38,914 nucleotides of DNA. It comes from Desulfuromonas sp. TF (GTDB lineage Bacteria; Desulfobacterota; Desulfuromonadia; Desulfuromonadales; ATBO01). The notes below the pieces were generated by a model that was not told the DNA's origin, ran no database searches, and saw nothing but the letters and a program-made list of their open reading frames with translations. The DNA is taken from contig NZ_KI421418.1 of the NCBI RefSeq assembly GCF_000472285.1, positions 8,551 through 47,464 on the forward strand, read 5' to 3'. Positions 1 to 38,914 of the stretch are shown piece by piece. Position 1 is the first letter of the stretch. Each line of letters begins with the position of its first letter. A program made the translations under genes and the position numbers.

Positions 1-7
1 AGTTCAC

Positions 8-205
8 TTATTTCTTATGGACCTTGATGGCGAAATCGGGGCAACGCAGTTCGCACTGGTTGCAGGCGATGCATGCCTCAGGATTGGCGACCTTTACGAC
101 AAATCCGTCCATCGCGAGAACATTCGTGGGGCAGAATTCAACGCAGATGCTGCACCCCTTGCAGTATCTCTCGATGACTTCAATATCTGCTTTTGCACTG
201 CTCAT
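8..205 (-). CDS. korD: 2-oxoglutarate:ferredoxin oxidoreductase, delta (ferredoxin-like) subunit
   Basis: A 65-residue protein made almost entirely of two 4Fe-4S cluster motifs. Cysteines 15, 18, 21 and 25 form the first CxxCxxCxxxC set, and 45, 48, 51 and 55 form the second. Small two-cluster proteins of this kind are the delta subunit of 2-oxoacid:ferredoxin oxidoreductases and pass electrons from the catalytic subunits to ferredoxin. The reading frame stays open far upstream, but ATG 205 is chosen because AAGGAG lies just before it and the family begins near here. The neighbour mdh, and the usual Geobacter order icd-mdh-korDABC, favour 2-oxoglutarate as substrate. The alpha and beta subunits would lie beyond position 1 and are not visible. 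The protein could instead serve another 2-oxoacid enzyme, since the delta subunit alone does not fix the substrate. Confidence 0.85.
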   Translation of the reverse strand: MSSAKADIEVIERYCKGCSICVEFCPTNVLAMDGFVVKVANPEACIACNQCELRCPDFAIKVHKK

Positions 206-300
206 TACCGTTTTTCTCCTTTTTGAAGATGTCGCTTCTTGTAACGGTCTAGTAAAACGGCGGAATCTTATCACATTCGACCAATATATGCCAGAAATTT

Positions 301-310
301 CTGTATACAG
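301..310 (-). promoter_or_regulatory. CTGTATACAG palindrome upstream of korD
   Basis: A perfect 10-bp palindrome about 95 bases upstream of the korD start. It shares the GTATACAG core with sites in front of icd (3817-3831) and acnB (30580-30592). I infer an operator for a regulator of TCA-cycle genes. A good -35 box next to this copy is not obvious. A possible -10 (GATAAG) lies nearer korD, around 266-271. Confidence 0.45.
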
Positions 311-393
311 TAAATATTGTGCACTTGTATCGGAAAACCCGGACGCAGGGACGGGGAGCGGAGGTGCAGGTCTGGTCAATTCCGGCATATAGA

Positions 394-425
394 AAAGAAG
401 GGCAATGTCGCCATTGCCCTTCTTT
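394..425 (-). terminator. Intrinsic terminator after mdh
   Basis: A perfect 14-bp stem (394-407 with 412-425) around a 4-base loop. On the minus strand it is followed by a T-rich run. It lies 24 bases past the mdh stop, so korD most likely needs its own promoter between here and position 205. Confidence 0.85.
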
Positions 426-448
426 GGGTTACGGCATATCTGCAAGTA

Positions 449-1483
<1,035 letters not shown>

Positions 1484-1511
1484 TTACACGTTTTCAATTA
1501 TCACACTCATA

Positions 1512-4621
<3,110 letters not shown>

Positions 4622-4692
4622 TATGGCTGTCTGTTTTTTATATCTTCCGATCGGGAACTTTCTAGTTGCCCCAGTGGCTTACCGCGGGGGAT

Positions 4693-6486
4693 TTATGGCT
4701 GTTTTGCTCTGGCGGCCACCCGGATGGAAAGTTCCCGGAGCTGCTTCTCGTCCACGAACCCCGGCGCCTCGGACATCAGGCATGTCGCCTTCTGGGTTTT
4801 CGGGAAGGCGATCACGTCGCGAATGGAATCGGATCCGGTGAGGATCATTGTGAGTCGATCCAAGCCGAAAGCGATGCCGCCGTGAGGCGGAGCGCCATAT
4901 TCGAGAGCGTCCAGGAGAAAGCCGAACTTGCTCCTGGCCTCTTCCTGACCAATCCCAAGCAGGTCGAACATTTTGCTCTGCACTGCCTGATCGTGAATAC
5001 GAATGCTGCCGCCGCCGATTTCCGAGCCGTTCAGGACCAGATCGTAAGCTTTGGCCCTCGCCTTGCCGGGTTCACTGTCGAGCAGAGAAATGTCTTCGTC
5101 CAGCGGTGCGGTGAAAGGATGGTGGACCGCCACGTGGCGCCGCTCCTCGCCGTCCCACTCGAGCAGGGGGAAATCGGTGACCCAGGCGAATTTGTAGACG
5201 TTCCGATCGGCCAGGCCGAGCTTCTGTCCGAGATGGCTTCGCAACCTTCCGAGGGACTCGTTGGCCACCCGGGCGCTGTCGGCGACGAAGAGGAGCAGGT
5301 CGCCGATCTCGGCATCAAGGGACTTATTGAGAGCCGCAAGTTCATCGGAAGTGAAGAACTTGGCGACAGGCGACTGCCACCCCTCTTCGGTCATCTTCAC
5401 CCAGGCAAGCCCCTTGGCTCCGTAGATGGCCACGAAGGCGGTGAGATCGTCAAGCTCCTTGCGGGAGAAGGAGGCGCAGCCCTTGGCGTTGAGGGCCTTG
5501 ACCAGCCCCCCCTTGGCAGCCACGTCGGCGAAGACCTTGAACCCCGATTCGGCGACCAGGGAGGTGATGTCGATCAGTTCAAGGGCGAAGCGCAGGTCGG
5601 GATTGTCCACCCCGTAGCGGTCCATGGCCTCCGCATAGGTCATGCGGGGGACGGGAAGGGTGATGTCGACGCCGATGGTCTCTTTGAAAATGGCCGCGAT
5701 CATTCCTTCCATGATGTTCATGACATCGTCACGGTCGACGAAGCTCATCTCGCAGTCGATCTGGGTGAATTCAGGCTGCCGGTCGGCCCGCAGGTCCTCG
5801 TCCCGGAAACATTTGACGATCTGGCAGTAACGGTCGAAGCCGGAAACCATCAGGAGCTGCTTGAACAGCTGGGGGGACTGGGGAAGGGCATAGAACTGCC
5901 CCGGATTGACCCGGCTGGGAACCAGATAATCCCGCGCCCCTTCCGGTGTGCTCTTGGTCAGCATGGGGGTTTCTATTTCCAGAAATCCCTGGGCGTCGAG
6001 GTAGTTTCGGGCGGTGCGGGTCGCCTGGTGGCGAAGGATGAGGTTGTGCTGGACGGCGGAACGGCGCAGGTCGAGATAGCGGTGCTTGAGACGGATGTTC
6101 TCCGCCACCTCGGAGTACTCGTCCAGCATGAAGGGGGGCGTTTTGGCGGCGTTGAGGACGCGCAGATCGCTGATTTCGATTTCCACCTCCCCGGTCTTCA
6201 TCTTCGTATTGACCGTTCCCTCGGGGCGCGGGGAAACCACCCCCTTGATCGCCAGGACGAATTCGTTGCGGACCCGGTCGGCCTTCTGATGGGCCTCGGG
6301 ATCACGGTCCGGGTCGAGGGCGAGCTGAATGATCCCCTCACGGTCGCGAAGATCGATGAAGATCAGGCCGCCGTGGTCCCGGCGACGCTGAACCCAGCCC
6401 ATAAGGCAGACCTCTTTTCCGATATCGGCGGCCGTAACCTGGCCGCAATAATGGCTCCTTTTCCAGTCACCAAGCAAGTCGTTCAA
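4693..6486 (-). CDS. aspS: Aspartyl-tRNA synthetase
   Basis: A 597-residue class II synthetase that charges tRNA-Asp. It has an N-terminal OB-fold anticodon-binding domain (about 1-110, [11 protein letters not shown]), class II motif 2 in [18 protein letters not shown], a bacterial GAD insertion in the middle, and motif 3 GIAFGLDRL near the C-terminus. The start is set at TTG 6486 because GGAGGA stands seven bases before it. A TTG five codons upstream (6501) is in frame but sits before the ribosome site. The resulting N-terminus, ending [11 protein letters not shown], matches the family. Whether it is discriminating or also charges tRNA-Asn cannot be judged by eye. It lies downstream of hisS with a promoter of its own between them. 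Confidence 0.95.
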
Positions 6487-6545
6487 GTGTAAATCCTCCA
6501 AAAGAGAACGGTTATTTTTCGCTGTCGGTATTTGCGCAAAGGCGA

Positions 6546-6575
6546 ATTATACAGAGCATGAATAAACATCGTCAA
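6546..6575 (-). promoter_or_regulatory. Sigma-70 promoter for aspS
   Basis: On the minus strand TTGACG (6570-6575), 18 bases, then a consensus TATAAT (6546-6551), about 60 bases upstream of the aspS start. It gives aspS expression independent of the upstream hisS transcript. Confidence 0.75.
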
Positions 6576-6591
6576 GAGATATCCTCCGGTT

Positions 6592-7851
6592 TCACAGCCG
6601 GCGAAGGCGCTCGAGCAGAAGCTCTTCGAGTCCTGCAAGGGGGATCTCTTCCTGGGTTCCGGCATCCATATCCTTCAACAGGGCCGCCTGGCGGGCGATT
6701 TCATCCTCTCCCAGAATCAGCACATGGCAGGCTCTCAGCTTGTCGGCGCGGCGGAGCTGAGATTTGAGGCTTTTGCCTTCGTAATCCATTTCGGCCCGGT
6801 GTCCCCGGCGCTGCAGGCTGGACATGAGGATAAAGGCCTGGCGGGCGGCCTCATCGCCGATAGCGGCGAGAAAGAGCTCAAGTCGGGGCGGCTGGACCAG
6901 CGCTTCCCCTTTCATCAGCACCAGCCGCTCAACTCCCATGGCGAATCCGATTCCCGACAGCGGAGGGCCCCCCAGCTCCCGGACCAGGCCGTCGTAGCGT
7001 CCGCCGGCGGCCACGGCATTCTGGGATCCCAGGCTGCCGGTCACCACTTCGAAGGTGGTTTTCGTGTAATAATCCAGACCCCGGACCATCCGCGGGTTCA
7101 CCGCATAGGGGATGGCCAGGTCGTCCAGATGGCCGCGCACCTGCGCGAAGTGCCCGGTACAGCCGCCGCACAAGTGGTCGAGCATGGAGGGGGCATCCAG
7201 CGTGGCCTCCCGGCAGCCTTTGGCCTTGCAGTCGAGAACCCGCAGGGGGTTGGTCCGGTATCGCCTCTGGCAGTCCTCGCAGAGGCTCTCCAGACGCTCC
7301 TGCAGGAAGTCGATAAGGAGATTGCGAAACGCCGGCCGGCACTCCGGGCAGCCGAGGGAGTTGATCTGCAGTTCCACATCGGGAATGGCCACCTCCTCAA
7401 AGAAATGGACCAGCATGGCAAGCACCTGGGCATCGATCTTGGGATCGTCGACTCCTACCACCTCGGCGCCGATCTGGTGGAACTGGCGGTAGCGCCCCTT
7501 TTGGGGACGCTCGTAGCGGAACATCGGTCCCATATAATACAGCTTGGCGATCGGGTCCCTGTTATGCAGTTTGTTCTGGATGAAGGAGCGCATGACCGGA
7601 GCGGTCCCCTCGGGGCGCAAGGTAAGAGAATTTCCGCTTTTGTCGCTGAAGGTGTACATCTCCTTTTCCACGATATCGGTGGTTTCACCGATGGAGCGGC
7701 AGAATAGTTCCGTCTTCTCCACCACCGGCACCCGGATTTCGGCAAAGCCGTAGGCCCGGAAAATTCGCCGTGCCTGTTCTTCAAGATGCTGCCAGGTTTC
7801 CACTTCCCCCGGCAGGATGTCGTTCATTCCCTTGATCCCTGTGATACTCAC
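6592..7851 (-). CDS. hisS: Histidyl-tRNA synthetase
   Basis: A 419-residue class II synthetase that charges tRNA-His. Visible landmarks are the N-terminal GIKGMNDILP, motif 2 LRPEGTAPVMR with YMGPMFRYERPQKGRYR, the histidine-A region GLDYYTKTTFEV, AAGGRYDGL, motif 3 around GIGFAMGVERL, and a C-terminal anticodon-binding domain. The start is a GTG at 7851 preceded by GAGGGA at six bases. It follows the TPR gene by 45 bases and is likely cotranscribed with it. In Geobacter sulfurreducens, as I recall it, hisS also neighbours the GacA cyclase gene, which matches the cyclase found two genes upstream here. Confidence 0.95.
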   Translation of the reverse strand: MSITGIKGMNDILPGEVETWQHLEEQARRIFRAYGFAEIRVPVVEKTELFCRSIGETTDIVEKEMYTFSDKSGNSLTLRPEGTAPVMRSFIQNKLHNRDPIAKLYYMGPMFRYERPQKGRYRQFHQIGAEVVGVDDPKIDAQVLAMLVHFFEEVAIPDVELQINSLGCPECRPAFRNLLIDFLQERLESLCEDCQRRYRTNPLRVLDCKAKGCREATLDAPSMLDHLCGGCTGHFAQVRGHLDDLAIPYAVNPRMVRGLDYYTKTTFEVVTGSLGSQNAVAAGGRYDGLVRELGGPPLSGIGFAMGVERLVLMKGEALVQPPRLELFLAAIGDEAARQAFILMSSLQRRGHRAEMDYEGKSLKSQLRRADKLRACHVLILGEDEIARQAALLKDMDAGTQEEIPLAGLEELLLERLRRL

Positions 7852-7896
7852 GTAAATTCCCTCGCGTAAAAGAATTGTTGATTCGAGCAGGTTTTA

Positions 7897-10215
7897 TTAC
7901 CGCTTGCGCCGGCTCTTCGCGACATTGAGACTGCGCAACTGCTCCAGGCTGCGTAGGCCGTCCTGTGCTTCCCGGCGATATGGGTCAAGGGACAGGGCTT
8001 CCCGGAAGGCGGTCTCCGCCTCCTCGAACAAGCCGCCGGCCATTACCTCATTCCCTGCGGCAATAAGGTAATGGAGGTCTCCTTCCATCGCTTCCAGCGC
8101 CCGGCCCACTCCTTCCCGAGCCTGTACGATGGAGGGGTCGATGTAGAGCACGTGGCGGTAGCGGGAAAGCGCCCGGTCGAACTGGTGTGCCGACATATCT
8201 TTCTCTGCAGCTCTGATTTCCCCTATTGCAGCCGCCGCGCTTCGAGTCTCGACTTCCGCAAAGCCGTTGAGGGCGTCGGGGTGTTGCGGGGATTGGGCAA
8301 GCGCCTTACTGAAATAATCTCTGGCCTGTCTGAAATCGTTTTTCTTCAGCGATTTCCTGGCCGCTTCTATAAATGTGTAAAATTCTGTTCTCAGGCTCCG
8401 GTCGATGGCGTCCAACGTTTCACGAAGACCGGAATCGTCCCTGAGGCGCAAGGCGTTGCCAAAATGCTCACGGGCTTGCCGCAAGCGACCGGCGCTCCTG
8501 GCCCGTTGCCCCCACTGTGCCTCCTCGGAGATCATGGCGCTGATCAGAACCTCAATTCTTGCCAGTCCATCGCTTCCTTCCCTGAACTCCGGAACCAGCT
8601 TCAAGGTGGCCTCGAAGGCCTCATGGGCCTCGGCCAGTCTGCCGTCCTCCAGGGCCAGTCTCCCCCGTGCCGCAATCTCTGAAGCCTTCGCCTCCAGAAG
8701 TTGGGCAATCCTCGACTTTTCGTCCCGTGCCTCATGGTTGTCCGGATCCAATGCCAGGACATGAGCGAAGGCTCTTTCTGCTTCTTGAAGCAATCCCCCA
8801 GCGGCCAATTTTGTGCCCTTCTCGAGGGCCTCTGTGAGTTCTCCGCCCAATTTCTCAAGAGCCTGTTCCTTTAAATCCCGCCCCAGAAGCGAATCGGGCG
8901 CAAATTCCAAACCGGTCTTGAGCTGCTTTAGAGCCTCATGCGGTCTGTTCTGCTCGAGCGATTGTTCGGCCAGGGCGAAGAGGGCCGCGGCCTTTTTATT
9001 AATTTCCACCCGGGTTTCCGATGCACAGGCGAGGGCTCCGGGGTGGGCGGGATGAAGGGCGAGGGCGGCCTCAAATTTCCCCAGAGCCTCCAGGTATTCA
9101 CGCTGGTAAAACAGGGTGCGCCCTTCGGCAAGGAGTTCCTCTGCGGCTCCGGCCCGGACGTCCGCAATGCTGATGGTCGCAGCCTCGTGGGAAGGATCCA
9201 GCGCCAGGACCCTTTCGAAGCATGCTCGGGCCGCTTGAAATTCCTTCAGGGACAGGTGAATATTCCCGGCCATGGTGAGATCCTCCAGAGCGGCCGGCTG
9301 CCGGTCGATCAGCGGCTCAACGGCAACGAGCGCCTTCCGGAGTTTTTTCTGTTCCAGGAGGGCCAGTGCGCTGTTCCGGAGGAGGGAATCCATGCTTCGG
9401 CGGATTTCGGCGGGGCTCGCATGATAGATTTTCGCCAGACGGACCGCGGCCCCTTCGTAATCTCCCTCGGAATAATCGAGAGAGCCGAGATAATATATGG
9501 CGAGCGGGCTTCCAGGGTTCGTGCGCAGTGCTTTGTTGAAGTCTTTTCTGGCTGCCCGGAGATCCCTGTCCTCCAGGGCTTGCTGTGCCCGGTTGAAATA
9601 GAGCGTATAGACGTATTCCCTGGTTGTGACGTCGTCCGGATAGACCTTCAGATAGGCGTCGAATTCGGCCAGAGCCCGTTCGATCTGGCCTTCTCCGGCG
9701 TAAATCTCCGCCAGCTGGCGGCGGATCTCCTGTCGGTCCGGGTCGAGGGCCAGGGTTTTTGCGAAGAGTCTGGCCGCTTGGTCTGGGGAATCGGTTTCCA
9801 GGCAGGTCAACGCAAGATTGTAATAGGCATTTGCCAGGGGAAAGAGCCCAGGTTGCTCCAGAGCTCCCAGAGCTTCGGCCTCATCGAAGTAGAGCAGGGC
9901 ACTGTCGAGGTCGCCGGTCCGGCTGTGGGCCGATCCCAAGAGATAGTTCATCTCGGCGGAATCGCTGAATGCGGGGTAGGCCTGACGGAATTCGGCTATA
10001 GCCTCGTTATCCAGCCCTTCGGCCAGCAGGGCCGAGCCAAATGAATAATGCAGGATCGGGTTGTCGGGATCGACGGTCAGGGCCAGACGATAGTGATCAA
10101 TGAGGGATAACTGTTCCCCGGCTGCCGAGGCAAGGTCTTCCGCTTCTGCAGGGCAAGGGAAAGATGAGACCACAATGCTGCAGAAAGCGGCCAGGACGAA
10201 TGGCCGAAGTTTCAT
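7897..10215 (-). CDS. Exported TPR-repeat protein
   Basis: A 772-residue protein with an N-terminal signal peptide (MKLRPFVLAAFCSIVVSS, likely cut near AEA-ED) followed by tetratricopeptide repeats over essentially its whole length. Typical TPR positions recur, such as ALDPDRQEIRRQLAEIYAGEG, NPGSPLAIYYLGSLDYSEGDY and LALDPSHEAATIS, separated by charged spacer helices. TPR arrays are protein-interaction scaffolds. The sequence does not show a partner. The ATG overlaps the TGA of the upstream cyclase gene (ATGA), so the two are translationally coupled and probably act in one pathway or at matched levels. The last residues are basic (KSRRKR). The exact repeat count needs a profile search. Confidence 0.85.
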   Translation of the reverse strand: MKLRPFVLAAFCSIVVSSFPCPAEAEDLASAAGEQLSLIDHYRLALTVDPDNPILHYSFGSALLAEGLDNEAIAEFRQAYPAFSDSAEMNYLLGSAHSRTGDLDSALLYFDEAEALGALEQPGLFPLANAYYNLALTCLETDSPDQAARLFAKTLALDPDRQEIRRQLAEIYAGEGQIERALAEFDAYLKVYPDDVTTREYVYTLYFNRAQQALEDRDLRAARKDFNKALRTNPGSPLAIYYLGSLDYSEGDYEGAAVRLAKIYHASPAEIRRSMDSLLRNSALALLEQKKLRKALVAVEPLIDRQPAALEDLTMAGNIHLSLKEFQAARACFERVLALDPSHEAATISIADVRAGAAEELLAEGRTLFYQREYLEALGKFEAALALHPAHPGALACASETRVEINKKAAALFALAEQSLEQNRPHEALKQLKTGLEFAPDSLLGRDLKEQALEKLGGELTEALEKGTKLAAGGLLQEAERAFAHVLALDPDNHEARDEKSRIAQLLEAKASEIAARGRLALEDGRLAEAHEAFEATLKLVPEFREGSDGLARIEVLISAMISEEAQWGQRARSAGRLRQAREHFGNALRLRDDSGLRETLDAIDRSLRTEFYTFIEAARKSLKKNDFRQARDYFSKALAQSPQHPDALNGFAEVETRSAAAAIGEIRAAEKDMSAHQFDRALSRYRHVLYIDPSIVQAREGVGRALEAMEGDLHYLIAAGNEVMAGGLFEEAETAFREALSLDPYRREAQDGLRSLEQLRSLNVAKSRRKR

Positions 10216-11585
10216 TTGCCTTTTAGCTCCCAGGCCCCCCGGGTCGCATTGCGGACTTTTTTGCCGTCGTACATGGCCCGATCGGCGAGATCGATGATGG
10301 TCTTTTGATCAGTAGCGTTTTCGGGGAAGGTGGCATATCCCACCGTCGCCGTCACCCTGCAGGCCAGGCCGGCTTCCGTCAGGAAAACGTGTTCTTCTAT
10401 CGTCCGGCGAATCCTCTCGGCAACGACTGCGGCGCCCCGCGAATCGGTTTCTACCAGAAGAGCGGTAAACTCGTCCCCGCCATAGCGGAACAGAAGATCG
10501 ACCTCACGGACGCTCCTGCGGAGCAGGCCGGCCACTTCTCGCAGGGCGCTGCTGCCGGCGAGATGACCATGGGTGTCGTTGAGGTCCTTGAAATTGTCGA
10601 GATCGATGAAGGCCAGGGAGAATTCGAGACCGTAGCGTTCCGAGCGGCGAACTTCCTGCTCAAGGGCGGTCTGCAGGTAGCGGTAATTATACAACCCGGT
10701 CAGATCATCGGTATAGATGAGTTCGCGGGCGCCCTGGTACCGAAAAGCGTTTTCGAATCCCAGGGTAGCCTGTTCCGAAAGAAAGAGGAGGCTTTCATGG
10801 GGGATGGGATGGGGGAAGTCGGAGCCGGCAGCATTGAGGATAACGATGGCGCCCTTGAGGATCTTCTGGCAAAGCAACGGAAAGAGACACAATGTCCTGA
10901 CTTCATCTGGCCAGCGGCTCTTGGGGGCAAGCTCGCCGCCGCGCATCAGACGAATGCCGGCGAGGTCCTTGAGATGGGGCAGAAGGGATTCGGCCAATGC
11001 CCGAGCTTCGTCTTCATCGAGGTTTTCCACGCCCAGAAGCCGGGAGACGGCATCTTTTTCCAGAAGGAAGGCGAACCCGCGCCCGTCTGCGATTTCCCGC
11101 AGCAGGGTCATGACCGCCTGTGGAAGAAGGCGTTCGATTTCAAGTGAGGAGGCCAGATCCTGTCCTTTCCGAAAAAGACTGATCTGGCTCTTAAGTAGGA
11201 TGTTTTCGTCGAGTACCCGACGCTGTTCCAGGCACGTGCGCACCAAGTGGCGCAGCTCATCGGGGTTGAAAGGTTTTACCAGGTAGTCGCGGGCCCCGTT
11301 CTTGAGGGCCTCAATCGCTGTTTTCACGGTAGCATGGCCGGTGGCGACGATCACGTCGGGCGGGGCGTCCAGGGTTCGGGCCTGGCGGAGAAACTCCAGG
11401 CCGTCCACGCCGGGCATGACGAGATCGGTGAGGACGACATCGACCCCGCCGCGGCGCAGCCGGCTTAACGCATCATCCCCGGAGGCGAAGGTCTCGATCC
11501 GGTATCCGTCTTCGCTTAAAAGTTCAGCATAAAGGCGGCGGAAGAAGAGTTCGTCGTCCACCACCAGTATGGTAGGTTTTTTCAT
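10212..11585 (-). CDS. gacA: Receiver-GAF-GGDEF nucleotidyl cyclase with Hypr (cGAMP synthase) signature
   Basis: A 457-residue response regulator. The receiver domain (about 1-120) has the acidic pair in LVVDDE, phospho-acceptor Asp54 in LTDLVMP and the switch lysine in YLVKPF. A GAF-like middle (about 140-285) precedes the GGDEF domain (about 290-450). The active-site loop RYGGDEF (369-373) is intact. RxxD (360-363) stands five residues before it, matching the product-inhibition site. The residue equivalent to PleD Asp344 is Ser345 (NDTHGHLAGS, codon 10551-10553). In Geobacter GacA (GSU1658) the matching Ser gives a Hypr enzyme making 3',3'-cGAMP. The product assignment is inference from this residue, domain order and hisS proximity; c-di-GMP synthesis remains possible. 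ATG 11585 is chosen over an upstream TTG at 11603 because GGAG precedes it. Confidence 0.85.
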   Translation of the reverse strand: MKKPTILVVDDELFFRRLYAELLSEDGYRIETFASGDDALSRLRRGGVDVVLTDLVMPGVDGLEFLRQARTLDAPPDVIVATGHATVKTAIEALKNGARDYLVKPFNPDELRHLVRTCLEQRRVLDENILLKSQISLFRKGQDLASSLEIERLLPQAVMTLLREIADGRGFAFLLEKDAVSRLLGVENLDEDEARALAESLLPHLKDLAGIRLMRGGELAPKSRWPDEVRTLCLFPLLCQKILKGAIVILNAAGSDFPHPIPHESLLFLSEQATLGFENAFRYQGARELIYTDDLTGLYNYRYLQTALEQEVRRSERYGLEFSLAFIDLDNFKDLNDTHGHLAGSSALREVAGLLRRSVREVDLLFRYGGDEFTALLVETDSRGAAVVAERIRRTIEEHVFLTEAGLACRVTATVGYATFPENATDQKTIIDLADRAMYDGKKVRNATRGAWELKGK

Positions 11586-11639
11586 CCGGCAAGACTCCGT
11601 CAAGGAATTAGTAAAGCTAACAAAATCCTTGGGATTATG

Positions 11640-14180
11640 TCAATGGAAAAGGCCTTTTTCCCACTGTTTGGCCCGCCATCCCCTCCCTGTTGTCGAAAAC
11701 TGCAGACTTCCCTGACGATCGGTCCGGTGGACGGGTATTTCCCGTTGTCTGAGGTCGTCCATAACGGATTGGTGAGGCAGGTGGTATGGATTGCCGGCGC
11801 CGGCTGAAACAAAAGCGACTGCCGGTTCGAAGCGCTCCAGCAGAAGCTCGGGAGACGATTTGTGGCTGCCGTGGTGGGGGAGCTTGAGTAGGGTCACCGG
11901 TTGCGGCGGGTCGGCGGCAAGGAACCCGGATACCCCGGCCTCTTCCATGTCGCCGGTCAGGAGGACGCCTTCATCCAGGATGCGGGCGTAAAGGACAAGA
12001 GAATTGTCGTTCAGGGAGTATTCCAGGCGGCTGGGGTTGTAAATGGAGAGTGATCTCTCCCGGGTGTCGTCGAGCACGGTCCAGCCTTGCGGTACCTGAA
12101 CCACGGGAATCTTCCGCCGCTCTATGACACTACGCAGTGAAGTATGGATGGCGTCCGGGGAGGTCGAAGACCAGAAGGCTTTTACCGGGAAAGATTCAAG
12201 GATATGCTGAAGTCCCTGCCGGTGGTCGAGATCGTCATGGGTCAGGATGACGGCTTCCAAAGAGCGAACACCGAGGCGTCCCAGGGCCGGGGCCACAAGT
12301 CTTTCCCCCACGTCGAAGGTTTCGCTGTACAGCCCTCCGCCGTCCACCAGGTAGTGCCTGCCATCCTCAAGGGAAAGGAGCGTGGCGTCACCCTGTCCCA
12401 CGCTCAAGGCGGTGACAGTCAGCCCGGTCGGGGCGGGCTGCCAGAGAAGAAACAGCGCCGCGAAGGTCAGGAGCGTGCCCCTGAAGGGTCTGCACCGGCG
12501 GAGGCCGCCGGGCAGGAGGAGCGTCGCGGCCAGCAGGAAAGCGGCGGCAATCTGGAGAGGTGACGCATAGACGATGCTGCCTTCCATCAGGGGAAGGCTA
12601 ACGATCCATTCGGCCAGGGTGAGGACCTTTTCGATGAGCAGTCCGCAGCCCTGCAGCAGAGGGGCGGCCGCCCCTGGCCAGAATGACGACAGCAGTGCCC
12701 CGCCGATTCCGAGCGGTACGGCGAGAAAACCGATAGCGGGAACCGCCGCCATATTGGCGATCAGCCCCGCCGGGGCCAGCAGGTGAAAGTGAAAAAGGAC
12801 CAGCGGAGCCGTGGTAATCGTCGCAGCAAGGGTGGCTGCTGCCAGCGAAGCTGGTTTTCGCAGAGGGCGGGGCAGGGCTGCTATCCCGGGTTGCCAGCGG
12901 GGGAGCAGAACCAGAAGCCCGAGGACGCCGGCGAAGGACAGTTGAAAAGATGGGGCAAAAAGGGCAAGGGGCTCCAGGCAGAGAATGAGCAGGGCGGTTG
13001 CGGTGAGCAGCTTCAGGGGAGGCGTTCGTCGTGCACCTAGAAAAAGAAGCGCCCCCGCCAGGGTCATGATAAAGGCCCGAAGGGTGGGAAGGCCGCTGCC
13101 GGTAAAAAGGAGGTACGCCCAGAGCAGGGGCAGGAGAAGGGGCGGCAGGTAACGTCTGGGCGGGCCGAAAAGCAGAAGAGACTCGCAACGGCGGTAAAAA
13201 AAGCGCCCGCCGACATACAGAAAGGCCGCGATCAGTCCCAGATGCAAACCGGAAATCGCGAACAGGTGCGAAATGCCGGCCCGCCCCATCAGCTCTCTTT
13301 GATCCGGTGTTATTTCGCCTTTGTCGCCGATGACCAAGGCGCGCACCAGCGGCGCCAGAGTGGGATCGACAGCGCGGTCGATAATGCCGGCGACATCGGT
13401 GCGCTGTTTCGCAATCAGTGATGCGGGACCGTGCGGCCGCTGCGATCCCGTTTTGACGATCCCCTTCGCCTGGGGAAGAAAAGCCGTGACAAAAATACCC
13501 TGGCCGGCTAGGTGGCGCGAAAAATCGAATTCACCCGGAGTGCCGAAAGCGCGGGGCGCCCTCAATCTGGACAGGAAACGGATGGTATCGCCCGGGGCGG
13601 CCGGCGGATTGTTCTCCCTGATATACAGCCGCAGCTTTCCACGGGCCGGAGCGGCTATCCCCTCGGATATGACACGATGGGTCTCCAGGTCGATGACCGA
13701 ACGACCAAAGGGGCGATTGCCGACGCTCAGCACCGCTCCTTCGACCGCCACCGGTCGATCACTGATAAAGGCCCGGATATGGCCGGAGTCCCCCGGCGGG
13801 GTGGTCCGCAGATGATAAAGTGAGATGCCCAGAACGAAAAAGAAGGCCGCCAGCAGAATCCCGCTCACCCTGGAGGCTCGCGCAATGAAGCAGAGGATTG
13901 CCACGATAAAAGGGGCTGAAGCAAATGCCGGCGAAATGTCCAGAAAGGGGGCGCAGCCCAGGCCAAGGGCATAGCTCAGAAGGAATAAAGGGGGCCCCAC
14001 AGGTAGTCCCTGCCTCGACGGTTGAATGACCGCCGACGCAGCGGGCAGGTCAGATGGTGGGGTGCTTTTCTTTCGCAGTACGACCGATGGGTCGGCCGTA
14101 CCAGACGTGATCCGGCTTTCGTAAGGAAATCGTCTCAAACCCCCTCCGGAACAGATTGACGGTCCAACGCAGATTAGCAC
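11640..14180 (-). CDS. comEC: ComEC/Rec2-type DNA-uptake channel protein
   Basis: Up to 846 residues with the three-part ComEC plan. The N-terminal membrane and OB-like region (DUF4131 type) covers about 65-220. The multi-helix Competence domain covers about 250-540 (ISHLFAISGLHLGLIAAF is its hallmark). A C-terminal metallo-beta-lactamase-like domain covers about 570-835, with LSVGQGDATLL, THDDLDHRQG, LLTGDMEE and LPHHGSHKSS. The family carries single-stranded DNA across the inner membrane in natural transformation. The start is uncertain: the frame opens at GTG 14180, but the first 60 residues are low in recognisable features. A GTG at 14000, just before the first membrane helix, is an alternative. 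It precedes the cyclase gene by about 54 bases and may head that operon. No other competence gene is in the window. Confidence 0.85.
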   Translation of the reverse strand: MLICVGPSICSGGGLRRFPYESRITSGTADPSVVLRKKSTPPSDLPAASAVIQPSRQGLPVGPPLFLLSYALGLGCAPFLDISPAFASAPFIVAILCFIARASRVSGILLAAFFFVLGISLYHLRTTPPGDSGHIRAFISDRPVAVEGAVLSVGNRPFGRSVIDLETHRVISEGIAAPARGKLRLYIRENNPPAAPGDTIRFLSRLRAPRAFGTPGEFDFSRHLAGQGIFVTAFLPQAKGIVKTGSQRPHGPASLIAKQRTDVAGIIDRAVDPTLAPLVRALVIGDKGEITPDQRELMGRAGISHLFAISGLHLGLIAAFLYVGGRFFYRRCESLLLFGPPRRYLPPLLLPLLWAYLLFTGSGLPTLRAFIMTLAGALLFLGARRTPPLKLLTATALLILCLEPLALFAPSFQLSFAGVLGLLVLLPRWQPGIAALPRPLRKPASLAAATLAATITTAPLVLFHFHLLAPAGLIANMAAVPAIGFLAVPLGIGGALLSSFWPGAAAPLLQGCGLLIEKVLTLAEWIVSLPLMEGSIVYASPLQIAAAFLLAATLLLPGGLRRCRPFRGTLLTFAALFLLWQPAPTGLTVTALSVGQGDATLLSLEDGRHYLVDGGGLYSETFDVGERLVAPALGRLGVRSLEAVILTHDDLDHRQGLQHILESFPVKAFWSSTSPDAIHTSLRSVIERRKIPVVQVPQGWTVLDDTRERSLSIYNPSRLEYSLNDNSLVLYARILDEGVLLTGDMEEAGVSGFLAADPPQPVTLLKLPHHGSHKSSPELLLERFEPAVAFVSAGAGNPYHLPHQSVMDDLRQREIPVHRTDRQGSLQFSTTGRGWRAKQWEKGLFH

Positions 14181-14515
14181 AGGATAAACGTCCTAGCAAA
14201 GTAAGTTAAGTCCATGTCCTCACGCATAGCTCTTCCAGGCAAGCTCTGAAGAGAGTCTTCGATACTGCGGGGTCATTCAAAATGAATTTTTGTCAATAAT
14301 AAATTGCGATGAAGCAGGAATTTTTCCTTTATATTTAGGAAGATATTATTTAACATTTTAAATCACACCGATTGGCTAGGAAATAAATTAGCTTTATTTA
14401 AGACTAAGACCCGGGAACAAGGATGAACCCTGTCCTCTTTTAAATAAAATGATTTTTATTATCGTTTTTTTACAGTATGCCTTGGTACTTGTAATCTGTC
14501 TTCAAGAGGGAATGC
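14181..14515. other. AT-rich divergent intergenic region
   Basis: A 335-base gap between comEC (leftward) and the receiver-PAS kinase (rightward), much richer in A/T than the genes around it, with no convincing open frame. It should hold both promoters. I see an imperfect AATAAAA/TTTTTATT dyad near 14443-14461 and a weak sigma-70-like pair just before the kinase start, but no clear sigma-54 site. Confidence 0.6.
14469..14495 (+). promoter_or_regulatory. Possible sigma-70 promoter of the kinase/regulator pair
   Basis: TTTACA (14469-14474) and TGTAAT (14490-14495) are separated by 15 bases, which is shorter than ideal. The inferred start would leave a leader of only about 14 bases, though AGAGGG still fits before ATG 14516. 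Confidence 0.3.
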
Positions 14516-16075
14516 ATGGATTTTTACTCCTATGCAACGATTTTGGTCGTCGATGATTCAGCCAGCGTCTCTGCGCTTATCCTAGAGGGGCTGAAAGACA
14601 TTGTCTCCGAGGTTCGGATCGTCGGAACCGGGAAAGAGGCCATTGAACAATTGATGTATGAACCGGTTACACTGGTTCTTCTCGACCATAGGCTCCCGGA
14701 CATGACGGGCATCGATGTCATAAAGACATTGTCACATCGCGGAACGGCTGTCCCTTTCATCTCGATCACCGCCCATGGTGATGAAAAGGTGGCTGTCGAA
14801 ATGATGAAGCTTGGCGCTCACGATTACCTGATCAAAAACGAAAACTTCCTCGATCTGCTTCCTTCCGTTGTTCGGCAGGTTCTGGACTCCCTGGAATCCG
14901 AGACCCAGCTGAAAAGCACCCAAAACGATCTGCGGGAAAGCGAACAAAGATTCAGAAGACTCTCCAAGGAGTTCCAAACCCTTCTGGATGGTATCCCCGA
15001 TGCTTTGAGCCTGATGTCGCCCGACTTGACGATCGTCTGGTCCAACAGAGGATATGCTGAACTTTTCGGGAAGGGCGATACGGGTCAGGGCAGACATTGC
15101 TATGAGGTGAATCGTCAGGCAAATGAGCCGTGTGAAAACTGTCCGGCGGTAATGACCTTCCAGACCGGAGAGATCCAGGAAGTTTTGCGCCAGTTCGAAG
15201 GAAGGACTTTTGGACTCAAGGTTTTCCCGTTGAAGGATGATCATGGAAAGGTGGTCAATGTCATCAATCTGAGCAGCGATATCACAGAAAAAATCAGGCT
15301 GCGGGAGGAGGCCGAACGTTCCGGACGCCTATCCTCCCTCGGTGAACTCGCCGCCGGCGTGGCTCACGAAATCAATAATCCCAACGCGCTGATCCTTTTG
15401 AATGCCCCCATCCTGGGGGAAATCTGGAGCGAAGCCGCTCCCATACTGGAAAAAAAATATCGTGATGAGGGGGATTTTCCCCTCGGCAGATTGTCCTATT
15501 CCAGAGTCCGTGATGAAATACCGCGCTTGCATTCAGAGGTGATTGACGCCGCTCATCGGATCAAGGTGATTGTCGAGGATCTGAAGGAGTTCATCAGTCA
15601 GGAGAATGCCGAAGGTAAGGAGGATCTGGACCTGAATGAGATCGTGCGGAAGGCTGTACGACTGGTGGCCAATGTGGTCAAGAATTCAACCTCCCGTTTT
15701 CAGACGACCTATGAAAGCGGGATGCCGACAATCAGGGGAGTTTTCGGAAGGATCGAACAAGTCGTGGTCAATCTCCTTCTCAATGCGTGCCAGGCCTTGC
15801 CTAAAACGGAATGCGGCATCTTTGTCTCAACCCGATTCGATGATCGGCGCAACAGGACCGTTCTGGAAATTCGGGATGAAGGGGTCGGTATTGGGCCCGA
15901 AGACCTTTCGCGGCTCACCGACCCCTTTTATACCACACGACGGCAGAGCGGCGGAACGGGGCTCGGTCTATCCGTTTCGGCCCGCATCGTCAAGGAGCAT
16001 TGCGGGGAGCTCAATTTCTCCTCCGTTCCCGGAGAAGGAACGGTCGTCACCTTGACACTGCCGGTCTCTTCCTAG
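14516..16075 (+). CDS. Receiver-PAS hybrid histidine kinase (soluble)
   Basis: A 519-residue protein without membrane segments. The receiver (1-125) has Asp13/Asp14, phospho-acceptor Asp57 (LLDHRLP) and Lys107. A PAS domain (about 150-258) carries Cys195, Cys206 and Cys209 (PCENCP). The kinase core follows, with the H-box GVAHEINNPNA (His284), N-box NLLLNACQAL, G1 DEGVGIGPEDL and G2 GGTGLGLSVS. An N-terminal receiver ahead of a kinase suggests input from another kinase as well as from the PAS sensor. It is followed 60 bases later by a sigma-54-type response regulator, its likely partner. Together they precede a sigma-54 promoter and the chemotaxis operon. The signal is unknown. Confidence 0.9.
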   Translation: MDFYSYATILVVDDSASVSALILEGLKDIVSEVRIVGTGKEAIEQLMYEPVTLVLLDHRLPDMTGIDVIKTLSHRGTAVPFISITAHGDEKVAVEMMKLGAHDYLIKNENFLDLLPSVVRQVLDSLESETQLKSTQNDLRESEQRFRRLSKEFQTLLDGIPDALSLMSPDLTIVWSNRGYAELFGKGDTGQGRHCYEVNRQANEPCENCPAVMTFQTGEIQEVLRQFEGRTFGLKVFPLKDDHGKVVNVINLSSDITEKIRLREEAERSGRLSSLGELAAGVAHEINNPNALILLNAPILGEIWSEAAPILEKKYRDEGDFPLGRLSYSRVRDEIPRLHSEVIDAAHRIKVIVEDLKEFISQENAEGKEDLDLNEIVRKAVRLVANVVKNSTSRFQTTYESGMPTIRGVFGRIEQVVVNLLLNACQALPKTECGIFVSTRFDDRRNRTVLEIRDEGVGIGPEDLSRLTDPFYTTRRQSGGTGLGLSVSARIVKEHCGELNFSSVPGEGTVVTLTLPVSS

Positions 16076-16135
16076 GCCGGCTGGCCGTTGGTCTTTAAAT
16101 GGAAAAACTCTCTTGCATTTTACGGTGAAGACATC

Positions 16136-17560
16136 ATGAAAGAGCCCCTCAACCCCACCTCTCCATTGCTGCTGGTGGATGACGAAGAATCCTGGCTGAA
16201 CAGCCTCTCTTTCATGCTCGAATTTTCGGCGGGATACAACAACATCATTCGCTGTCAGGACAGCCGGGAGGTCATGGACATTCTGGCCCGACAGCCGGTT
16301 GCCATGATTTTGCTGGACTTGACCATGCCCCACCTATCGGGAGAGGACATTCTGACCAGTGTCGTTCAGGAGTATCCTGAGACCCCTGTGGTCATTCTCA
16401 GCGGCATGAATCAGCTTGCAACCGCGGTCCAATGCATGCGCCAGGGGGCCGCCGATTATTTCGTCAAGACTGTGGAACGGGAGCGCCTGATTGCCGGAAT
16501 CCGCCGGATTCTAGCCATCCAGGAACTGCAGCAGGAAAACCGAAAGCTCAGGGATGGTTTTCTGCAGGATCGATTGGAGCACCCCGAGGTGTTTTCGGGC
16601 ATCGTGACCCAATCCAGGAAAATGTTCTCCCTGTTCCAGTACATCGAGGCGGTGGCATGCAGTTCCGAGTCCATTCTGATTACGGGAGAGAGTGGGGTCG
16701 GCAAGGAGCTTTTCGCCAGGGCGGTTCACAGGATCGACCGCCGCCAGGAAAACTGGGTTGCGCTGAATGTGGCGGGACTGGATGACGGTGTATTTTCGGA
16801 TGCTCTCTTCGGTCACGTCAAGGGGGCCTTTACCGGAGCGGAAAAATCCCGGCCAGGTATGATCGAAAAGGCGGCCGGAGGAGTTCTCTTCCTTGACGAG
16901 ATCGGCGACCTGAGTCTGGCCTCCCAGGTGAAACTTCTGCGGTTTCTGCAGGAAGGCGAATATCTTCCCCTTGGCAGCGATACGCCCAGAAGGGCAAATG
17001 TGCGCATCATTGCGGCGACCAACCACGATCTAGATGCCATGCAGGCCCGAGGGGACTTCCGCAAGGACCTCTATTTCAGGCTGTGCGCCCACCGTATCCA
17101 CGTCCCGCCACTGCGGGAGAGGAAGGAAGATATTCCGCTACTTCTGGATTATTTTCTGGAAGAGGCAGCCGAGTCAATGGGGAAGCGGAAGCCGACTCCC
17201 CCGGAGGAACTTTCCGTCTTTCTTTCAACTTACCGTTTCCCCGGCAATGTGCGCGAATTGCGCGCCATGATCTATAACGCCGTCAGCATTCACCGATCCG
17301 GCAAGCTGTCCATGGTGTCGTTCAAGGAAGTCCTCCGCCGGGAACCCCGCCCGGAAATCCATGAGATGGAGTCTCTTTATGAAGACCGACAGGGGGCCTC
17401 GCCTTTTTTTTCCCTATCGGCCCTGCCCACCCTTTCGCATGCATCGGAGCTTCTTGTTGAGGAAGCCCTGAGACGGTCCAGGGGCAATCAGACCATCGCC
17501 GCAGGCCTTCTCGGAATTTCCCGACAAGCCCTGAGCAAGCGCCTCAAAAAGCCAAAGTGA
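16136..17560 (+). CDS. Sigma-54-dependent response regulator (NtrC family)
   Basis: A 474-residue regulator in three parts. The receiver (about 8-125) has DDE and phospho-acceptor Asp61 (LLDLTMP). The AAA+ domain (about 145-380) has Walker A GESGVGKE, the sigma-54-contacting GAFTGA loop, Walker B GGVLFLDEIGD and the arginine-finger region FRKDLYFRL. A Fis-type helix-turn-helix sits at the C-terminus (GNQTIAAGLLGISRQALSKRL). The intact GAFTGA means it should activate sigma-54 RNA polymerase directly. ATG 16136 is used because GGTGAAG precedes it; the frame also opens at TTG 16088. A strong candidate target is the -24/-12 promoter at 17859, about 300 bases downstream of its stop, in front of the chemotaxis operon. 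Confidence 0.92.
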   Translation: MKEPLNPTSPLLLVDDEESWLNSLSFMLEFSAGYNNIIRCQDSREVMDILARQPVAMILLDLTMPHLSGEDILTSVVQEYPETPVVILSGMNQLATAVQCMRQGAADYFVKTVERERLIAGIRRILAIQELQQENRKLRDGFLQDRLEHPEVFSGIVTQSRKMFSLFQYIEAVACSSESILITGESGVGKELFARAVHRIDRRQENWVALNVAGLDDGVFSDALFGHVKGAFTGAEKSRPGMIEKAAGGVLFLDEIGDLSLASQVKLLRFLQEGEYLPLGSDTPRRANVRIIAATNHDLDAMQARGDFRKDLYFRLCAHRIHVPPLRERKEDIPLLLDYFLEEAAESMGKRKPTPPEELSVFLSTYRFPGNVRELRAMIYNAVSIHRSGKLSMVSFKEVLRREPRPEIHEMESLYEDRQGASPFFSLSALPTLSHASELLVEEALRRSRGNQTIAAGLLGISRQALSKRLKKPK

Positions 17561-17591
17561 TCGATCACCTTTTCCCTCCTCCCCGCAACCC

Positions 17592-17625
17592 CGCAACCAG
17601 GGTTGCACAAGCAGCCCTGGTTGCG
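17592..17625 (+). repeat. Inverted repeat after the sigma-54 regulator: terminator or upstream activator site
   Basis: An 11-bp stem (17592-17602 with 17615-17625). The left half also contains its own palindrome GCAACCAGGGTTGC (17593-17606). The T run that follows (GTTTT, from 17632) is short and offset, so the hairpin is a weak intrinsic terminator. Its position about 235-270 bases before the sigma-54 promoter also suits an enhancer for the regulator. Confidence 0.5.
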
Positions 17626-17735
17626 TCGGGCGTTTTGGATTTGGGCCTCATTAAAATTATTCGTCCTTTCCGAAACAACTCACTGTTTTTCCAAGTCAAG
17701 CCCTTATTATATGTCTAATTAAATTAAGCTTTTGT

Positions 17736-17833
17736 TTGTCTTGTATCTCTCCAGTCACTCCCCTTGTCAATATTGATTGCACCGTTGTCATTTCCATTAT
17801 TCTTTGAGCTGGGCCATTTAAGCGACAAGACAA
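17736..17833 (+). promoter_or_regulatory. Inverted TTGTCTTGT / ACAAGACAA pair upstream of the sigma-54 promoter
   Basis: TTGTCTTGT at 17736-17744 and its exact reverse complement at 17825-17833 lie about 125 and 30 bases before the -24 element. The region is AT-rich and non-coding. They are candidate binding sites for the adjacent regulator or for a bending protein; the assignment is inference. Confidence 0.3.
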
Positions 17834-17858
17834 GACATTTTTATCCAAATATAGTTTT

Positions 17859-17876
17859 CTGGCACCAGGCTTGCTT
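17859..17876 (+). promoter_or_regulatory. Sigma-54 (-24/-12) promoter of the chemotaxis operon
   Basis: CTGGCAC, five bases, then TTGCTT. The -24 GG is at 17861-17862 and the -12 GC at 17873-17874, exactly 12 apart as in the TGGCAC-N5-TTGC consensus. Transcription would start near 17886, about 60 bases before the first gene. No other site of this quality was noticed in the window. Confidence 0.8.
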
Positions 17877-17944
17877 TGTTAGGCGCATCACATGGGATAG
17901 ATTTTTTTAAAGGCCGATGTAATTTGATCGCAAGGAAGACGGAT

Positions 17945-18322
17945 ATGACGCATAAACACGTTTTCGTTGTGGGGTTTCCTTCTGCAAGTCTGGCTAATCT
18001 GAATTATTTTATACAACAGGCAGGTTGCAGAGTAACAACAGCGAAAGATGCTATAGAAGCAGTCAATTTGATGCTAAATAAAAAATTGACGTTCAGAACC
18101 CTTGATCTGATTCTTATGAACAACTGTGTGACTTTTTTACAGTTTATGGACATGTTTGACGGTGCCGTCAGGCTGTCCAGGAAATACAACTTTCTGGTCC
18201 TGGATGAACTTGATCAGAATGAAAAATTCAAGGAATTGCTGAATGAAAATACAAATCAGTTTGAAGTAGAATTCTGTTCAAATAATGATCTGATCGAAAA
18301 ATTCAATATGATTCTTCAATAA
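17945..18322 (+). CDS. Receiver-like protein lacking phosphorylation residues
   Basis: A 125-residue protein, first gene of the chemotaxis operon, with AAGGAAG before ATG 17945. The strand pattern resembles a response-regulator receiver (HVFVVGFPSAS at the N-terminus, LDLILMNN in the middle, NFLVLDEL near the end). The acidic pair is replaced by Gly-Phe and the phospho-acceptor position by Asn. If the fold is right it cannot be phosphorylated in the normal way and may act as a binding module. Its base composition is more A/T-rich than the rest of the operon, suggesting a separate origin or relaxed constraint. The family is not one I recognise with certainty, so the receiver assignment is an inference from pattern. 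Confidence 0.65.
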   Translation: MTHKHVFVVGFPSASLANLNYFIQQAGCRVTTAKDAIEAVNLMLNKKLTFRTLDLILMNNCVTFLQFMDMFDGAVRLSRKYNFLVLDELDQNEKFKELLNENTNQFEVEFCSNNDLIEKFNMILQ

Positions 18323-18360
18323 TGTTTCAGGGGACCGAGAATTGAAGAAAGGAAAAATAC

Positions 18361-18705
18361 ATGGTGATTGACGGGGCCGAAAAAGAAGGTTGCTGCAGGG
18401 AATTGGTCCTGAAAGGGGCATTGGTCATACAGCGTGTGACCGAGGTCAGAGAGGAACTGCAGAAGGCCTTGGAGGAGGCCGACATTCTGATGGTCAATCT
18501 CACGGAAACCTCTGAAATGGACCTCTCCGGCCTTCAATTGCTCTGCTCAGCCCATCGTGCCGCGATCGCTTTGAAAAAGACGCTCACCAGGGTCGGCGGT
18601 CCCGAAATCAGGGGAATTTTTGCAGAGGTCGATGTGACCGGCACCCGGGGCTGTTCCCTGGCCTGCGATCAAGGGTGTGTCTGGGTCGGGGGAAAAGCGG
18701 CCTGA
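18361..18705 (+). CDS. STAS-domain protein of the chemotaxis operon
   Basis: A 114-residue protein with the STAS (anti-sigma-factor antagonist) pattern. The phosphorylatable loop appears as MDLSGLQLL, with Ser56 at the SpoIIAA-serine position, followed by the helix CSAHRAAIALKK. STAS proteins of this size are frequent partners in chemosensory clusters, where they may be switched by phosphorylation. The C-terminus has a regular cysteine set (Cys98, Cys102, Cys106, pattern CxxxCxxxC) after the core fold, which is not part of the usual domain. It starts 38 bases after the pseudo-receiver with AAGAAAGG upstream and precedes cheY by 73 bases. No kinase of the SpoIIAB type is encoded here. Confidence 0.8.
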   Translation: MVIDGAEKEGCCRELVLKGALVIQRVTEVREELQKALEEADILMVNLTETSEMDLSGLQLLCSAHRAAIALKKTLTRVGGPEIRGIFAEVDVTGTRGCSLACDQGCVWVGGKAA

Positions 18706-18778
18706 GGTGAAGAGCGGTATGCGAGAACTCGAGACCACCTTTGAGGGGAGGGCTCATTCAAAAGAGAGAAGGTGAATT

Positions 18779-19144
18779 ATGAGTAGAAAGATCATGACGG
18801 TGGACGATTCAGCGACGGTGCGGCAGATGTTGAGTTTTACTCTGCAGGACGCCGGGTACGAGGTGATAGAAGCCACGGACGGTGTGGATGCTCTTGAAAA
18901 ACTGAAAAACGAGGCGATTCAGATGCTCATCACCGATTTGAACATGCCCCAGATGGATGGAATCGAACTCATCCGCGAGGTGAGAAAGACTCCCGGAAAC
19001 CGCTTTGTTCCTATCATCATGTTGACCACCGAATCCACCGAGCAGAAAAAAAAGGCCGGGAAGAGTGCCGGCGCTTCGGGGTGGATCGTCAAACCTTTCA
19101 AGCCTGAACAGCTTCTGCGCGTGGTGAAGATGGTGCTGGTGTGA
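18779..19144 (+). CDS. cheY: Chemotaxis response regulator CheY
   Basis: A 121-residue single receiver domain. Asp9/Asp10 (VDDSATVR), phospho-acceptor Asp53 (ITDLNMPQMDG), Thr in LTTES and the lysine of WIVKPFKPEQL are all present. It would receive phosphate from the CheA encoded next and act on the motor or another output. A good ribosome site (GAGAAGG) precedes ATG 18779. Its stop overlaps the cheA start (GTGTGA), so the pair is translationally coupled. Confidence 0.95.
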   Translation: MSRKIMTVDDSATVRQMLSFTLQDAGYEVIEATDGVDALEKLKNEAIQMLITDLNMPQMDGIELIREVRKTPGNRFVPIIMLTTESTEQKKKAGKSAGASGWIVKPFKPEQLLRVVKMVLV

Positions 19145-21045
19145 CGGATCGGTACCGCGAGACGTTCAGGGATGAGGCCGGGGAGATTCTCTGCGAACTC
19201 GAAACCGCTCTGCTCGAACTTGAGGTGAGCCCCGGCGACGGGGAGGCCATCGGAAGGGTCTTCCGCGCTCTCCACACCATAAAAGGATCGGGAGCCATGT
19301 CCGGCTTCGATGAGGTGGCGAATTTCACCCATGAAGTCGAAACGGTTTACGAACTCGTGCGTTGCGGCAGGCTGCCGGTGAGCCGAGATCTGATCAATCT
19401 CACCCTGGGCGCCCGGGACAGGATCAAGACATTGATTGAGTCGAGCGGAGGGATCGATGACGCCCGAACAAGGGAGATCGTCGCGGCATTCAGGAAGTAT
19501 CTTCCTGAAGAGCAAGGCGATGCTCTCTCGATCTCCTCCAATTGCAGGGACATCACCTACCACATTCGTTTCTGCCCCCCCGCCGATATTTTTCTCCGGG
19601 GGATCAATCCTCTGGCCTTGCTGAAGGAGCTTGCCGAACTTGGTCAATGCCGGATCACGACTCACACGGAGGCGATCCCTGCGCTGGAGGAGATCGATCC
19701 CGAGCTTTGCCATCTCTGGTGGGATATCGTCCTGACCACCACCCGCGGCATGGACGCCATTCGGGATGTGTTCATCTTTGTGGAGGAAGATTGCGAACTT
19801 CGGATCGAAGCCGCCGGGCAGGGCGAGGAGCGCGATCGGACAGTTGTCGGTAACCGGACCCCGGACCAGGAGCCATCAGCCCCCGATACGGTCAGCAGCG
19901 TCCGGGTGCGTTCGGAGAAGCTGGACAGCCTGGTCGATCTTATCGGTGAGCTGGTGACCGTTCAGGCCCGCCTGGCACAGCTCGCCTCCGCCCGGGCCGA
20001 TGTGGAGCTCGATGGCGTTTCTGAAGTGGTTGAGCGCCTGACCTGGGAGCTTCGGGACCAGGTCCTCAATATCCGCATGCTGCCTATCGGAACCACCTTC
20101 AGCCGTTTCGGACGGCTCGTCCGCGATCTCGGAGAAGAGCTCGGCAAGGATGTGGTGCTGAGTACCGAGGGAGCTGAAACCGAACTCGACAAAACGGTGA
20201 TCGAACGCTTAAGCGATCCTCTGGTGCATCTGATTCGCAACTGTATCGATCATGGAATCGAGCCGCCCGCCGTCCGGCAGGTCGCCGGCAAGCCTCCGAA
20301 AGGCAGAATCCATCTCGCCGCACGCCATTCTGGGGCACATGTCATGATCGAAGTTCGCGACGACGGATCCGGAATCGATCTTGACCTGGTTCGAAATAGA
20401 GCGATGGCGATGGGCCTGGTCGGCGCTGAGGCCGATCTGAATGACAAAGAGCTTTATGGGCTCTTATTTCACTCCGGGTTCTCGACCGCCGCCTCTGTGA
20501 GCAACGTTTCGGGACGGGGCGTCGGGATGGATGTGGTGAAACGGGCCATTGACGGGCTGTGCGGCGGAATCGATATTTTCAGCCGTCCGGGAGAAGGAAC
20601 CACCTTTACCCTCAAGTTGCCGCTGACCCTCGCCATCATCGATGGCCTGCTGGTGAAAATTAGCGGTGATTTCTTCATTTTTCCCCTGTCGGCGGTCGAG
20701 GAATGCATTGAATTGCACAAAACGGATGCTGAAAAGGCGCACGGCAGGAATCTGGTCACTGTTCGAGGCGAGATTCTACCTTACATCAGGCTCAGGGAGC
20801 AGTTTGCCATCGCAGGAAAATCGCCGGAGATCGAACAGGTTGTGCTGACCGAAGCCGACGGGCAGCGGGTAGGATTCGTGGTGGACGAGGTAGTCGGGGA
20901 GCATCAGGCGGTTATCAAGGCCTTGGGGCGCATGTATCGCGATGTCAGAGGACTCTCCGGAGCTACGGTCCTGGGCGACGGCAGCGTGGCCCTGATCCTT
21001 GATCTGCCACAACTTGTTCAGATCGAGGAGTCCCTGGCTTGTTAA
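19141..21045 (+). CDS. cheA: Chemotaxis histidine kinase CheA
   Basis: A 634-residue CheA with all main modules. The Hpt domain (1-110) has phospho-histidine His45 in ALHTIKGSGAMSG. A P2-like CheY-docking domain covers about 138-225 (YHIRFCPPADIF...GINPLALLKELAELG). The P3 dimerisation helices cover about 256-320. The P4 ATPase domain covers about 320-500, with HLIRNCIDHGIE as N-box, DDGSGID as G1 and GRGVGMDVV as G2. A CheW-like P5 domain runs to the C-terminus. The GTG start overlaps the cheY stop by four bases. It would phosphorylate the CheY and CheB of this operon under control of the receptor and CheW. Length is typical. Confidence 0.95.
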   Translation: MTDRYRETFRDEAGEILCELETALLELEVSPGDGEAIGRVFRALHTIKGSGAMSGFDEVANFTHEVETVYELVRCGRLPVSRDLINLTLGARDRIKTLIESSGGIDDARTREIVAAFRKYLPEEQGDALSISSNCRDITYHIRFCPPADIFLRGINPLALLKELAELGQCRITTHTEAIPALEEIDPELCHLWWDIVLTTTRGMDAIRDVFIFVEEDCELRIEAAGQGEERDRTVVGNRTPDQEPSAPDTVSSVRVRSEKLDSLVDLIGELVTVQARLAQLASARADVELDGVSEVVERLTWELRDQVLNIRMLPIGTTFSRFGRLVRDLGEELGKDVVLSTEGAETELDKTVIERLSDPLVHLIRNCIDHGIEPPAVRQVAGKPPKGRIHLAARHSGAHVMIEVRDDGSGIDLDLVRNRAMAMGLVGAEADLNDKELYGLLFHSGFSTAASVSNVSGRGVGMDVVKRAIDGLCGGIDIFSRPGEGTTFTLKLPLTLAIIDGLLVKISGDFFIFPLSAVEECIELHKTDAEKAHGRNLVTVRGEILPYIRLREQFAIAGKSPEIEQVVLTEADGQRVGFVVDEVVGEHQAVIKALGRMYRDVRGLSGATVLGDGSVALILDLPQLVQIEESLAC

Positions 21046-21136
21046 CTCGGGGAGTAGTCGTCATATGAATGTTGGGCATCCTTTTTTGCAGTGAAAAGGC
21101 GGGACCCAACGTTTTCAGAAGCTGGAGGAGATAACG

Positions 21137-23332
21137 ATGAAAATTTTTGCCAAGCTTACAGGCGCGTTTGCCATTGTCGCCCTGATCTGCGGTTTGGTGG
21201 GCGGCATCGGATGGTATGGGCTGGACAACACCGCCGAAGGCCTCAACGACCTGGGACGAGTCAAGCTGCCGGCCATACAGGGACTCGGGCTGGTGATGGA
21301 GGGGATGAACGGGGTCAACGCCTCGGCGCGGACCATCATCAACCCGGCCATCAAGGTCGAAGAGCGGCAGCAGGAAGTCGGCGAAATGGAAAAGTACAAG
21401 GCGCTGATGCAGGAGGGACTCGATATTTTTGCCGCGCTTCCAAGATCGCCGGGAGAGGAGGAGCTTTGGCAGAAGGCTAAGCCCCTGATCGGCAAGTGGA
21501 ATGATGAGAACCAAACGCTGGCCGAAATAGCCTCAGCCGTTACTGTCGACGATGTCGGATACCTTCAAGGGGTGTTGGCTGCCCGCCAGATCGACCATCT
21601 TAAATGGCTGCAGAACCTCGAATACGCCATATCCCACAACCGAACTTTCAGCGGTCAACTCGACCCGGCCCGATGCGACTTGGGCCAATGGCTGAGCCAC
21701 TTCGAAACGGGTGATTCAGCTCTGACTGAAATCCTGAACGGTTTCGCCGGCCCCCACGCCGCACTTCATGAGGTGGGCGGCAAGGTCAACGGGCTGCTCG
21801 CCAATGGCGACTTCAAGGGCGCCCGGCGGGTCTATGAAGAAGAGGTCATGGCAGCTGCGGCAAATATAATGAGGATTTTTGATAATGCCAAAGGCTATGC
21901 TGCCAACGTTGGCAGCGATCTGGACGTCGCGACCCAGATCGCCTTCGGCAGCGGCGAGGCAGCCTACAATGAGCTCATGGAGGTATTCGACAATCTCTAC
22001 GAACTGGCCCGGTCATTGGCCGACGAGACCAATGCGAGGGCCCAGTCGACGGCGGCGAGCAGCAAGACAATCGCCCTGCTGGCCGTCCTGGCCGGAGCGA
22101 TATTGGCGATGACCTTCGGGTTTTTCATATCGCGGAGCCTTTCCGACCCCCTGGCAAAAGGGGCGGCCCTGGCCGAAGAAATCGCCCGGGGTGATTTCAG
22201 CCAGCGACTCAACCTGAACCGGAAGGATGAGATCGGTCAGTTGGGAAAGGCCCTGGACGCGATGGCCGGAAGCCTGCAGGAGATGGCGGATCTGACAGAA
22301 GAGATATCGAAAGGCAACCTGACGGTCGACGTCAAACTTGCATCCGAGAAAGACCAGTTGGGCAGGGCTTTGCAGAACATGACGCGAATTCTCAACGACG
22401 TCATCGGGCAGGTCAAGTCGGCCGGAGACAACGTGGCCTCGGGGAGCCAGGCGATGAGTTCTGCCTCGGAGGAACTTTCACAGGGGGCGACCGAGCAGGC
22501 CGCATCGGCCGAAGAGGCCTCTTCCTCCATCGAGCAGATGACGGCCAACATCCGGCAGAATGCCGACAACGCCCTTCAGACGGAGAAGATCGCCGTCAAG
22601 GCCGCCGAAGACGCCCGCTCCGGAGGCAAGGCGGTCGCCGATACCATCGTGGCGATGAAGGAGATCGCCGGCAAGATCATGATCATCGAGGAGATCGCAC
22701 GGCAGACCAACCTTCTGGCCCTCAACGCGGCCATCGAGGCGGCGCGGGCTGGTGAACACGGTAGAGGATTCGCGGTCGTAGCCGCCGAGGTTCGCAAACT
22801 GGCCGAGCGCAGCCAGGTTGCGGCGGGGGAAATCAATGCCCTTTCGGTCTCGAGCGTCGGAGTAGCCGAGCAGGCCGGAGACATGCTTAAAACCATGGTG
22901 CCCAACATCCAGAGAACGGCTGAGCTGGTGCAGGAGATCGCCGCCGCCAGCCGGGAACAGGACGCCGGGGCGGGGCAGATCAACAAGGCAATCCAGCAGC
23001 TTGATCTGGTTATCCAGCAGAACGCTTCGGCCTCCGAGGAGATGGCTTCAACCGCGGAGGAGCTTACCGCTCAATCGGAGCAGCTTCAGGAGATGATCTC
23101 TTTCTTCAGGTTGGCCGAGAAGAAGAATGGCAAAAAAAAGAAAAGCCTCCAGGCGGTTAAGGAGGAAATCGGTTCCGTGGAACTGCCTGGAAAAGAAGAG
23201 CCGCAAAAAGTGAAAGCCGTGGGAGCCGATGTCGATCGAAACCGTGAAGTGAAGGAAAGCAAGAAAGCCGGCATTGCCCTGGATATGGATGTCCTCAGCG
23301 ACAGCATGGACGAAGAGTTCGAACGATTCTGA
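21137..23332 (+). CDS. mcp: Methyl-accepting chemotaxis protein with a CZB-like zinc-binding signature
   Basis: A 731-residue receptor. TM1 (about 7-28) and TM2 (about 311-333) flank a helical, presumably periplasmic domain. Within it, His154 (DHLKW), Cys180 (CDLGQW), His207 and His211 (PHAALH) match the chemoreceptor zinc-binding (CZB) ligand pattern: 27 residues from Cys to His, then 4 to the last His. A HAMP and a second HAMP-like segment (about 330-430) lead into the signalling hairpin with the conserved tip [28 protein letters not shown]. After the methylation helices a long charged linker (about 655-725) ends in EFERF, a CheR/CheB-type tether. GGAGGAG precedes ATG 21137. It sits between cheA and cheW and is the operon's own receptor. 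Confidence 0.93.
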
Positions 23333-23368
23333 AACCGTATCGATACCCTTAAGGCACAGGCGAATACC

Positions 23369-23866
23369 ATGAATAGTGCACAAGGTACCACCACGACGCA
23401 GTACCTGACCTTCAAGCTGGGTGAAGAGAATTTCGCCATCGATGTCATCAAGGCGCAGGAGGTTCTCGATTTCGTTGCTCCGACTCGGGTCCCTCAGACA
23501 CCAAGTTTCATGCTCGGGGTGATCAATCTGCGCGGCAGTGTCGTGCCGGTGATCGACCTGCGCCTGAAATTCGGCCTGCGCGATGGTGAACGGACCCGCG
23601 ACACCTGCATTATCGTCATGGAAATCGAAGTCGATGGAGAAAGGACGGTGGTCGGAACCCTGGTCGATTCCGTGCGGGAGGTTCTCGACCTGAACGCCGA
23701 AAATCTGGAACCGCCGCCGCGCATCGGAACGCGGCTGAAGACCGAGTTCATCAAGGCAATGGGAAAGCTGGATGGTGATTTTCTCATCATCCTCGATATT
23801 GACCGGGTCTTTTCCACCAATGAACTGGTGCTGATCGAGGATGCCCTTCAAAAAAAGAGAATGTGA
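23369..23866 (+). CDS. cheW: Chemotaxis adaptor CheW
   Basis: A 165-residue CheW-domain protein that couples receptors to CheA. Hallmarks are QYLTFKLGEENFAIDV at the start, VINLRGSVVPVIDLRLKFGL in the first subdomain, VVGTLVDSVREVLDL, and the final strand FLIILDIDRVF. It lies 36 bases after mcp and before the binding-protein gene. The upstream ribosome site is modest (GGCACAGGCG region). Confidence 0.95.
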   Translation: MNSAQGTTTTQYLTFKLGEENFAIDVIKAQEVLDFVAPTRVPQTPSFMLGVINLRGSVVPVIDLRLKFGLRDGERTRDTCIIVMEIEVDGERTVVGTLVDSVREVLDLNAENLEPPPRIGTRLKTEFIKAMGKLDGDFLIILDIDRVFSTNELVLIEDALQKKRM

Positions 23867-23924
23867 AGAGGGGCTTCGCCAGGGAAGAGATCCATAACAT
23901 TCAATGATAAAAAAGGAGAAGAAA

Positions 23925-24728
23925 ATGAAGAAGCTGATCGTTCTGTTGATTGCCGCAACCATGGTCCTCGGTGTGACGGGAGCGGCGATTTCGGCCGAGA
24001 TCGTCACCTGCTGGTTCCCCCCGAGCTGGAACGCCAAGGCGGAGAAGGCCCAGTCCATCACCAAGGCCCTGGCTGAGGAATCCGGAGTCATCATCCGCGC
24101 CAAGATCGCCCGCGACTACCCCGAAATTCTCAATGCCTTTTCCACCTCCAAACCCAATCTGGTCTATGTCGGCTCCTTCGCCCAGGCCATTATCAAGGCA
24201 CGCAACCTCGGCACTCCGCTGGTTCAGAGCATCGACGGCAAGGAACTCTACTCGGGCATCCTGGTTTACCCCAAAGGGCAGGACCCTCAGGGGATACTTC
24301 AGCAGCATCCCGAGAAGATCGCCTTTGCCGCCGCCGCTTCCTCGGGAGAGTCGTGCGCCATGGCCGCGACAGGCGGCAAGTCGGCCATAAAGGTGGCCAG
24401 CCATGAGGCGGCTTCCCGCGCCGTGGAGTCGGGAGAAGCCAAGGCGGCCGTGGTCAAGAACTGGTGGTGGGAAGCCAGCAAGGTGAATCATCCTTCCCTG
24501 GAAAGCTATGAGATCCCGGGTGTGTCGCTCAGCGGAAATCCCGACAACGTGCTGACGGCCTCCAACGCCGTCTCCGAAGAAACCCGGTCCAGGATTTCCA
24601 AGGCTGCCCTGCTGCGCAAAGATGTCTTCGGGGCGAATAAAATGGTGCCCTTCGATGCAGCACGACTCGATTTCAGCCTCTCGCTGATGCGCAAGGGCAA
24701 CATCGACCCCCTGAAGTACACCTGGTAA
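23925..24728 (+). CDS. PhnD-like periplasmic binding protein in the chemotaxis operon
   Basis: A 267-residue exported protein. The signal peptide is MKKLIVLLIAATMVLGVTG with a cut likely near ISA-E. The mature part has the two-lobe pattern of phosphate/phosphonate-type (PhnD) binding proteins: CWFPPSWNAKAEKA at the start, NLVYVGSFAQAI in the first lobe, GILVYPKGQ and IAFAAAASSGESC at the crossover, then AAVVKNWWW. ATG 23925 is chosen over 23904 because AAAAGGAG stands between them. No permease or ATPase is encoded nearby. Its position between cheW and cheR argues for presenting a ligand to a receptor rather than transport. The ligand cannot be inferred; phosphonate is only the family label. 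Confidence 0.85.
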   Translation: MKKLIVLLIAATMVLGVTGAAISAEIVTCWFPPSWNAKAEKAQSITKALAEESGVIIRAKIARDYPEILNAFSTSKPNLVYVGSFAQAIIKARNLGTPLVQSIDGKELYSGILVYPKGQDPQGILQQHPEKIAFAAAASSGESCAMAATGGKSAIKVASHEAASRAVESGEAKAAVVKNWWWEASKVNHPSLESYEIPGVSLSGNPDNVLTASNAVSEETRSRISKAALLRKDVFGANKMVPFDAARLDFSLSLMRKGNIDPLKYTW

Positions 24729-24734
24729 TTGCAA

Positions 24735-24780
24735 CTTTTGCCGGCCGGCTTCCGCCAAAAGAGGAACCGGCCGGCAAAAG
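24735..24780 (+). repeat. Large hairpin between the binding-protein gene and cheR
   Basis: A perfect 14-bp inverted repeat (24735-24748 with 24767-24780), GC-rich at its core, in the short gap between two operon genes. Neither strand has a T run after it, so it is not a standard terminator. An RNA stability or processing element that keeps the binding protein abundant is more likely. Confidence 0.6.
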
Positions 24781-24814
24781 CACCATCTTGCATATGAATG
24801 GAAAGGGAAAGGGT

Positions 24815-26871
<2,057 letters not shown>

Positions 26872-26903
26872 ATCTTTTTCCATTCGAAGCCTCGGGAGTA
26901 AGA

Positions 26904-27779
26904 ATGCACGAAATGAGTGATCAACAATTGATTGAAGCCCTACGGGAGCGCTTCGAATTTAATCGCAGGGCGTTGCACGATCTTCAGGCCGTCACCCGGC
27001 AACTGGAGAAGACGAACCGGAGGCTTCAGGAATCGGAAGCCCTCAAAAGTCATTTTCTTTCCAATATCCGCAACGAGATCAACAACCCGCTGACCGCCAT
27101 CCTCGGATGGGCGAAGCAGATGGGGAGCAGGGAACTTGGCGGCGAAAAAGTATCCGCCATCGCGCGGATGATTCATGATGAAGCCTTCCATCTCGATTTT
27201 CAGCTGCAGAACATCTTTATGGCCGCCGAACTGGAAGCCGGGGAAGCCGTTCCCGACTTTTCCATGGTGGACGTCGCTGCGATGATCGAGGCCATCTCCG
27301 ATTCCCTGCGCGAGCGTGCCGCCTTGAAAGGGGTCTCGCTGAACGTGCCTGTCGAAGGGCCGCTTTTTTTTAACACCGATGCCCGGATGCTTCATCTAAT
27401 AATTGCCAACCTGCTCGTCAATGCCGTGGAATACACCCCTGTCGGAGGAAGGATCATGACCACGGCCGGGTGTGACAGCGGCGGGCTTAAGCTGGAGGTG
27501 GAAAATCCGGGCCACGGGATTCCTCCCGAATGCCAGGAACTGGTCTTCGATCGGTTCCGTCAACTGGAGACGGGGACGACCAAAAGCCACCCGGGACATG
27601 GGCTTGGGCTGAGCATCACCAAGGCCCTCTCCGAGCTGCAGGGAGGTTCGATCTCCCTGAACAGCGATACAGAGAAGGGATGCATCGTGACCGTGTTTCT
27701 GCCTGAACCACCGGCCGGCTCAAACGTCATGGCCGAGGAAGGCAATTTCTTTCTCTTTCTGGATTCCGAAGCTCTGTGA
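26904..27779 (+). CDS. Histidine-kinase-like protein without the phospho-accepting histidine
   Basis: A 291-residue soluble protein with an N-terminal coiled coil (about 15-50), a HisKA-like helix pair and an HATPase domain. The H-box reads SNIRNEINNPLTAILGW. The residue that should be His is Asn (codon AAC at 27071-27073), one base from CAC. The ATPase part keeps an N-box (IIANLLVNAVEY), F-box (VFDRFRQLE) and G2 (GHGLGLS). The G1 motif has Asn in place of Asp (VENPGHGIP), which some active kinases tolerate. It probably cannot autophosphorylate at the normal site and may bind ATP or partners. ATG 26904 has GGGAG upstream; ATG 26868 would overlap the cheB stop. The stop overlaps the cheD GTG. 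Confidence 0.85.
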   Translation: MHEMSDQQLIEALRERFEFNRRALHDLQAVTRQLEKTNRRLQESEALKSHFLSNIRNEINNPLTAILGWAKQMGSRELGGEKVSAIARMIHDEAFHLDFQLQNIFMAAELEAGEAVPDFSMVDVAAMIEAISDSLRERAALKGVSLNVPVEGPLFFNTDARMLHLIIANLLVNAVEYTPVGGRIMTTAGCDSGGLKLEVENPGHGIPPECQELVFDRFRQLETGTTKSHPGHGLGLSITKALSELQGGSISLNSDTEKGCIVTVFLPEPPAGSNVMAEEGNFFLFLDSEAL

Positions 27780-28306
27780 CGATCGCCCGGACAAGACACC
27801 TGCCCGCCGGGTCCGCTGCGGAAATCCCGACTCACTTTCTCTACCCGGGTACTGTATTTATCCATCCTGAACCTCACCGGGTGACGACGGTCCTGGGGTC
27901 CTGCATCTCGGTGTGCCTCTGGGACCGGTCGGCTGGGGTCGGAGGTATCAATCATTTTCTGCTTCCACTCTGGAACGGCGAAGGGCTTTCCACTCCCCGC
28001 TACGGCAATATAGCCATCGAGCGGCTCCTCGAGGGGATGCTGCGTCTTGGATGCCGCAGGGAGAGCATGGTCGCCAAGGTTTTTGGCGGCGCTACCATGT
28101 GGAGCAACCCCAACGGCCTGATCGCCATCGGAAAGCGCAATGTGGAACTGGCCTGGAAGATGCTTCAGGAGCAGCAAATTCCGATTCTCGGTTCGCAGGT
28201 GGGAGGGGATGTCGGGCGAAAAATTATTTTCCATTCCGGCACCGGAGAGGTCATGCTGAGGCGGTGTGCACCCGCGCGGCCCTGTGCGCCTGCCTCTCTT
28301 CCCTGA
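27776..28306 (+). CDS. cheD: Chemoreceptor glutamine deamidase CheD
   Basis: A 176-residue CheD. The catalytic Cys43 (LGSCISVCLWD), His60 (GGINHFLLP) and Thr37 have the same spacing as the known CheD triad (17 residues from Cys to His, six from Thr to Cys). KVFGGATMW and IGKRNVELAW follow. It deamidates receptor glutamines and can tune CheA. The GTG start overlaps the upstream stop by four bases. It is the last gene of the operon. No CheC is encoded nearby. Confidence 0.93.
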   Translation: MTIARTRHLPAGSAAEIPTHFLYPGTVFIHPEPHRVTTVLGSCISVCLWDRSAGVGGINHFLLPLWNGEGLSTPRYGNIAIERLLEGMLRLGCRRESMVAKVFGGATMWSNPNGLIAIGKRNVELAWKMLQEQQIPILGSQVGGDVGRKIIFHSGTGEVMLRRCAPARPCAPASLP

Positions 28307-28436
28307 CGTTCGCCTTCCTGTCCCTTCCCATCCCCCGTTCTTCCTCGGAACCGGCGCTTTCATTCTCGACCTCGCGCGGGCGCCAGTGGCACAGCCCGGC
28401 CGCGAGGAAACCGATCAACATCAGAAATTCGAACAT
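28251..28436 (-). CDS. Possible small membrane protein, antisense to the cheD end
   Basis: A 61-residue frame with one hydrophobic segment (about 2-17, starting MFEFLMLIGFLAAG) and a long charged tail. Its support is the ribosome site: AGGAGG with ideal spacing before ATG 28436. A possible promoter lies upstream on the minus strand (CTGACC, 16 bases, TATATA). The last 56 bases overlap cheD on the opposite strand, and the charged tail there may be non-native in length. A GC-rich hairpin (28370-28407) lies inside. No family is recognised. Confidence 0.45.
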   Translation of the reverse strand: MFEFLMLIGFLAAGLCHWRPREVENESAGSEEERGMGRDRKANVREERQAHRAARVHTASA

Positions 28437-28481
28437 GTTTTACCTCCTGTCTGTATATACTCCAAGAATAACCACGGTCAG

Positions 28482-28496
28482 TGACAGAATGTGTCA
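28482..28496. repeat. TGACA-N5-TGTCA inverted repeat in the cheD/ABC-F gap
   Basis: Five-base arms around GAATG, lying upstream of the small minus-strand frame and of the ABC-F gene. It could be an operator for either; the arms are short, so it may be chance. Confidence 0.25.
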
Positions 28497-28625
28497 TGCT
28501 GTTTAGGGTGGGAAGGATTCCGATGCGGGAAACGCATCCGGGAGCTTGGCTTTTGTCCGCCCCAGGTGTATAAACGTTCCGCAAACGTTTTCGACACCTC
28601 CAGCAGGATTACCGCAAGGCAGACC

Positions 28626-30533
28626 ATGAACGTTATAGATGTCACCGATGTGCACAAGAGCTACGGCCCCCGCATCATTCTGGGGGGTGTGACCTTCTTT
28701 GTCGGCGAGGGCGAGAAGGTGGGGGTGGTCGGCCGCAACGGGTGTGGAAAATCGACTCTGCTGCGGATCCTGGCCGCCCAGGAGCCTCCCGACAGCGGAG
28801 AAATACGGCGAAAAAGAAATCTCACCGCCGACTACCTTCCCCAGGAGCCGCCCCTCGACCCCGCCCTCAGCATCCGCCAGACCCTCGATGCCTGTCTTGC
28901 CGAGGCGCAGGAGAAGCGCGGGCGTTTCCAGACAATTTCCGAGGCGCTCGGTGGTGCAGGGGGAGCCGAGGCGGAAAGGTTGCTGGACGAGCAGCACCGG
29001 CTGCAGGATTGGCTCGATCTGCATCAGGGATGGAATCCCGATCACAAGATGGAGCAGGTCTGCGACCGTCTCGGTATCAGCGATCTCGAGCAGGTAGTCG
29101 GCACCCTCTCCGGCGGCTGGCGCAAGCGGGTGGCGCTCGCCGGGATGCTGCTGCGCGAACCCGAGCTGCTTCTCCTCGACGAGCCGACCAACCATCTCGA
29201 TGCCGACACCGTGGCCTGGCTGGAGGAGGCTCTGCGCCAATATCCCGGTGCGGTGGTCCTGGTCACTCATGATCGCTACTTTCTCGACCGCGTGGTGGGG
29301 CGCATGTTCGAGGTGGACGGCGGCGAGCTGACCCAGTACACGGGGGGCTACAGCGCCTATCTGGAGCAGAAGCGGGAGCGGCTTGAGCAGGAAGGCCGGT
29401 CTCAGAGCCGGCTGGCCAATCTCCTGCGGCGCGAAGAGGCCTGGCTGCATCGCGGCGCCAAGGCCCGCACCACCAAGCAGAAAGCCCGCATCGACAGGGT
29501 CGGCGAGCTGCAGCAGCAGAAAAAGGACGTGGGCGCCAGGGATGTGAAGCTTGATTTCACCCTCGATCGGCGCCTCGGCGGCACGATCCTCGAATTGCGG
29601 GATCTGGATGTCCGGCTCGGGGGAAAGGAGCTGCTGGAGAAGTTCTCCTTCATCCTGCGCAAAGGGGAGCGGATCGGCATCCTCGGTCCCAACGGCTGCG
29701 GCAAGACGACCCTGCTCAAAACCGTGCTCGGCGAAATCGCACCGGCGGCAGGCGAGGTGGTGCTGGGCAAAAATACCCGCATCGGCTATCTCGATCAGGA
29801 GCGCAGCGGCCTCGATGAGGACCAGTTCGTCCCCGAGGCTCTCGGCGAAGGGGAATGGGTCACGGTCGGCGATAGGAAGCGGCACAAGATCGGATACCTG
29901 GAGGATTTTCTCTTCACCCGCGACGAACAGCGAAAGCGCGTCTCCACCCTCTCGGGAGGAGAGCGGGCGAGGCTCCTGCTGGCCAAGCTGATGCTCGAAG
30001 GGGCCAATCTGCTGATCCTCGACGAGCCGACCAACGATCTGGACATTCCCACCCTGCAGGTCCTCGAAGAGGCGTTCAACGACTACTCCGGGTGCGTTCT
30101 CGTGGTGACCCACGACCGCTGGTTCCTCGATCGGGTCGCCACCGGCATTCTGCACTTCGAAGGGGAGGGGGAGGTGACCTTCCACACCGGAAATTACGAA
30201 GACTTCCAGCGGTTCAAGGCAATGGAGCAGGAGGAGCAACGCGAGCGGCAGAAGGCGATCGCCAGAGCAGCGTCTGCGGCGCCCCGGGAAAAGAAAAGGA
30301 CCGGCCTCGGCTACAAGGAAAAACTGGAGCTGGAGACCGTGGAGCTGGAGATCGAGAAAGCGGAGGGGCGAAAGCTGGAGCTGGAGCGTCTCCTGGGCGA
30401 TCCGTCTCGGCTGGAAGGGGGTGCCGCCCGCCTCGAGGAGGTGGCCCGGGAGTTCGCCGAGCTTGATGCTCGGCTGGGGGTACTTTTTGAACGTTGGGAA
30501 GTGCTGGAGCTGAAGCGGGAAGGGGCGGGCTGA
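28626..30533 (+). CDS. ABC-F family ATPase (Uup-like)
   Basis: A 635-residue protein with two ABC ATPase domains and no membrane part. The first (about 1-240) has Walker A GRNGCGKST, signature LSGGWRKR and Walker B LLLLDEPTNHLD. The second (about 310-530) has Walker A GPNGCGKTT, signature LSGGERAR and Walker B LLILDEPTNDLD. Between them is the basic linker of ABC-F proteins, and a C-terminal coiled coil (about 555-630) resembles Uup. The family acts on ribosomes or, for Uup, on DNA/ribosome function. ATG 28626 is used (AAGGCAG upstream) rather than earlier in-frame starts, because the fold begins MNVIDVTDVHKSYG. Confidence 0.92.
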   Translation: MNVIDVTDVHKSYGPRIILGGVTFFVGEGEKVGVVGRNGCGKSTLLRILAAQEPPDSGEIRRKRNLTADYLPQEPPLDPALSIRQTLDACLAEAQEKRGRFQTISEALGGAGGAEAERLLDEQHRLQDWLDLHQGWNPDHKMEQVCDRLGISDLEQVVGTLSGGWRKRVALAGMLLREPELLLLDEPTNHLDADTVAWLEEALRQYPGAVVLVTHDRYFLDRVVGRMFEVDGGELTQYTGGYSAYLEQKRERLEQEGRSQSRLANLLRREEAWLHRGAKARTTKQKARIDRVGELQQQKKDVGARDVKLDFTLDRRLGGTILELRDLDVRLGGKELLEKFSFILRKGERIGILGPNGCGKTTLLKTVLGEIAPAAGEVVLGKNTRIGYLDQERSGLDEDQFVPEALGEGEWVTVGDRKRHKIGYLEDFLFTRDEQRKRVSTLSGGERARLLLAKLMLEGANLLILDEPTNDLDIPTLQVLEEAFNDYSGCVLVVTHDRWFLDRVATGILHFEGEGEVTFHTGNYEDFQRFKAMEQEEQRERQKAIARAASAAPREKKRTGLGYKEKLELETVELEIEKAEGRKLELERLLGDPSRLEGGAARLEEVAREFAELDARLGVLFERWEVLELKREGAG

Positions 30534-30558
30534 CCATCATTTTTGCCCGACTTCGCCG

Positions 30559-30592
30559 TTGACAACGCCTCCTCAAATCGTATACAGTATGC
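30559..30592 (+). promoter_or_regulatory. acnB promoter overlapped by a GTATACAGTATGC palindrome
   Basis: TTGACA (30559-30564), 16 bases, then TATACA (30581-30586). The -10 sits inside GTATAC-A-GTATGC (30580-30592), a one-mismatch version of the perfect icd palindrome. The leader would be about 150 bases long. The matching layout at icd suggests one repressor for both. Confidence 0.7.
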
Positions 30593-30740
30593 AGTATTTC
30601 GAGGGCCGGTTGGGCTTTGTGACCGGCTTTGCCACCTTCGAACAGGCCGTTCGAAGACGACTTCGAACCAGGCTGCAAGACATTTCGTACGGCCGCGCGG
30701 CGCATGGCCCCGGGCCGAAAATTTATCATGGAGGAGAGAG

Positions 30741-33281
30741 ATGATCGAAGCCTATCTGAGACATGAAGAGGAGCGCAACGCCCAGGGGATCCCGGCGCTG
30801 CCCCTCAATCCCGAGCAGACCGCCGCGCTGTGCGAACTGCTGCAGAACCCTCCGGCCGGCAAGGAGGACTTCCTGCTCAACCTGTTCACCGAGCGCGTCT
30901 CGCCCGGCGTCGATCCCGCCGCCGAGGTCAAGGCCGATTTTCTCGGCAAGATTCTCAAGGGTGAGGCCGCCTCGCCCCTGATCTCCAAGAAGGACGCCGT
31001 CCGGATTCTCGGCACCATGATCGGCGGCTACAATGTCAAGCCTCTGGTCGATGCCCTCAAGGATGGCGGACTGGCTGATGAGGCCGCCTGCGCCCTCTCC
31101 AGAATCACCCTTGTTTACGATGCTTTCGACGAAGTCCTGGCCCTGTCCCAATCCAATGCCGCCGCCAAGAAGGTGATCGAGTCCTGGGCCAATGCCGAAT
31201 GGTTCACCAGCCGCCCCGGCGTGCCCGAGACCATCAAAGTCAAGGTCTACAAGGTCGACGGCGAGATCAACACCGACGACTTCTCTCCGGCCGGCGATGC
31301 CTGGAGCCGCCCCGACATCCCGCTGCATGCACTGGCGATGGGAAAGACACGGTTCCCTGACGGCAACGCCAAGATCGCCAGGTTCCGCGAAGACGGCTAT
31401 CAGGTGGCTTTCGTCGGCGACGTGGTCGGCACCGGCTCCTCCCGCAAGTCGGCCTGCAACTCGGTGCTGTGGCACATCGGCAACGAGATTCCGGCCGTTC
31501 CCAACAAGAAAACCGGCGGAGTGATCATCGGCGGCGTCATCGCCCCCATCTTCTTCAATACCGCCCAGGACTCCGGCGCCCTGCCGCTGAAAATGGACGT
31601 TTCCAAGTTCAATACCGGCGACGTGATCGTCATCAACACCGCCAAGGGCGAAGTGACCAGCGAAGCCGGTGAAGTGCTCACCACCTTCGGCGTCAGCCCG
31701 AACACCGTCCCCGACGAGTTCCGCGCCGGCGGCCGCATCCCTCTGATCATCGGCCGAGCCCTGACCGATAAGGCGAGAGCCGCCCTCGGCCTGCCGGCTA
31801 CCGACATCTTCACCCTGCCGGTCAACCCGACTCCGAAAGCGGGTCAGGGCTACTCGCTGGCCCAGAAGATGGTCGGCCGCGCCTGCGGCGCCACCGGCAT
31901 TCTCCCAGGCACCGCCTGCGAACCGAAGATGACCACCGTCGGCTCCCAGGACACCACCGGCCCGATGACCGCCGACGAGCTCAAGGAGCTGGCCTGCCTC
32001 AGGTTCCAGGCGCCAATGTTCATGCAGTCCTTCTGCCACACCGCCGCCTATCCCAAGCCGGCGGACGTGAAGATGCACAAGAACTTGCCCGGCTTCATCG
32101 CCGAGCGCGCCGGCGTCGCCCTGCGCCCCGGCGACGGCGTCATCCACTCCTGGCTCAACCGCCTGCTCGTTCCCGACACCGTCGGCACCGGCGGCGACTC
32201 CCACACCCGCTTCCCCATCGGCATCAGCTTCCCGGCCGGCTCCGGCCTGGTCGCCTTCGCCGGCGCCATGGGCTTCATGCCTCTGGACATGCCCGAAAGC
32301 GTGCTGGTACGCTTCAAAGGGGAATTCAACCCTGGTATCACCCTGCGCGACGCCGTAAACGCCATCCCTTACTGGGCCATCAAGCAGGGGCTGCTCACCG
32401 TCCCCAAGAAGAACAAGGTCAACATCTTCAACGGCCGCATCCTCGAGATGGAGGGTCTTCCCGACCTCTCCGTCGAGCAGGCCTTCGAGCTGACCGACGC
32501 CGCCGCCGAGCGCTCCGCCGCCGCCGGCTGCATCCAGCTCTCCGAAGAGAGCGTCTGCACTTACCTGCGCTCCAACATCGCCCTGATGGAGAAGATGATC
32601 GAGGAGGGCTATCAGGACCCGCAGACTCTTCGCAACCGCATCGACGCCGTCAAGGAGTGGCTGAAGGATCCGAAGCTCCTCAAGGCCGACGCCGACGCCG
32701 AGTACGCCGCGGTCATCGAGATCGACCTGGCCGAGATCACCGAGCCGATCCTGGCCTGCCCCAACGACCCGGACGACGTCAAGCTCCTCTCCGAGGTGGC
32801 CGGCACCGAGATCCAGGACGTCTTCCTCGGCTCCTGCATGACCAACATCGGCCACTTCCGCGCCGCCGCCGAGATCTGGCGCGGCCAGAAGTTCAACCCG
32901 GCCGTGCGCACCTGGATCTGCCCGCCGACCCGGATGGATCAGGAGAAGCTCAAGGAGGAGGCGCTCTTCTCCGTCTACAGCGCCATGGGCGCTCGCATCG
33001 AGATCGCCGGCTGCTCCCTGTGCATGGGGAACCAGGCCCGGGTCCCCGACGGGGTGAACATGTTCTCCACCTCGACCCGCAACTTCGACGACCGCATCGG
33101 CAACGGGGCCAAGGTCTATCTCGGCTCCGCCGAGCTCGGAGCGGTGATCAGCACCATTAGCAAAATTCCCACCCCCGCGGAGTATATGGCCGTCTATAAA
33201 GAGAAGGTCGCGCCGAAGAAGGAGGCGATCTACAAGTACCTGCAGTTTGATGAGATGCCCGAGTACAAAAAGACGGCGTAA
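30741..33281 (+). CDS. acnB: Aconitate hydratase B
   Basis: An 846-residue bifunctional aconitase of the AcnB type, converting citrate to isocitrate. The N-terminal HEAT-like domain (about 1-160) precedes the swivel domain (KVYKVDGEINTDDFSPAGDAWSRPD), the order that defines AcnB. The Fe-S cluster ligands are the cysteine in GSCMTNIGHFRAA and the two in CSLCMGNQARV. ATG 30741 has a perfect GGAGGAG site; the open frame reaches further upstream across the promoter and is ignored there. Codon use is strongly biased to C-ending codons, consistent with high expression. It ends at a strong terminator. Confidence 0.96.
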   Translation: MIEAYLRHEEERNAQGIPALPLNPEQTAALCELLQNPPAGKEDFLLNLFTERVSPGVDPAAEVKADFLGKILKGEAASPLISKKDAVRILGTMIGGYNVKPLVDALKDGGLADEAACALSRITLVYDAFDEVLALSQSNAAAKKVIESWANAEWFTSRPGVPETIKVKVYKVDGEINTDDFSPAGDAWSRPDIPLHALAMGKTRFPDGNAKIARFREDGYQVAFVGDVVGTGSSRKSACNSVLWHIGNEIPAVPNKKTGGVIIGGVIAPIFFNTAQDSGALPLKMDVSKFNTGDVIVINTAKGEVTSEAGEVLTTFGVSPNTVPDEFRAGGRIPLIIGRALTDKARAALGLPATDIFTLPVNPTPKAGQGYSLAQKMVGRACGATGILPGTACEPKMTTVGSQDTTGPMTADELKELACLRFQAPMFMQSFCHTAAYPKPADVKMHKNLPGFIAERAGVALRPGDGVIHSWLNRLLVPDTVGTGGDSHTRFPIGISFPAGSGLVAFAGAMGFMPLDMPESVLVRFKGEFNPGITLRDAVNAIPYWAIKQGLLTVPKKNKVNIFNGRILEMEGLPDLSVEQAFELTDAAAERSAAAGCIQLSEESVCTYLRSNIALMEKMIEEGYQDPQTLRNRIDAVKEWLKDPKLLKADADAEYAAVIEIDLAEITEPILACPNDPDDVKLLSEVAGTEIQDVFLGSCMTNIGHFRAAAEIWRGQKFNPAVRTWICPPTRMDQEKLKEEALFSVYSAMGARIEIAGCSLCMGNQARVPDGVNMFSTSTRNFDDRIGNGAKVYLGSAELGAVISTISKIPTPAEYMAVYKEKVAPKKEAIYKYLQFDEMPEYKKTA

Positions 33282-33325
33282 GGTTGGAAAAGCTTGATGC
33301 TGAGAGGCTGAAGGCATGAAATGAG

Positions 33326-33361
33326 AACCCCCGCTCGGGATGTGCCCGGGCGGGGGTTTTT
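33326..33361 (+). terminator. Intrinsic terminator after acnB
   Basis: A long GC-rich stem (33326-33339 with 33345-33358, one G-T pair) with a five-base loop, running into TTTTT. Confidence 0.9.
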
Positions 33362-33425
33362 GCTAAGGGGACTTTGACGAAGGCGGGACAGGAGTCGCTT
33401 TTAAACAGATCGTTTGCGGCGCCGC

Positions 33426-33866
33426 TTACTTGACGAAGTAGCCGGCGACCCTCCAGGTCTTGTCCCTGTCCAGCATCACCGTTATGATTTCGCTTGCGTC
33501 CGGGTTAGCCTCAAAGGAGGTATCGTAAACGATCCTGATGTATTCTCCTTCCGGGCTGCCTTTGGCTTCGGTGCTGTACGTCATCTCCTCCTCAGTGCGT
33601 TCAACCAGCGGCCCGGCGGTGGCGCGGATCTTATGCAATTGCTCGATCCAGACCTCCTCGGAGACCTTCTCCTTCAGCAACGATGCGGAAATCCGCCAGC
33701 TCTCGGCAAACTTTTCGGCATCGACAAGTTGCAGAAACTCGGCGGCCGCGGCCGAGGCGGCCTCGGCTTTTTCTTTTTCCGGTCTTTCATTGAACATGGG
33801 AATGAAGACAATCAGCAGGGCCATGAGGATCAGCACGGCATGGACACGGTACTTGCTTGAAAACAC
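33426..33866 (-). CDS. DUF4019-type membrane-anchored protein
   Basis: A 146-residue protein with one N-terminal membrane anchor (about 8-24, VLILMALLIVFIPMF) and a soluble domain. EFLQLVDAEKFAESWRISASLLK and EEVWIEQLHKIRATAGPL resemble the DUF4019 family of unknown function. The GTG at 33866 is used because GGAGG lies six bases before it; an in-frame TTG two codons earlier sits next to that site. It faces away from acnB and is probably transcribed alone. Confidence 0.75.
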   Translation of the reverse strand: MFSSKYRVHAVLILMALLIVFIPMFNERPEKEKAEAASAAAAEFLQLVDAEKFAESWRISASLLKEKVSEEVWIEQLHKIRATAGPLVERTEEEMTYSTEAKGSPEGEYIRIVYDTSFEANPDASEIITVMLDRDKTWRVAGYFVK

Positions 33867-34152
33867 GGGCAACCTCCATTAAGTAGTGGCCGGACATGAA
33901 AAAGAGCTACTACTATAAGCGGGATGATCGATCAAGGCAATATTTTGATCCTTCTCCGCAGCTGCTGCGAAAAAACCCGGCACGATGTCAGGGCCGCTCA
34001 CTGGAGCACGGCCCGTAATTTTCTTGCTCTATTCGCGTTGCTGTCCTACCATCGTGCGTGCTCGTCAATTTGAACTGAATCACACACTACGGCCAAAAAA
34101 GTCGGGAAGTCCCGGGGAAAACCGGCTGTGTCTACAAAAAGAGGGAAAAATC
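33867..34152. other. Divergent intergenic region with a GGGCCG/CGGCCC hairpin
   Basis: A 286-base gap between the DUF4019 gene and the next plus-strand gene. A six-bp stem (33991-33996 with 34009-34014) with further inner CTC/GAG pairing is followed by GTAATTTTCTTG. It could end a plus-strand transcript or be a leader element. No clear promoter pair was found. Confidence 0.4.
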
Positions 34153-34341
34153 ATGCGTGACCTGTTACCGGATGGAGAAGACCTGAGACGAGCCGTCCGA
34201 TGGGTATCCGGCGGCCTTCAGGAAAATCCTGATCAGGCGGTCCAGCGGCTTGTCGAGGAGGCGGTCTTCAAGTTCGATCTTTCTCCGAAAGATGCCGATT
34301 TCCTGATCATGTTCTTCAGTGAACGGAAACATGAATCATAA
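34153..34341 (+). CDS. Small hypothetical protein (62 residues)
   Basis: A 62-residue acidic/helical protein beginning MRDLLPDGEDLRRAVRW, with AGAGGG before ATG 34153. There is no signal peptide, membrane segment or cysteine. It precedes the SYLF gene by 30 bases and is probably cotranscribed with it. I do not recognise the family; coding is supported by its ribosome site, sequence character and close spacing. Confidence 0.7.
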   Translation: MRDLLPDGEDLRRAVRWVSGGLQENPDQAVQRLVEEAVFKFDLSPKDADFLIMFFSERKHES

Positions 34342-34371
34342 GCTTACTGATGCAGGAAAGGAGATGATGCT

Positions 34372-35064
34372 ATGAAAGGGATCGTAACTCTTGGGATTGC
34401 CGTGCTTCTGGCGCTGAACCCCGTTCTTTCCTGCGAGGCGGCCTCGGACGACCGGGAGGAGAAGATCGTCCTGGCGACGGATATCCTCAAGGAGATCACG
34501 GTCATCCCCGAGAAGGGGATTCCCCCCAGCCTTCTCAACGACGCCGCCGGAGTCGCCATCATCCCCAACGTGATCAAGATCGGCTTCGTCATCGGCGGTC
34601 GACACGGCACCGGCATCCTGCTGGTGCGCGGCAGGAACGGGCAATGGAGCAATCCGAGCTTCATCTCCCTGACCGGCGGCAGCGTGGGGTGGCAGATAGG
34701 CGCTCAGGCCACCGATGTGATACTGGTCTTCAAGAACCGCAAGAGCATCGACGGCATCATGGACGGGAAGTTCACCCTCGGCGCCGATGCCGCGGTGGCG
34801 GCCGGACCGGTGGGGCGACGAGGGGAGGCGGCGACAGATACCATGCTCAAGGCGGAGATCTACTCCTATTCTCGCAGCCGCGGCCTCTTCGCCGGGGTCT
34901 CCCTGGAAGGCTCGGCTCTGCAGATCGACGACAAGGCCAACGCCTCCTACTACGGGCGCCGGGACATCACCGGCCGGAACGTCCTCTCCGGCGCCGCAGG
35001 TCGGGAAACCCCCGAGATCGCCCGGCTCAGGGCCATGCTGGCGGCCTCCACGCCAAAACCCTGA
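34372..35064 (+). CDS. Exported SYLF (YSC84/DUF500) domain protein
   Basis: A 230-residue protein with a signal peptide (MKGIVTLGIAVLLALNPVLS) and a SYLF domain across most of the mature part. Typical segments are IPPSLLNDAAGVAIIPNV, GFVIGGRHGTGILLVR, WSNPSFISLTGGSVGWQIGAQ, TLGADAAVAAGPVGR and YSYSRSRGLFAGVSLEGSAL. SYLF domains bind lipids in eukaryotes; the bacterial exported versions have no settled role. A strong ribosome site (GGAAAGGAG) precedes ATG 34372. VLSC near residue 21 is a poor lipobox, so lipidation is doubtful. Confidence 0.88.
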   Translation: MKGIVTLGIAVLLALNPVLSCEAASDDREEKIVLATDILKEITVIPEKGIPPSLLNDAAGVAIIPNVIKIGFVIGGRHGTGILLVRGRNGQWSNPSFISLTGGSVGWQIGAQATDVILVFKNRKSIDGIMDGKFTLGADAAVAAGPVGRRGEAATDTMLKAEIYSYSRSRGLFAGVSLEGSALQIDDKANASYYGRRDITGRNVLSGAAGRETPEIARLRAMLAASTPKP

Positions 35065-35130
35065 GGCGGCTTCTTCGGGCGAAAGGGATGAGGGAACAAT
35101 ATCCGGAAGCCCGATAGCTGCTCTTGCGAA

Positions 35131-35160
35131 TTGACATTATTTAACAAGTATGTTTATCTG
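35131..35160 (+). promoter_or_regulatory. Promoter of the riboswitch-kinase transcript
   Basis: A consensus TTGACA at 35131-35136, then TATCTG (35155-35160) at 18 bases. The start would fall near 35167, just before the aptamer, which supports the assignment although the -10 is only a partial match. Confidence 0.55.
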
Positions 35161-35174
35161 TCAAAACAACCAAA

Positions 35175-35266
35175 GATGGTAGACGAGAATACTTAACCTT
35201 CCGCGAGGAAGGGGCGGAAAGCCTACAGGGTCTCACCGAGACAGCCGGGTTGCCGAAATGTCATCG
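35175..35266 (+). ncRNA. GEMM-I riboswitch aptamer, cGAMP-type (GEMM-Ib) signature
   Basis: Aligned by eye to Vc2. The first hairpin is CCTTCC-GCGA-GGAAGG (35197-35212) with a GNRA loop. It is followed by GGGGCGGAAAGCC (35211-35223; Vc2 GGGACGCAAAGCC), the second hairpin GTCTC-ACC-GAGAC (35230-35242), and AGCCGGGTTGCCGA (35243-35256; Vc2 AGCGGGGTTACCGA). The Vc2 21:46 G-C pair becomes C-G here (35192:35217), a compensating change that supports the alignment. Ligand-contacting A47 is 35218. Position 20 is A (35191) rather than G, the feature of GEMM-Ib RNAs that bind 3',3'-cGAMP in Geobacter relatives. The outer stem is weak (GATG with CATC). Ligand choice is inference; c-di-GMP is the alternative. 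Confidence 0.85.
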
Positions 35267-35277
35267 ATATTTCAGCC

Positions 35278-35316
35278 CCGGCTGTTCTGTTTCCGCAACA
35301 GCCGGTAGAGGAGGGC
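35278..35316 (+). promoter_or_regulatory. Riboswitch expression platform: switchable hairpin before the kinase start
   Basis: CCGGCTGTT (35278-35286) pairs perfectly with AACAGCCGG (35297-35305), ending just before the ribosome site GAGGAGGG (about 35309-35315). The segment CCGGCTGT is equally complementary to ACAGCCGG inside the aptamer (35241-35248), so the two pairings exclude each other. There is no T run, so control at translation initiation (or a Rho-type mechanism) is more likely than an intrinsic terminator. Confidence 0.65.
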
Positions 35317-35320
35317 GGGC

Positions 35321-36667
35321 ATGCGGAACAACGGACATCTCAAAAACGACCTGGGCCGTATTCTCGGATTTGGTGCGACTCTGATGGTGATGGGCTATCT
35401 TCTCGACAGCATCATCAATGCCGATCTGGTTGGAGAAAGTGTATTCAGGCAGATATTGTCTCCCGGTTCCAGGGAGCTTGCGGTACGGCTGGCGTATCTG
35501 AGCGTGCTGCTGCTGTTCATCGCTTACGTATCCGATCTCATGGTCAAACGCAAAAGCATGGAAGAGGCGCTGGTGAAATATCAAGCCGGCATGGATGCCT
35601 CGATGGACGGCATTTTCATCCTGAACAGAAAGAAGGAGTGCGCATATCTGAACCAGTCCCATGCGATGCTGCACGGATACGATTCCCACACCGAGGTGCA
35701 AGGCAAGTCATGGCGCCTCTTCTATGGCGACGACCAGATAAAGAGCTTTGAAGAGGAGATTTTCCCCCTGCTCTTCGCGAAGGGCGAATGGCGCGGCGAA
35801 GCGGTAGGCAGGAGGAGGGACGGGAGCATGTTTCCGCAGGAAATCTCCTTTACGGCCATCGACCGAAGCAGCATGGTCTGCATCGTGAGGGACATTTCCG
35901 AGCATAAGAGGTTTGAGCGGGAACTGGAGCATAAGGCCGCGGCGCTGGCGGAGGCGAATGGGGAACTGGAGGCGTTCGGCTATTCGCTCACCCACGATAT
36001 GCGAACCTATCTCACCCGCATTTACTCTGCGGCCCAGCTCCTGCGGGACAATTATAAGGCGTCACTGGACGAAAACGGCCGTTACCTGGTCAAAGCGATA
36101 TGCGACGCCAACGAGGACATGGACAGGCTGATCACGGACATGATGGTTCTGTCACGGATCATTCGAAGCGAGATCAGCCGCGAGACGGTTGACTTGGGCA
36201 AGATGGCCTATGAGATCGCCTCTGTGCTGAAGCTGACGGAGCCGGACCGGCGAGCGGAGTTCGACATCGCCTCCGATCTGGTTGCGGAATGCGATCCGAA
36301 GCTGTTCAAGGTTGCCCTCGACAACCTGTTCTGGAACGCCTGGAAGTACACCGGCAGAACTGAAAAAGCCCGCATCGTGTTCGGATCGATCGCCAGTGAT
36401 GGAAAACGGACTTTCTTTGTCCGTGACAACGGGGTGGGTTTCGACATGAAGGATGCCGACAAACTGTTCAAGCCCTTTCAAAGGCTCCAGACCGCGAAAG
36501 CTTTCCCTGGGACCGGGATCGGGCTGACGACGGTGCAGCGGATCGTCCAGCGTCACGGAGGAGATGTGTGGGGGGAGGGGGAGCGGGGGAAGGGGGCGAC
36601 CTTTTTCTTCACCTTGCCCGCACAGAGGGACTCGGGATTTCCGCAACCCCCTTTCAAGGCAGCTTAA
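35321..36667 (+). CDS. Membrane PAS-domain histidine kinase controlled by the riboswitch
   Basis: A 448-residue kinase with two membrane segments (about 12-34 and 54-75) and a short, probably periplasmic loop. A PAS domain (about 82-200, MDGIFILNRKKECAYLNQSH, closing VCIVRDISEHKRFE) precedes the kinase core. The H-box has His225 in YSLTHDMRTYLTRI, with Tyr where Pro is usual. The ATPase domain has LDNLFWNAWKYT, DNGVGFDM, LFKPFQRL and GTGIGLTTV. No receiver domain or partner regulator is adjacent, so it is an orphan. GAGGAGGG precedes ATG 35321. Expression should follow the cyclic dinucleotide bound by the leader. Confidence 0.92.
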   Translation: MRNNGHLKNDLGRILGFGATLMVMGYLLDSIINADLVGESVFRQILSPGSRELAVRLAYLSVLLLFIAYVSDLMVKRKSMEEALVKYQAGMDASMDGIFILNRKKECAYLNQSHAMLHGYDSHTEVQGKSWRLFYGDDQIKSFEEEIFPLLFAKGEWRGEAVGRRRDGSMFPQEISFTAIDRSSMVCIVRDISEHKRFERELEHKAAALAEANGELEAFGYSLTHDMRTYLTRIYSAAQLLRDNYKASLDENGRYLVKAICDANEDMDRLITDMMVLSRIIRSEISRETVDLGKMAYEIASVLKLTEPDRRAEFDIASDLVAECDPKLFKVALDNLFWNAWKYTGRTEKARIVFGSIASDGKRTFFVRDNGVGFDMKDADKLFKPFQRLQTAKAFPGTGIGLTTVQRIVQRHGGDVWGEGERGKGATFFFTLPAQRDSGFPQPPFKAA

Positions 36668-36692
36668 GCATTAAAAACAGCATACCATTCGA

Positions 36693-38004
36693 TCATTTCA
36701 CCTCTCCGGCATACCAGACCCTCCAGGTGTGCCCCTCTTCCGTCTCGCTGATATAGATTGTCCCGTCCGGCCCCTGGGCGAGACCCATGGGCCTGTAGCG
36801 GGCATCGCCCGAACTCTGCACGGGTCTGTCACCGGCAAACCCGGTGGCGAAATCCTCGCCGGCGCCCGAAGGGGCGCCCCCGGAAAAGGGGACGAACACC
36901 ACCTTGTACCCCTGCTGGGGGAGCGGCGCCCGGTTCCAGGAACCGTGAAAGGCGATGAACGCTCCGCCCCGGTAACGCTCCGGGAACTGGTCGGCGGTGT
37001 AGAACAGCAGCCCGTTCGGAGCCCAGTGACCGGGAAAGGCCGCAATCGGTTTTTCGAATTTATCGCACCGCCCCACCTTTTCCCCGTCTCCTCCGTACTC
37101 TGGGGCGAGGACCTTTTTCCCCTTTTTCCGATCGTAGTAGCAGTAGGGCCAGCCGAAATCGTCCCCCTTGTCGACCCGGAACAACTCTTCGGCCGGCAGC
37201 TCCGCGCTCTGTTCTACCGAGAAGAGCTCGGGCCAGAGCTGGTGGAGCTGATCGCGTCCGTGCTGGACCACATAGAGCTGCTCAGGTCCGATCCCAGGCG
37301 ATGGCTACGGCATTACGAATGCCGGTGGCGAAATGGTCGCCGTCCGCCATTTTCTGTCCGGTCGTGCCGGCGCCGAAGCGCCAGATCCCCGCGTGCTGTT
37401 TGAGCTGTGGGCAGGGATCGATCCCTGGCGATCCCTCGGTCCGGTTCCGCTTCTGGCAGACATTGGAAGGGGCGCCGATATTGACGAAAAGATCCCCTTT
37501 GCCGCTGAGGGCGAACGATTTGGCGGCATGCTGCTCCTGCGGAGGAAAGTCCGAGACGACCATCTCGATCTTGCCGGCAGGAAGCAACTTCCCTGCGATC
37601 AGCTTGCTTCGGTAAATAGTCCCGGGGGTGGCGAAGTAGAGGTAGTCCTGCCAGATGCCGATCCCGGTCCCGCCGTCATCGAAGAAGCGTTCTTCCTGCT
37701 CCAGACTCCCGTCGCCATCGTTATCCCGGAGCGCAACGATTCCTCCACCTTTTCTCGGGGTTCGCAGGCGGGCATAGAGGTCTCCGTTCTCGCGGATCAC
37801 GATATGCCGCACCGGCCCCAGATTGTCGGCCGCCACCTGGGCGCAGAACCCCTCGGGCAGGGATATTCCGCCGTTGTCGGGAGCGCAGCGTCCCCGGACC
37901 ACGGAAGCACCTTCAGCGGACTGCTCCGAATTCCCGGCCCCGGCAGGAGCCGACAGTCCAATAATGCAGAGGACCGGCAGCAGAAGGGAAATCGGCGCTT
38001 TCAT
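36693..38004 (-). pseudogene. PQQ-type sugar/sorbosone dehydrogenase, frameshifted
   Basis: Two consecutive minus-strand frames make up one glucose/sorbosone-dehydrogenase-like beta-propeller protein. The first (38004 to 37282) has a signal peptide (MKAPISLLLPVLCIIGLSAPAG), LPEGFCAQVAADNLGPVRHI and GIRNAVAIAW, then stops. The second (36693 to 37271) begins within QLYVVQHGRDQLHQLWP and continues with FGWPYCYYDRKKG, APNGLLFYTADQFP, FIAFHGSWNR and YRPMGLAQGPDGTIYISE. The join needs a one-base shift between about 37271 and 37290. Both halves are well conserved and ATG 38004 has AAGGAG, so the lesion is recent or a sequencing error. No homopolymer is present at the break. If repaired, the protein would be about 435 residues and periplasmic. 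Confidence 0.8.
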
Positions 38005-38145
38005 GACGTCTCCTTGGTCAGGAAGAATGAAGGTTTTAAAACACTACTAAGTGAAAAATACGATTTTGCAAACTGATTTTCTGATGGGATGGAAGCAGCA
38101 ACAAAGGTGGGAAAACCGGACGGTGCCGAGGGGCCTTATGACATG

Positions 38146-38180
38146 AAAAACGCCCCCGCCGGATTTTCCCGGTAGAGGCG
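38146..38180 (-). terminator. Intrinsic terminator after the cytochrome-b5-like gene
   Basis: On the minus strand a 12-position stem (38169-38180 with 38151-38162, with G-T pairs and one mismatch) is followed by TTTTTC. A second pairing of AAAAACGCC (38146-38154) with GGCGTTTTT (38194-38202) could also act on the plus strand. Confidence 0.7.
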
Positions 38181-38237
38181 CTTCTTCTTCCCTGGCGTTT
38201 TTCCAAGGAGGAGTATAGGTCCCCCGGAGGCGACGGT

Positions 38238-38555
38238 CTATCGCATAATGAGGAACAGAATCACAATCAGGATCAGAACGATTACTCCGACGGCCAGGGC
38301 CTTCATCCCTTTTCCCGCAGGGGAGGCGGTTTCCTCTTCCAGGGCGCCGACCACGGGGAATCGTTCTATTACCACCCTGATATGGGGAGCGCTCTCGAGA
38401 TCCCTACTCAGGTCGCATCCGGCCCGGTGCTGCTTCTCGTGGTCGCCGTCCTTCCACCGCGGGCTGTCGGTGAAATCATAGACCTTACCGTTGACGGCCG
38501 CATAGGCGCGGCGGCCCTCCCTGCCGTCAAACCGGGCGAGTTCGCTTCTGGTCAT
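38238..38555 (-). CDS. Cytochrome b5-like heme-binding-domain protein with C-terminal membrane anchor
   Basis: A 105-residue protein. Residues about 1-73 follow the small bacterial cytochrome b5-like pattern: LARFDGREGRRAYAAVNGKVYDFTDSPRW, DGDHEKQHRAGCDLSRDLESAPH, and FPVVGAL. His39 and His43 (HEKQH) and His58 are candidate ligands, because the usual HPGG motif is absent. A hydrophobic helix (about 84-103, ALAVGVIVLILIVILFLIM) ends the chain, so it is tail-anchored with the domain probably cytoplasmic. AGGAG precedes ATG 38555. Heme binding is inferred from the family. Confidence 0.8.
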   Translation of the reverse strand: MTRSELARFDGREGRRAYAAVNGKVYDFTDSPRWKDGDHEKQHRAGCDLSRDLESAPHIRVVIERFPVVGALEEETASPAGKGMKALAVGVIVLILIVILFLIMR

Positions 38556-38606
38556 CGAAGGCTCCTGAAGGATGATGTGGGCTTGACTGCGTCGGAGGGC
38601 TGCTCC

Positions 38607-38837
38607 TTAATCGGAAGAATCCGGAGCGCCGCCGAACATCGAAGCGAACTGGATCACCTGCTGAAGGTCGAGACCGCTCTCCCTGACGATGCCGAGGAAA
38701 ACGGGCAAAAGCTGCATCAGAAAGGCGGGATCCTGCATGGCGTCCCGGGAAAGCCCGGGAAGGGTTTCGATGATGAAGGCTTTCTTCTCTTCAATGGAAA
38801 GGGCCATGACGGCTTGTTTCAACTCTTCAAAGGTCAT
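38607..38837 (-). CDS. Small hypothetical protein (76 residues)
   Basis: A 76-residue protein starting MTFEELKQAVMALSIEEKKAF, predicted helical, with no cysteines, signal peptide or membrane segment. ATG 38837 is used, with AAGGAG nine bases upstream; an in-frame TTG at 38846 is too close to that site. It lies 51 bases upstream of the cytochrome-b5-like gene on the same strand and may be cotranscribed. I do not recognise the family. Confidence 0.65.
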   Translation of the reverse strand: MTFEELKQAVMALSIEEKKAFIIETLPGLSRDAMQDPAFLMQLLPVFLGIVRESGLDLQQVIQFASMFGGAPDSSD

Positions 38838-38914
38838 GTAAAACAACTCCTTGTTGTGATGAAGATGTGCGGGCGCAACCTATGCGCTGCTCTGAATCAA
38901 AACGATAAACCGGG

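Follow-up and report, generated by a model that had tools for sequence, protein, structure and literature searches.

What does a receiver-linked GGDEF protein produce when the aspartate expected at the specificity position of a diguanylate cyclase is replaced by a serine, and what would read its product? The question is raised by one gene of the 38,914-nucleotide stretch of Desulfuromonas sp. TF DNA analyzed here (hereafter the window), for which a preliminary description had proposed an equivalence with GacA (GSU1658), the cGAMP synthase of Geobacter. The GacA-cGAMP pathway has been worked out in Geobacter sulfurreducens; no paper on a cGAMP or Hypr pathway in Desulfuromonadales was found among the literature matches listed. 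Papers on Leptospira and Desulfovibrio also use the word Hypr.

The gacA-like gene and its product

The open reading frame and its Pfam domains place the gacA-like gene at 10212-11603 on the minus strand, to which all the features of the protein given below also belong. It encodes a REC (receiver) domain, a middle domain without Pfam match and a GGDEF domain, in a protein of 463 residues when counted from TTG 11603 and of 457 residues from ATG 11585. The Met encoded by this ATG is kept in at least 90% of 28 aligned sequences, which makes it the likelier start. Residues are numbered here from the TTG. The specificity Ser is then Ser351, and it becomes Ser345 when counted from the ATG; the latter number, used in the preliminary description, fits the likelier start because the corresponding Met is nearly invariant in the 28 sequences.

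The REC domain (PF00072, residues 12-121, 11241-11570) carries its acceptor Asp60 (11424-11426), a residue that 72 of the 75 distinct orthologs share. In the GGDEF domain (PF00990, residues 297-449, 10257-10715), the translation includes LNDTHGHLAGSSAL and, further on, RYGGDEFT. The guanine-binding Asn342 (10578-10580) corresponds to Asn339 of the Geobacter metallireducens enzyme (GmGacA), and exactly nine residues further stands the Ser (codon AGC, 10551-10553), equivalent to Ser348 of GmGacA and to Asp344 of PleD. The primary I-site RxxD (REVD, residues 366-369, 10497-10508) and the GGDEF motif (residues 375-379, 10467-10481) are both intact, as had been noted before, and R397, equal to R393 of the G. 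sulfurreducens enzyme (GsGacA), is the second I-site Arg. At the cross-dimer site, where most diguanylate cyclases have an Arg, the protein displays Tyr307 (10683-10685), the counterpart of Tyr304 of GmGacA.

Specificity residues and closest relatives

Among solved structures, the closest by sequence is 6D9M, which is the GGDEF domain of GmGacA (Gmet_1914), with an E value of 2.8e-54, as compared with 1.7e-39 for PleD. The alignment to 6D9M, gapless in this region, puts Ser351 on Ser348 and Tyr307 on Tyr304 (6D9M residue numbers were counted from the construct, residues 294-459), and in the alignment to PleD Ser351 falls on the Asp of NDTFGHDIGD. This is the comparison with GacA and canonical cyclases that had been suggested as a check, and it leaves the Ser on GmGacA Ser348, with no Asp at the selectivity position.

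Is this Ser an accident? Among the 22 GGDEF domains of the same genome (4.4 Mb, 17 contigs), the gacA-like protein is the only one with Ser, the others having Asp (19), Asn (1) or Gln (1), and every one of the 75 distinct GGDEF domains of the ortholog set, in which the query is counted, has this Ser. The residue is therefore not due to chance. The Asn, the Asp and Glu of the GGDEF motif, the RxxD (R366, D369) and R397 are likewise invariant in 75 of 75, and an Arg is never found at the cross-dimer site, which is occupied by Tyr (44), His (23), Gln (5), Phe, Val or Ser (one each). A count over the 80 nearest loci, 77 of which combine Ser or Thr with GGDEF (two have Asp and one has no motif), is biased, FRYGGDEF having been a search seed. 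Codon switching was also considered as a proof of selection on the Ser and was rejected: all 89 distinct ortholog-locus contexts use AGC or AGT, and it thus adds no proof. The domain with Asn at the specificity position (locus L015, G000:C2:334298-334765) has an intact motif.

The known Hypr enzymes give a frame for these residues. As stated in passages of the eLife paper on GacA (PMC6456294), Hypr enzymes combine Ser or Thr with no form of the motif other than GGDE[F/Y], the motif Glu serves as the cross-dimer base, and Arg occupies the cross-dimer position in 94% of predicted diguanylate cyclases. According to the same passages, cGAMP is the main product when a Hypr enzyme has Tyr, Ser, Ala or Gln at this site, and the two named Hypr enzymes bearing Arg lean to c-di-GMP. 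The Ser counts in the proven enzymes: its change to Asp converts GacA to a diguanylate cyclase (PMC6456294, in part) and makes Bd0367 an almost exclusive one, as reported in part of PMC9140294. It is insufficient by itself, since the reverse change did not give a cGAMP synthase in any of five canonical enzymes, of which four became inactive and the fifth was still a diguanylate cyclase (passages of PMC6456294). The gacA-like protein has the whole set of Hypr/GacA features that can be read from sequence, namely the Ser, GGDEF and not GGEEF, the catalytic Glu, a non-Arg cross-dimer residue, the I-site, the REC domain and a place in a clade with a proven Hypr enzyme; the Asp that defines a canonical diguanylate cyclase is missing, with Ser in its place.

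This place in the clade comes from a GGDEF tree of 53 rows, comprising the 22 domains of the genome, 6D9M, PleD, ten class orthologs and 19 hand-picked loci of the 80 named ones; a twentieth chosen locus (L166), whose match has no motif, was not included. The 29 rows with Ser or Thr lie on one side of a single branch (support 99/91), and this branch keeps a support of 98/91 when the Ser, Tyr and GGDEF-Asp columns are masked. The query groups within ten order-level rows (99/99), themselves nested in a 23-row clade (99/93) that also contains 6D9M, its class kin and rows from Bdellovibrionota. When the GGDEF domain of GmGacA is compared with the 22 domains of the genome, the gacA-like protein comes out at 56% identity (189 bits), and the next ones by score reach 41-43% (120-122 bits). 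A gacA match at E <= 1e-60 is found in 52 of 58 relatives and in 174 of 194 genomes of the class. TIGR00254, the model for diguanylate cyclase domains in general, is alone in exceeding its cut-off among the best 25 of 113 NCBIfam models. The pathway is thus easily missed in annotation, since the curated model that is passed names a plain diguanylate cyclase.

A conserved neighbourhood

The gene is preceded by a comEC-like gene (11640-14180, minus strand) and followed, two genes away as previously remarked, by hisS (6592-7851, minus strand; TIGR00442 over cut-off), after which comes an aspS-like class II synthetase gene (4693-6501). Both neighbours are conserved: comEC, gacA and hisS occur in the same order and on one strand in 42 of 42 tallied loci, which were hand-chosen for long contigs from the 174 genomes with a match (a 20-base stub, L241, was left out). 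The placement of GacA itself next to hisS in the preliminary description fits as well, because locus L274, where the GGDEF domain shares 94% identity with 6D9M, is flanked by comEC and hisS in this order. Taken with the Ser, the GGD, the non-Arg cross-dimer residue, the REC domain and the clade shared with 6D9M, this arrangement supports the proposed equivalence: by sequence, the gacA-like gene is an ortholog of the known GacA enzyme, in another order of the class.

Unlike in Geobacter, a TPR gene (7897-10215, minus strand) is inserted here before hisS. The preliminary description had seen in it an export protein coupled to the cyclase. The ATGA overlap of the two genes is real, the TPR gene starting at 10215, and the N-terminus of the protein looks by eye like a signal peptide. 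An export role is only a guess, because the best NCBIfam match, PrsT, scores far under its cut-off (113 versus 312 bits). Nor is the TPR gene a general partner of gacA, which is ruled out by its presence between gacA and hisS in only six of the 42 tallied loci; it also occurs at further shorter or named loci, for example L121, L135 and L138. It is a lineage-restricted insert.

The same locus can be followed in genomes without a gacA match. Nineteen of them were examined for hisS, which was found in 17. At 13 of these 17 loci (all eight of the family designated f18 and five others), comEC lies directly upstream of hisS and there is no space for gacA; at three others (G124, G147 and G060) no comEC was found within 1.5 kb; and in G020 a TPR gene stands ahead of hisS.

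Candidate receivers: GEMM-I aptamers with A at position 20

The genome contains 27 matches to the GEMM-I family RF01051, 26 of them over cut-off. Position 11 of the model, unpaired just ahead of the first pair, is the position of G20 in the Vc2 aptamer, in agreement with the equivalence of Cd1 G11 and Vc2 G20 given in part of PMC9262584, and ten of the 27 matches have an A there (A20). This residue is described in the same passages as a selectivity factor and not as a hard filter. The cGAMP-selective switch of Gmet_0970 has A20, and an A20G change shifts its selectivity to c-di-GMP; the omcST switch of G. sulfurreducens is reported to sense both ligands (both from passages of PMC6456294).

One A20 aptamer lies within the window (L048, 35181-35257, plus strand) and is a candidate cGAMP receiver. 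It scores 41.8 bits against a gathering threshold of 35, with A at model position 11 and a flipped C21-G46 pair. On the plus strand, between 35241 and 35305, two mutually exclusive pairings can be drawn, the aptamer strand 35241-35249 with 35277-35285 or 35278-35286 with 35297-35305, and the first gene behind them encodes a PAS sensor histidine kinase (35321-36667, plus strand). These pairings give the leader (35181-35323) a switch-like layout. The whole leader folds better than its shuffles (z -3.1). Taken by itself, the aptamer has no such advantage, 32 of 200 shuffles being as good, and the terminator scanner found no terminator after it.

Across the class, the A20 pattern of the C21-G46 subtype is present in 137 of 277 genomes, divided, by our own count, into 123 of the 141 genomes of families f22-f25 and 14 of the 136 of the order of our strain. 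GmGacA has its nearest relatives in one of these families, f23. Of the 277 class genomes, 52 show the other A20 pattern and 59 the matching G20 pattern. Some GEMM-I aptamers carry at position 20 a C (seven, of which five in G147) or a U (one, in G147): L326, L341, L359, L363, L364 and L373 in G147, L357 in G150 and L385 in G019. These possibly have another ligand or are decayed copies.

Genes behind the aptamers

First genes after the aptamers were picked mechanically as open reading frames and then scanned with Pfam. Behind the other A20 aptamers of the genome, L034 is followed at 115 nt by a REC-GGDEF gene, with a terminator visible by eye and none found by the scanner, and L039 at 124 nt by a membrane GGDEF gene, the scanner placing a terminator in between. 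Two A20 switches thus stand ahead of canonical diguanylate cyclase genes. L043 precedes a GGDEF-EAL gene by 680 nt, L037 an NtrC-type regulator and L044, after a small open reading frame, an OmpA-type protein at +454. L041 and L042 are followed by proteins without Pfam match, and L045 by a small open reading frame whose product is membrane-bound by eye. Behind L036 comes an ATPase-like protein (L301:415-1698), with weak AAA_22 and TniB matches that are both below cut-off; further downstream lie what seem by eye to be two-component genes, for a receiver-kinase and then a receiver protein.

For comparison, 16 of the 17 non-A20 aptamers (L040 was left out) have 13 distinct first genes behind them, ten of which were scanned with Pfam. 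Five of these ten are of surface type (two fibronectin-type, one DUF11, one MopE-like and one Ig/glucodextranase-like), and the rest are a GGDEF-EAL, an isochorismatase, an alpha/beta hydrolase, a PqqD-like protein and one protein without match; the three first genes outside the Pfam scan contain no GGDEF. The excess of GGDEF behind A20 aptamers (2 of 10 versus 1 of 13) is not significant (Fisher p 0.56). Two of ten first genes does exceed the expectation from 22 GGDEF genes in a genome assumed to hold 3,500-4,500 genes (p 0.001-0.002). As a general rule, GGDEF genes behind A20 aptamers are unsupported: among 33 A20 loci (31 from relatives and two from our genome), 32 gave a downstream open reading frame within the up to about 1.7 kb read, and a GGDEF was present at one of them (L106).

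Do gacA and A20 aptamers go together?

All ten sampled genomes of family f18 are devoid of a gacA match at E <= 1e-60, and at the eight f18 loci where it could be followed (L278-L284 and L286) gacA is absent between comEC and hisS. This is a loss of gacA at the comEC-hisS locus. The f18 aptamers have G20 in nine of nine cases, and neither A20 pattern was found in the 14 f18 genomes searched. The A20 share in f18 (0 of 9) differs from that in our genome (10 of 27) with a p of 0.04 that is uncorrected for relatedness, and the f18 absence is weak evidence because this family has few aptamers. Several f18 genomes do contain a GGDEF domain matching GmGacA down to E 3.4e-49, at which cut-off it is nearer to GmGacA than any canonical domain of our genome, so that f18 is not a clean case.

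A strict linkage between gacA and A20 aptamers fits f18 and fails in eight genomes of other families without gacA match, where 21 of 45 aptamers are A20. These eight are drawn from the ten non-f18 class genomes without match, G101 and G192, in which hisS had no match, having been left out; both have the second A20 pattern (C21-G46 subtype). By analogy with G. sulfurreducens, a second synthase similar to GSU1937 might explain A20 aptamers in genomes that lack a gacA match. In the gacA-bearing genome G019, A20 is carried by 3 of the 11 aptamers; it is carried by two of the three read (out of 13) in G010, and by none of the two read (out of 19) in G012.

Predicted product and alternative explanations

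Beyond the residues, orthology, synteny and aptamers described above, we infer from published Geobacter work what the product, mechanism, regulation and aptamer ligand would be. By this analogy, the main product of the gacA-like enzyme is very probably cGAMP. The protein would work as a homodimer with one NTP bound per subunit; its activity would be limited by c-di-GMP at the I-site and may be gated by the REC domain. Its product would probably be read by the A20-type GEMM-I riboswitches, ten in the genome and one of them within the window.

One could also assume that the protein is a canonical diguanylate cyclase in practice, making mainly c-di-GMP in the cell despite its Ser. Such behavior would be in line with the promiscuity of Hypr enzymes in vitro, with the D-to-S mutant that remained a pure diguanylate cyclase (passages of PMC6456294) and with TIGR00254 being the sole model over cut-off among the best 25 of 113. 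We nevertheless hold it for quite improbable in view of the Tyr at the cross-dimer site, the Arg-bearing Hypr enzymes being those that lean to c-di-GMP (PMC6456294, in part), and in view of the GGD and of its place in one clade with an enzyme of demonstrated cGAMP synthesis. Still less credible, and in our opinion close to negligible, is a catalytically dead receptor or scaffold binding nucleotides at its I-site only: a degenerate active site is indeed one way to lose the Asp, but all 75 distinct orthologs retain the Asn, the Ser and the GGDE of the motif unchanged.

A different doubt concerns the receivers. The enzyme could be active and the A20 aptamers answer c-di-GMP too, or instead, so that there would be no separate cGAMP pathway. 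We regard this as unlikely, somewhat less so than a mainly c-di-GMP-making enzyme: position 20 is no hard filter (PMC9262584, in part), the omcST switch is sensitive to both ligands (PMC6456294, in part) and some genomes without gacA match contain A20 aptamers all the same, whereas the gacA-less family f18, with its G20 aptamers and no A20 pattern, speaks weakly for the link to cGAMP.

Comparison with known systems and significance

The system most resembles GacA of Geobacter, with which it shares the REC-GGDEF layout, the Ser, the GGDEF, the Glu, the Tyr, the I-site residues, the comEC and hisS neighbours (as at L274) and the occurrence of A20 GEMM-I aptamers in the genome. The host belongs to another order of the class, and the pathway would thereby be extended to that order. 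Several targets in G. sulfurreducens are cytochromes, as reported in passages of PMC6456294, whereas no CxxCH was found in the first three open reading frames downstream of any A20 aptamer of our genome.

The other relatives are more distant. Bd0367 of Bdellovibrio bacteriovorus is also a Hypr GGDEF protein with Ser and a cGAMP synthase in vivo, but it has a Met at its cross-dimer site (both from passages of PMC9140294) and belongs to another lineage. The second cGAMP synthase of G. sulfurreducens, GSU1937, has Ser at the specificity position but differs by its transmembrane/HAMP architecture and its GGDDF motif (passages of PMC8835794), and in our genome the gacA-like protein remains the only one of the 22 GGDEF domains with Ser. 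PleD has in common a REC-linked GGDEF domain and an I-site; unlike our protein, it combines a specificity Asp with GGEEF and a cross-dimer Arg. The set-up is simpler here, a single genome holding one candidate for the synthase and ten for the receivers, and family f18, without gacA at the comEC-hisS locus and with G20 aptamers only, might serve to test the pathway in nature.

The proposal that A20 switches drive diguanylate cyclase genes comes from their positions in a single genome. A tentative hypothesis, which we consider possible and rather doubtful, would be that cGAMP stands above c-di-GMP. GacA as the single synthase would then act through A20 riboswitches directly controlling the cyclase genes behind L034 and L039, possibly the GGDEF-EAL gene behind L043, together with the sensor kinase and the NtrC-type regulator, and not a cytochrome-rich regulon like that of G. 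sulfurreducens. If this cascade is true, one cyclic dinucleotide would set the synthesis of the other via RNA. If the A20 switches ahead of the cyclase genes answer to cGAMP, the two signals would be connected serially.

The window also contains, at 19141-27779, a chemotaxis-type cluster that encodes a CheA-like protein, an MCP with a CZB zinc domain, a phosphonate-binding-type protein, CheR, CheB and a histidine-kinase-type protein.
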